Source of the DNA: Membranipora membranacea
Lineage: Eukaryota > Bryozoa > Gymnolaemata > Cheilostomatida > Membraniporidae
Reading direction: 5' to 3'
NCBI GenBank assembly: GCA_914767715.1
Contig: OU612069.1
Location: forward strand, 5,952,001 to 6,016,000
Length of the DNA: 64,000 nucleotides
In this document: positions 1-64,000 of the stretch, piece after piece
Layout: the number at the start of each line of letters is the position of its first letter
How positions within the stretch are numbered: position 1 is the stretch's first letter
Notes under the pieces: generated by a model
Databases searched by the model: none
What the model was told of the DNA's origin: nothing
The model's input: the letters and a program-made list of their open reading frames with translations, nothing else
Program-made: the position numbers and the translations under genes

Positions 1-177
1 AAAGCAAGAGTAAATCAAACAGGCCTATCATTCAATGACACAATAGAACTCGTTTGTACAGAATGTCTGGTGGTCACTGTAAATTCTAAAGATAACAATG
101 CAGCCGATAATAATAATCTGAGAGCTTTGAAAGATTATCTGCTTAAAGGCTTTCCTGGCAATAATTTATCGCTTTAA
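1..177 (+). CDS. 3'-terminal coding fragment of an unrecognised gene
   Basis: One reading frame is open from the first base to a TAA at 175-177 (58 codons), entering from outside the window. The peptide is not low complexity. It has a hydrophobic, Cys-containing stretch (ELVCTECLVVTV), then an Asn/Asp-rich linker and an ending in PGNNLSL. Sequence after the stop is AT-rich and has no long frame, which suits a 3' UTR. I do not recognise the family. The start or acceptor site lies outside the window. A chance open frame of this length in AT-rich DNA is possible, so confidence is moderate. Confidence 0.45.
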   Translation, partial: KARVNQTGLSFNDTIELVCTECLVVTVNSKDNNAADNNNLRALKDYLLKGFPGNNLSL

Positions 178-643
178 ATCTTAACTGCTGTAATGACCAA
201 GTGTCTCATGATGACTTGTTACAAGTGCAATGGAATGTGTGTAAAGGATTAACAAACAGTGTTAATTATATTTGATTGGACAATTAAAATTTTTGACAAC
301 AAGGATATCAAGGTAATTATGTAATTATGCCTGTTATTGGCTAACCTCCCTGCTTGTGGTACTCAAGCTGCCAGATTAAAATTTGTTACTTTAAATGGTG
401 TTGCCACTAGTCTATCATTTTAATACTATCTGTACTAGTGCTAGCTACTAGGGAACTACCATCCATGAGTGAGATAGGAAAATGCCAAAATTGTTTCCTG
501 TACACCATATAACTGAGATTGCTGAGAATAATTATAGTATAACATCAAGAGCTCCTTTGTAGACAGGAAATGAATATATACCAGGCTTACAATAGTTGAT
601 TTACCTTACCTTTCGATTTCCAACATGACTAAAAGAAAAGATT
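178..643. other. intergenic / 3' flank, nothing recognised
   Basis: AT-rich sequence after the stop codon at 177. I see no coding frame, RNA or repeat here. Confidence 0.4.
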
Positions 644-717
644 TGCCCCGGCCGGGATTTGAACCTGGGCCTCCCGCATCATGGACTTCGATGCTACCTT
701 GCACAGCAATATTTATT
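644..717 (-). pseudogene. tRNA-derived remnant (T-arm and 3' acceptor strand)
   Basis: On the minus strand the sequence carries a B-box-like GGTTCAAATCC inside a T-arm (CCAGG, loop TTCAAAT, CCCGG) followed by a CCGGGGC acceptor 3' strand and an A. The matching 5' acceptor strand GCCCCGG is absent upstream, and the D and anticodon arms fold poorly. This looks like a tRNA pseudogene or the head of a tRNA-derived SINE, not a functional tRNA. Confidence 0.4.
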
Positions 718-1571
718 CATTACAACAGTTCTTGCCTGGTCATCTAAATCCAAATTCATTGAATACAATGTCAATCCAATTATATAATATTGACTAGAAC
801 TGTAAAGGCTTGTATTAGAACTATACAATAGCAATAATGAACGTAATTTATATAACAGGTACTCAGTTCATTAAAGTCAATTTGGGCAAATCTTGGGCTA
901 AGAAGTTGTCTTCTCTTATTGTTGAAATTTGGTGGCTCATTTGCAGTATAGAGTTATCACCCCATCTATCTATCTGTGTAAAACATTTTAGTTTCAAGCA
1001 TGTGGATAGACTGCTTCACAGAGTAAAGGGATTCAGAGAAAATTTTTTAACAATAGTCAAGGAAAGAGTTTTTTACTCCTTGGTCAAGGTACCTGCGAGC
1101 TTTGCATCAAGGGGAAAGTTATGGGAAGCTTGATGCCAAAAACTCCTTTCATCTATTTGTCAGAATTATAGGGTTCTGGAGAATGAACTGAATTCAAAGT
1201 TCTTGATTACAGTAAAATATAGAATATGCAGGCTCTCCCGTAAAAAACTTCTCTTTGTACAGCCTTACTCCACAATTAGACATGAAGTTTTATGCTTAAA
1301 TTACACCTAACTATCCTAGCTAAATCGATACGGTGGGTATAGCTAGGAAGGCAGTATTGTGGCAGTTTTTACAATAGGATTAACTATTACAATCGTTGAA
1401 TGATGCTGCCACAATGTACCCTTGGTCTGTGCAATCATTGAACCTTAAATTTATCCAAAGGGCCTCATATCAAATGTGTCTGCGGTCCATCGTCTACTGG
1501 GGTTTGGTTGGCACCCAGGTGTGCGCCGACCTGCCTGCAAACAGAGAGCAACCTGGCGCAGATATTGTGGC
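718..1571. other. non-coding stretch, nothing recognised
   Basis: Short open frames exist (for example 837-1133 and part of 1396-1722) but they have no recognisable domain or splice context. The second runs into a duplicated non-coding block, so I treat both as chance frames. Confidence 0.35.
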
Positions 1572-2068
1572 CTGGCCACTAAGGCAACGAATTTCGCCGC
1601 CTATGCTCCGGGATTTGGCTTGTGACAAGACATCTGATTTAAATCAACCTTCAATTTTAATCAGTCTTGAGACACAAAGTTTATCCTCAGGTTTTGATAT
1701 TCTAATATTACATTGCCTTTAATTTGGAAAAGATAAACAAGGCACAACAGTAACAAATTCTTTCCCTGTAATGAAACACAGAGACTGCAATACAACTGGT
1801 TGTTTACAAATAAGATTTTCTTGAGGGATTAGAAAATTTACTGTGAGAAAACAATGTCTGTAATTGCTCTAACTGATATCTTCATCCAGCTTAGGTCTCA
1901 ATTGTACTTGGATCGTTTCAATGCACCGCATGGAGAATTGCTTCAGATTTTGTTTGGAGGCCATCTCAGATTTGTTGTTTATTGAGGCAGCCCACCTGTT
2001 TGGCTAACCGAATCCTCAAAAGTAACGACATTATAACTTGTTGCAGTATAGATGCAGTCCCAGGGCAC
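1572..2068 (+). repeat. direct duplication, copy 1
   Basis: This block begins CTGGCCACTAAGGCAAC and ends CAGTCCCAGGGCAC. It recurs in the same orientation at 2832-3375 with scattered substitutions over its whole length. Copy 1 lacks a roughly 44-bp segment present in copy 2 near 2922-2966. No coding potential is shared between the copies. Confidence 0.8.
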
Positions 2069-2490
2069 CCTCTACTTGATTGTGCAATAACTCCCGGAAG
2101 AAGGTTCACCCGGCTAACCAAGAGTGAAGTGATTGCAACATTGTATAACTTTTTAGAAGCATGGACCATGTTTTTGTTGAGTAAAGAGAGTGTGGATAAT
2201 TGAATGTCGACAAGGTGTCATGGTCGATTGCAAAATTGGAAATATATGAGTAGCCAGCCACTAAAGCCTATTGATTCAACATAATATGATATGATATTTT
2301 AGATGCAATAAAATTGTTATAAAAAAACGGGGCACCCAATATGGGCTAAATTTTTTGTATCAGAACTGGGGTTTCGGGCTTGGAATGCTGGTTGGAAAAT
2401 ATATTTGGACTGAGCAGGATTACAAATTGTCTAGCACTGGGCTATCACTCACTGACTTGAGATGAGCATAATGATCAGGCGCAGCCCGAT

Positions 2491-2547
2491 CCACACGCCG
2501 TAGGCGTGGCGGGGAGGGTGTGGGAGGGGCGCTTAAGCGCCCTCCCA
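2491..2547. repeat. GC-rich double hairpin
   Basis: Two adjacent inverted repeats stand out from the AT-rich surroundings. One is CCACACGCCG/TAGGCGTGG at 2491-2509. The other is a near-perfect palindrome centred on TTAA at 2521-2547, with arms GGGAGGGGCGC and GCGCCCTCCC. It lies between the two copies of the 0.5 kb duplication, so it may belong to an inserted element. Confidence 0.6.
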
Positions 2548-2704
2548 CCACGGAAATTTTTGCATATCGGTAGCAAAATAGTGCAAGCAGAGAGGTATTC
2601 CAATAGCTCACTGAGCTGTTGGGTACTTTCAGAAAACAACTCAATAGCAGTAGAAGATTACGGTAAAAATGCTCCAGTTATAAAGCACCCATTTGAAAAA
2701 AAAC

Positions 2705-2787
2705 TGACCTTGATGGGATTCGAACCCACAACAATCTGATTAACAGGGATTATCAGGCAGACGCTCTACACACCAAGCTATTCAGCC
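2705..2787 (-). pseudogene. degenerate tRNA-like gene, Asn-type anticodon region
   Basis: The minus strand shows an A-box-like GCTTGGTGTGTAGAGC and a canonical B box, GGTTCGAATCC, in a good T-arm (GTGGG, TTCGAAT, CCCAT) followed by CAAGGTC-A. The middle contains CTGTTAATCAG, reminiscent of a tRNA-Asn(GTT) anticodon arm. The acceptor stem has about three mismatches, the anticodon loop is oversized and the total is 83 nt. A tRNA pseudogene or SINE head fits better than a working tRNA. Confidence 0.45.
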
Positions 2788-2831
2788 ATTCACGGAAATT
2801 CGTGGGCCGTGAGTGGTAATATACGCCACTG

Positions 2832-3375
2832 CTGGCCACTAAGGCAACAAATTTTGCCGTCTATGCTCCAGGATGTTGCTTGCGACAAGACATCTGATTT
2901 AATTCAACCTTCAATTTTAATCTGATGTAATAATGCTATAATACATAAATATCATAAGAAGCAACAAGTCTTGAGACACAAAGGTAATCCTCAGGTTTTG
3001 ATATTCTAAAATTACATTGCCTTTAAATCCTTTGGAAAAGATAAACAAGGCACAACAGTAACAAATTCTTTCCCTGTAATGAAACACAGAGACTGCAATA
3101 CACTGGTTGTTTACAAATAAGATTTTCTTGAGGGATTAGAAAATTTACTGTGAGAAAACAATGTCTGTAATTGCTCTAACTGATATCTTCATCCAGCAGA
3201 GGTCTCAATTGTACTTGGATCGTTTCAATGCACTGCGTGAAGAATTGCTTCCAATTTTGTTTGGAGGCCATCTCAGATTTGTTGTTTATTGAGGCAGCCC
3301 ACCTGTTTGGCTAACCGAATCCTCAAAAGTAACAGCATTATAACTTGTTGCATTATAGATGCAGTCCCAGGGCAC
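2832..3375 (+). repeat. direct duplication, copy 2
   Basis: Second copy of the block at 1572-2068. The right edges of the two copies end at the same point (CAGGGCAC), after which the sequences are unrelated. The duplicated piece includes the phrase GGCAGCCCACCTGTTTGGCTAACCG in both copies. Confidence 0.8.
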
Positions 3376-5224
3376 GATTTTTAAACAAATGTACAAATTC
3401 AACCGTAACATGAATGCTGTCAATGGTTATTTCAGGACTGCAATTCCTTAATGGTGATAGATACACCAAGGTCGAACATACAGAAACCAGCTCACTGAAA
3501 ATGCAGCAGAATATTTCACATAGAATATCATGTGTGTTATTAAGGGTGAGCCCTCCAGACACACAGTTATCATAATCCTATACGCATCCAGCATAGTTAC
3601 ATTAGCGTTTTTCAATAATAAAAATATTGGGATGACATTCGAGTAAAATTTAATATCAAACATTTGGGTGTAGTTCGAAAATGCTATCATTGAGCAGTAT
3701 CCACTGAAAAAGCCAAATCCAAACCATGTTTCGAAATATTAATAATATTAATTATTTTGAGGTCTATAGTCATTCTGATAGAATTTGATGGGTGACTGAT
3801 GGGTCACCACGATCTATACTGAAAACTTATATCAACCAACAGAAATATTCTTTTGTTTAAGTTCAGTATAGCATCTCCATTGTCATTTGTAAATTGCTCC
3901 ACTCCTTTGATAAAAGGCAATTAGAATTTGTTTGAAACTGTACACAATGGCATAGAAACTACAAATATATAGGCTCTTTGCACTGCCTTGCGCAACATTG
4001 CCACTGCACTGATGGATGAAATAAACACCGTAATGAAAAAGTAAATCGCAATTTTAAATATGTCAAAAAAATATTTCAAACATGCCCTCAAAAGCTCATT
4101 CAGATAATGTGATGAACTGATGCTCCAAAAAAAACCAGATCTCTGTGAGTTACCATGTCGAAGTGTAGTTCTGCCCAAACAGAAAAACACGAACTTGGAG
4201 ATTTTTTGTCAGATTTGGAGTTTTTTGAAGAAAGAGATAAATGAATAGTTAGCTGATTGACTAACGATCCAGGTGACCAAATGTGGTTATTCTGAATTAA
4301 AAACTGTAGGAAGGAGATAGCTTTTGGAAAAGTAAGGAGGAGATAACTACAACTGAGCATTTTTGACTTTAAATAACTGAGTAGGGTTAATTACTCAATA
4401 ATGGTTGCTGGTTGGTTAATGATATATGGGTCAGTTACGAACAATTCAAGAATTGTACAGAATTGTCCAACAAATCTTGGGTATGAAACGCAGTGTCATA
4501 AAGCCATACCCTAGAACCCCATTGGTATTTGGGTCTTCCAACTAAAACATACCGTAGAAGAGTAAAGTATTCATCGGAGGTTATGTCCGCATTATTGCAC
4601 TGCTTGCAAAAGTGAGATTTATGGTTAGCCCACTTTCACTCAACCAACTTTCATATACACCCCAACCTTGACGAGTAAAAGTTGGTGTCAATACTAAGTT
4701 ACCACAAAAAAGCTAGACTAAACTCAAGTTTATGTTTAATTATTAATTTATTCGTCCATATACCAACAAGATTATCGCGGATAGTTTAATATAGTATAGA
4801 CTGCCTCTATTGGATTGCCATCTTGTTAGATGAGGTAAAACAAAAACATTATACTACCAAAAGACTTTAGTTCCACTTATCTTATTTTATGTAATATTAT
4901 TTTGCTGAAAGTGGTCAGTTTAAAATTAGGATTAACTGAAGAGAAAAGCACTTACACAGGTTTTCACCAAAAAATTATATGCTATATATAATTATATTTA
5001 TATATGTTTATGGTCATTGCATAACAATTCGGCGCCTTATGAGTTGGCTGTACACAATGAAAGTTGCTCTGTCCACAAAATCAACTTGAGGGTCAACAAA
5101 TTTTAAATCTTATCTACAAACTCATTTTAAAGCTATTATTGCCAGTTGTAATTTTGTTCACCTGGATAACAGAAGGAATTACTCTAAATGAAGTTTCCTA
5201 AATCTTTTATTCTGTTGTTTGCAG
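3376..5224. other. intergenic or intronic stretch, nothing recognised
   Basis: AT-rich sequence with short unsupported frames on both strands. Upstream exons of the gene starting at 5225 may lie here, but I found no convincing one. Confidence 0.35.
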
Positions 5225-5281
5225 CTGAAGGAGAGGGAAGTGTTCAACAGAAAATGGATGTCGGGACTAAGAAAACTGAGA
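5225..5281 (+). CDS. exon of the broken AT-hook-like gene
   Basis: Flanked by an acceptor (TTCTGTTGTTTGCAG) and a good donor (A|GTAAGC). It begins with two bases completing a codon, encodes EGEGSVQQKMDVGTKKTE and leaves one base (A). That base plus the first two bases of the next exon at 6282 gives Asn, so the phases fit exactly. Short, acidic then basic, with no recognisable domain. Confidence 0.5.
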
Positions 5282-5460
5282 GTAAGCTTTCTTTGCTACA
5301 GCATAATATTGGTTGTATTTTGCAAGTAGGAAATTTCAAATTTTCCCATGCCAATCTCCCCAGAAGTCAGTATAACTCCGGTCCTCCTAGTTAGACTAAG
5401 AAGGGAAGTGGATTAGACAATGACAGAGTTTTATCTGTTGTCATTGACTTGTTCTAATTG

Positions 5461-5825
5461 GAGAATTTCAGAGCATTGCATCATGGGACACTCTGTGATA
5501 TGCCCACTGTTCACAGACCTCTCTGCTCTCTTTTGGAATCCCAAAAAGTTGCATCATGGGATATTCTAAAACATACCCACTGCTTGTAAGCCTGATCTTT
5601 TTACCTGGGAATTCCATAAAATTGCATCATGGGGTGTTCTTCAGAATTCCTACTGTATATAAGCCTGCAAGTTCTACTGAGAAATTTGCGAAAATGACAT
5701 TATGGTTTTTCTTTGACACGCCTGCAGTTTAAAGGACCTCTTCCTCTACTTGAAAATTCCAGACATTTGAATTGTTTGATGTTCTTTAACACGCCCTTTC
5801 GTGGGTATCCTGTTTTGGTGTCACA
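5461..5825 (+). repeat. 73-bp tandem repeat, 4-5 diverged copies
   Basis: The phrase TTGCATCATGGG recurs at 5476, 5549 and 5622, with degenerate copies at 5695 and about 5768: an exact 73-bp period. Each copy also has a GAATTYC-like stretch about 15 bp upstream and a downstream ATA(C/T)CCACTG or AAGCCTG-like part. It lies within the intron between exons 5225-5281 and 6282. Confidence 0.75.
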
Positions 5826-6281
5826 TGGCCTAACTCATTTGGTAGAGAAGAGAACAATACAAAATAGACGGATAAATCTGCAACACAGTAAGGCTGTGTA
5901 TCTGATATCAGTAGTGAAATCAACCAAGATGTACATTATCGGGGTGAGGGTAGACCATAGAAATAGACCTAACATAGACATAGACGTAAATGTCTGTATT
6001 GTGTAACATAAGATGATGTTTAAATTAGTAGACAACGGCATTTTGTAACATGTTCACCTGTAAGATAAGTGTCTATCAGTCTCACAGTTATGAATTGCAT
6101 TTTAATCTCCAATTCAAACACTAAGTAAAAGAATGTTAGGGCAAATCGCAATATATTTTATGCAGATTTGACGTCAAAAGTTTAATTCGCTTATTGCAAT
6201 GATGCTTTTAAGATTCATGGAAATCTTATTGGAGAGCATTAGATCAAAAATTAATCAATTTAAATTACTTTTCTATTTTAG

Positions 6282-6857
6282 ACGAGGAGGAGGTAGACCA
6301 GTATACACCACCAGGTCAGAGTACCAGTAGTAGAATCTGCTCTGTGACTCCTAACCTATCTCGCTCTTCTAGTAGTATCTAAGTCTCCAGCACATCAAGT
6401 CATACAAAGTAAAGGGGGATCCTCTGGTGACATCAGCCAATCAGATGACTACCCTGTAGCCAACAACCAATCAGATGACTTCCCTGTAGCTGACAGCAAA
6501 TCAGATGAGCCCGCTGTAGCCGACAACATTCTTGAGTGTGAAGCCAATAAAGCTGTCAGGACAGCAGAAGCTTCTGATGAAGAATCTTCTGTGTCAAGAA
6601 ATAGAAACCGTGTACTACCACTTCCCTCATCTCAATCTGGCAGTGATGTCTCTATGGATTATTGGGCTGCCGCAGCACCAGCTAAGCGCTCTGTTGATTA
6701 TGGGACCACAGTATCAGGTTCTCCAACACATGCTCAATCAACCAATGACAACTCAGTAGATGATGGAGTTGCTGTCCTCTGCGGAGCTCCCTCAATTGAC
6801 TACGGGGCAGGAGTCAAACCAGCCCTGACCCTCCCTTCGTCTCAGGCAGTTAGCTGT
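6282..6857 (+). pseudogene. Ser/Asp-rich exon with a 10-residue repeat, interrupted by a LINE
   Basis: Starts after a pyrimidine-rich acceptor (CTTTTCTATTTTAG). Reading begins EEEVDQYTPPGQSTSSR and continues to a TAA at about 6378. The obvious continuation is in the next frame (SKSPAHQVIQSKG), so one base was gained or lost near 6375. At 6435-6525 three 30-bp repeats encode QSDDYPVANN, QSDDFPVADS and KSDEPAVADN. The frame stays open through SIDYGAGVKPALTLPSSQ to about 6857, where retrotransposon sequence begins. Its host continuation lies beyond 8890. Confidence 0.55.
6435..6525 (+). repeat. in-frame 30-bp repeat, three copies
   Basis: CAATCAGATGA recurs at 6438 and 6468, with AAATCAGATGA at about 6498, a 30-bp step that is a multiple of three. 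It encodes a decapeptide with an invariant SD core and a PVA or AVA tail. Differences are mostly at the third and tenth residues of each repeat. Confidence 0.8.
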
Positions 6858-8890
6858 GCGTCTTTTTTGTTTGAAGTTTGTTTATTGCCTATATTCTAAT
6901 ATCCATCCTGGGATAGGTTGATAGCATCGAATGTACAGCACATACATGGAAAAATAAAAATAAAAGGAGTCTGAGCTGCATTAGTTAAAAAATCGCATGT
7001 AAAATTCAAAAAAGGTATTTTGTCTTTTGGTTGTTCTACACTTGGATGGCCTATATTTATCTATTTTTGCTCTACAAGCAGATGTTCTGTTTGTGTTTAT
7101 TTAAATACGAGAGTTCAAGGGGTGATTATCGTTGTCAGCTATTCTAGTGGAATGTTCACTGCAAGTGGTGTGCAGGAATGTTGTGATGGGTGGCAGTGCT
7201 AAATGGTCCAGCTTCTGCTCGTAGTTGTCAGAGAATGTTAGCACAATCCGAGTAGCAGAGCGCTGGATCCTCTCGAGTCGTGTTTTATCGGTGTCTGATA
7301 GTAGATTATACCATGCAGGGCAGGCGTAGGAGATTATAGACTTAATGTTAGCTATATAGAAGGTTCTGAGGCCATCACTATCCATGCCCATGTGTTTTAG
7401 CAGTCTCATCAAGTATAATCGTTGAGAGCATTTAGATATAATAATATAGTCAACATGATTGCTGAAAGTTAGTGTGTTGTCTATGAATACGCCTAAAAAC
7501 TTGGGATGCTCAGAGGGAGAGATAAAGAGGTTATCATCTCCATAGGATATACCAAGGCGCATAGCAGGTTTGTTTGTAATAGCTACATTCAGTATCACAG
7601 TTTTGCTGGAATTCAAAATCATGTTGTTTTGCTCAGACCAGGTGTTTGCTAACAGTATTGCATCAGATATGTTCTCAGTGGATGGATCAACGATGGGCTT
7701 ATAAAAGGTTGTATCATCAGCGTATTTGATACATTTTGTATCATAATCAAAAGATTTTAAGTCATCAACATAAATTAGCCAAAGGATGGGGCCCAGTTTG
7801 GTTCCGTGAGGGGCACCTACTTGAATGGGTCTGTAGTCAGAAAAATTATCACCGTATTTTACACATTGTTGTCTTGACTCCAAAAGACTTTCTACTAAGG
7901 CAATGACATTATTGTTAAAACCAATATGATTCATTCTATATATCAGTATTGAGTGCTGCATCCTACCGAAGGCTTTGGAAAAATCAAGGCATGCATTTTG
8001 TATTAGTTTCACATTAGTATTTGAGTCCAGAACGGTACTGAGTTTCTGTTGGTAGGCATATTGATTAGCGTTAAGTACTTCTGCTAGGTGAGATTTCATT
8101 TTGTATATAATTACTTCCTCAAGTAGTTTGCCGAGATGGAATAATGAGCTGATAGGCCGGTAATCCTTGTATGTAGATGGTGTTTTGGTTTTAGGGATTG
8201 GTACTACTTGCGCCTTTTTCCAAATATCAGGGAAAGAGTTGGTATCCAGGGCACAGTTAATAATGTTGTGTAGTGGAATGGCCATATCTTCTATGCCGTC
8301 CTTAGATATCCATGTGGGGGAGTCTTCATTTGATGTAGCCTTTGAAATATCCAGTTTTCTCATGAGGAGTTTGACTTCTCATATACTTAGATGGTCTAGC
8401 TTGTTGGTGTTAGTAGTTACATATGCAGAGCTCGAGGTAGCTCGTATTTCCCCGACTTCCACATAGTAAGAATTGAGATTTTTACAGAAAGTGTCATTAG
8501 ATAGTTTGGTGTCGTCGATAATCACATGTGTTGATGATTGTTGTTGTTTAGTTTTGTTTGTCAGTTTTTTTATAGTGTCCCACCAGGCTTTAGTGTTTTG
8601 GTTTTTGTTGATGGTTTCCCGGACAAATTTTCTTTTGTTTTGTCTGAGGAGTCGTTGGCAGATAGTTCTCAGTAGTTTGTGCGATGGGCAGCCTTTACGG
8701 TACGCCTAATTTTTGGCACAGATTACTTTGTGTAATGTGTCGCTCATCCAGGGAGGTTTGTCGACCCGGACTTTGGTGGTTTTTATAGGGCAGTGATTGT
8801 CAAGAATCTTAGATATAGTTTCGTTCATTAAATGAACTTTGCTGTTTATATCCTGGGTATTTAGTACTGAGGACCAAGACTGTTCAGCTA
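6858..8890 (-). mobile_element. 5'-truncated LINE (CR1/Rex1-like) with reverse transcriptase ORF
   Basis: An open frame at 7101-8363 on the minus strand encodes reverse transcriptase. Visible motifs are DYRPISSLF, motif A (LDFSKAFGRM), motif B (GTKLGPILW), motif C (KYADDT) and LGVFID. Upstream, in other frames to about 8885, is the linker between endonuclease and RT (PPWMSDTLHKVI; CQRLLRQNKRKF; AWWDTIKKLTNK), showing stops and frameshifts. The endonuclease itself is missing. The 3' end carries AATAAACAAACTTCAAAC, as in the copy at 25.2-26.0 kb. It sits inside a coding exon of the pseudogene. I could not identify a clear target-site duplication. The clade label is from motif resemblance only. 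Confidence 0.85.
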
Positions 8891-10978
8891 ATCCCAGTGC
8901 CAGAGGCCCCAAAAGCCAGAAAGAGAAAGAAATCAGTACCCAGACAACAAAAGACACCACGCCCAAGGAAGCAAGCTGCTGCTAAAGCTCTGCAAAGAAA
9001 AAGGTAGCAGCGGGGGAAAACTGACACATTCTACTTCGTGTCCCAGGCTGGCTCTTAATGATGGCTTAGAATCATCCAATATGTCACCTTGGTTCACACC
9101 TATTGCTAAAAAGAAGCGCATATCCAACATTCAACAAAAAGGTAAGAAGGTTTCTGAGCACAAGCAAGATCAGAATGAGCCCATACAAACAAGTGAAAAC
9201 ACACAGCAAAGACGCTCATTCAGTCAAGATAATAGTATTGTCCATGGCTCAGTAACTTTACCATGGGAAGGAAGGAAAGTGTTCTCTTGAGTTAACCGCT
9301 CACATAGCTCTCATAACTCGGCTAGATTGGCTACAAAAGAATCAACTGACCATGTTGTGGTTGATGAGGTTGTTCTACCTAGTGTGGAGAGTGAACGAAT
9401 GGAGCCTATGCAGAAGCGTGATGACATTGAAGGGAATTCGCACTCTGGGCCTTCTCTGACCCTCAACTCTGTAATTAGTCCACATCAAGAACCTGAGGCC
9501 ACATCAACAGAAGGCCCAGTGGTTGGGTCTGCTGCACCTGATAACGAATCGATTCTCTGTGAGAATGAAACAAATTTAAGAGTCAAAACCAAACCATTTA
9601 CACCCAAACAGTTTCTGAAAACAGTTGATATCAAGCTGGCTGACAGCCCAACTATAACCCAGGATCAACAGCGATCAGATGAAAATGAAATTAATGTTCA
9701 GGTTAACCCTGAGCCTGATGTTATGGGAAATCCCCTTTTGGAAAACCAAGGCTGCTTGAGCGTAGCAACAAAAGGAACAACATCAAAAATCATGAATTTC
9801 AAGAAGCCTGTTGCTAAGGCCGACAGTCCCCCAGCGGTTTAATTACGAGATAAGATATGTGAAAAGTTTGCTGACGTGAGCTTGTCACAACAGATTAAGA
9901 ATTCCCAAAAAGAACCTGTTGATGAAAGGCCCATCGTGAAAGATAGCATGACAAAGGTGAACAAGAAAATCACTAAAAGTATGCAACTAAATGTCAGTTG
10001 GGCAGTTACTGGTCATTTTAACAATTGCCTCAACACACATCTAAAACAAAGTACATGACGGTGGTGTCACACCTTCTAGTGCACTCTTATCTCATAGAAA
10101 TCCATCAGAGAAGCATTGTGCTGTATCAGATGTTACACAGATAGACAACGATACTGTGCCAGAAACACAGGATGCTCCTCCTGTCGCTACAGGAATGGGC
10201 GATGATGAGAAGTTTGAATCTGTACCTGAAACCCAACAGTCCAGGCTGGAGACTGGCGGAGATGTTGAGGCTGAGGTGTCAAAAACACCATCATAAGTTC
10301 AGTGTGACAGCGATAGTGCAGCAGACAAGGAACATGTAAACGCTCAGCCTATTGAAAAAAATTACTGTCCCATCTCCAATCACAGTGCGGCCTAAGCGAG
10401 GTAGACCTGCTAAGAACACCCGGACAAGAACGCGATCGGAGCCTATCAGAGCCATAACCCAGAGCACCTGCTGATGATGAGGAAATCAAAAGTGTGTAAA
10501 CCAAACCTAGAGTGTCATTCGCTGAAATAGTTAAGTATGCCATGACGCCGCGTACTAGAGGTCAAGCTATAGTGGTTATGTTTGAAACGCCTGAGTTAAG
10601 TGGTGCCATCACACCTATCAAGACTATACTGAAGTCAACTAGATCAACTCCTGGTAAAGAGTTAGTGCAAATAGCTTTGATTGCTACAATGCTGTGGCCG
10701 GAGAGATAACGCCCAAGGCCATGCCTGCCAGTGATGGTTTGGTAGACGAAACTGGAGATGACGTATCGTCCAATTCAGATGACACTACAGTGAAGGCCGA
10801 TAGTATAGCAGCTCGCACTTTATTGAAGGACCATAATTTAGCAGATTACAACACTAAAGGGAAGGCCCATAATATAATGGATGACACTATAGTGAATGTC
10901 TGTAACCCATGTCCGGCTCAACATGAAAACAGCAGCAGCAGCAGCAGTCACTTCATGTTCATCTATCCACCTGTTGAG
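8891..10978 (+). pseudogene. basic and acidic low-complexity coding segment with AT-hook-like motif
   Basis: Resumes the host gene after the LINE. It starts with a Lys/Arg-rich stretch (PKARKRKKSVPRQQKTPR), shifts frame at 9003-9047, then runs open except for stops at 9288 (TGA) and 9840 (TAA) to 10055. Next comes DGGVTPSSALLSHR in a shifted frame, a KRGRPAK AT-hook-like motif near 10394, and KPRVSFAEIVKYAM after a TAA at 10497. The last part (to 10978) includes a run of six Ser from an AGC repeat and ends at a strong donor, GAG|GTGAGT. Because the frame stays alive between lesions, the damage looks recent. Function is inferred only from the motifs. Confidence 0.55.
9004..9046 (+). other. possible 43-nt intron
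   Basis: Sequence begins GTAGCAG and ends GTGTCCCAG. Removing it joins the basic segment (..AAAKALQRK) to LALNDGLESSNMSPW in frame, with AG|G completing an Arg codon. The alternative is a one-base frameshift, because the shifted frame is also open across the interval (GSSGGKLTHSTS). Confidence 0.3.
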
Positions 10979-11403
10979 GTGAGTGATCAGATTGATTTAA
11001 TCGAATTTTGGTTATGAAGGACAATGAATTGAATTTCATATGTTTTATTGAATTCTGTGTCTTGTTGTCATCGGGGTTTAACTATTTCCAAACAGAAATG
11101 ATGATTAATGAGGGACTATCAGAATATGCCCCAATGATTGCTCACAATTACAGATAAAAAGACACATACAACGAATAATTGCGTAAAGTAACAAGGTCTG
11201 TCATCGATATACTGCTACGGTATTTGAGCCCATTTCTTCAAACACTTGGGAGTTGCCCTAACCGTCAGAGCTACACTGCCTTCTGTTCTATTGTGTTGGA
11301 GATACTGTCTTGAAGTCCTTCTGATTTGCAAGCATTCATCTGAAAAATCACGAATTCGACAAACTGACATGAAATCATTTCAAGTTCTTTCTCTTTGCTG
11401 CAG

Positions 11404-11596
11404 ACAAAACCGAAGACTAAAACAGGCGCAATAGGAGCAGTGTCCATGATGTCTCCTCAGCCTTTGATGAGTTTGATAGTAAGCTGAGAAACTTTCTACT
11501 TTATGAATCTTCAAATGAGAATAAGAGAGCTACCACACCTACGTCTCACCCTCATACACCCGGCAACTATACCTACATCTCAAAATCCCACAACCG
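11404..11596 (+). pseudogene. exon of the broken AT-hook-like gene
   Basis: Acceptor TTCTTTCTCTTTGCTGCAG and donor CCG|GTAGTT. Reading with two starting bases gives KTED, a TAA at 11418-11420, then NRRNRSSVHDVSSAFDEF and on to TPGNYTYISKSHN. It ends with two bases (CG) that join the A of the next exon as Arg. The stop is one C-to-T change away from Gln (CAA). No domain recognised. Confidence 0.45.
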
Positions 11597-11925
11597 GTAG
11601 TTATTTGTTTTTATATGTGTCGTATGAAGCGGGCATTGATTTTAGGAGATATCTGCTCACAACTAAAGGAACGACAATTAAAATTAATCTTTACTTGCTG
11701 CATCGCCTGCTTGGTAAGCTGTATAAGTAAATCGAATATCAAATGAATGGACTAACTGGAGGAATACAAGGTGGCTTGTACATTTTAATATGCCAAATCT
11801 TTAAGAAGGTGAATTCTGACACGGATAGCGTGTTTCTGTGATTTTATTCATACTGATACCTTGACTCAGCAGAAAATGATGAGATGAGAGGTGGTAGTGA
11901 CGGAAGATTGTTCTTCAGTTGACAG

Positions 11926-12037
11926 AGAAAAGAAAGAATCTCCAGATACAGCCTTCTATCAACATGTCACGGCATGTCCAAGTCTGTCTGTACCAGAAAA
12001 TCGCTCAATACCAAAACCCCACAACAAAAACCAGCGC
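11926..12037 (+). CDS. exon of the broken AT-hook-like gene
   Basis: Acceptor TTCTTCAGTTGACAG and donor CGC|GTAAGT. One leading base, then 37 codons: EKKESPDTAFYQHVTACPS followed by LSVPENRSIPKPHNKNQR. It ends in phase 0, matching the next exon at 12430. No domain recognised. Confidence 0.45.
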
Positions 12038-12429
12038 GTAAGTTGGTGGTTTATTCTTGCAAGGATGTAAAGAAGGAGATAAAATATTAGATGCGCAGCC
12101 TTTTTGGCTTCCTGCTTCAACAATTGACAAGGTCACGTTTTAAAAAATGGAACTGCCTCCGGTATTTTTATTGGTAGCGTTGGCAAAGAATTTTATCTTT
12201 TGTCACGTTTTTGATTTTGATACGGGATATTTTAGTGAGTTTTAAAGGGCAAACAAGGTTTCGCAGCAATACATTAATTGTTAGTAAATCATATGCTAGG
12301 CAGCATCAGCTTTGTGCATTCTATTTGTATTCTATTTTAGCTGAGTTTGAGTACCTGATAGATGAACTGTTTCACAAAAATTATGACAGAATAATCATCC
12401 GAATTAGACTCTGTTTTTTCCCTATGCAG

Positions 12430-12636
12430 AAGGTGCAATCTGCTATTAATCCTCGGGTTTGGTCTATACAATCAAGAAGAAAATCTCAATCCATCGTAGA
12501 TGAACTTAGCTTGGCCTCGCTCGGCTATACATATTGGAGTGAGGGTAGTGATAGGTCCCCCATTCCCGGATCTACGCAAAACTATCGAGAGAGAGTCTTA
12601 TATCCCACAATGCAGTTCATACTCAGCTCAGGATGA
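12430..12636 (+). CDS. probable last exon of the broken AT-hook-like gene
   Basis: A long polypyrimidine acceptor (CTCTGTTTTTTCCCTATGCAG) precedes an open frame in phase 0: KVQSAINPRVWSIQSRRKSQ, then SIVDELSLASLGYTYWSEGS, ending at TGA 12634-12636 after QFILSSG. The frame is also open upstream of the acceptor by chance. A donor within the exon cannot be excluded, so the end is provisional. Confidence 0.4.
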   Translation, partial: KVQSAINPRVWSIQSRRKSQSIVDELSLASLGYTYWSEGSDRSPIPGSTQNYRERVLYPTMQFILSSG

Positions 12637-14049
12637 TGATGATGTCAATCAACAGTGTTTCATGCAGGTGGAGTTATGATATAACAACAATTAGAACATA
12701 TCTTACCTTTCAAGTCCCGTATCCTAAGATAGGCATAGTGACTCCATTACCCAATGTAGCGTCTCCATGCCAAGCTGTCGGATTGCTCGTCGAATCATTA
12801 TTTATTATTGGAGGGATTAATCTAAAGAAAACTTCACCCTGTCTTTCCACAAAATTGAGGGAGGTTGAAAACCCAGGTTAGGCTCAATAGCAGGTTCACC
12901 TCTGCTGGGAGTTTGACAGAGCTTGTTATTACAGTATATATACATCAGTGACTTGTTATTATGGTGACCTGTCATATTAATTTTTAACTAGCCCCTATAT
13001 AAATAAAAAAAAGGTACTCCCAATATACCTGCTGTACTTGAGATCTATCTCTACTCAGCTAACAATAACAAAAGTATCAAATCCCACTGGTTCAAGATTT
13101 AAGAATATTCGTACCATAGCTCTCAGCCTACGATGGTGAACTACTCATGTTACATATAATACCAACAACCTGCATTCTCTGCACAGGCTATTTATATAGT
13201 AATATCACATTGAACATGAATTCTGTTCCAGATAGGTGCAAACATAACACTTAATCAAATACAAAATTATATTAATACAAGAAGTAACAGAAAGCAAGTA
13301 AATTATCACTTGCCTAATTTCTATGCTGGCACAAAGAACAACATATTATCTACATCCAGACAGTATAAATATCTTAGCCTTATCAAGTGGCTAATTTCTT
13401 TGTTTTGGGGAAACAACCAAAAAAAAACTGCCGCGTGACAAGGCTTATCCGAACAGTAAACGATACAAAACTTAGATAATATAAGTACAAGGAGTTATCC
13501 TCTCTCATGCAGAGAGAAGATAAGTGCTATAACAACAGTCACAAAATGACAATTAGAGGGATGAAAAGCGATATAGATTGTGATGATCATTTTTGGTAGT
13601 CTACAGCCATACATTCGTAACATATGTAGGAGACTACCCTACAGGAAAAACATGTTTGGTGTGAATTAAATTTCGCAATTTTGGCGACCTAGAATATCGC
13701 TAATAATTTATTCCACCAAAAAATTGATCCAAAAAGGAAGAAAAAAAAAAAAAATCCGAAAAAAAAGGTATAAGTTATCTTCTCTTTTTAGCGAGTGGAC
13801 AACTTCGCTAAACTTTTATTCCTCTAAATCACACATGAGAGGGCAAGTCGCGAAAGTAAGTTTCACCAAACATTTCTTCCCGTGGGGTAATCCGCCATTG
13901 TTAACTGTGACAGAAGAAAAAAAAGTTTATGCAGTACAAATAACCAATTGATAAGCACAGTCTATAACATGGTGTATCTACTTTCAAGATAACCCGACAC
14001 GCTAATGAATAGTTGAGGTGCTTACTTCTCTTAATAATGTGTGAGACAG
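12637..14049. other. intergenic stretch between convergent genes, no gene recognised
   Basis: AT-rich, with a long A tract near 13739-13768. A TTTATT at about 13816 would read AATAAA on the minus strand and could serve as a distal poly(A) signal for the ROCO-caspase gene, though it lies more than 200 bp past the stop. No coding or RNA feature is evident. Confidence 0.35.
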
Positions 14050-15120
14050 TCAGTGCTTATATTGCCTTTGGGTAGCCAAGCTTTTTAGGAGACTCTCCTT
14101 TGTATGCTTGGATCTTCGTAGAGGACCTGTACTGCTCACTACAGGAGGAAGAACAAGGTTCTTCTGAAGTGTATTCCGCGATTCTGGAGACTGATCATAC
14201 TTGTCTCCTTCATTCTCCTTCATGCCCATGACAGCATTGGTAACCATCTCATTTATGGTTGTCTTCCCATCAGCCTTAGCAAACTGCCTGGCTATGGCTC
14301 CAGTAAGAGCTCCTCTGACAGCCATCTCTCCAACCACTGTTGACATCAGTAGCAGTGTATGAGGCCTCTTTAGTACGACATGGTCAACCTCATTTGATTT
14401 ACCTTCCTTTGCATCAGAATGGCATGTTGAAGGTCCTGCTGCTTGTGTAGGGTTGTAATATTGGCAGGCCTGAACTATGGCAATCTACAATGTGTATTAT
14501 ATTATATCGATTGACTACAAATATTTTGAAAGTATGATTTAGTGTGCAACCGTAGTTACAATTCTATTTTGTTTGATAGTCAACAGATGGTTATTATTCG
14601 AATGAGAAGTTATCACATCATCAGCCCATGCCACATATTGATCCATTTTTTCGATCATCAGCATGTTTGCTGCCGTGGAGTATTGAAGAATGAATACATA
14701 CCATTGGGACTTGCTCAGACAACTTATTATCTAGTATCTGTAGAACATCAGTGATGGGGATATGCGAGCCATTGCAGCCATACAGCATTCCGGCTTTTCC
14801 ATGGGTCATGATGGATATGACAAGAAGGGAGATTCCTTGGGATGGAAGCTCAGCAATTCTGGGACGCAGGTCTAATGCACTTTTCCATTCTATCTTCTGA
14901 GTCTCGCATCCTGCTGCGACTAGGCTGTCAGCCATTTTATTAGCTTCATCTTCAGCATCAGGTCTATTCTCGGTGTTGAACAGCACCAGACCGTACCTCT
15001 TCATATGATCTTGATGATGTGGTATGATGTACTGGTCACTCTGAACAAATAGTCGATTGATGTCGTTAGCGTCTAATGGATGCTTCTCTATGAGCTCCTT
15101 CAGTATCTGTGACTTGTCAC
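14050..15120 (-). CDS. caspase-like (peptidase C14) domain, last two exons of the ROCO-caspase gene
   Basis: Two exons, 15120-14702 and 14484-14050, separated by a phase-0 intron (donor ATG|GTATGT, acceptor ACACATTGTAG). The first encodes a linker ending IIPHHQDHMKR, then the p20-like core: YGLVLFNTENRPDAEDEANK, a beta strand SLLVISIMTHG with the putative catalytic His, and GKAGMLYGCNG. The second opens with IAIVQACQYY, the catalytic-Cys loop (QACQY in place of the usual QACRG). It continues through a Lys/Glu-rich interdomain segment to a p10-like part, PHTLLLMSTVVGEMAVRG and GALTGAIARQF, and ends LATQRQYKH at TGA 14050-14052. Both catalytic residues are present, so protease activity is plausible. 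No CARD or DED precedes it; phases join it to the COR domain upstream. Confidence 0.85.
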
Positions 15121-15641
15121 CTGGTTAAAATTAGAATTCAAGTCCAAGAGATATAGACAACCTGCAGCTTCCATTCTATTGTATATATAGCATTTTACAA
15201 TTGTAGATTTTAATATTTAAATGAGATATATATATGATTGTGACATATAAACTCATATTTAAGACGAGTGGTTGTCATCATTAGTATGCATTGATGTACC
15301 CAACAAATATCTCTGCTAGCTGTGCAACTTGGTGTCACATTACAGTAATGTCAGTTGTAGCACCTTACCACTGACTTCAGATATAATGATAACCATAAAA
15401 CATATATAACTTGAATCAAATTAGCAGACTTTTGTTAGAGAGCCATAGTTGGCTAGATCAAATTTTGTTGATTTGCTTGATTTTCAAGTTTCTCCCATTT
15501 ATGGTCACACTAAGATGATCACACATAATACGTAATATAATGTAATATATAGATGTAATACAACAACTTTTAATGGATAAAAACTGATTAAACATGTACT
15601 AAGTTTTATAAATTTTAATTCAAATTAATTCGGAAACTTAC

Positions 15642-15707
15642 TTGATAAGACAAGCTTTGATATGTAGCCTTGAAGTTCAGTATGACCAGCCTCTGTTATG
15701 CTTGAGC
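15642..15707 (-). CDS. 66-nt linker exon between COR and caspase domains
   Basis: Acceptor ATATTTTAG and donor CAA|GTAAGT on the minus strand. Two leading bases complete the split codon left by the Roc-COR exon. Then SSITEAGHTELQGYISKLVL plus Ser is encoded, and one base (A) is left to join GT of the caspase exon as Ser. This phase agreement on both sides is the main evidence that the caspase domain belongs to the same gene as the Roc-COR exon. Confidence 0.7.
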
Positions 15708-15937
15708 CTAAAATATTCGCAAAGAATCATTGATAATAAAATGAGTTTTCCATGCACACAAAAATCAGTGTCTGGGAGGGCTGCTGAAGAGGGGGTTCAA
15801 GGTAGGTAAGCAGCTGTAGTGGCTGGAGCACAGGGAGATGGTGCTTCAAGTTCATTTTATTAAAGTAATTTGCCTTTTCCATGCCAATAAAGATACTTTA
15901 CACTATGATAATACATATTTTTAGGACTTTTACATAC

Positions 15938-17886
15938 ATGGTTTCATGAGTGGTTGTGGAACAAGTCGGTTCTCTTTGTTCTGCACTTCCTTTCTGCAGA
16001 CAAACTTCTCATATCCGGTAAAGCTGGGAGCTTTTTCTCTAGAACTATCTGGAACATCCTCTTGGTACCAATCAGGATCAACAGCTGTTTGTGGGTCTAG
16101 TTTGATAGTTAGTAGGCAGTGAGAACAGTAGAAGACACTCTCATAACGAACTCCTTTCCAGACAGATTTGAGTTCGGTGGTGAGCTTTCTCAGGGTCGAA
16201 ATCTGCTCTTCTCTCGCTTCACAGAGGCTTTTCTGAGGTGTCAGAGTGATTAGAGTGACACGCTTTTCACCTGCATTGTGAAGGAGGTGTTCGATTATCC
16301 CATTACTCTTGGTCACAGTAGCACCATTCCCACCTGCCTCTGGAAAGTTTGAAGGATTAGAATTCATGTCTAGATAGACGGCAGTGATGAGGGAGAAGAT
16401 GTAGCTGGGTATGGGTAGACCGCGGAGATGAAGATCGACCTTCAACGGCACCAGTTGATCGTACACTTCAGGGGCTGTTATTGTTCGGCTGGCAAAATAC
16501 GGTATAATGTATTTCTGATTGCTTATTGCAGCATTTGAACCGCATTGATGCACAAGATGAAATGTTCTTAGGATTTCGATGGACACATCGGCAGGGAGTT
16601 GGGATTCTTGCCCTAAGAGGTGTAGAAGCAGAGGTGCATCCATCACTCCTGTGTCATTGAATGTGTCTATCATCTCTACATATCTGCTCTTCTCTATGGT
16701 TTTTCCGTCAACAAGAGAAAACGGAGTAAATTTATCTAGCCTTTTGTACCAGGATTCCTCTTTTGTGTGGTTGTATAGTACTTCTATCACACTTGTTATG
16801 ACTTTAGAGCGATGGAATATAAAGTTTGATAGCTTGTTTAGTCTCCTGAACCACATTATTTGACTTATTTCATGAAGATACTCGAGAGTGACATGTCCTT
16901 TATCATCAGGGAATTCTTTCTCTATTTCAGACAGGGTGAGCATGGGCTTGTCAGAGTGTTGGACTAGCTTCTGTAGTATTCGATACCAGCTACCGGGAAT
17001 CTCAGTGATTAATCCTGCGCCAGCTGCTATGATAGCATTTTTCAGCTTGTCGATTTCAGGCTGTCCGGATGTCTTCGAGAAGTGATGGATGTCACAAGGC
17101 CTTATCAGGACTTCTGAGGTGTTGGCGAAGCTGGTCATGGTGAAGATCGGGTTAGAGTCCTTTTTCTGTTCGACATTATTTTCTGCTTGAATTATACGTT
17201 GGCGCAATTTCTCAGTCACTTTGAGCAGTTGATGAGTCGTCTGTTCAACCTTATCAGGTATACTGTCACAGTGAGTGAGGACTACTACAGGTCTTTTCAG
17301 TTGAGGACACGCAATGTAGAGGTGGGATAACCACTCAATACAAAGCTCTTTACAGGCAGATTCCTCACCTTTCTCTGAAACTAATCTTTCAAACTCAGCA
17401 ATGTCTATCACTAGCAGCGGCACACATTTTCTTCTAAAAGTCAGTCTATAGGAAAATTGGTAGATCTTCTGGCCTCCGAAGTCAGTAAAGAGTATTTTTG
17501 ATTTCTCGTCAGCTTTCGCCTCGCTCATTTCAAACACTTTAGTGGCAGCATCCAATTTCCCCTCATCAGAATCGCGTTCCGTCAGCACCCTTTTGTTTGC
17601 TTGCACACTGTTAACAAGGCTTGTTTTACCAGCTCTGCTTTTCCCTATGACAGTGACAGGTATAAGTCTCTGATTACTGGCTTTCTCAATATGGAGGTCA
17701 TGAATGTACTTTCTCACAGCTTCTACACCTTGCTTACAGACACCTAGTGGTGGAGATGTTAGAGAAGCACAGTTATCACACTCTACTTTTTCTAATGTGG
17801 GGATACTGAATAAGCTCTCGGGGATGGTTGTGAGAGATCTGTTATACTTGATATCCAAAGACTTCAGATTAATCAGCTGGCTGATG
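15938..17886 (-). CDS. LRR-Roc-COR (ROCO family GTPase) central exon
   Basis: A 1949-nt exon (acceptor TTCTGTTCTTTTGCAG, donor CAT|GTATGT) with about 649 codons and no interruption. Residues 1-50 are an LRR pair (ISQLINLKSLDIKYNRSLTT..) matching the upstream cassettes. Residues about 75-270 form a Roc GTPase: P-loop GKSRAGKTS (82-90), DFGGQ switch motif (136-140) and THCD (205-208). Residues about 290-640 are a COR domain, from IPGSWYRILQKLV to a Cys-containing end (FYCSHCLLTIK). ROCO proteins use Roc-COR as a nucleotide-dependent dimer switch. There is no kinase or death domain: the frame instead passes through a short linker exon into a caspase domain. Starts in phase 2 with the C of a split Ser codon, exactly what the LRR cassette exons supply. 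Confidence 0.9.
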
Positions 17887-20800
17887 CTGCAAAAGAACAG
17901 AAGATAAAGTGTATTGTGTGAGAAGGTAAAACTGGTCATCTGGTAATCATCTTATTCAGAGGGGAAAATGCTGGGAAGAGAGGGATGTGGCAAAGTATGC
18001 TGAATCGTTGGGCAAGTAGAACCTTCCTACATCTTCTTTATAGAAAATTTTATATACGTGTTTCTGTAATATTCATCAAGACCAGACGATATTAGACTTC
18101 ATTAACTTTAACCTCAAAAACATTTCTGAGATAAACTCATCTAGGCTCAACATTATCTGTAAGTATTTAAAAACTTATAGTGGATGGATTCGAGGAAGAG
18201 ACACAGGGGTCAGTGAATATCAACTTTCTGTACTCCGCTTGAATGCTGCATAGCTACTGATCAGTAACAGCTCATAAAATTGTGACTGGATGACGTTGTG
18301 TCATTTCATCCAAGAAATGAGGCCAAAATGGCTGTTTTTACGAAAGTGGGTGGCTGAGCTGATATGTGATGACGTAATGGAGTCATTTGCCCAATAATCA
18401 ACTTATTTGGCAGATCAAGCAATATTTATCAAGCTGGTCTACATTGCCATACAGAGCAGCACCAACCTTTCTCGCACTATTAACAACAGTCCAAGGCAGT
18501 GAATATCATCAAAAAACTGTATTGATTTGATAACTGCTGGCCTGATTTAACCTGGGGTGTATTGCTATGTAGGCGAATTAAGATTTTCAATCCAAGAATA
18601 TTTCTTGCCAAAGTTATTGTTATTATTATAATTACCAAATTACGTGGCTGTTATTATAGGATATATAGGATTTTCAAGTGGGAGATGTGGAGTGAAAGTC
18701 ATCACAAATATTTTCCTGAATTAATATTAAAAAATTATGGTTGTGATAAAATTATGGTTATTAAAGTATTGTACAACTATCGGTTAGCAACTGTGGCGTT
18801 TGCTTATTTAAGCCTGCACAACAAGAATAAGTACTATTTCTAACAGCATGATAAGAGCGTTTGAATTTGTAAGAACAGAATGCCTAATTTGGCAATACGT
18901 GGGCGTAGACTTGTGATACAGATAGTAGTTTGAACTTGATCTGTGCTATATTTATCTTATTGGATTAATGAGTATTGCCCTTCATGTTAATTGAAGAAGA
19001 CAAGTCAATAGAGCGATCAAGATGTAAGGTCAGTTTACCCTGTATACTCAACAAAGTTTGAAAAGGTTACAGTCCAGTAGATCTAGGATAGGCAAGATGT
19101 ATTCCATCCCATAGAAACCTGGGTAAAGTAGATATTTCATGTCAGCTTGGAAAAGCTCTGTTGGGGTATGTACTGAATGCCGATAAACTGCAAAACCAAC
19201 ATGAGGAGCATAGAGCACCATTGAAAAGTGCTGCTTTGCACCCTCAAGGATTATTACTTTCCCTATATTATTTATAGATCAGTCTTTGAGAATTGGCACC
19301 GGTATTGTAATATTTCAGACAGTTTAAATGACACATAATATTATATCATACCTAATTTAAATTCGGCAAATTGCAATTCAAATCTGTATGCAGCATTAAT
19401 TTGAAGAGTTTTAAGATATAACATCATTTGCTGGTGTCTTGCTGAACATTGTTCCAGTATGTTGTTACACATCTTGCAAAATACTATTTCCAAGATGGTA
19501 TAGAAACATTGCGGCAGCAGAAATCATATCCCGTTACACTCATGCTATTGGTTGAGAGGACAATCCAATGCTCTCATATTATTGGAATGAGAAGTGTCAC
19601 CATTATGATGAGAGAAAGCACTGAACGTTGTGACAGTTTTATGAAAAAACATTACCACAATGCATCTCATTTTGAACATTATCAGTGGCTATGAGGTGGT
19701 TGTCACAGCATTATAAAACAAACTTCATGAGATGATCATAAAATAATGCTGTAGTGATGGAAGAACTGTGATGCTATAACATTGTTAAAATTGAATACTT
19801 TTTGATAGCATGATCATAACATCATGAAAGTGCTAATTATAAGCTGTATTCTCACATTTAGCAGTGATGTATCATCATGTCAAAAATAATTTTTGACTAA
19901 TACTAAGAAGCAAAGATTCTGCTATAACTGAATCTGAACATTGTGATTACCATTCTGTATCCTATTAGACAATAACCCAATCCTATCATTTACACACCAT
20001 GTAATACTTGAAAAATTTGTATGCGATACGATGTTACAATGTTCACCGTTTGCTGGGTTTTTGACCTTCATTTTTTAACAAGAAGTCAAACAGTTTTTAG
20101 GTTATGGAATATAGGGATCACAAAAATTCTCAGGGATCAATATATTATTAGCATTTATAAACTTGGATTGTCAGCATTGTGATAGGTAAACTATAAAAAA
20201 ATCCTTTTCTTTTATATCTACTGGTAGGTACATATAACAATTGCCTTAAACAAACTGCTCACATGGATTTGTAAATAAAAGGCAATATCTCCTTGTCTAG
20301 CATACTCAGCAAGTCATCATGGAAAAGGTAATAAAACTGCCAACACAGGTCTCCAAAATTTAAATTCACACTTCCGCTTTTGAATTTTACTAATCGCAGT
20401 CACGTAGATATGTTGGTGGTTGGTTGTTTGACTGATCTAAATAGAACAGCTTTATTTTCAGTTTTAACGCTTTGTATATTTGGTATTTATTACAAGTCAT
20501 TGCCATCATCTTAAGGGCAAATCCTCCACCTGTACTATTTAAATATTTACAAACATATCCAACTGTCAACAAATAGTCCATTGAAATAATGAAAGTGAAA
20601 GATTTGAAAGAGTTCCAAAAAAGTCGCCACCTCCATAAATGGGGTGCAATCATAGACTTGATTATAAACCTAGACATGACACTATATGGATAGTGAGGCA
20701 CTAAGGGACTTAATTGTGGGCAACAAACGTCATTGGAAGGTGTAGAAGCAATGATGCTATCATTGATTTTCCGTCCACAATGCACGTTTTTTAATCATAA

Positions 20801-22987
20801 CTAGATCAATTTCGATCGGATTTTGAGTTTGAAAATTACAATATATTTGGCAGCTTATCTCATTTACGGCAAAACAGATTTGGAAGTCAGTGACCTGTTA
20901 CCCCACAAACTTGATATACATATAGAAAGTCTTTTGTTCTGCTACACAAAATCCACAAGAAATTTAGAAGAATAGAAACAAAAGACAGTGGATATTCTAG
21001 TTTGTATCAACTGTTGTGTCATTTGATTGAAAGCCCAGCAATTTTGAATTCGGCACCCTATACTAGAATTGAATGTAAATGCTAATTTCATGTATTTAAT
21101 TTGGCCCTCACATCGATTCCACACCAAAATATGGAAACATAGTGATTTTGAAAAATAATTTCGATGGGCAAAAACTGTTGCTAAACTGAACTAATACTAG
21201 GCAAAAGTAATTGATAAAAATTTATGCAGCAGCAGTGAATTTTTGTCAATTGTAACTTCAATAGCACCCGAAAATTAACAAGTGTTATTATTAATCCACA
21301 CAATTAAATTTCATTTTGATTCTGCAAGGGTTTGGTAGCTTTGGTCTTAGCCTTGTATGATATTTTTAAATATGCCTATCGTACACCATGCTCACTGAGC
21401 TAGAACTTTATCGACAGAGGACTTAGGAATAGGAGGTATAAAGTTTCCTTAGCAAAATTTTTTGAATTGATGATAATCCAGAGTGGCAGCATTTCACTCA
21501 GGATGGTAGCATTAGAGCTGCGACAATTTAGTATCCAACAGTTTCCTCTATTCTTTTTTCTCTATGATACTTTTGAATTTTTCGCCACAAGCTGGTATTG
21601 CTGGTATGTCGGGTAGATTCAGTAGTGAATTTGCCATAAGGGCTAGGGGACTTGACCCTACCAATTTTAAGTGTGTCAATTTTGAACAACCTCTTGTTTT
21701 TAATTACCAGGTGCCCAGAGGGCCTCATTGTGAGATTGGTTGGAATTATGAATGGATTACGCTGGTTTACTTGGTGCAATAGCCAATTGCAATAATTGTT
21801 CCCTTTGACTGCCCTTAAAAGAGGATTGCATCATGATATTCCTGTGACATAGAATGGTATGTAATGCATTTCCTATGTTTTTGCCTACAATCTGAGCAAT
21901 TGACTATAGCCAACGTCACTAGGCACTGATGTTCTTCATCCTTGATTTGGGTACACCAATCTACACATATTTAAAATTAAGACCAATAAAACGATGGTCT
22001 TTTATAAAAGAATTTGAATTTGAGTCCATAATTGCAAACAATATGATATGGTCTTCTACTCTATAGCTCATCTGCAGGAGTGAACTCTCAGTTATGTCTT
22101 TTCTCTTTACATGAGAGCTCCAATTCAGTGTTGATCAATGAAACTCAATATATGACAATTTTGGATTGTGTGCATGATTAATATTGCTAATATTGTTAAA
22201 TTGTTAATATTGAATCGTAATATAATTGCATATGTATGGGCTTTCATTTTCCTTGCGCCTATTTGAAGCGATGATGCACTAACTAAAATTATTTGCATTC
22301 AAAACCGGAGTTCCCTATTTTAAGTTTTCCTCAAAGGAACGTTGGTGTAATGGGGTCAGACCAATGTTGTCCCGACCACTTTTAGCGTCGCTATAGGGAA
22401 GAGCATCTCGCTTACTCAAAGGTACAACTGTTGCAAGCATCTGACTCACATGTTTGTTTCAGATATTAATAGGTATTTCTAGTGATGCAAGTTACTTGAC
22501 TTGGATGTGAAACTCAATTCATAATTGCTGACTAAAAATAAAGACTTAATATGTAAATATACATAATTAATCAAACTTGTTTTCTAGTGATGCATGTTAT
22601 GCGATTCAATTCATCAATTCATAGTGACATTTCACTCCACCCATAAATAATGTGGAATATTGACTAGCCTTAGCTCCTTACTGGTATAATTGTGAAGCAT
22701 TGATACTCGATGCATCAAAGACAGATGTTATGACAGTCTCCTATTTTGATTACGAGTTGATTTTCTCTAACTAATTTTTCAGGGCATGTTGTCCTCAAAC
22801 ATTCTGACAAATTTAAATATTTAGGAGTAATTATAAATAAAAATATGAGTTTTAAATCCCATGTCAATGAGATTAAACTAAACCTAACCCAGTCATAGCA
22901 AACTTTAAGATAAATCACCATACTTACAGGGCAGAAACTAATTGTACTAAAAATCTGATATACTACAGTTGCAAGCATCTGACTCAC
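17887..22987. repeat. intron of the ROCO-caspase gene, built of repeated segments
   Basis: Contains a segment at about 18370-18990 (with TGGAGTGAAAGTCATCACA at 18688) that recurs at about 28855, 34910, 40120, 48660, 52410, 56120 and 61480. A segment at about 19480-22140 recurs at about 43880-46440 and partly at 37200-38100. A segment from about 22090 accompanies every LRR exon. Small frames such as 19449-19694 recur with the repeats but show no domain. 17940-18370 looks unique, with nothing recognised. Confidence 0.7.
22784..22915 (+). pseudogene. LINE reverse-transcriptase remnant
   Basis: Plus-strand reading gives HSDKFKYLGVIINKNMSFKS followed by HVNEIKLNLTQS and a stop. This is the conserved YLGV-I-D/NK--SFK-H region after the RT palm. 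It lies just downstream (in gene sense) of the LRR exon and recurs near 42780, 51040, 54750 and 58380, with increasing damage. Confidence 0.6.
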
Positions 22988-23128
22988 CTGTCTGGAAGGC
23001 TGGTCAAGCCACAGATCCTCGCATCTATTCTCTTCAATGATGGAATTTCCCCCAATCCTGCAGGTAGTGTCTGTAGACCCTCATTCCAAGGAACCTCTAA
23101 CGACTCCAGTCTTGGCAGTTTGCAGATG
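22988..23128 (-). CDS. LRR cassette exon 1 (141 nt, two LRRs)
   Basis: Minus-strand exon with acceptor TTATTTATCCACCACAG and donor CAG|GTGAGT. It begins with C and ends with AG, phase 2 at both ends, so it splices to itself, to its sister exons or to the Roc-COR exon at 17886 without frame change. It encodes ICKLPRLESLEVPWNE, GLQTLPAGLGEIPSLKR and IDARICGLTSLPD: two leucine-rich repeats of 23-24 residues. It is nearest to the Roc-COR exon. Residues at the variable positions are E11, P13, W14, R33, R37 and I38 (numbered from the Ile). Confidence 0.8.
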
Positions 23129-23379
23129 CTGTGGTGGATAAATAACAGAATGTTAAAATACCATATAATACTGCTTGTTATTTGGTGGAGCAAACACAAT
23201 TGAACAACGCATTCTATTAATAGGAGAAAGTTTCAGATTGATCAATTAACCATGTAAGTTGTAACTATCAGATATAGAAGTTAGATGATTAAATGTATGC
23301 ATTTTTAATCCGGTGTCAAAGAGTTTAAGTGAGACCTAACTCAATCATAGCAAACATTGAGAGAAAACGTAAGTTTTTG

Positions 23380-23735
23380 AATGAAACCTTAGCTGCAGTC
23401 GTGTACACAAAGTAAATAAAACCAAAGATTGAATATAACCTCATTGCTCTACTTAATATAACTAAAAGAGTCCTAAGAGTCGATAGCAGATGTTTAAACA
23501 TCATGAACTTAAATTATCTTAAATTTAGACAAGGAAAAAGCATATCAATTTCATCATAAAGCGGTACCATTATTTATACCTTTTAACCGTTTTCAAACTG
23601 ATTTGAATTGGTCTCACTAGTGAACTTTGGTGCCAAATTATTTAATGACTTGCCTCTGACCATTAAGCTGTGCCCTGAGCTCAAATTATTCAAGCTAGAC
23701 ATCAAAATCCACTTTTTTGTGCAGAATTATTAAAC
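23380..23735 (+). pseudogene. 3' part of a LINE RT ORF, decayed
   Basis: Broken plus-strand frames read KPKIEYNLIALL, NITKRVLRVDSRCLNIMNL, then LVNFGAKLFNDLPLTIKLCP and ELKLFKLDIKIHFFVQNY with a stop. This is the usual C-terminal end of many LINE reverse transcriptases (LFN-LP--I-----L--FK). A second copy lies at 58905-59315, and an inverted fragment at about 33490-33585. Confidence 0.6.
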
Positions 23736-25180
23736 TTTTCTACCTCTTACTTAAATTCTTCGTATTCTAAAAATTTCAACTGTAATCTCTATATTTTTTA
23801 CGTTCTGGTTTTCCTAGTAGTTCCAACACACTTTCATTATTTATTCTTTTAAAAGAAATCCGTGGTACCCGGATTATGGACAATATTATCTTGACTTATT
23901 AATACTACCAGAATGAATATGCAATATATATAAGTGATTATGTGAGCATTGTTTTAATTAAAGTTGTATCCCTGTTGATTCATATTACTTTTCACAGGTT
24001 TCAAGATTATATATTACAAAGCTAGAAGATATCCATAGATTGGTTCTCCCAAATGCCAATATTACTGATATACCTATGGCATAAAATAATTAAATTAAAA
24101 ATGGCAATCAGTTGCCACAACTCTGGAAATTGGTATTGCATATCTTTTTCAGCATATCAAAAACACCCTGAATCATCAAAATCAAAAATATAGTCTGCTG
24201 TGGCTGGCCGGTGGCTTTATTTTTGTGTGCCCAATGCTGTTGGCTGACAAAACACTAGGGTCTAGAAGTTTTGAAATATTACAACACAACGCAGTGGAAT
24301 TGCCGTGTGTGCCCCTGAGCGATGTAAGATGGTTGAGATACAATGCTTGGATGCTGCTTGAATTCGCTACTCTGCGACAGGGTTTTGCGAGATCTAGATT
24401 CTATTATCAGTGCTAATAGTGTTGCTTGATGTGTAAATTTGCTGTAAGGTTATGATCTGGGCAAGATGCTGAAACTTGGTGGCCTGAAGTTAGAAGAGGC
24501 AAGCTCATAAGACTTGACTAGTTATCTTATAGGTATTAAAAAAAGTTAGAGTGTATTGTGATCAGAGTAATCCCCCTGTACTGAAATGACTTAGGTAAAG
24601 TAATGAATAAATCTGCCAGACCATGTTTTAGAATCCCAATATTTCTCTGTCATGTGGAGGTTTCTAAAATCACTGGTTCTTCTATCATACCTAGGTACTC
24701 TTTATATTCTGCTTTCACAATTAAATATGGCTTCCATTTTCATATTACGAACAAAAATCTAAGTCGGCATTCGATACTCATATTCTGATATTATTTTAAG
24801 TGATGTCATGTTAGAAGACAACACTACAGGTTCACATCAAATCTTCGGTGTGATATTAATATTGTATCACTGTATTGTGCTGAGTGTGAGGCCTCTATAC
24901 AATTCAATGCTTTTCATTGTTTCAACCTTTTGTAAACAAAAGAATCCTTTATATGCTGTTCCTGATTCTTTTCAATAGAGGATAAATGTGGCATGTCAGC
25001 TTGAATCCAAAGTTTATATGAGAAAACTAAGAATAAATTTTAAGAAATACTGCATTAAATGAAGGGAAAATACGATAGAGTGACCCTAAGTGATTCATCT
25101 ATTGGTAACATCACAACAAGGGCACACAAAAAATTAAACGCTTCTAGCATTTGTAGAAGTGCATTTTAATTGAGTCATCT

Positions 25181-25991
25181 GGTCATTTCATAAGCCTATT
25201 GTAAACCCCACCGATGACAATGTATATGATGATATATCAAATGCTAATAGTTGGTCTTTAGAAAACAGTATGCTTCACAACTCAAGTAAGACTGTTGTAT
25301 TGAATATTGCTTTTTCTGACCGACCTGGTATGAACCTCGATGTAAACCCCAGTGATTACACTTTTATCTCCCCATCTAAATCTGCTAAACTATTAGGAGT
25401 CACTGTAGACTCTCAACTGTCTTTTAGTGACCACATAGACACTGTCGTGAGCAAATGCAGTACCAGACTGTATCTGATGAAGCAGCTTAAGACCATGGGT
25501 ATGAACACCGCAGGACTGATAACATACTATGCTGTCAATGTCAAACCCGTTCTTTCCAGCGCCTGCCCAGTATGGTTTCAGTTTAACTCCGAAGAGAAAC
25601 TAGAGAAAGTGCAGAGATACGCTACACGCATGATGATGCCACACATAGAGCACTATGACGATAGACTGACCAAGCTAGCCTTACCCTATATATCCGACTT
25701 CTTAATGTCTCTATGCAGCGAACAAGTTTTAAAAATTTCAACCGATAATACCCATCCGCTGAACAATAGAATCAGACCTAACACTCAAAGAAAATCTGTC
25801 CGTAAAGCAGTAATCGACAAATACCGACCCAGCAAATGCCGCACGCGAAAACGACAGAACAGCCTTTTTGAACTCTATATGAGATTTTTCAACTAGTGCA
25901 ATATTTTTCCATCAATTTTTATGTAAACATTTCAATTTTGTCAACCTTTTTAGGAGTGATACTGGAAATGTCTAAATAAACAAACATCAAA
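25181..25991 (+). mobile_element. 5'-truncated LINE, same family as the copy at 6.9-8.9 kb
   Basis: Coding begins abruptly at about 25190 (KPIVNPTDDNVYDDISNAN), collinear with the YKPIVDPS region of the LINE at 6.9-8.9 kb, and runs intact to TAG at 25896. It includes SSKTVVLNIAF, LGVTVDSQLSFSDH and SACPVWF, but palm motifs A-C are deleted. The 3' tail is AATAAACAAACATCAAA. Flanking CATCT repeats (25177-25181 and 25992-25996) fit a target-site duplication. Sister repeat units lack the insertion, which fixes both ends. Confidence 0.8.
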
Positions 25992-28000
25992 CATCTAATA
26001 AAAACAATTGTTTGTCAACAGTCCATCATCTTTCATGAAATTCGTTATTTTTTGCATTCATTTTCTGGACAAAATAGTAATTACACCACCAAGCCTGGAC
26101 AATAACTTTCAATCATTTTGTGATGGCCTCTGCATCAAATTTGAAAAATGTAGGGGGAGATAAAGAGGAAACCATATAAGTCACTGAGAAGCAGAAATAA
26201 CATCAAGTTGCTAACAAGATGCTGCTGTTTGTAAAGCAATTTGGAAACTCGAAATCCGATCAAAATTGATAAGTTATGAACATAAAACCTGAATTGTTGA
26301 CAGTTAATCAATGATCATATCATTGTTTACTACACCTTCCAATGACATTGCTTTGCCCGCAATCTAGTGGCTCACTTCAGCTATATGTAGTGTCCTGTCT
26401 AGGTTTATAGTTAAGTCTATGGGTGCTGTTGATTATCCTAAGAGCGGATAACAGATGCTTAAACATCCTAAATCTAAATTGACTTAAAACTGTGACAAGG
26501 CATATCAATTCTATCATCAAGCGGTACCGTTATTTATACCTAGATCAGTATTCAAATGTATATAAGTGATGATGGAATAATTGTTTACCATGTGGATTCA
26601 TAACTCTTAGGTGGACCTGTGGCTGTTATTTGAAATTACTGTAATGTTGTAAGTCCGTAAACCTAATTCAGCCAGTTGAAGGCGAGAATTTGGCTTTTAT
26701 TCAAATTGTGTAGCTTGCTGTATGGTCATGACCTTTGTGTGTGATGCTACCATTGATATGATAATTGTGTATACATTTTTTATTTCTTATTAAGATATAT
26801 TTTCTTATTTACGTGTTCTGCAGCTAGCTGCGTACCTAATATGTTTCTCGGTTTGTACCTAACTTTGAGAAGCCTAGGTGATGACTGTGAGATATAGAGT
26901 TGTTTCTTCTTAATTCTTTCATTCAAGTAAGTTTTAGCAGAGAGCAAGTGTCGTTATAAATGACATTAATATTCGTGATGTTTTTATTACGTTCATTCAA
27001 GCGAAGTTTTACTTGTTTTACTCTTTCACTTGAGCTTTTGAGCAGGAAATCTGAGAGTAGCCACATCTTTGCGTCTTGATCTTGAATATCTTTCATAGAA
27101 CAAGAAGTTCCTAATTCATTATAAATAAGCTATAATCAATAAATTGGCTTGCGCCATAAACAGAAGTCGAATTTATCCCTGTTGTCAGGGGAACACCACG
27201 GCCACTGGGATTTAATAAAATATTGAAAATCAAAAAATCTATTACAGAATAGGTGCTCAATTAGTCTGTATCCAAATCTCTTACAACTCAGATGTGTCTG
27301 TCCAGTGACCAGCAATGCATTATAACTAACACCAAACAATAATTAATAACTCTGTCAAGGTATGTAGGCTTATTACGATACAATACAATTGATTTAATAT
27401 ATATGTGGTACCCAGTCATTATGAAGTGCAGTGAAGTGAATAGGTTATGTTCGTCATCTAATATGTCAGCTCTTTGTTGTTTGATCTCAACCAAAGTTTG
27501 TATGCAGAACATGCTTGGCACTGAGAGTTCTACTCTGAATAATATCAGAAATTATGACTGCGTATAAAGAAGCTTACTGTATTTGCCGAAGGATTACTGA
27601 AAATAAGCGAAGGCTCTCAAAAGATATTGATCCTACTAATCTGTGATTTTGCCTTGTACAGAGACAGCTAGAGCTTGATAATTGTATCATCACAAGATGC
27701 AGCGGTGTTTCTTAGATCAATAAATCATTGAAATACAGGTAGCTGAACAGAGTGCTATATTGTGGATTTAAGGTTGATTGTATGATGAGATAGATATTGA
27801 CGAAAAACTTCCTAATAAATTTACCCCCCTTGTCTTACAAAATTGAGCCTATTTTCTACCTAAACAGGTATTTTTCAATTAATCCTTATTAATAAGTGTT
27901 TTATTGAGCTTTGTTAAATATTAAGAGAATGAAAACAGGATTAACATGGAATCACTGATTGCCAAGAAATTCACATGTGATGTTTGTTCATGCGAAAGTT

Positions 28001-29128
28001 TACAAGATCACTTTGCAGTGAAAGTAAGCCAACGTCTAACTGACTACTAAATTGTGAGTTCATTACTTGCAACAGGGCCAACTAATACCAAGTGTCACTT
28101 CAGCTGCTATCCCTACAAATTCAATACAAATTTAACTCGACTTGATTTTTCTCAAGCATGACCTCATCTTGGCCGACAACTGTAATGTAAAGTGGTAAGT
28201 TATTCTTTTTTTGTCAGTTATCGCTTTTGTTGTGACAGCTCATGCTCGCCCAATTAATTGCTGATTGTTTTATTCGTTTGATAATTTTCTAATCAAGTTT
28301 TACCTAAAACAAGCCTCCAAGACCCAGTAAATTTATTAATTTGTAAGGCCACGTTGGAGGTGAGGGGGGGCTTACAGCGCCCTTGCCAAACCAAAAAAGC
28401 TGTATCTCTTTAACCCAAAAGTTTATTTAGTGTTCCACTCCGCTGCACAGGATATTCAACTATTACAGGATCACATCTGAAAGTGAGAAGTCCCCCCTGA
28501 CTGGGAAGCCCTAACCTGAGAAACCCTGATTATCACAATAAACAACATTTTAAATGATTTAGATTTATAAATATGTTTATAATCTTAGCAATCTGAGAAG
28601 TTGGGCCAATTTCATATTTTCCTAAAAATAAGTAATTGATAGATCATTGAACTGTGGAAGCTCTAAGTTGAGTTCTTTGTTGAAAAGGTTGTCGAATAAC
28701 TCTATTTTAGTAAAAAGGTTTTCGTACTTGATAGTTATCGGCTAAATTGTAGTAATTGCTACGGGATAATACACCCTAGGCATTTGTACTTTTGAACTTA
28801 ATATAACTAAGTGGTGTTGGAAATCTCAGATTATCTTAATCTTCACCATAAAGTGATGACGTAATGGAATCATTTGCCCATAATCAAGTTATTGATGTTG
28901 CTAAAATATTTATCAAGCTGGTCTACATAACCATACAGAGCAGCACCAACCTTCCTTGCACTAATTAACAACAGTCCAAGGCTGTGAATATCATCCATAA
29001 ACACTATTGATTTGATGACTGCTGGCCTGATTCATACCTGGGGTGTATTGCTATGTAGGCGAATTGAGCTTTTCAATCCAAAAATATTTCTTGCCAAAGT
29101 TATTGTTATTATTATAATTACAAAATTA
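28001..29128. repeat. repeat mosaic with G-rich tract
   Basis: The segment with GGAGGTGAGGGGGGGCTTA at 28358 matches 48390, 52090, 55797 and 63780. 28855-29128 is the left part of the recurrent segment marked by CATACAGAGCAGCACCAACC. No gene seen. Confidence 0.6.
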
Positions 29129-29389
29129 GGTAAATTCGCGACCTTGGTATATATATTAAATTATCAATAAATAATCAATGGAAATCCCATTTTCATTGGG
29201 AAATCCAACTGAATCCAACTTGAATTCAAGTTGTCTCCCTATTACCAATGAGAATATAATTCTAAGTTTCAAGTCAATATCATCAAAAATCCGTATACCT
29301 AATCATAAAGTCTATTCAGTTGGATTTCCCCATGAAAATGATTATAATTAATGATTATTTAATATAGATACCAAGGTCGCGAAGTTACC
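29129..29389. mobile_element. MITE, 261 bp, TA target-site duplication
   Basis: The element starts GGTAAATTCGCGACCTTGG and ends CCAAGGTCGCGAAGTTACC, giving terminal inverted repeats that continue imperfectly into TATATATTAAAT. The dinucleotide TA flanks both ends (29127-29128 and 29390-29391). The empty site is seen in sister units, where ACCAAATTAC or ATCAAATTATGAACTTAC runs on without it. It has no coding capacity, and the interior is also partly palindromic (TCCAACTGAATCC and its complement). TA duplication fits a Tc1/mariner-type source. Confidence 0.85.
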
Positions 29390-30957
29390 TATCATAGATT
29401 CACTTAGTTGTTTTTATAAATACAGGATATTTAAGTGAGAGATGTGGAGTGAAAGTCATCACACATATTTTCCTGAATTAATATAACAAAATATATTATT
29501 GTGATAAAATTATGGTTATTAAAGTACTGTACAACCATCGGTTAGAAACTGTGTCGTTCGCTTATTTAAGCCTGCATGGCAAGGATAAGTACAATTTTTA
29601 ACAGCCTGGTAAGAGCGCTTGAATTTGTAAGAACAGAATTCCTAATTTGGCAATACGTGGGCGTAGACTTATACAGATAGTAGTTTGAACTTGATCTGTG
29701 CTGCTCAAAATTACTTATTATTATTATGATTTAATTTGATATTCATTGTTTATTTGAGCCAATTGTTACATATTGAATGAAATTATTTTCAGTTCCACAA
29801 ACTATGAGCCAGCCTGCCAGCTTGTCCGACAATCAACAAAACTAATCAGGTGTTAACGACTGTGACAATAATTAATATCCCTTTTTGTTTGCGGTATATA
29901 CTTTTGAGAAATAAACTTCTTTAGTTCATCAAATTAAGAAAGTATAGCCTCATATATGACTGTGCATCGATACAATGGTAAATCGTTGATTTTTATTTTT
30001 AAACATCCACCAGAGGTGTGAGGCTTATGGGATCCCAAACTGTGTACCTGTGTCAATGTGTCCTTTGCCCATCTGTTGGACACATTTGACGGGACAACCT
30101 GTACTGAAAAGGCATAAGCAGATGGAAATTTTGTTTTAATGGACAGACAGTTTTAGCTGGACGGATAGACCAAATTTAATGGCTAATATTTTATCGGCTC
30201 AATGACCTCCTCCCACTTGCTCTAAATGAAATTACATTGGCGGCAAAGTGTTTTTGGACTTATCAATTTAACAACCCACCTGGGAAAGAGGTTCGTGTTG
30301 GGTATACCATGGATTGGCTACATTTTTTATAGAAACAGAGGGGCAACAAAAAATAACATAGTATACCACCTGTATTGTTGAACCTTATCAGAACAGACCT
30401 AAATAGACGTAGATGAACATGCATGCAATGGCTGGTTTATGCCACAAAGTGAATATTAAAAAAACCGCTCAATACATCCTTATATTAACCAATATGGCAC
30501 TTATATGTACTTCTTGTGACACGCCTATTAAGACAATAATAGGGCAATGAGTGACACAACAGCAGACTGATCAGTTTAAACATTCCTCTATCTCCAACAC
30601 ACATTTTGTGAGACTCGCTTCTTTTTGCAATCATTGATTTAAGTTTATTTATTGAAGCAGTCTTTTAGAAACCAGTCTTTGATTTGGTCAAACACTTATT
30701 TTCTCTTGACATACTATACTCATTCGAGAACAAACTACTGCAGCCTGTCTAGCAATCCTGTATAAGGAGAACAAGTTGTGATACTGTTGAGATATTTGAA
30801 TACTAGATGCATAAAAATGACAAAAATAGAAGGTAATATTAATGTTTAAATTTCCAGTTATGTCTTTTCTCTTTACACGAGAGCTACAATTCAGTGTATT
30901 TCAATGAAACTTAATAGATGACCAATTTTGAATTGTGTGCATGATAAATATTGCTAA
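29390..30957. repeat. recurrent intron segment, fourth arrangement
   Basis: Continues the recurrent segment with TGGAGTGAAAGTCATCACA (29448) and CAATACGTGGGCGTAGACTT (29651). Then comes the part with GCTCAATGACCTCCTCCCA (30197), also found at about 35949, 40848, 49758, 53477 and 57208. It leads to the site where the next LINE was inserted. Confidence 0.6.
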
Positions 30958-33146
30958 ACCATGTGAACTGCCCAAATATCATCAGCAGATCACCTGTTAC
31001 ACAAAAAAGGAGAATACTCTTGATAAATGTTATGTAAAGCTGAAGAAAAACGCTTATAAAAACTACAAAATAAATAGACTAGGTAGTTCAGATCATAACC
31101 CTATCCTGCTCATTCCTAAATATAAGCCTATTAGTAAACAGATATCTGAGAAAGTCAAGGTGCCAGTCAGAGTATGGAATGAGGAGAACAACGAAAAGCT
31201 GCTTTGTGAAATCGAAACGACTGACTGGAAAGCGTTGACAAGCCAAGTCAGTAATGTGTCTGAACATGCTGAAATTATCACAGACTACCTAGCCTTCTGC
31301 CTAGACGATTGTATACCAACGGTCAACAGGGTCATTTCTAACGACAAATCTTGGGTGAATGGTAAGATCAGGTCGCTCTTCAATGCTCGGTCTGCTGCAC
31401 TCAAAGATCGAGGTTCATACAAACTCCAATCCCTCAAAGCTATGATCCAGAGAGAAATAAGAGCTGCAAAAATATCTCATGCTAAGCACGTAGCCGAAGA
31501 ATTTAAAACTAGCAATACAAGATCATGACAGCAGCTAAATAGCGTCTTAAAATCAATAAACAACCAGCGAAAGAGTGTAACGTTGATCCCAACATTATCA
31601 ATGCTTTTTATCTACGCTTTGAGAATGTACTTCCACCTCCAGTATTACCACCAGCGGAAAGTGACGGGTTTCCTGATATACGCGTAGATCAGGTCATCAA
31701 ATGTCCACGTCAAACAGACCCAAAGAAAAGTCCGGGGCCAGATGGTATTCCTGGCAGGGTGCTGAAGATGGTGGCATATTCTCTGAGTAAACCTCTCTGT
31801 GATCTATTCAACGGCTGCATCAAGCTGGGTAAGTTTCCACTAACATGGAAAACCGCTATAATAAAACCAATTCCTAAATCAATCACTGCCAACGTAGCCA
31901 AAAATTATCGACCAGTGGCCCTATGTCTATCGTGGCTAAAAACATTTGAGAGGGTCACCAAACCTATGATATCTGGCTGCATGACGGACGAGTCCAAGTT
32001 AGCCTACAGAGAGCGCAGGTCTACAGAGGATGCACTAGCGATGTTACTGGATATAGTTACTAACCATCTTGACTCCAACTCCAAAAACTATGTATGCTGC
32101 TTGTTTGTTGATTTTACGAGTGCTTTTAACACCATTAGCCCCCTAAACGGGGAGATCATCAACCTTATATACAACTTCCTGACAGATAGGAGACAAAAAG
32201 TGGAAGTTGAAGGTCAATTCTCTGCTGTCAAAACAACATCCACTGGCAATCGACAGGGGTGCGTCTGGAGCCCACTGCTATTCTCCATATATGTCCAGAA
32301 TATGCCTGTACCACCATATGGTAACTACCACCTGATCAAATATGCAGATGACACTATCCTACTAGAGCTCTGCACACCTAAGACACCATCAACACTGGAC
32401 ACAGCTGCGGAATTCCTCATTGACATGTTTTGTGCCAATGACCTCATACTAAATGTCGCAAAAACAAAGGAAAATATTATTAGTAACAAACGTGATAATC
32501 CAAGCTGTGATAACATCATCATTGAGGGTATTGAGGTTCAACGAGTCGATCAATTTGTATACCTTGGCACTTCTATTGACTCAAAGCTCACTTTTAAAGA
32601 TAATACCCGGTCTGTCGTTAGGAAAGCTAGAAAACGGCTTTATATTATGAAACATCTATCATTCCTCAAAGTGCCTAAACCAATCAGATTGAGATGCTAT
32701 GTCACGTTCATTGAGTACGTTTTTATTTACCATCTGCGCACTGGTTTTGGTCCTATGTCCAATTCATGTGAAAAATCTATTGACAATGTCATCTCCACAC
32801 CAGGTTATCTAGCAGGATGCAGATTCTTCAACATATCTAATATCTATGGACGTTGGTTTCACAATGCAAGTGCATTAGAATGTACGCCACTGAGAATGAC
32901 CCTCTTTTTGAGCTAGATAAGCTATCTTCAGGGCGCTACCATGCCTTGAAGTGTAGAGTTGATATTCGTGGGAACTGTTTTAGAGCACAATGCATAAATT
33001 TTTTAAATAAAACATTTGTCTGAGTATCATTTTATAACGGTACAACACTGCAACATTTTTATATCATACAGTATTATAATATTTATATTATGAGCTCAAC
33101 AGACGCATTTGTTTCGCAACAACTTGGCAGAGACAGAAAAACTTAT
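30958..33146 (+). mobile_element. LINE (Rex1-like) with endonuclease end and reverse transcriptase
   Basis: Begins within the endonuclease C-terminus (LGSSDHNPILLIPKYKP, the SDH motif) and runs open to 31527. After frameshifts it resumes at 31759 in an RT domain with YRPVALCLSW, motif A (FVDFTSAFNTI), motif B (GNRQGCVWSPLLFSIY), motif C (KYADDTILL) and VYLGTSIDSKLTF. The frame shifts near 32880 and ends LSSGRYHALKCRVDIRG..FLNKTFV at about 33021. Host repeat sequence (ATATTGCTAA before, CTAATATTG after) resumes directly, with CTAA on both sides as a probable target duplication. Inactive from frameshifts. Confidence 0.85.
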
Positions 33147-34148
33147 CCTAATATTGATAAATTGTTAATATCGAATCGTAATATAATTGCATATGTATGT
33201 GCCTTCATTTTCCTTGCGCCTAATTAAATAGATGATGCACCAACTAAATTATTTGCACTTAAAACCGGAGTTCCCAATTTTAAGTTTTCCTCTAAGGAAT
33301 GTTAGTGTAATGGGGTCGGACCAATGTTGTCCTGACCTCCTTTTGCGCCGCCGTAGAGAAGCGCATCTTGCTTACTAAAAGGTATTACTGTTGCAAGCAT
33401 CTGACACAGATGTTTGTTTCAGATATTCATAGGTAACTCTAGTGATGCAAGTTACGTGACTCAGATGTGAAACTCAATCTATAATTGCTGATATATTAAT
33501 TAGAGCAATAAGGTTATATTCAATCTTTGGTTTTGTTTACCCTGTGTACACGACTGTGGCTAAGGTTTCATTCAAAAACTTACGCCAACACCAACACTAA
33601 TATTTTATGCTCAGACGCACCAACTTCAAAATAACATAATGATGAAGAGCGCAGGTGCGCAGCAAATCACTTCATACTGAACACCAACAAAACTTTTTAA
33701 AGCTCTCAATAAAATAGCATGATGAACCTCTAATACACATTTTTTTACCCAAACATTATATATGGCCTGGAATTTTGGGACTACGCATCACTCAAGTTCA
33801 CTGACATAAAACAATTGTGTATTAGTACTGGCCTGTGGCTTCTTTTTTGGTGCCTTGGCAACTTTGCTTAAGTTGATGTGGCATATTATTAGCACTTGTG
33901 ACCTAGGATTGGCATAATCTTTGCGTTAGGCCGATGTTAAAGAGAAATTTGAGCAATGTTTATTGACATTCTATAATATATATTATATACCTGTACACAT
34001 GGTACATTAATAAGATCTGCTTTAGTCTACATAATTTTGTTACATTATTTTGACTTGGTGTGAGATTTAAAAGCATTTTTGTTGGTGTTGATGAATGGCT
34101 GAATTGACTCAACAATACCTGCCGGTCAGTCAAAACACCACTACAATA
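33147..34148. repeat. truncated LRR-cassette unit lacking its exon, plus inverted LINE piece
   Basis: 33150-33490 matches the leader found before every LRR exon (for example AAAACCGGAGTTCCCAATTT, 33260), but the unit breaks off before the exon. At about 33490-33585 a fragment of the LINE C-terminal region of 23.4 kb follows in inverted orientation. 33675-34095 has an inverted pair around CACCAACAAAA and TTTTGTTGGTG. Confidence 0.6.
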
Positions 34149-34853
34149 ATAGTTTAAGCGCTCAAATGGCGGCGAGATGCTGGTAGAGGCATTTCAACAT
34201 CAACCACTTTCTTTTCTCCGTTAAGTACTTACCCCAAGCATGTGGAAGTAATGTCACCAAATTAAAGAGAATAACTACAAACATTTCATAAAATTGAGAT
34301 GAAGCTAGATAGAAAGATTGGTCATACAAGAGAAAAAGGTTCTGAGCAAGCTAATGGACAGTTATGTATAGGTAATCAAGACATATTGTTTCATATCCAC
34401 CATACAAATATGCTGACAAGTTCCCAGGATTGCTCGATTTTGACTTGGCATGTCAATATATTCTTCCTTCAAAAATTTGGTAAGGTTTCAGTTTCAGTTT
34501 ATTTTACATTCAGTATCATTGTATGATAAAAACGAATGTTAACAGTGTAGAGAATAAAAAAATTCTACTAGGCAAAATTATCACTTGTTCAGATAAGACA
34601 TACAAAATTGTAAACAAGATTTGACACGTTTTTGTGTACGGCATACAACAGGCCTAAAAAAGTATTATGATTTACTACAGTGTACTGTTTTGTAGCAGGT
34701 GTTGTCTAGCCATCAATTTATTAGTTGTCTCACCACAAAAAGGTGGCCATTACTCCCAAATTATTGGGGTAAATACTTAAACGGAGAGAAGAAAGTGGTT
34801 GATAATGAAATGCCTCTACCAGCATCTCGGCGCCGTTTGAGGGCTTAAACTAT
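34149..34853. mobile_element. non-autonomous TIR element, 705 bp, long inverted repeats
   Basis: Terminal inverted repeats of roughly 90 bp: left ATAGTTTAAGCGCTCAAATG.., right ..GTTTGAGGGCTTAAACTAT. Both contain the GATGCTGGTAGAGGCATTTC block and its complement. Flanked by the 7-bp direct repeat TACAATA (34142-34148 and 34854-34860). The interior has no coding frame of note. A lone end of the same element lies at about 48178-48225. Confidence 0.8.
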
Positions 34854-37800
34854 TACAATAATAAATATTATAGGTGTCAATGTATCAGATGGTTGAGTCC
34901 CGAATGGTTTTGGCAGATCAAGCAAAATGTTTCAAGCTGGCCTATATTGCCATACAGAGCAGCACCAACCTCTCTTGCACTAATTGACAACGGTCGAAGG
35001 CTGTGAATATCATCCGAAAACTCTATTGATTTGATGTCTGCTGGCCTGATTCATGCCTAGGGTGTATTGCTATGGAGGCCTATTGAGATTTTCAATCCAA
35101 CAATATTTCTTGCCAAAATTATTGTTATTATTATAATTATCAAATTATGAACTTACTTAGTTGTTTCTATAAACACAGATTTTTCAAGTGGAGATGTGGA
35201 GTGGAGGTTAACACAAATATTTTCCTGAACTGATATTGAAAAAAATAGTATTGTGCTATGGGTATTAAAGTACTTTACAACTATCGGTTAGAAGATGCGT
35301 TGTTTGCTTAATTAAGCATGCATTGCAAGAATAAGTACCATGTTTTAACAGCATGATGAGAGCATTGGAATTTTTAAGAACACAATTTCTAATTTAGCAA
35401 TCAATGGGTATAGACTTATGATACAGATAGTGGTGGAAACATGATCTGTGCTGCCAAAAATTATATTTATGTTTACAATTATTATTCATTGTGGTATTCA
35501 TTGTTTATATGAGTCAATTATTAGATATTAAATGCAATTATTTTCAGTTACATATACTATGAGCCTGCCTGCCAGCGCGTCCGACAGTCAACCAAACTAA
35601 TCTGTGTCAAAACTGTGTCAATAATTAATTTCCCTTTTTGTTTATGATATATACTTTTGAGAAATAAACTGCTCATAAAATCGACAAAGTGTAACCTTAT
35701 ATCTGAACAGTGCATTATGCAATGAGAAACTGAGCTGTCTTGAAACCGTCAGCAGGCATTGATTTTTATTCCACTCACTCACTGCAGCTGATGGGAGTCC
35801 AAACTGTCCATGTGTCATGTGCCAATTTGTTGGACCTAGTTGGCGGGACTGGTACTGGAGGGGTGTGGGCTGATGGTCAATTGGTGTTAATGAACGGACA
35901 GTTTTTGCTGGCCGGATAGAAAAAATTGAATTGCCAATTTTCGCAACTCAATCAACCTCTTCCGACTGGCTCTAGATAACATTACATCGGCGGTAAAGTG
36001 TTTTAGACTGGGAAAGAGGTATGGGTTTGGTAGTGCCCCTATACAATGAACTGGTTACATGTTTTATAGACACAGAGGGGCAACAAAAATGTACATAGTA
36101 TACCACCTGTATTATTGGACCTTTTCAGAACAGACCTAAATAGTCCGAGATGAACATGCATGCAATGGCTGGTTCATGCCACAAACTTAAAACAAAAAAC
36201 CGATCATTGCATCCTCACATTTACTACACGGTGAACGTTGTGATAGCGTGTTGCATAAAAATTTATTTAGTATTCTGTTAACATTTGGCTAACATTATGT
36301 AGAAAATAATAGGCTTTGGTTATTGTCTAAAAGCTTACGGAATGATAGTCAGAATGTTCAGATTCTGTTATAGCAGAATCTTTAGATCTGAGTAACTGTC
36401 AAATTTTATTTTTAACGTGATGATAACTTCATTATGTAATGACAAGAAAACAGCTCATAATTAGCGCTTGAATGATGTCATGATAATGCTATAAAATAGC
36501 ATTTCATTCTATTTCCAGTACTAAACTTTCTTATCTTTTTCCCTTATTTTCATAAGTTTTTGCATCATTTTAATTGAATGCCCAATTCATCATCAGTTAT
36601 TACAACATATTTTGTTCTTATTAAGTAGTTATTAATAAAATGCAGAATTATTACACGATGATTCGTAAATTTATCTTTCAAAATTTCATGATCTTATAAA
36701 GTTGCGCACTACTTGTCATTGATACAGAGTTATGAGATATATTTTTGATTTAATTCTTGACAATGTTACAATGTTACCATGCCATATACATAGGCTTCCT
36801 CATGAGGACGATACTGCTCCATCACTCTTTAATGTTATTTCATAACATTTTTATAACACGACATTTGCTGTCGCCTGGCGTTTATGTAACGTTATAAAAT
36901 AATGCTCTCACGATGTCGGGAAACAACTGTTTCAGTATGCCCTGACCAGTATGAAAGATAATGACCGTTGATGAATATAAAAATTTGTTCAAAGTGACAC
37001 TCAATTATCCTGCCTTCTTTTGTAACCAAGAGTACAGCTTTCTGTTATTTCTAGCTATTTGTGACTTATCTTTTTGTGCACAATTTTCCTTGGTCAAATC
37101 AGTGTTGGCTCAGATGGCGATCTTGTTAGTTTAGCCTGCCATCACTCCGTCTATTTAATAGTGAGAGGTTTTATAGCATAAGAATGTACCTTGTATAGAA
37201 TTTCAATGGGCAAAAAATGTTGCTAAACTGAACTAATACTTTAGCAAAAGTAATGGATAAAAATTCATGCAGTAGCAGTGAATTTTTGTCAATTGTAACT
37301 TCAATAAAATCTGAAAACTAACAAGTGTTATTATTAATACACACAGTTAAATTTTAATTTGATTCTGCAAGGTTTTGGTCTTTATATTATTAAATATGCC
37401 TATCGTATACCATGCTCACTGAGTTAGAACTTTATCGACAGAGGACTGAGGACTAGTAGGTATAAAGATTCCTTAGCAAAATTTTTCAAATTGATGATAA
37501 TCCAGAGCGGCAGAATTTCACTCAGGATGGCAGCATAAGAGCTGCAACAATTTAATATACAACAGTTTCCTCCACTCTTTTGTCTCTATGATAATTTTGC
37601 ATTTCTTGCCACAAGCTGGTATTGTTGGTATGTCGGGTAGATTCAGTAGTGAATTCGCCTAGGGGACTTGACCCTACCAATTTTCAGCGTGTCAATTTTG
37701 AAAAACCTCTTGTTTTTAATTACCAAGTGCCCAGAGGGCCTCATTGTGAGATTAGTTGGAATTATGAATGGATTACGCTGGTTTACTTGGTGCAATAGCC

Positions 37801-40800
37801 AATTACCATGATTTTCCCCTTTGACTGCCCTTAAGAGAGGATTGCATCATGTATTCCTGTGACGTAGAATAGATGTCTCTCATATGTTTGTGCCTACAAT
37901 CTGAGCAAATAACTATAGCCAACGTCACTAGGCACTGATTTTCTTCATCCTTGATTTGGGTTCACCAATCTACACATATTTAAAATTGAGACTAATAAAA
38001 TGATGGTCTTTTATAAAAGACTCAGGCAATCAAATTTGAGTCCATAATTGCAAACAATTTGATATGGTCTTCTACTATGTAGCTAATCTGCAGGAGTGAA
38101 CTCTAACTGCAGGAGCCATTGAATATTCTCAGAGTAGACAGTAACAGGATGATGTCATTTATTGAACACACCATACACAGACCATTTATAAGAGAATTTT
38201 AAAGGAACATTACACAAGACACTTTTATGTGTAAATACCTAGAGATAATAATCAGCCTTCACTCTATTGTTTCTTTGGAGATTGGGCATAACATCCATTG
38301 TAAATTTAATGTAAATGAAATTATCCTAAGAAGACAGGAGACACCTATACTTGTTTAGGTAAACAAACTCAGAGTAGTTCTCACAAGATGATGTCTCAAT
38401 AACAATAACAAACCCAGGTGAAATCAACAAGCGGGATTTATGGTTATGGTTAATCTATCGCATTTGGCCTATTTTAAAACTGGCAATACACAGTATACAG
38501 AACATGTAAAAAAATTGCATTTACGTGTCAACAGCTGAGAAGAAATGTGTTTCCCTGATCTGACAAAACGCTAGTGTCTAGAAGTTTGAAATATTACAAC
38601 ATATGGAATGGCTGTGTGTGCCCCTGCAAGATGTTAGATGGTTGAGATACAATGCTTGGATGCTGCTTGAATTTGCTACTCTGTGCCAGGGATTTGTGAG
38701 ATCTAGTTTCTATTATCAGTGCTAATAGTGATGCTCGATAAGTAAATCTGCGGTAAGGTTATGATCTGGGCAATATACTGAAACCTGGTGGCCTTAAGTC
38801 AAAAGAGGGATGCTCATAAGACTTGACAAGTTATCTTATAGGTATAAAAAAATTAAGAGCGTACTGTGATCACATTAACCCCCTTCATGTGTACTGAAAT
38901 GACTTAGGTAAAATAATGAATACATCTGCCGGTCCCTGTTGTAGAATCCCAATATTTCTCTGTCATGTGGAGGTTTCCAAGATTACTGGTTCTTCTATCA
39001 TACTTAAGTAATTTTTGTATTCTGCTTTCACAATTAAATTTGGGTTCCATTTTCATATAAGGAACAATAATCTAAGTCGGCATTCAATAATCTGACATTA
39101 TTTTAAGTGATATCATGTTAGAAGACAAGACTACAGGTTCACATCAAATCATCATTGTGATATTAATGTTGCATCATCGTATTGTGCTGAGTGTGAAGCT
39201 TCTATACGATGCAATCCCTTTCATTGTTTTAACCTTTTGTAAACAAAAGAATCCTTTATATGCTGATCCTGATTTTTTTCAATAGAGGATAAATGCAGCA
39301 TGTCAGCTTGCATCCAAAGTTTATATGAGAAAACTGAGAATAAATGTTAAGAATTGCTGCATTAAATGAAGGGAAAATATGATAGAGTGACCCTAAATGA
39401 TTTATCTATTCGCAATGTCACAACGAGGGCAGACAAAGAAGTTGACGCTTCTAGCATGTTTAGAAGTGCATTTTAATTGAGTCATCTGGTTAATAAAAGA
39501 TAATGTTTTGCCAACATTTCATCATGTTTTATGAAATTCATGATTTTTTGCATTCATTTTGTAGATTAAATAGTAAGTAAACCACCAAGCGTTAACAATA
39601 ACTTTCAATCATTTTGTGATGGTTTCTGCATCAAATTTAAAAAAATGTAGGGGGAGATAAAGAGGAAACCATATAAGTCACTGAGAAGCCGAAATAACAT
39701 CAAGTTGATAACAAGATGCTGCTGTTTGTTAAGCAATTTTGAAACTCGAAATCCGATCAAAATTGATTGGGTTTATAATTAAGTATGTTGGTGCAATTGA
39801 TTGTGTTACAGAAAATAATAAAACAATGTTATCATTATTTCAATTAAGGTGCAATGATCTAGTATTTACCCTAAAATATACAGCCTATATCTCGCTCATA
39901 AAATTGGTCACAGCTTTAGAGTGTCACAATACACAAATTAGTTATATTTACTTCTAAACTTATGCGTGATAATTTGTAATCGTTTATTTTAGGGACAAAA
40001 AATGATGCAGCTAGATGTTTCCTTATCAATTGCACATGCATATTATGTTATCACTCGCACATACAAATCTTCTGCAAATAAGTGTAGGTATACTCTTAAT
40101 CTTTACCAGTAGGGGATGTTCTAATGAAGTCATTTGCCAAACAATCAGGTAGGCCTATTGAGATTTCCAATCTTGGTATATTTTTCCGTAAAGTAATTGT
40201 TATTATTATAATTACCTAACTATGGATTTAATTACTTCTTTTTATAAGAATAATACAGAATCTTCAAGTGGGAGATGTGGGATGGAAGTCAAAAGTATAT
40301 TGATATAGAAAAACATATTATTGTAATATGGTTATTAGAGTATTTTAAACAATAGTATGGCTTTTGGTTAGAAGATGCGTCTTTGCCCATTTAAGCCTGC
40401 GTTACAAGATTAAAATCCATTTTTCAACAGCACAATTGGAGCAATTGAATTTGTAAGAAGATAATTCCTAATATAGCGATAATATGTTGGTGAAGACTTG
40501 TGAAACAGATAGTTGTGTGAACTTGATCAGTGCTGCCAAAAAAATGAATTTACTATTGTATCCATCGCATATATGTAGCAAATTGCTACATATTGAATTT
40601 AATTATTTTCAAAAACTTTGACTATGAGCCTGTCTGCCAACATGTCTGACAACCAACAAAACTGTAAGTGCATGGCTGACAGGATACCTGACCGTCAGCC
40701 TGTTTCCACGCAGACACAGTGGGGGGAAAACCTGCACTGAACCGGTACAGGAAGGGCAACTTGTTTTACATTTGGCCATTCAATTTGGTCTATCCGTCCA

Positions 40801-41484
40801 GCTAAAACTGGTCGGATAGACCAAATTGAATGGCCAATTCTTTTCCGCTCAATGACCTCCTCCCACTTGCTCTAAATTAAGTTACATTGGCTGCAAAGCA
40901 GTTTTGGACAGATCAATTTAACAATCCGCCTGGGAAAGAGGTATGTGTTGGGTATACCATGAATTGGGTACATTTTTTTATAGAAACAGAGGGGCAACAA
41001 AAAATTACATAGTATACCACCTGTATTATTGAACCTTATGGGAACAGACCTAAATTAGACCTATATGAACATGCAATGCAATGCCACAAAGTTATAATTA
41101 AAAAACCTCCCAATTCATCCTTATATTAACAAATAAGGTACTTATATGAACTTCTTGTGACACGCCTAATAAGACAATTATAGGGGAATGAGTGACAAAA
41201 CAGCAGACCGATCAGTTTGAACAATCCTCCATCTCTAGCCCACATTTTGTGAAACTCACTTCTCTTTGCAACCATTGATTTAAGTTTCATATATTGCCAA
41301 TGCAGCGTCAATCAAACCAAGTCACAATTTATTGAAGCAGTCTTATAGAAACAAGTCTTTGATTTGGTCAATCACTTATTTTCTCTTGACATACTCATTT
41401 GGGAACAAAATACTGTAGCATGTCTAGCAATCATGTATAAGGAGAACAAGTTGTGATACTGTTGAGATATTTGAATACTAGATG
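34854..41484. repeat. repeat mosaic without LRR exon
   Basis: Contains diverged copies of the recurrent segments: 34910-35520 and 35750-36200, 37200-38100 (matches 21130-22100), 38560-39780 (matches 24220-26270), 40120-40600 and 40670-41480. Part of it (about 36230-37190) is only loosely related to the 19.6-20.0 kb sequence. No host exon is found in this 6.6 kb, although complete units elsewhere contain one. Confidence 0.6.
40772..40837. repeat. 25-bp perfect inverted repeat, hairpin
   Basis: Left arm 40772-40796 (TTGGCCATTCAATTTGGTCT..) is exactly complementary to 40813-40837. The 16-nt spacer adds a further CCAG/CTGG pairing. In sister units only the right-arm version (GGACGGATAGAC..GAATGGCC) is present, so the left arm is a local inverted duplication. 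Confidence 0.85.
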
Positions 41485-42096
41485 CAACAATTTACATACT
41501 TAGGCACCATTATTACCAACAAACTGGATTTTACTCTGAACACCTTGAAAACTACAGCGAAAGCTCGCCAAAGGCTACATATGATCGCCAAGCTATACCA
41601 TCTCGGTGTCACTGAGAAACTAATAACGACCTTCTACAAGTCCTTCATAGAGTCAGTAATCCCCTACCACCTGGTTGTGCTATATAGTCATCTGAGCGCA
41701 GACTCTAAGAAAAAGTTAAAATCTGTGATAAGAACTGCAGGTTACCTATCAGGCGAACTTACGTTCACATCCGTAGACGACCTTTACTCTAATATACTGA
41801 AAGTAAAGAGCCTCCGTATGATTGCTACCGAAGATGAACCACTACTCCGTCTTAACCAGCTGCCGTCAGGCAGATATCAATCAGTCAAGTTCCGCGTGCA
41901 GATCCGTGCCAAATGTTTTAGAGCAGAATTCATCAAATAGCTAAATAGTGTCTTCCAAAAGTAATAGTATTTTTTTTATGGTCTTATCATTTTATTTATA
42001 TTTACAGAATCAACAGTTTTAACAATTTTTACAGAGCACCCTACAGAGACAGTTTTATTTCTCAGAGATTGAGACCAAATATAAACATACATACAT
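41485..42096 (+). mobile_element. 5'-truncated Rex1-like LINE, RT C-terminal part
   Basis: The frame reads QQFTYLGTIITNKLDFTLNT through SVIPYHLVVLYSHL and RTAGYLSGELTFTSVDDLYS to RLNQLPSGRYQSVKFRVQIR, with TAG at 41938-41940. It is collinear with the C-terminus of the LINE at 31-33 kb (VYLGTSID.. and LSSGRYHALKCRVDIRG) and is the same family by sequence. The host repeat (ACTAGATGCA / AAAATGACAAAAA) is continuous in sister units, defining the insertion. The 3' tail contains ATAAACATACATACATT. Confidence 0.8.
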
Positions 42097-42948
42097 TAAA
42101 ATGACAAAAAGAGAAGGTAAATTTAATTTTAAAATGTCCAGTTATGTCTTTTCTCTTTACATGAGAGCTCCAATTCGGTGTCGATCAATGAAACTTAATA
42201 GATGACCAATTTTGAAATTTGTGCATGATAAATATTGCTAATATTGTTAAAGTGTTAATATCGAATCGTAATATAATTGCATATGTATGTGCTTTCATTT
42301 TCCTTGCGCCTAATTAAATTGATGAGGCACCGACTAAATTATTTGCACTGAAGACCGGAGTTCCCAATTTTAAGTTTTCAAAGGAAAGTTAGTGTAATGG
42401 GGTCCGACCAATGTGTTCCTGATCTCTTTTAGAGCCGCTGTAGGGAAGCGCATCTTTTTTACTGAAAGGTACTACTGTTGCAAGCATCTGACTCACATTC
42501 ACGTTCGTTTCAGATATCAATAGGTATATCTAGTGATGCAAGTTGCATGATTCAGATGTGAAACTCAATCTATAATTGCTGACTAGAAATATAGACTTAA
42601 TATGTAAATATAAATGCTTAACTAAACTTTCTTTCTAGTGATGCAATTTATCAATCCATAGTGACTTTTCAATCCATCCATAATAAAATGTGGAATATTC
42701 ATTAGCCTTAGCTTCTGACTGGTATAATTGTGATGCATTGACACTCGATGCATCAAAGACAGATGTTATGACAGTCTCCTATTTAGGAGTAATTTTAGAT
42801 AAAAATATGAGTTTAAATCCCATGTCAATGAGATTAAACAAAACCTAACCCAGTCATAGCAAACTTTAAGAGAAGTCACCATACTCAGAGGGAACAAACT
42901 AATTGTACAAAAAGTCTGATATACTACTGTTGCAAGCATCTGACTCAC
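42097..42948. repeat. leader segment of LRR cassette unit 2
   Basis: Matches the sequence ahead of each LRR exon, with an echo of the splice-donor phrase at 42478-42497 and a damaged RT remnant at about 42780-42860. Confidence 0.65.
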
Positions 42949-43089
42949 CTGTCTGGAAGACCAGTTAATCCACAGAAACTGGCATCTATACTCTTCAATG
43001 ATTGAATTTCCCCCAATCCTGCAGGTAATGTCTGTAGACCCTTATTCCCACTAACATCTAACGACTCCAGTCCTGGCAGTTTGCAGATG
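42949..43089 (-). CDS. LRR cassette exon 2 (141 nt, two LRRs)
   Basis: Same splice sites and phase as its sisters (acceptor ..TCCACCACAG, donor CAG|GTGAGT). Encodes ICKLPGLESLDVSGNK, GLQTLPAGLGEIQSLKS and IDASFCGLTGLPD. Variable positions: D11, S13, G14, K16, S33, S37 and F38. No stop and no splice-site damage, so it is usable. Confidence 0.8.
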
Positions 43090-46000
43090 CTGTGGTGGAT
43101 AAATAACAGAATGTTAAAATGCCTTGCAATACTGGTTGTTAGTTGATGGAGCAAAGACAATTGAGCAAACGCATTCTATTAATAGGAGGGAGTTTTAGAT
43201 TGATCAATTACCCATGTAAGTTGTAACTATCAGATAAATATCTGTATGAATTTTACAGCGCTTCTCCCAAAGCTGAGATTAATTGGTATGACATTGCGAT
43301 GCACAGGATAGTCAATAATGGCAGGTTCACATTCAAAAGCTAGAAGTCCCCCCCCCCCCCCCCTGTTTAGGGAGCCCTAATCTGAGCAGCCCTGATTGTC
43401 ACAATGATCAACATGGAAAATGAATTATGGTGATCTATTAATAATATTAGTAAAATTAGTAATTGAAAGATCATTGACCTGAGGAAATTTTAAGTTTCAT
43501 AGGCCACATAATCATAAAGACAGCGTCATTTCGCTCTATTTTTCAGTAACAAAGCTTTCTTATTCAATGGTAATCGGCTACATTAAGTTATATTTAAAGG
43601 ATAATACACCCGTGGCATCGTAACTTTTAACATAATATTACTTGATAGAGTTGAAAGTCTCAGATTATCACTATCAAAAAACTTCTCTCATTGACTAAAT
43701 GTACAAATGATTTTTATTTTAAATTGGTACAGAGTTGATTTATTATTACACGAGGTGATGAGGACTAATTAATTTGCTAAATATAGTCTCATCATACTGC
43801 ATTTTTGTTCTGGTCGATTTTCTTGCTAATTGTCAAAAATAGATATAATTAATTAAATTAATATTATGCCTTATTGATAACTTCAAAGTACTATTTCCAA
43901 GGTGGTATAGAAACATTGCGGCAGCAGAAATCATATCCCATTACACTCATGCTATTGGTTGAGAGGACAATCCAATGCTCTAATATTATTGGAATAAAAA
44001 GTATCACCATTATGATGAGAGAGAGCACTGAACGTTGTGACAGTTTTATGAAAACACATTACCACAATGCATCTCATTTTGAACATTATCGGTGGCTATG
44101 AGGTGGTTGTCACATCATTATATAACAAACTTCATGAGATGATCATAAAATAATGCTGTAGTGATGGAAGAACTGTGATGCTATAGCATTGTTAACATTG
44201 AATACTTTTTGATAGCATGATCATAACATCATTAAAGTGCTAATTATAAGCTGTTTTCTCACATTTAATAATGATGTATCATCATGTCAAAAATAATGTT
44301 TGACTAATACTTAGAACCAAAGATTCTGCTATATCTGAATCTGAACATTGTGATCACCATTCTGTATCCTATTAGACAATAACACAATCCTATCATTTAC
44401 ACACCGTATAATACTTGATAAATTTGTATGCAAAACATTGTCACAATGTTCACAGTTTGCTGGCTTTTTGAGCTTCATCTGTAACAAAAAGGCAAATAGC
44501 TTTTAGGTTATTGAATATAGGGATCACAACAATTCCCAGGGATCAGTATATTATTAGCATTTATAAACTTGGATTTTCAGCTTTTTGATAGGTAAACTAT
44601 AAAGAATAATCCCTTTTCTTTTATATCTATTGGTAGGAACATATAACAATAGTCTTAAACAAACTGCTCACATGGATTTGTAAATAAAAGGCAATATCAC
44701 CGTGTCTAGCATACTCTGCAAGTCTTCGTCTAAAAGGTAATAAAACTGCCAACACAGGTCTCCAAAATTTAAATTCACACTTTGCTTCTAAATTTTACTA
44801 ATCGCAGTCACATAGATATGTTGGTAGTTGGTTGTTTGACTGAACTAAATACAATATCTTTATTTTCAGTTTTAACGCTTTGTATATTTGGTATTTTTTG
44901 CAGGTCCTTGCCATCATTCTAAGGGCAAATCCTCCACCTGCACCATTTAAATATTTGTAAACATATGTCAACAACAACAACTGTCAACAAATAGTCCATT
45001 GAAATAGTCAAAGTGAAAGATTTGAAAGAGTTCAAAAAATGTTTCACCTCTATAAATGGGGCGCAATCATAGACTTGATTATAAACCTAGACATGACACT
45101 ATATGGATATTGAGGCACTGAGGAACTTAATTGTGGGCAACGTAACGTCATAGGAAGGTGTAGAAGCAATGATGCGATGATTGATTTTCTGTCCACAATC
45201 AAGGTTTTTTGTTCATTAACTCGATGAATTTTGATCGGATTTTGAGTTTGAAAAATACAATAGATTAAGCAGCTAATCTCATTTACGGCAAGAAAAGATT
45301 TGGAACTCAGAGGTTTATATGGATTTTGTGGTTCAATAGCTGTAGGAATCATCATCTCCTTATTTGTATAAATATTTAAACCAGAGTTGCTACCCCACAA
45401 AATTGATATACATATAGTAAGTCTTTTGTTCTGCTCCACAAAATCCACAATAAATTTAGCAGGATAGAAACAAACGACATTTGATATTCTAGTTTGTATC
45501 AACCGATGTGTCTTTGATTGAAAGGCCAGCAGTTTTGAATTTGACACCCTATGATAGAATTAAATGTAAATGCTAATTTCATGTATCCAATTTGGCCCTC
45601 AAATCGAATCCACACCGAGATATGGAAACATAGTGATTTTGAAATAGAAGTTCAATGGGCAAAAAATGTTGCTAAACTGAACTAATACTAAGCAAAAGTA
45701 ATGGCTAAAATTTCATGCAGCAGCAGTGAATTTTTGTCAATTGTAACTTTAATAAAATCCGATAATTAACAATTAAATTTGATTTTGATTCTGCACGGTT
45801 TTGGTAGCTTTGGTCTTAGCCTTGTATGATATTTTTAAATATGCCTATCGTATACCATGCTCACTGAGCTAGAACTTTATCGACAGAGCAGCAGCATTTC
45901 ACTCAGGATGGCAGCATAAGAGCTGCAACGATTTAGTATCCAACAGTTTCCTCTATTCTTTTTTCTCCATGATATGTCGGGTAGATTAATTGTAGTGAAT

Positions 46001-48236
46001 TCGCCCATAAGGGCTAGGGGACTTGACTCTACCAATTTTCCGCCGGTCAATTTTGAAAAAGCTCTTGTTTTTAATTACCAGGTGCCCAGAGGGCCTCATT
46101 GTGAGATCGGTTGGAATTATGAATGGATTACGCTGGTTTACTTGGTGCAATAGCCAATTACAATAATTTTCCCCTTTGACCTTAAAAGAGCATTGCATCA
46201 TGATATTCCTGTGACGTAGAATAATCTGTAATGTATTTCCTATGTTTTTGCCTACAATCTGAGCAATTGACTATAGCCAACGTCACTAGGCACTGATTTT
46301 CTTCATCCTTGATTTGGGTACACCAATCTACACATATTTAAAATTAAGACCAATAAAACGACGGTCTTTTATAAAAGACTCAGGCAATCAAATTTGAGTC
46401 CATAATTGCAAACAATATGATATGGTCTTCTACTATATCGCTCATCTGCAGGAGTGAACTCTCACTGCAGGAGCCATCGAATATTCTCAGGGTTGACAAT
46501 AACAGGATAATCTCATTTATTGAACCCACCATACACAGACCATTTATAAGAGATTTTATAAAGGAACATTACACAGGACACTTTTTTGTGTAAATACCTG
46601 ATATGATAATCAGCCTTCACTGTGTTGTTTCTTCGGGGATTAGGCATAACATCCATTGTAAATTTCATGTAAATGAAATTATTCTAAGAAGACAGGAGAT
46701 ACCTATACTTGTTAAGGTGAACAAACTCAGAGTAGTTCTCACAAGATGATGTCTCAATAACAATAACAAACCCAGGTGAAATCACCAAGCAGGGTTTATG
46801 GTTATGGTTAATCTATCACATTGGGCCTATTTTAAAACTGGCGATACACAGTATACAAAACATGTATAAAATTTGTATTTCAGTGTTAACAGCTGAGAAG
46901 AAATGTGTTTCCCTGATCTGACAAAAAACTAGAGTCTAGAAGTTATGAAATATTCCAACGTAACGCAGTGGAATTGCTGTGTGTGCCCCTGTGCGATGTA
47001 AGATGGTTGAGACACAATGCTTGGATGCTGCTTGAAATTACTACTCTGTGACGGGGATTTGCAATATCTAGTTTCTATTATCAGTGCTAATAGTGTTGCT
47101 TGATGTGTAAATTTGCTATAAGGTTGTGATCTGGGCAAGATACTGAAACTTGGTGGCCTAAAGTTAGAAGAGGCAAGCTCAAAAGACTTAACAAGTTATC
47201 TTATAGGTATTAAAATAATTAAGAGTGTACTGTGATCACATTAACCCCCCTCTTGTGTACTGACATGCCTTAGGTAAAATAATGAATAAATCTGGCGGTC
47301 CCTGTTTTAGAATCCCAATATTTCGCTGTCATGTGGAGGTTTTATAAAATTACTGGTTCTTCTATCATACCTAGGTACTTTTTATATCCTGCTTTCACAA
47401 TTAAATATGGGTCCCATTTTCATATTAGGAACAATTATCTAAGTCGGCATTCAATACTCATAATCTGATATTATTTTAAGTGATGTCATGTTAGAAGACA
47501 AGACTACAGGTTCACATCAAACCTTCATTGTGATATTAATATTGTATCATTGTATTATGCTGAGTGTCAGGCCTCTATACAATTCAATTCTATTCATTGT
47601 TTCAACTTTAAGTAAACAAAAGAATCCTTTATATGCTGTGCCCTATTCTTTTCAATAGAGGATAAATGTAGCATGTCAGCTTGCATCCAAAGTTTATATG
47701 AGAAAGCTGAGAATAAATTTTGAGAAATTCTGCATTAAATGAAGGGAAAATACGATGGAGTGACCCTAAATGATTCGTCTATTGGCAACGTCACATCGAG
47801 GTCACACAAAAGAATTGACACTTCTAGCATTTGTAGAAGTGCATTTTAATTGTGTCATCTGGTTAATTAAAGATATTTTTTGCCAACATTTCATCATGTT
47901 GTACGAAATTCATGATTTTTTGCATTTATTTTTGGATTAACCCATTAAGCCCTAAGCCTTTGTTCCAAAATCGACAAGCTAAGCCTAGGCTATTTTCATG
48001 TTTTCTTGTTTTCGAAATATGGCGTTACTTAAAATCACTTGTACAATTAAATTAAAATTAAATAAATTAATATAGCTACAGGCATCACTTAGAGCTCATT
48101 AGAATACCAAGAGAATCTTCTATATCATGATCCATTTATTTCTTCTCTCACATTCAATTACCAGTTCTAAAACTGACAAGTGGTTGATAATGAAATGCCT
48201 CTACCAGCATCTGAGCACTTAAACTAAACTAAGTTA
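43090..48236. repeat. repeat mosaic, long copy of the 19.5-22 kb and 24-26 kb segments
   Basis: 43880-46440 parallels 19480-22140 in the same orientation, including the frame that reads MLLVERTIQCS. 46915-47950 parallels 24230-25180. A 16-17-bp C tract lies at about 43351-43366. 47945-48180 (CCCATTAAGCCCTAAGCC..) is unique in the window. A lone end of the TIR element of 34.15 kb lies at about 48178-48225. No host exon. Confidence 0.65.
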
Positions 48237-51200
48237 TTCTTTTTTTTCAGTTATCGCTTTTGTTGTGACAGCTCATGCCCGCCCAATTAATTATTGATTG
48301 TTTTATTCGTATGATAATTTTCTAATCAAGTTTTACCTAAAACACGCCTCCAAGACCCAGTGAATTTATAAATTTGTAAGACCCCGTTGGAGGGGAGGGG
48401 GGGGGGGGCTTAAAGCGCCTCTGTAAAACCAAAAAAGCTTTATCTCTTTAACCCAAGAGTTTATTCGGTGTTCCACTGCGCTGCACAGGGTAGTCAATGA
48501 TGACAGGATCACATCTGAAAGCTAAAAATCCTTCTGATTACGAAGCGCTAACCTGAGGAACCCTGATTATCACAATAAACAACATTGACATTGTACTTCT
48601 GAACTTAATATAACTTTATGGTATTGGAAATCACAGATTATCTTAATTTTTACCAGAAAGTGATGACGTAATGGAGTCATTTGCCCATAATCAAGTTATT
48701 GATGTTCCTAAGCTGGTTTGGCAGATCAAGCAATATTTATCAAGCTAGTCTACATTGCCATACAAAGCAGCACCAACCTTTCTTGCACTAATTAACAACA
48801 GTCCTAGGCTGTGAATATCATCCAAAAACTCTTTTGATTTGATGACTGCTTGCCTGATTCATACCTGGGGTGTATTGCTATGTAGGCGAATTGAGATTTT
48901 CAATCCAAGAATATTTCTTGCCAAATTAATTCTTATTATTATAATTACCAAATTACGTGGTTGTTATTATAGGATATATTATAGGATTTTCAGTTGGGAG
49001 ATGTGGAGTGAAAGTCATCACAAATATTTTCCTGAATTAATATTAAAAAAAATATGGTTGTGATAAAATTATGGTTATTAAAATACTGTACAACTATCGG
49101 TTAGCAAATGTGGCGTATGCTTTTTTAATCCTGCACGACAAGAATAAGTACTATTTCTAACAGCATGATAAGAGCGTCTGAATTTGTAAGAACAGAATGC
49201 CTAATTTGGCAATACGTGGGCGTAGACTCGTGATACAGATAGTAGTTTGAACTTGATCTGTGCTGCCCAAAATTACTTATTATTATTATGATATATTATG
49301 ATATTCATTGTTTATTTGAGCCAATTGTTACATATTAAATGAAATTATTTTCAGTTACATAGACTATGAGCCTGCCTGCCAGCGTGTCCGACAATCAACA
49401 AAACTAATCAGGTGGTAACGTCTGTGGCAATAATTAATTTCTCTTTTTGTTGGCGGTATATACTTTTGAGAAATAAACTGCTTTAGTTCATCAAATTAAG
49501 AAAGTATAGCCTCATATCTGACTGTGCATTGATACAAGGTAATTCGTTGACTTTTATTTTTAAACACCCACCAGAGGTGTGTGGCTGATGGGATTCCAAA
49601 TTGTCTACCTGTGTCCATGTGTCCTTTGCCCATCTGTTGGACAAATTTCAAGGAACAACCTGTACTGAAATAGCATAAGCTGATGGAAAATTTAATTTAA
49701 CGGACAGACAATCTATCGCTGGACGGATAGATGAAATTGAATGGCCAATTTTTTTTCAGCTCAATGACCTCCTCCCCCTTGCTCTAAATGCAATTGCATT
49801 GGCGGCAAAGCGTTTTTGGATTGATCAATTTAACAAACCACCTGGGAAAGAGGTATGTGTTAGGTATACCATGAGTTGGCTACATATTTTACAGAAACAG
49901 AGGGGCAACAAAAAATTACATAGTATACCACCTGTATTGTTGAACCTTATCGGAACAGACCTAAATAGACCTAGATGAACATGCATGCAATGGCTGGTTC
50001 ATGCCACAAAGCTAAAATTAAAAATACGCTCAATTCATCCTTATATTAAGTAATATGGCACTTATATGTACTTCTTGTGACTCGCCTATTAAGACAATAA
50101 TAGGAAATGAGTGACAAAACAGCAGACTGATCAGTTTAAACATTCTTCCATCTCTAGCCCACATTTTGTGAAACTCACTTCTTTTTTGCAATCATTGATT
50201 TGAAATTCATATATTGCCAATGCAACATCAATCGAACAAAGTTACAATTTATTCAAGCAGTCTTTAAGAAACCAGTCTTAGATTTGGTCAAACACTTATT
50301 TTCTCTTGACATACTCATTCGAGAACAAAGTACAGCAGCCTGTCTAGCAATCCCGTATAAGGAGAGCAAGTTGTGATTCTGTCGAGATATTTGAATACTA
50401 GATGCATTGTGCGCATAATAAATAATGCTAATATTATTAAATTGTTAATATTGAATCGTAATACAATTGCATATGTATGTGCTTTCATTCTCCTTGCGCC
50501 TAATTAAATCGATGATGCACCAATTATATTATTTGCACCTAAAACCAGAGTTCCCTATTTTAAGTTTTCCTTAAATGAAAGTTAGTGTAATGGGGTCAGT
50601 CGAATGTTGTCTCGACCACTTTTAGCACCACTGTAGGGAAGCGCATCTCGCTTACTCAAAGGTACTACTGTTGCAAGCATCTGACTCACATGTTTGTTTC
50701 AAATATTCAAAGGTATTTCTAGTGATGCAAGTTACGTGATTCAGATGTGAAACTCAACCTATAATTGTTGACTAAAAATATAGACCTAATATGTAAATAT
50801 AAATGCTAAACTAAACTTGTTTTCTCGTGATGCATGTTATGCGATTCAATTTATCAATCCATAGTGACAATTCACTCCATCCTTAAAAAATGTGAATAAT
50901 TCACTAGCCTTAGCTTCTGACTGGTATAATTGTGATGCATTGATACTCGATGCATCGAAGACAGATGTTATAACAGTCTCCTATATTGATGTTGAGTTGA
51001 TTTTTCTCTAACTAATTTTTCAGGGCATGTTGTCCTCAAACATTCTGACAAACTTAAATATTTAGGATTAATTTTTAGAAAAAAATATGAGTTTTAAATC
51101 CCATGTCAATGAGATTAAACAAAACCTAATCCAGTCATAGCAAACTTTAAGAGAAATCACCATACTCAGAGGGAACAAACTAATTCTACAAAAAGTGTGA

Positions 51201-51940
51201 TATACTACTGTTGCAAGCATCTGACTCACCTGTCTGGAAGGCTGGTCAAGCCACAGCTTTTCGCATCTATACGCTTCAATGATGCAATTTCCCCCAATCC
51301 TGCAGGTAATGTTTGTAGGGCTTCATTGTTATAGACTTGTAACGACTCCAGTCCCGGCAGATTGCAGATGCTGTGGTTGATAAATAACAGAATGTTAAAA
51401 TACCATGCAATACTGCTTGTCAGTTGATGGAGCGAACACAATCGAGCAACGCATTCTATTAATAGGAGAAAGTTTCAGATTGATCTGTTACCCGCGTAAG
51501 TTGTAACTTTCAGATACAGATAAATGTATGAATTTTACAGCGCTTCTGCCGAAGCTGAGGTTAATTGATATGACACTGCACTGCAGAGGATAGTCAATGA
51601 TGGCAGGTTCACATTCAAAAGCTTGAAGTCCCCCTGCATAGGGAGGCTTATCTGAGCCTAGGCTTTGTGAAATATTAGTAGAATGAAAACAGAATTAACA
51701 CGGAATCACTGGTTCTTAAGAAATTCACATGTGAAGGTTTTTCATGTGAAAGTTTACAAGATCACTTTGCAGTGAAAGTAAGCCAACGACTAACTGAGTA
51801 CTAAATTGTGAGTTCATTACTTACCAACTGATACCAAGTGCTACTACAGCTGCTATTCTTACAAATTCAATTCAAATTTAACTCCACTTGATTTTTCTAA
51901 GGCATGACCTCATCTTGGCCGACAACTGTAATGTAAGTTT
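48237..51940. repeat. 3.7 kb tandem duplication, copy A
   Basis: From TTTTTTCAGTTATCGCTTTTG to the same phrase about 3.7 kb on. It holds G tract, recurrent segments, leader, LRR exon 3 and downstream flank in order. Nearly identical by eye to copy B over its length, with a few small indels (for example about 300 bp more near 48460-48590 versus 52150-52330). Confidence 0.85.
51230..51370 (-). CDS. LRR cassette exon 3 (141 nt, two LRRs)
   Basis: Acceptor ..TCAACCACAG, donor CAG|GTGAGT, phase 2 at both ends. Encodes ICNLPGLESLQVYNNE, ALQTLPAGLGEIASLKR and IDAKSCGLTSLPD. Variable positions: Q11, Y13, N14, R33, K37 and S38. Only N3 and K37 differ from exon 4. Confidence 0.8.
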
Positions 51941-54936
51941 TTCTTTTTTGTCAGCTATCGCTTTTGTTGTGACAGCTCATGCCCGCCCAAATAATTGTTC
52001 ATTGTTTTATTCGTATGATAATTTTCTAATCAAGTTTTACCTAAAACACGCCTCCAAGACCCAGTGAATTTATAAATTTGTAAGACCCCGTTGGAGGGGA
52101 GGGGGGGGGCTTAAAGCGCCTCTGTAAAACCAAAAAAGCTTTATCTCTTTAACCCAAGAGCTAACCTGAGCAACCCTGATTATCAAAAATAAACAACATT
52201 TTAAATGATTTAGATATGTTTATAATCTTAGCAATCTTAGATGTCGCGCCCATTTCATATTTTTTCATTTCAAGTTTTCATACTTGATAGTAGTCGGCTA
52301 CATTTTTGTAAATGCTACGTGATAATACATCATTGACATTGTACTTCTGAACTTAATATAACTAAATGGTATTGGAAATCTCAGATTATCTTAATCTTTA
52401 CCAGAAAGTGATGACGTAATGGAGTCATTTGCCCATAATCAAGTAATTGATGTTCCTAAACTGGTTTGGCAGATCAAGCAATATTTATCAAGCTGGTCTA
52501 CATTGCCATACAAAGCAGCACCAACCTTTCTTGCACTAATTAACAACAGTCCTAGGCTGTGAATATCATCGAAAAACTCTATTGATTTCATGACTGCTTG
52601 CCTGATTCATACCTGGGGATTTCAATCCAAGAATATTTCTTGCCAAATTAATTCTTATTATTATAATGACCAAATTATGTGGTTGTTATTATAGGATATA
52701 TAGGATTTTCAAGTGGGAGATGTGGAGTGAAAATCATCACAAATATTTTCCTGAATTAATATTAAAAAAAATATGGTTGTGATAAAATTATGGTTATTAA
52801 AGTACTGTACAACTATCGGTTAGCAACTGTGGCGTTTGCTCATTTAAGCCTGGACGACAAGAATAAGTACTATTTCTAACAGCATGATAAGAGCGTTTGA
52901 ATTTGTAAGAACAGAATGCCTAATTTGGCAATACGTGGGCGTAGACTTGTGATACAGATAGTAGTTTGAACTTGATCTGTGCTGCCCAAACTTACTTATT
53001 ATTATTATGATATATTATGATATTCATTGTTTGTTTGAGCCTATTGTTACATATTAAATGAAATCATTTTCAGTTACATAGACTATGACCAGCCTGCCAG
53101 CGTGTCCGACAATCAACAAAACTAATCAGGTGGTAACGACTGTGATAATAATTAATTTCCCTTTTTGTTTGTGGTATATACTTTTGAGAAATAAACTGCT
53201 TTAGTTCATCAAATTAAGAAAGTATAGCCTCATATCTAACTGTGCATTGATACAAGGTAATTCGTTGATTTTTATTTTTAAACACCCACCAGAGGTGTGT
53301 GGCAGGTGGGATTCCAAATTGTCCACCTGTGTCCATGTGTCCTTTGCCCATCTGTTGGACAACTTTCAAGGAACAACCTGTACTGAAATAGCATAAGCAG
53401 ATGGAAAATTTCTTTTAATGGACAGATAGTTTTCGCTGGACGGATAGACGAAATTGAATGGCCAATTTTTTTTCAGCTCAATGACCTCCTCCCCCTTGCT
53501 CTAAATGCAATTGCATTGGCGGCAAAGCGTTTTTGGATTGATCAATTTAACAAACCACCTGGGAAAGAGGTATGTGTTAGGTATACCATGAGTTGGCTAC
53601 ATATTTTACAGAAACAGAGGGGCAACAAAAAATTACATAGTATACCACCTGTATTATTGAACCTTATCGGAACAGACCTAAATAGACCTAGATGCAATGG
53701 CTGGTTCATGCCACAAAGCTAAAATTAAAAATACGCTCAATTCATCCTTATATTAACTAATACGGTACTTAAATGTACGTCTTGTGACACGCCTATTAAG
53801 ACAATAATAGGGAATGAGTGACAAAACAGCAGACTGATCAGTTTAAACATTCTTCCATCTCTAGCCCACATTTTATGAAACTCACTTCTTTTTTGCAATC
53901 ATTGATTTAAAATTCATATATTGCCAATGCAACATCAATCGAACAAAGTTACAATTTATTCAAGCAGTCTTTAAGAAACCAGTCTTAGATTTGGTCAAAC
54001 ACTTATTTTCTCTTGACATACTCATTCGAGAACAAAGTACAGCAGCCTGTCTAGCAATCCTGTATAAGGAGAGCAAGTTGTGATTCTGTCGAGATATTTG
54101 AATATTAGATGCATTGTGTGCATAATAAATATTGCTAATATTATTAAATTGTTAATATTGAATCGTAATACAATTGCATATGTATGTGCTTTCATTTTCC
54201 TTGCACCTAATTAAATCGATGATGCACCATCTAAATTATTTGCACCTAAAACCAGAGTTCCCTATTTTGAGTTTTCCTCAAATGAAAGTTAGTGTAATGG
54301 GGTCAGTCGAATGTTGTCCCGACCTCTTTTAGCACAACTGTAGGGAAGCGCATCTCGCTTACTCAAAGGTACTACTGTTGCAAGCATCTGACTCACATTT
54401 TTGTTTCAAATATTCAAAGGTATTTCTAGTGATGCAAGTTACGTGATTCAGATGTGAAACTCAACCTATAATTGTTGACTAAAAATATAGACCTAATATG
54501 TAAATATAAATGCTAAACTAAACTTGTTTTCTAGTGATGCATGTTATGCGATTCAATTTATCAATCCATAGTGACAATTCACTCCATCCTTAAAAAATGT
54601 GAATAATTCACTAGCCTTAGCTTCTGACTGGTATAATTGTGATGCATTGATACTCGATGCATCGAAGACAGATGTTATAACAGTCTCCTATATTGATGTT
54701 GAGTTGATTTTTCTCTAACTAATTTTTCAGGGCATGTTGTCCTCAAACATTCTGACAAACTTAAATATTTAGGAGTAATTTTTAGAAAAAAATATGAGTT
54801 TTAAATCCCATGTCAATGAGATTAAACAAAACCTAATCCAGTCATAGCAAACTTTAAGAGAAATCACCATACTCAGAGGGAACAAACTAATTCTACAAAA
54901 AGTGTGATATACTACTGTTGCAAGCATCTGACTCAC
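51371..54936. repeat. intron between LRR exons 3 and 4
   Basis: Made of copy A's tail and most of copy B. An open frame at 53516-53722 (AAKRFWIDQFNKPPGKEV..) lies in a recurrent segment; related short frames occur at about 30240, 40890, 49800 and 57240. It may be an old coding relic but has no recognisable domain. LINE RT remnant at about 54735-54850. Confidence 0.6.
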
Positions 54937-55650
54937 CTGTCTGGAAGGCTGGTCAAGCCACAGCTTCTCGCATCTATACGCTTCAATGATGCAATTTCCC
55001 CCAATCCTGCAGGTAATGTTTGAAGGGCTTCATTGTTATAGACTTGTAACGACTCCAGTCCCGGCAGTTTGCAGATGCTGTGGTTGATAAATAACAGAAT
55101 GTTAAAATACCATGCAATACTGCTTGTCAGTTGATGGAGCGAACACAATCGAGCAACGCATTCTATTAATAGGAGAAAGTTTCAGATTGATCTGTTACCC
55201 GCGTAAGTTGTAACTTTCAGATACAGATAAATGTATGAATTTTACAGCGCTTCTGCCGAAGCTGAGGTTAATTGATATGACACTGCGCTGCAGAGGATAG
55301 TCAATGATGGCAGGTTCACATTCAAAAGCTTGAAGTCCCCCTGCTTAGGGAGCCTTATCTGAGCCTAGGCTTTGTGAAATATTAATAGAATGAAAACAGA
55401 ATTAACACGGAATCACTGGTTGCCAAGAAATTCACATGTGAAGGTTTTTCATGCGAAAGTTTACAAGATCACTTTGCAGTGAAAGTAAGCCAACGACTAA
55501 CTGAGTACTAAATTGTGAGTTCATTACTTACCAACTGATACCAAGTGCTACTACAGCTGCTATTCTTACAAATTCAATTCAAATTTAACTCCACTTGATT
55601 TTTCTAGGGCATGACTTCATCTTGGCCGACAACTGTAATGTAAGTTTTTC
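51941..55650. repeat. 3.7 kb tandem duplication, copy B
   Basis: Second copy. LRR exons 3 and 4 start 3707 bp apart, and the G tract, leader and flanks follow the same spacing. A third, more diverged copy follows from about 55651 and carries LRR exon 5, 3645 bp further on. Confidence 0.85.
54937..55077 (-). CDS. LRR cassette exon 4 (141 nt, two LRRs)
   Basis: Acceptor ..TCAACCACAG, donor CAG|GTGAGT, phase 2 at both ends. Encodes ICKLPGLESLQVYNNE, ALQTLPAGLGEIASLKR and IDARSCGLTSLPD. Variable positions: Q11, Y13, N14, R33, R37 and S38. Confidence 0.8.
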
Positions 55651-58581
55651 TTTTTTGTCAGTTATCGCTTTTGTTGTGACAGCTCATGCCCGCCCAAATA
55701 ATTGTTCATTGTTTTATTCGTATGATAATATTCTAATCAAGTTTTACCTAAAACACGCCTCCAAGACCCAGTGAATTTATAAATTTGTAAGACCCCGTTG
55801 GAGGGGAGGGGGGGGGGGCTTAAAGCGCCTCTGTAAAACCAAAAAAGCTCTATCTCTTTAACCCAAGAGCTAACCTGAGCAACCCTGATTATCAAAAATA
55901 AACAACATTTTAAATGATTTAGATATGTTTATAATCTTAGCAATCTTAGATGTCGCGCCCATTTCATATTTTTTCATTTCAAGTTTTCATACTTGATAGA
56001 AGTCGGCTACATTTTAGTAATTGCTACGTGATAATACATCATTGACATTGTACTTCTGAACTTAATATAACTAATTGGTATTGGAAATCTCAGATTATCT
56101 TAATCTTTACCAGAAAGTGATGATGTAATGGAGTCATTTGCCCATAATCAAGTAATTGATGTTCCTAAACTGGTTTGGCAGATCAAGCAACATTTATCAA
56201 GCTGGTCTACATTGCCATACAAAGCAGCACCAACCTTTCTTGCACTAATTAACAACAGTCCTAGGCTGTGAATATCATCCAAAAACTCTATCGATTTCAT
56301 GACTGCTTGCCTGATTCATACCTGGGGTGTATTGCTATGTAGGCGAAATGAGATTTTCAATCCAAGAATATTTCTTGCCAAATTAATTCTTATTATTATA
56401 ATGACCAAATTATGTGGTTGTTATTATAGGATATATAGGATTTTCAAGTGGGAGATGTGGAGTGAAAATCATCACAAATATTTTCCTGAATTAATATAAA
56501 AAAATATGGTTGTGATAAAATTATGGTTATTAAAGTACTGTACAACTATCGGTTAGCAACTGTGGCGTTTGCTCATTTAAGCCTGGACGACAAGAATAAG
56601 TACTATTTCTAACAGCATGATAAGAGCGTTTGAATTTGTAAGAACAGAATTCCTAATTTGGCAATACGTGGGTGTAGACTTACAGATACAGATAGTAGTT
56701 TGAACTTGATCTCTGCTGCCCATAATTATTTATTATTATTATGAATTTTTATGATATTCATTGTTAATATGAGCCAATTGTTACATTTTAAATGAAATTA
56801 TTTTCAGATACATAGACTTTGAGCTAGCCTGCCAGCGTGTCCGACAATCAACAAAACTAATCAGGTGTTAACGACTGTGATAATAATTAATTTCCCTTTT
56901 TGTTTGCGGTATATACTTTCGAGATATAAACTGCTTCACTTACACAAATTAAGAAAGTATAGCCTCATATCTGACTGTGCATTGATACAATGGCAAATCA
57001 TTGATTTTTTTTAAACACCCACCAGAGGTGTGCGGCTGATGGGATTCCAAACTGTCACCCCGTGTTAATGTGTCTTTTGCCCATCTGTTGGACACATTTG
57101 ACGGGACAACCTGTACTGAAAAGGCATAGGCAGATGGAAAATTTGTTTTAATGGACTGATAGTTTTAGCTGGACGGTTAGACCAAATTGAATGGCCAATT
57201 TTTTTTTCAGCTGAATGACTTCCTCTCACTAGTTCTAAATGAAATTGCATTGGCAGCAAAGCGTTTTTGGACTGATCAATCTAACGAGTTACCTGGGAAC
57301 GAGGTACGTGTTGGGTATATCATTAATTGGCCACATTTTTTTATAGCAACAAAGGGGCAACAAAAATATCCTTCATATCTAGCCCACATTTTGTGAAACT
57401 CACTTCTTTTTGCAATCATTGTTTTAAGGTTCATATATTGCCAATGCAACGTCAATCGAACCAAATCACAATAATATAGAAGCAGTCTTTTAGAAACATG
57501 TCTTTGATATCTTTGGTCAATCACTGATTTTCTCTTGACATACTCATTCGAGAACAAAATACTGCAGCCTGTCTAGCAATCCTGTATAAGGAGGGCAAGT
57601 TGTGCTAATGTCGAGATATTTGAATACTAGATGCATAAAAATGACACAAAGAGAAGGCACTGTAAATTTTAAAATGTCCAGTTATGTCTTATATCTCTAC
57701 ATGAGAGCTCCAATTCAGTGTCGATCAATGAAACTTAATAGATGACCAATTTTGAATTGTGTGCATGATAAATATTGCCAATATTGTTAAATTGTTAATC
57801 TCGAATCAAAATATAATTGCATATGTATGTGCTTTCATTTCCCTTGCGCCTAATTGAATAGATGATGCATTAACTAAATTATTTACATTCAAAACCGGAG
57901 TTCCCAATTTGAAATTGTCCTCAAAGGAAAGTTGGTGTAATGGGGCCAGATCAATGTTGTCCTGACCTCTGTTAGCGCCGCTGCAGGGAAGCGCATCTTG
58001 CTTACTCGAAGGTACTGCTGTTGCAAGCATCTGACTCACATATTTGTTTCAGATATTAATAGGTATTTCTAGTGATGCAAGTTGCGTGATTCAGATGTGA
58101 AACTCAATCTATAATTGCCGACTAAAAATATAGACTTAATATGTAAATATAAATGCTTAAGTAAACTTTTTTTTAGTGATGCATGTTATGCGATGCGATT
58201 CAATTTATCAATCCATAGTGAAATTGCACTCCATCCATAAAAAATGTGGAATATTCACTAGCCTTAGCTTCTGACTGGTATAATTGTGATGCATTGATAC
58301 TCGATGCATCAAAGACAAATGTTATGACGGTCTCCTATTTTGACTTTGAGTTGATTTTCTCTAACTAATTTTCAGGGCATGTTGTCCTCAAACATTCCGA
58401 CAAGTTTAAATATTTTCGAGTAATTATAGATAAAAAATTTGAGTTTTAAATCACATTTCAATGAGATTAAACAAAACCTAACCCAGTCATAGCAAACTTT
58501 AAGAGAAATCACCATACTCAGAGGGAACAAAGTAATTGTACAAAAAGTCTGATATACTACAGTTGCAAGCATCTGACTCAC
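55078..58581. repeat. third tandem unit up to LRR exon 5
   Basis: Near-identical to copies A and B until about 56650, then more diverged. It lacks the 50.0-50.3 kb part (AACATGCATGCAATGGCTGG..) between about 57370 and 57380. It regains the leader with the CCAGTTATGTCTTATATCTC phrase at 57679 and the donor echo at 58020-58039. Confidence 0.65.
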
Positions 58582-58722
58582 CTGTCTGGAAGGCCAGTTA
58601 ATCCACAGTAACTCGCATCTATACTCTTCAATGATGGAATTTCCCCCAATCCTGCAGGTAATGTCTGTAGGCCTTCATTGCGACCAACATCTAACGACTC
58701 CAGTCCTGGCAGTGTGCAGATG
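58582..58722 (-). CDS. LRR cassette exon 5 (141 nt, two LRRs), most upstream in the window
   Basis: Acceptor ..TCCACCACAG, donor CAG|GTGAGT, phase 2 at both ends. Encodes ICTLPGLESLDVGRNE, GLQTLPAGLGEIPSLKS and IDASYCGLTGLPD. Variable positions: D11, G13, R14, S33, S37 and Y38. Upstream exons, including the start codon, were not found between here and 64000. Confidence 0.8.
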
Positions 58723-61700
58723 CTGTGGTGGATAAATAACAGAATGTTAAAATACCATGCAATACTGCTTATCACTTGATGGAGCAAACACAATTGAGCA
58801 ACGCATTCTATTAATAGGAGAGAGTTTCAGATTGATCAATTACCCATGTAAGTTGTAACTATCAGATATAGATAAATGTATGAATTTCAAATCCCATTTC
58901 AAATGATTAAATGAAACCTAACCTAACCATAGCAAACTTTGAGAGAAAAAGTAAGTTTCCGAATGAATTCTAGCTGCAGTCGTGTACACAAGGTAAATAA
59001 AACCAAGGATTGAATATAACCTTATTGCTCTAATTAATATATCTAAAAGAGTCCTAACAGTCGAGAGCAGATGTTTAAACATCATAAATCTAAATTGACT
59101 TAAACTAAGACAAGGCAAAAGCATATCAATTTCATCATCAAGCGGTACCATTATTTATACCTTTTAACCATTTTCAAACTGACTTGAATTGGTCTCACTA
59201 GTGAACTTTGGTGCCAAATTATTTGATGACTTGCCTCTGACCATTAAGTTGTGCCCTGAGCTCAAATTATTCAAGTTAGACATAAAAATCCACCTTTTTG
59301 TGCAGAATTATTAAACTTTTCTACATCATAATACTTGTATTTTTATTCTTCTTTTTCTAAAAATTTCAACTGTAATCTCTTTATTTTTTTACGTTATGGT
59401 TTTCCTAGTAGTTCAAACACACTTTCATTATTTATTCTTTTAAAAGAAATCCTTGGTACCCAGGTTATGGACCATATTCCCTTGACCTATTAATACTACC
59501 AGAATGAATATGCAATATATATAAGTGATTATGTGAGCATTGTTTTAATTAAGGTTGTATCCCTGTTGATTAATATTACTTTTCACAGGTTTCAAGATTA
59601 AATATCACAAAGCTAGAAGATATCCATAGATTGGTTCTCCCAAATGCCAATAATACTGATATACCTATGGCATAAAGTAATTAAATTAAAAATGGCAATC
59701 AGTTGCCACAACTCTGGAAATTGGTATTGCATATCTTTTTCAGCATATCAACAACACTCTGAATCATCAAAATCAAAAATATAGTCTGCTGTGGCTGGCC
59801 GGTGGCTTTATTTTTGTGTGCCCAATACTGTTTGCTGACAAAACACTAGAGTCTAGAAGTTTTGAATTATTACAACTTAACGCAGTGGAATTGCTGTGTG
59901 TGCCCCTGTGCGATTTAAGATGGTTGAGATACAATGCTTGGATGGAGCTTGAATTTGCTACTCTGTGACAGGGATTTGCGAGATCTGGTTTCTATTATCA
60001 GTGCTAATAGTGATGATGTGTAAATTTGCTTTAAGGTATGATATGGGCAAGATACTGAAACCTGGTGGCCTGAAGTTAGGAGAGGCAAGCTCATAAGACT
60101 TGACAAGTTATCTTATAGGTATTGAAATGATTAAGAGTGTACTGTGATCACATTCACCCCCTTCATGTGTACTAAAATGACTTAGGTAAAATAATGAATA
60201 AATCTGCCAGTCCCTGTTTTAGAATCCCAATATTTCTTTGTCATGTGGAGGGTTCTAAAATTACTGGTTCTTCTATCATACCTAGGTACTTTATATATTC
60301 CGCTTTCACAGTTAAATATGGGTTCCATTTTAATATTAGGAACAATAATCTAAGTCGGCATTCAATACTCATAGTCTGATATTATAAGTGATGTCATGTT
60401 AGAAGACAAGACTACAGGTTCACATCAAATCTTCATTGTGATATGAATATTGTATCATTGCATTGTGCTGATTGTGAGGCCTCTATAGAATTCAATACTT
60501 TTCGTTGTTTCAAATTTTGGTAAACAAAAGAATCCTTTATATGCTGTGCCTGATTCTATTCAATAGAGGATAAATATAGCATGTCAGCTTGCATCCAAAG
60601 TTTATATGAGAAAACTGAGAATAAATTTATAGAAATGCTGCATTAAATGAATGGAAAACACGATAGAGTGACCCTAAATGAATCTTCTTTTGGCAACGTC
60701 ACAACGGGGTCACACAAAAATGTGGACGGTTTTAACATTTGTAGAAGTGCATTTTAATTGAGTCATCTGGTTAATAAAAGATAATATTTTGCCAACATTT
60801 CATCACGTTGTATGAAATTCATGATTTTTTGCATTCATTTCGTGGATTAAATAGTAATTACACCGCTAAGCCTGGACAGTAACTTTCAATCATTTTGTGA
60901 TGGTTTCTGCATCAAATTAAAAAAAATGTAGGGGGAGATGAAGAGGAAACCATATAAGTCACTTAGAAGCAGAAATAACACCAAGTTGATAAAAGGTGCT
61001 GCTGTTTGTAAAGCAATTTTGAAACTCCAAATCCGATCAAAATTGATTGAGTTATGTTGACAGTAAACCAATGATAATATCATTGCTTACTACACCTTCC
61101 AATGGCGTTGTGTTGCCCACAATTGAGTGCCTCATTTCAGCTATATGTAGTGTCCTGTCTAGGTTTCTATGGGTGCAATTGATTATGTTACAAAAATTAA
61201 TAGAAATTTGTTATCATATTTCAATTAAGGTGCAATAATCTAGTATGTACCCTAAAATATACAGCCTATATCTTGCTCATGAAATTGGTCACAGCTTTAG
61301 AGTGTCACAATACACAAATTAGTAATATTTACTTCTAAACTTATAACTACTGATAACTTATAATCGTTTAGTTGAGGGACGAAAAATCATGCTGCTAGAT
61401 ATTTTGTCATCATTCGCACATACAAATCTTCTGCAAATAAGTATAGCTATACTCTTAATATTTACAAGGAGGGGAGGATCTAATGAAAGCATTTGCCTAA
61501 CAATCAAGCAGGCCTAATGAGATTTTCAATCTTGGAATATTTTTCCATAAAGTAATTGTTATTATTATAATTACCTAACTATGGATTTAATTGCTTCTTT
61601 TTATAAGAATAATACGGAATCTTCAAGTGGTAGATGTGGGATGGAAGTCAACAAAAGTATTTTGATATAGAAAAACATATTATTGTGATATGGTTAGTAG

Positions 61701-64000
61701 GGCTTTCGGTTAGAAGATGTGTCTTTGCCCATTTAAGGCTGCATTACCAGACTAAAATCCATTTTTTACAGCACAATAGGTGTGAACTTGATTAGTGCTG
61801 CCAAAAAAAATGAATTTACTATGATGTTCAAGAGCCTGTCTGCAAACATGTCTGACAAACAACAAAACCGATAAGGTGGAAACAACAGTAATTATTTTGT
61901 CTTTTTGTCCTGTAACGGTAATTATTTTCTCCTTTTTGTTTTTGTAAATACTTTTGAGAGAGAAACTGCTTTAGTTCGTATCATTAAGAAAGTTTAGCGG
62001 CACATCTGGCAGTTCAATGACTCAATGAAAAAGAAGCTGTGTTGATACCTTTAGTCGGCGTTGATTTTTATTTTTAAGCACTCACCACCAGGTAAGTGGC
62101 TGACAGGATACCCGACCGTTAGCCTGTGTCCATGCGGACACAGTTGGGGGACAACCTGTACTGGACCGTATAGACGGAAAGGCAACTTGTTTTATTGGAC
62201 AGACCAATTTTGCTGAATAGGCATGGGCGGATAGTCAAAACGGAATGCCCAACTGCTTCAGCTTGATCTGAAACCTTTACCGACTTGCCCCCAGTGAAAT
62301 TACATTATTGCTAGCAAGGTGCTTAGTTGACATTATGCTGAGAACAGCTTAAATTAAGAGATTGCATGTGCCAGTTAAAAGTCTTCATCAACAAGAAGAG
62401 ATGTTAGGGCCCGTGTAAAATTTACACAAATTTGGAGCAGTCCAGTGCTATAAATAGCAAGATTGCTCTTGTATGATGACTGTAATGACTGAATACTTTA
62501 AAACACCACCTGTATTACTGACCCTTATTTGAGCAGAACAGAATAGACCTAGATGAGCATGCATGCAATGACTGGTTCATGTTCTAGCTTGAATTTAAAA
62601 AACCTAACATAGCAAGCAAGCATTTTCCCATTTACTACACGGCACTTAGACGTACGTCTTGTGTTACACTTGTTTAGACAAAGAGGGGAATAAGTGACAA
62701 TAACAGCAGGCACTCCCATTATTATGTCATAAGACTGATCAGTGTGAACATCCCTCAATCTCTAGACCACATTTGGTGATGCTCGCTTCCTGTTGCCATC
62801 ATTTACCTAAGCCATGGATCTTGCCAATGCGACGCCCATCGAATTAAGTCACAATATATTGGAACAGCCTTGGAGAAACCAGTCTGCTCAAACAACTGTT
62901 TTCTCTTGACATACTCATTCGAGAACAAACTACTGCAGCCTTTTGAGCATTCCTGTTTAAGGAGAGCGAGGTGTGAAACTGCATAAAAATGACATAAAGA
63001 GGAAGCAATCGTACTTGGAAAACAGCCAGTCTTGTCTTTTCTCTTTACATGAGAGCTCCAATTCAGAATCGATCAATCAAACTTAATGTAGATGATCAAT
63101 TGAAATGTGTGCATGATAAATATTTGTAGAGTTTCCAAAAAATTATATATACACAAAAGGAAGTTATTAAATATTAAATCAAAATCAGAGTTCCCAATTT
63201 TAGGTTTTTTTTCAAAAGACAGTTAATCATATTTATCCCTGTTGTCAGGGAACACCATGGCCACTGGGATTTAATAAAAAATTGAAAAGCAATAAATCTA
63301 ATACAGCATAGGTGCTCAATTAGTCTGTGTCCCAATCTCTTACAACTCAGATATTTCTGTCCAGTGACCACCAATGCATTATAAGTAACACCAAACAATA
63401 CTTAACAACTATGTCAAGGTCTGTAGGCTATTATGATACAATACAATTCATTTAATATATGTGGTATCCAGTCATTACGAAGTGCAGCGAAGTGCAGCGA
63501 AGTGAAAAAGTTATGTTTGTCATCTAACATGTCAGCTCTTTGTTGTTTGATCTCAACCAAAGTTTGTATGCAGTACATGCTTGGCACTGAGAACTTTACT
63601 CTGAATAATATAAGAAAATATGGCTGTGTATACAGAAACTTACTGTATTAGCCAAATGATTACTGAAAATAAGCGAAGGTTCTCAAAAATTATTGATCCT
63701 ACTAATCTGTGCCTTTCCCTTGTACAGAGACAGCTAGATATTGATAGTTGTATCATCAAAGAATGCAGCAGTGTTTCCGTTGGAGGGGAGGGGAGCGGGG
63801 GGCCTGACAGCGCCTCTGTCAAACCAAAAAAGCTTTATCTCTTTAATCCAAGAGTTCATTTGGTGTTCCACTGCGCTGCACAGGATAGTCAATGAAGACA
63901 GGATCACATCTGAAAGCTAAAACTCCATCCTGATTAGCAAGCCCTAACCTGAACAACCCTGATTATCACAATAAACAACATTTTAAATGAGTTAGATTTA
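58723..64000. repeat. repeat mosaic at the 5' side of the ROCO-caspase gene
   Basis: 58905-59315 is a decayed LINE RT C-terminus (LVNFGAKLFDDLPLTIKLCP). 59580-61330 matches the 24-26 kb segment. 61480-61800 and 62040-63000 are diverged copies of the other recurrent segments. 63220-63780 matches 27130-27700. 63780-64000 begins another G-rich unit, so the array probably continues past the window. No host exon recognised. Confidence 0.6.
58905..59315 (+). pseudogene. decayed LINE RT C-terminal fragment, second copy
   Basis: Same sequence family as 23380-23735, with the readable end LFDDLPLTIKLCPELKLFK. Several stops and frameshifts are shared with the first copy, so both descend by segmental duplication and not by separate insertions. 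Confidence 0.6.

Follow-up and report, generated by a model that had tools for sequence, protein, structure and literature searches.

The minus strand of a 64-kb stretch of Membranipora membranacea DNA (the window) harbours what is best read, on balance probably, as one gene for an intracellular LRR-Roc-COR-caspase protein, a one-chain sensor-protease activated by dimerisation. As a gene model, the fusion of Roc-COR and caspase is well supported by genomic sequence, i.e. by in-frame splicing, complementary caspase parts, a conserved donor behind COR and a probable second contig carrying both parts. Features are compiled in Table 1.

Table 1. Features of the Roc-COR-caspase gene model and of the upstream LRR exons
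Feature	Position	Strand	Description	Evidence
LRR exon copy 1	58582..58722	-	141 nt, phase 2-2, two LRRs	AG..GTGAGT, open, 87% identity to the copy ending at 23128
LRR exon copy 2	54937..55077	-	borders and phase as copy 1	85% identity
LRR exon copy 3	51230..51370	-	borders and phase as copy 1	84% identity
LRR exon copy 4	42949..43089	-	borders and phase as copy 1	88% identity
LRR exon copy 5	22988..23128	-	nearest to the Roc-COR exon	in-frame splicing to 17886 possible, LRR register kept
Exon 1 (Roc-COR exon)	15938..17886	-	last two LRRs, Roc GTPase, COR; starts and ends within codons	Pfam Roc, fold, 21 close relatives
GKSRAGKTS	17619..17645	-		I80, G81 and A85-S89 unchanged across the 18 aligned sequences
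DFGGQ	17469..17483	-		D135 and G138 invariant in 18 aligned sequences
Exon 2	15642..15707	-	short linker exon, phase 1-1, cassette-like	weakest part
Exon 3 (caspase exon A)	14702..15120	-	large-subunit part, catalytic His	Pfam, 4 relatives, fold
Catalytic His codon (MTHG)	14801..14803	-	residue 778 of the conceptual protein	aligned to caspase-2 SHG
Exon 4 (caspase exon B)	14050..14484	-	catalytic Cys, small-subunit part, stop	Pfam
Catalytic Cys codon (QACQ)	14464..14466	-	residue 818	aligned to caspase-2 QAC
AATAAA	13815..13820	-	possible poly(A) signal downstream of the stop	consensus only; another begins at 13712

Four exons of 1949, 66, 419 and 435 nt, bordered throughout by GT..AG and agreeing in phase, yield an open conceptual protein of 955 aa followed by a stop, and thus bear out the exons, borders and phases proposed in an earlier note on this DNA. 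Donors read, in exon order, GTATGT, GTAAGT and GTATGT, and acceptors GCAG, TTAG, CCAG and GTAG, the pyrimidine content of the acceptors of exons 2 to 4 being ordinary to weak. Position 17886 is an internal acceptor rather than the start of the gene; the gene seems to be larger than the span given in the note and to run on upstream, and neither its start codon nor its 5' end was detected in the window. A codon score as high as that of exon 2 occurs in 2.6% of random intron pieces and in 9.8% of those lacking a stop, which leaves this exon a weakly supported candidate. Owing to its phase, the fusion of Roc-COR to caspase would be in frame with or without it.

The Roc domain was recognized in the conceptual protein by Pfam (29.9 bits, E 7e-7, cutoff 27), whereas COR-A reached just 13.2 bits versus a cutoff of 35.3 and the LRRs remained below threshold. 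The motifs GKSRAGKTS and DFGGQ represent the P-loop (G1) and a G3-like (DxxG) motif, respectively. For the Roc-COR exon, a model predicted by AlphaFold with a mean pLDDT of 78.5 matched the LRR-Roc-COR structure of Chlorobium Roco (6hlu; E 8e-18, 624 columns, TM 0.50 by query length), the isolated COR domain 3dpt (E 1.3e-8) and also the folds of LRRK1 and LRRK2. A COR domain directly after Roc, while failing the Pfam profile cutoff, is supported by this predicted fold. A second Roc-COR exon was not detected in the window.

Peptidase_C14 was detected in the whole conceptual protein with 50.9 bits (E 2e-13, cutoff 21.4). Caspase exon A alone covers profile positions 14-108 (21.2 bits, just below the cutoff) and exon B alone positions 121-232 (25.3 bits, above it); these parts of the profile are complementary, and the joined exons score 54.4 bits. 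Sequence matches of the caspase part to the PDB at E <= 0.1 comprised caspases 2 and 8, and in the fold search with the model of exon A all 13 matches at E <= 0.001 were caspase-2 chains, with caspases 8, 11 and others ranking behind them. On account of these sequence and fold matches the caspase looks animal-type rather than CHAT. A CHAT protease was considered and found without match: with the caspase part as query, Peptidase_C14 was the sole family retrieved at E <= 10. The reading as LRR-Roc-COR-linker-caspase, already put forward from the letters, is confirmed, with Roc and Peptidase_C14 above their Pfam cutoffs and COR by fold.

It is rather unlikely that the caspase domain represents a pseudoprotease or scaffold (c-FLIP-like) regulating other caspases without cutting, as the residues following QAC (QACQY) might suggest, since these depart from QACRG, the usual caspase consensus. 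Compared to solved structures, exon B alone gave no caspase but just non-caspase, chance-like matches, which would also fit a pseudoprotease. The catalytic His and Cys are, however, both present and aligned, the His of MTHG is invariant in 5 aligned sequences, and exon B on its own exceeds the Pfam cutoff. Candidate Arg residues of the Asp-binding pocket were assigned by eye, following the general pattern of caspases, within NRPDAEDEAN and AVRGAL.

In a search whose scoring was restricted to the 7994 candidates with the most words in common, 26 protein matches at E <= 0.001 were obtained for the Roc-COR exon. Of these, 21 are close (E <= 6.5e-114), and the remaining 5 are distant, with E from 4.5e-9 to 2.9e-4. 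For caspase exon A, 4 protein matches (E <= 5.9e-20) were found among 16 candidates. Judged by eye from protein letters, the donor boundary after PLxxP is kept in 18 of the 21 close relatives, and 8 of the 9 that read on upstream retain the Ser at the acceptor. P0008 (57% identity to the Roc-COR exon) and P0030 (55% to caspase exon A) each originate from a JGI contig of 8216 bases, and because of this equal length they probably reside on one contig carrying both exons. Conservation supports the fusion by way of the donor boundary and this probable shared contig, the pairing with a caspase-exon contig applying to just 1 of the 21 relatives and, given 16 caspase candidates, to none of the longer contigs (9567, 12576 and 7832 bases). 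When viral contigs as well as genomes of bacteria and archaea were searched for related DNA, pattern matches were obtained, none of which was confirmed as a relative. An assembly chimera was considered and set aside, the phases and the probable second contig arguing against it, as were chance ORFs, against which Pfam matches, relatives and folds argue.

The conserved boundary also bears on an arrangement of two neighbouring same-strand genes, in which a ROCO gene would end soon after its COR part and the caspase would form a gene of its own, with its own promoter and perhaps translated from the Met of HMKRYG in exon A. We regard this as unlikely. An AATAAA at 15861, 77 bases into intron 1, would suit it, as would the stop that a retained intron 1 brings after two further residues (Cys-Met), the lack of strength in the acceptors of exons 2 to 4 and in exon 2 itself, and the search for fused proteins (525-1671 aa) with the caspase part, which retrieved none among 2437 candidates at E <= 1. 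However, the donor-like ending that recurs at this position in 18 of the 21 close relatives implies that the Roc-COR exon is normally spliced onward, and exon A, the open frame of which starts only at 15124, is in phase with the Roc-COR exon whether exon 2 is present or skipped. Furthermore, the Met of HMKRYG is absent from P0029-P0031 while P0029 and P0030 retain the exon A residues preceding it, and the equal contigs of P0008 and P0030 fit linkage in a relative. The same AATAAA and early read-through stop could alternatively reflect two 3' ends of a single gene, i.e. a short, effector-free ROCO polyadenylated within intron 1 and acting as brake or decoy next to the long caspase form. Although the phase of exon 2 invites cassette splicing, such dual ends appear improbable, as AATAAA is expected occasionally in A+T-rich sequence.

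Upstream of the Roc-COR exon and on the same strand, five 141-nt phase-2 LRR exons were identified, all joinable in frame, open and with both splice sites and phase retained. Pooled over the copies, pN (0.11) is lower than pS (0.22). Variation affects 6 of 10 presumed exposed strand positions versus 6 of 36 elsewhere (p 0.012), these positions having been chosen after the alignment was seen. In one alignment the exon varies at 33 of 141 columns versus 54 of 341 gap-free columns in the flanks (p 0.052); this excess is not secure, since in a cruder comparison with 300-nt flanks upstream-flank divergence reached up to 26% in some pairs and thereby exceeded that of the exon. The copies are embedded in repeats of ~3.7 kb with long non-coding similarity. 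A reverse-transcriptase ORF is located among these repeats.

That the copies are duplicated debris or part of another gene is doubtful, even though their repeat setting with the reverse-transcriptase ORF, the 5.1 kb separating the nearest copy from the Roc-COR exon and the unseen 5' end would agree with it; against it stand the five intact same-strand exons, their continuation of the LRR register of the Roc-COR exon, the pooled pN below pS and the single Roc-COR exon in the window. When all three minus-strand frames of 19010-64000, in 9 of 9 pieces, were scanned with Pfam for further exons, a single weak LRR match resulted (18.7 bits, cutoff 27). Most of the known 141-nt LRR exons escaped these scans, and additional short exons may therefore have done so as well. 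Neither a protein kinase nor NACHT or NB-ARC was detected by Pfam in the conceptual protein (E <= 1) or in the minus-strand frames of 19010-64000 (E <= 0.1).

LRRK1, LRRK2, MFHAS1 and DAPK1 share the Roc-COR core with the gene described here, LRRK and MFHAS1 additionally the LRRs, and the fold matches to LRRK1 and LRRK2 agree with this likeness. LRRK ends in kinase-WD40, MFHAS1 in nothing further and DAPK1 in a Death domain; none of them is known to possess a caspase, unlike the present gene. Animal caspases are normally reached via adaptor domains, caspase-8 and -9 being recruited to platforms (apoptosome, inflammasome) through CARD or DED. By analogy with these two, the present caspase may be initiator-like and activated by upstream sensor assembly, but it would be covalently attached.

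Other animal Roc-COR proteins are likewise fused to immune or death modules: according to the available text of the respective reports, ROCO proteins of Trichoplax carry CARD, Death or TIR (PMC4104024), and sea-anemone NG1/NG3 (PMC5094078) and Aplysia genes (PMC9334734) combine Roc-COR with TIR. As far as described there, these are adaptor, TIR or kinase domains, whereas here the protease itself is fused. The bacterial AP-GTPase (Roc)-COR conflict proteins have variable C-terminal effectors, at least 24 including caspase, and share with the present gene a central Roc-COR preceded by LRRs and followed by a caspase, with a proposed counter-invader role (PMC8195603, available part). They differ in being prokaryotic, while the gene here is spliced, its caspase is animal-type and its LRRs are encoded by an exon array. 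AP-GTPase-COR is also mentioned for bacterial conflict systems in the available part of PMC7159879; that of PMC8242945 mentions neither ROC nor COR. The type of architecture is already known from bacteria (PMC8195603, available part). The earlier interpretation is supported in part, for the fusion as a gene model. Among the literature matches listed, mostly from outside subscription journals, no animal Roc-COR-caspase protein was reported.

The LRR array recalls, by analogy, the exon shuffling of brown-algal ROCO genes, which as far as described likewise have fixed-length phase-2 LRR exons in tandem before Roc-COR and variation on the concave face (PMC11378527, available part). Tandem same-phase LRR exons before Roc-COR are known here from genomic sequence. 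The algal exons differ in comprising 72 bp and one LRR versus 141 nt and two LRRs, and the proteins described are LRR-ROC-COR only, with no effector, the word 'caspase' being absent from the text (PMC11378527, available part).

For the preferred one-chain sensor-protease, the LRRs would sense a ligand or damage signal and thereby change the nucleotide state of Roc, upon which Roc-COR would pair two C-terminal caspase domains or free them. Roc-COR is a dimerisation device in known Roco proteins, and the caspase may be activated by proximity like initiator caspases; activation by dimerisation is thus proposed by analogy with other Roco proteins and caspases. The active caspase would then cut itself and downstream substrates, leading to cell death or an immune response. 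With receptor, switch and protease in one chain, a CARD, DED or Death adaptor would not be needed, and copying of a phase-2 LRR exon would allow the recognition part to grow and vary with the frame undisturbed. That the GTPase controls the protease directly and that no adaptor takes part, as proposed in the note, are inferences reaching beyond the evidence. More tentative, and possible rather than probable, is a family of one-chain death receptors in a lineage of animals, in which tandemly amplified, diversifying LRR exons spliced in varying numbers are joined to Roc-COR and a working caspase, i.e. an adaptor-free, self-contained inflammasome or apoptosome with a GTPase replacing the AAA-type ATPase and a repertoire grown by exon duplication, as assumed for brown-algal ROCO genes.

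If the proposed protein is real, one molecule would both sense the trigger and start the response. A Roc-COR with its own caspase would connect a Parkinson-type (LRRK2-type) GTPase directly with cell death, and this connection could be tested within a single polypeptide. Animal ROCO proteins would also gain a tie to the LRR-Roc-COR-effector conflict systems of bacteria, and the brown algae would be joined by a second lineage in which the LRR part of a ROCO gene apparently grows by exon duplication.

Together, the four minus-strand exons encode LRRs, Roc, COR, a linker and a caspase domain, in this order. Their arrangement, proposed in the earlier note, was borne out on rebuilding from the sequence, with GT..AG introns and phases in agreement, and joining them yields a conceptual protein of 955 residues followed by a stop. 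The first base of the Roc-COR exon (exon 1) finishes a codon begun upstream, which therefore identifies it as an internal exon. At the donors of exons 1-3, 7-8 of the 9 bases agree with the consensus.

Features of the window on which the analysis draws
Feature	Position	Strand	Remarks
LRR exon copies (n=5), two LRRs each	58722, 55077, 51370, 43089, 23128	(-)	141 nt; AG..GTGAGT borders, open frame
Roc-COR exon	17886-15938	(-)	1949 nt
Exon 2 (putative)	15707-15642	(-)	66 nt
Exon A (caspase)	15120-14702	(-)	419 nt
Exon B (caspase)	14484-14050	(-)	435 nt
Reverse transcriptase ORF	7104-8378	(-)	Pfam RVT_1
Reverse transcriptase ORF, between LRR exon copies 4 and 5	31543-32913	(+)	Pfam RVT_1
Polar, low-complexity-looking ORFs, downstream side of caspase stop	8892-9839, 10658-11014	(+)	no Pfam match at E <= 0.01
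ORFs of ~100 aa within repeat units, most sequence in common	49679-49975, 53387-53719	(+)	

Pfam assigned residues 720-921 to Peptidase_C14 (50.9 bits; cutoff 21.4). With this profile, exon A by itself scored 21.2 bits, just below the cutoff (profile positions 14-108), exon B by itself 25.3 bits (positions 121-232) and both combined 54.4 bits. Since these in-phase exons, 217 bases apart, cover consecutive parts of one profile, there is good sequence-based evidence for exon A being spliced to exon B. His 778 and Cys 818 align to SHG and QAC of caspase-2. The structure model of exon A is modest (mean pLDDT 65.8); among the best 50 of its 1273 matches, all 13 at E <= 0.001 are caspase-2 chains, followed by caspases 8, 11, 3 and others. 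Exon B by itself matched no solved caspase in a search of solved structures.

The Roc domain (residues 77-207) scored 29.9 bits against a Pfam cutoff of 27, and COR-A 13.2 bits, far under its cutoff of 35.3. For the Roc-COR exon, the window sequence was aligned with 17 of its 21 close relatives. The AlphaFold structure predicted from these 18 sequences had a mean pLDDT of 78.5 and matched the LRR-Roc-COR structure of Chlorobium Roco (E 8e-18), LRRK1 (1e-16), LRRK2 (1e-12) and an isolated COR domain (1e-8); COR is thus present by its predicted fold, not by profile. Searching with a profile from the same alignment also recovered Chlorobium Roco at the sequence level (E 1.5e-14), chiefly the Roc part.

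Whether these exons form one gene was judged on three lines of evidence. The whole conceptual protein is matched by 26 database proteins. Of these, the 21 close relatives show 34-67% identity to the Roc-COR exon and seem to be readings of single exons on metagenome contigs; the other five are distant Roc proteins, including one named entry (Branchiostoma, 27% identity). Donor and acceptor places, read by eye from protein letters rather than DNA, are kept in most of the close relatives that reach them, which argues for one gene. At the position of the donor, 18 of the 21 carry P-L-x-x-P-Cys (17 by pattern search, P0022 by reading); the following residue, present in 17, is E (11), K (4), M (1) or R (1), as T/GT followed by GAG, AAG, ATG or AGG would encode. 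P0017, P0020 and P0021 diverge or end before this position. In nine relatives the reading reaches past the acceptor on its upstream side; eight of them (P0003, P0006, P0007, P0017, P0018, P0019, P0020, P0021) have Ser at the junction, the residue expected from AG/C or AG/T; the ninth, P0022, continues into another LRR without an intron.

One gene is further favoured by exon A joining the Roc-COR exon in phase whether exon 2 is included or skipped, and by P0030 and P0008, relatives of exon A and the Roc-COR exon, respectively: both are JGI proteins from contigs of 8216 bases and thus very probably lie on the same contig. For the other 20 Roc-COR relatives, no exon A relative from a contig of equal size was found, an absence that says little with only 16 exon A candidates, four of them relatives. 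Against one gene count an AATAAA at 15861 within intron 1, the lack of a fused protein among 2437 candidates scored, the unconfirmed exon 2 and the ordinary to weak acceptors of exons 2-4. A separate caspase could start at a Met inside exon A, but this Met is not kept in P0029-P0031. P0028, from an ENA contig of 1008 bases, shares 94% identity with exon A over 61% of its length and is nearly identical to the window in the read-through into the intron, its start diverging abruptly before AEDEAN; it is perhaps a close paralogue, allele or alternative exon.

Every LRR exon copy has AG as its last two bases, and the C that opens the following exon completes a Ser codon; the copies are therefore joinable to each other and to the Roc-COR exon in frame, in LRR register and without internal stop. 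An LRR-pattern scan of both strands returned, on the minus strand, the five copies and the Roc-COR exon; on the plus strand it gave three matches, none of which resembles an LRR. The copies sit within repeats of ~3.7 kb. Such segments recur several times across 18400-64000, mostly at 85-95% identity (e.g., 48575-53631 versus 52322-57366), some lacking the LRR exon. As the Roc-COR exon was found once only in the window, the LRR exon repeat looks like expansion within one gene. The copies might also be debris; pooled pN (0.11) and pS (0.22) over 10 non-independent pairs indicate constraint.

Variable sites occupy 6/10 of the strand positions presumed exposed, assigned from the LRR motif after the alignment had been seen, versus 6/36 elsewhere (p 0.012). 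In a MAFFT alignment, 33/141 exon columns vary versus 54/341 gap-free columns in the near flanks (p 0.052), and exon divergence exceeds the downstream flank in 10/10 pairs and the upstream flank in 9/10. A cruder pairwise comparison with 300-nt flanks gave a far more divergent upstream flank for certain pairs, reaching 74 of 288, possibly through misaligned indels, and would reverse the exon excess there; diversification of the copies is therefore suggested rather than shown.

Initiator caspases are activated by proximity, and Roco proteins undergo nucleotide-dependent dimerisation. We propose that both may be combined in one protein: the LRRs would sense a trigger, Roc would act as nucleotide switch, COR would mediate dimerisation and the caspase would be activated by proximity, possibly being released by cleavage at linker Asp residues.

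Prokaryotic AP-GTPase-COR proteins combine fast-evolving LRRs with at least 24 C-terminal effectors including caspase (Kaur et al. 2021, PMC8195603). Brown-algal ROCO genes have alternatively spliced, phase-2 LRR exons of 72 bp, with the concave face under positive selection (PMC11378527), and LRR exons were described for Ectocarpus (PMC4104024). Up to forty domain combinations were counted for animals (PMC11378527, the text of which does not contain the word caspase). ROCO proteins with CARD, Death and TIR domains are described in Trichoplax (PMC4104024), and Roc-COR with TIR in sea anemones (PMC5094078) and Aplysia (PMC9334734). No animal Roc-COR-caspase protein was found among the matches listed in literature searches. 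The introns, the caspase of animal type and the metagenomic relatives tentatively point to a marine invertebrate, for instance a sponge. The observation is real, and the predicted gene joins the known LRR-Roc-COR-effector kind; new is the occurrence together, in a spliced and probably animal gene, of an LRR exon array and a caspase.
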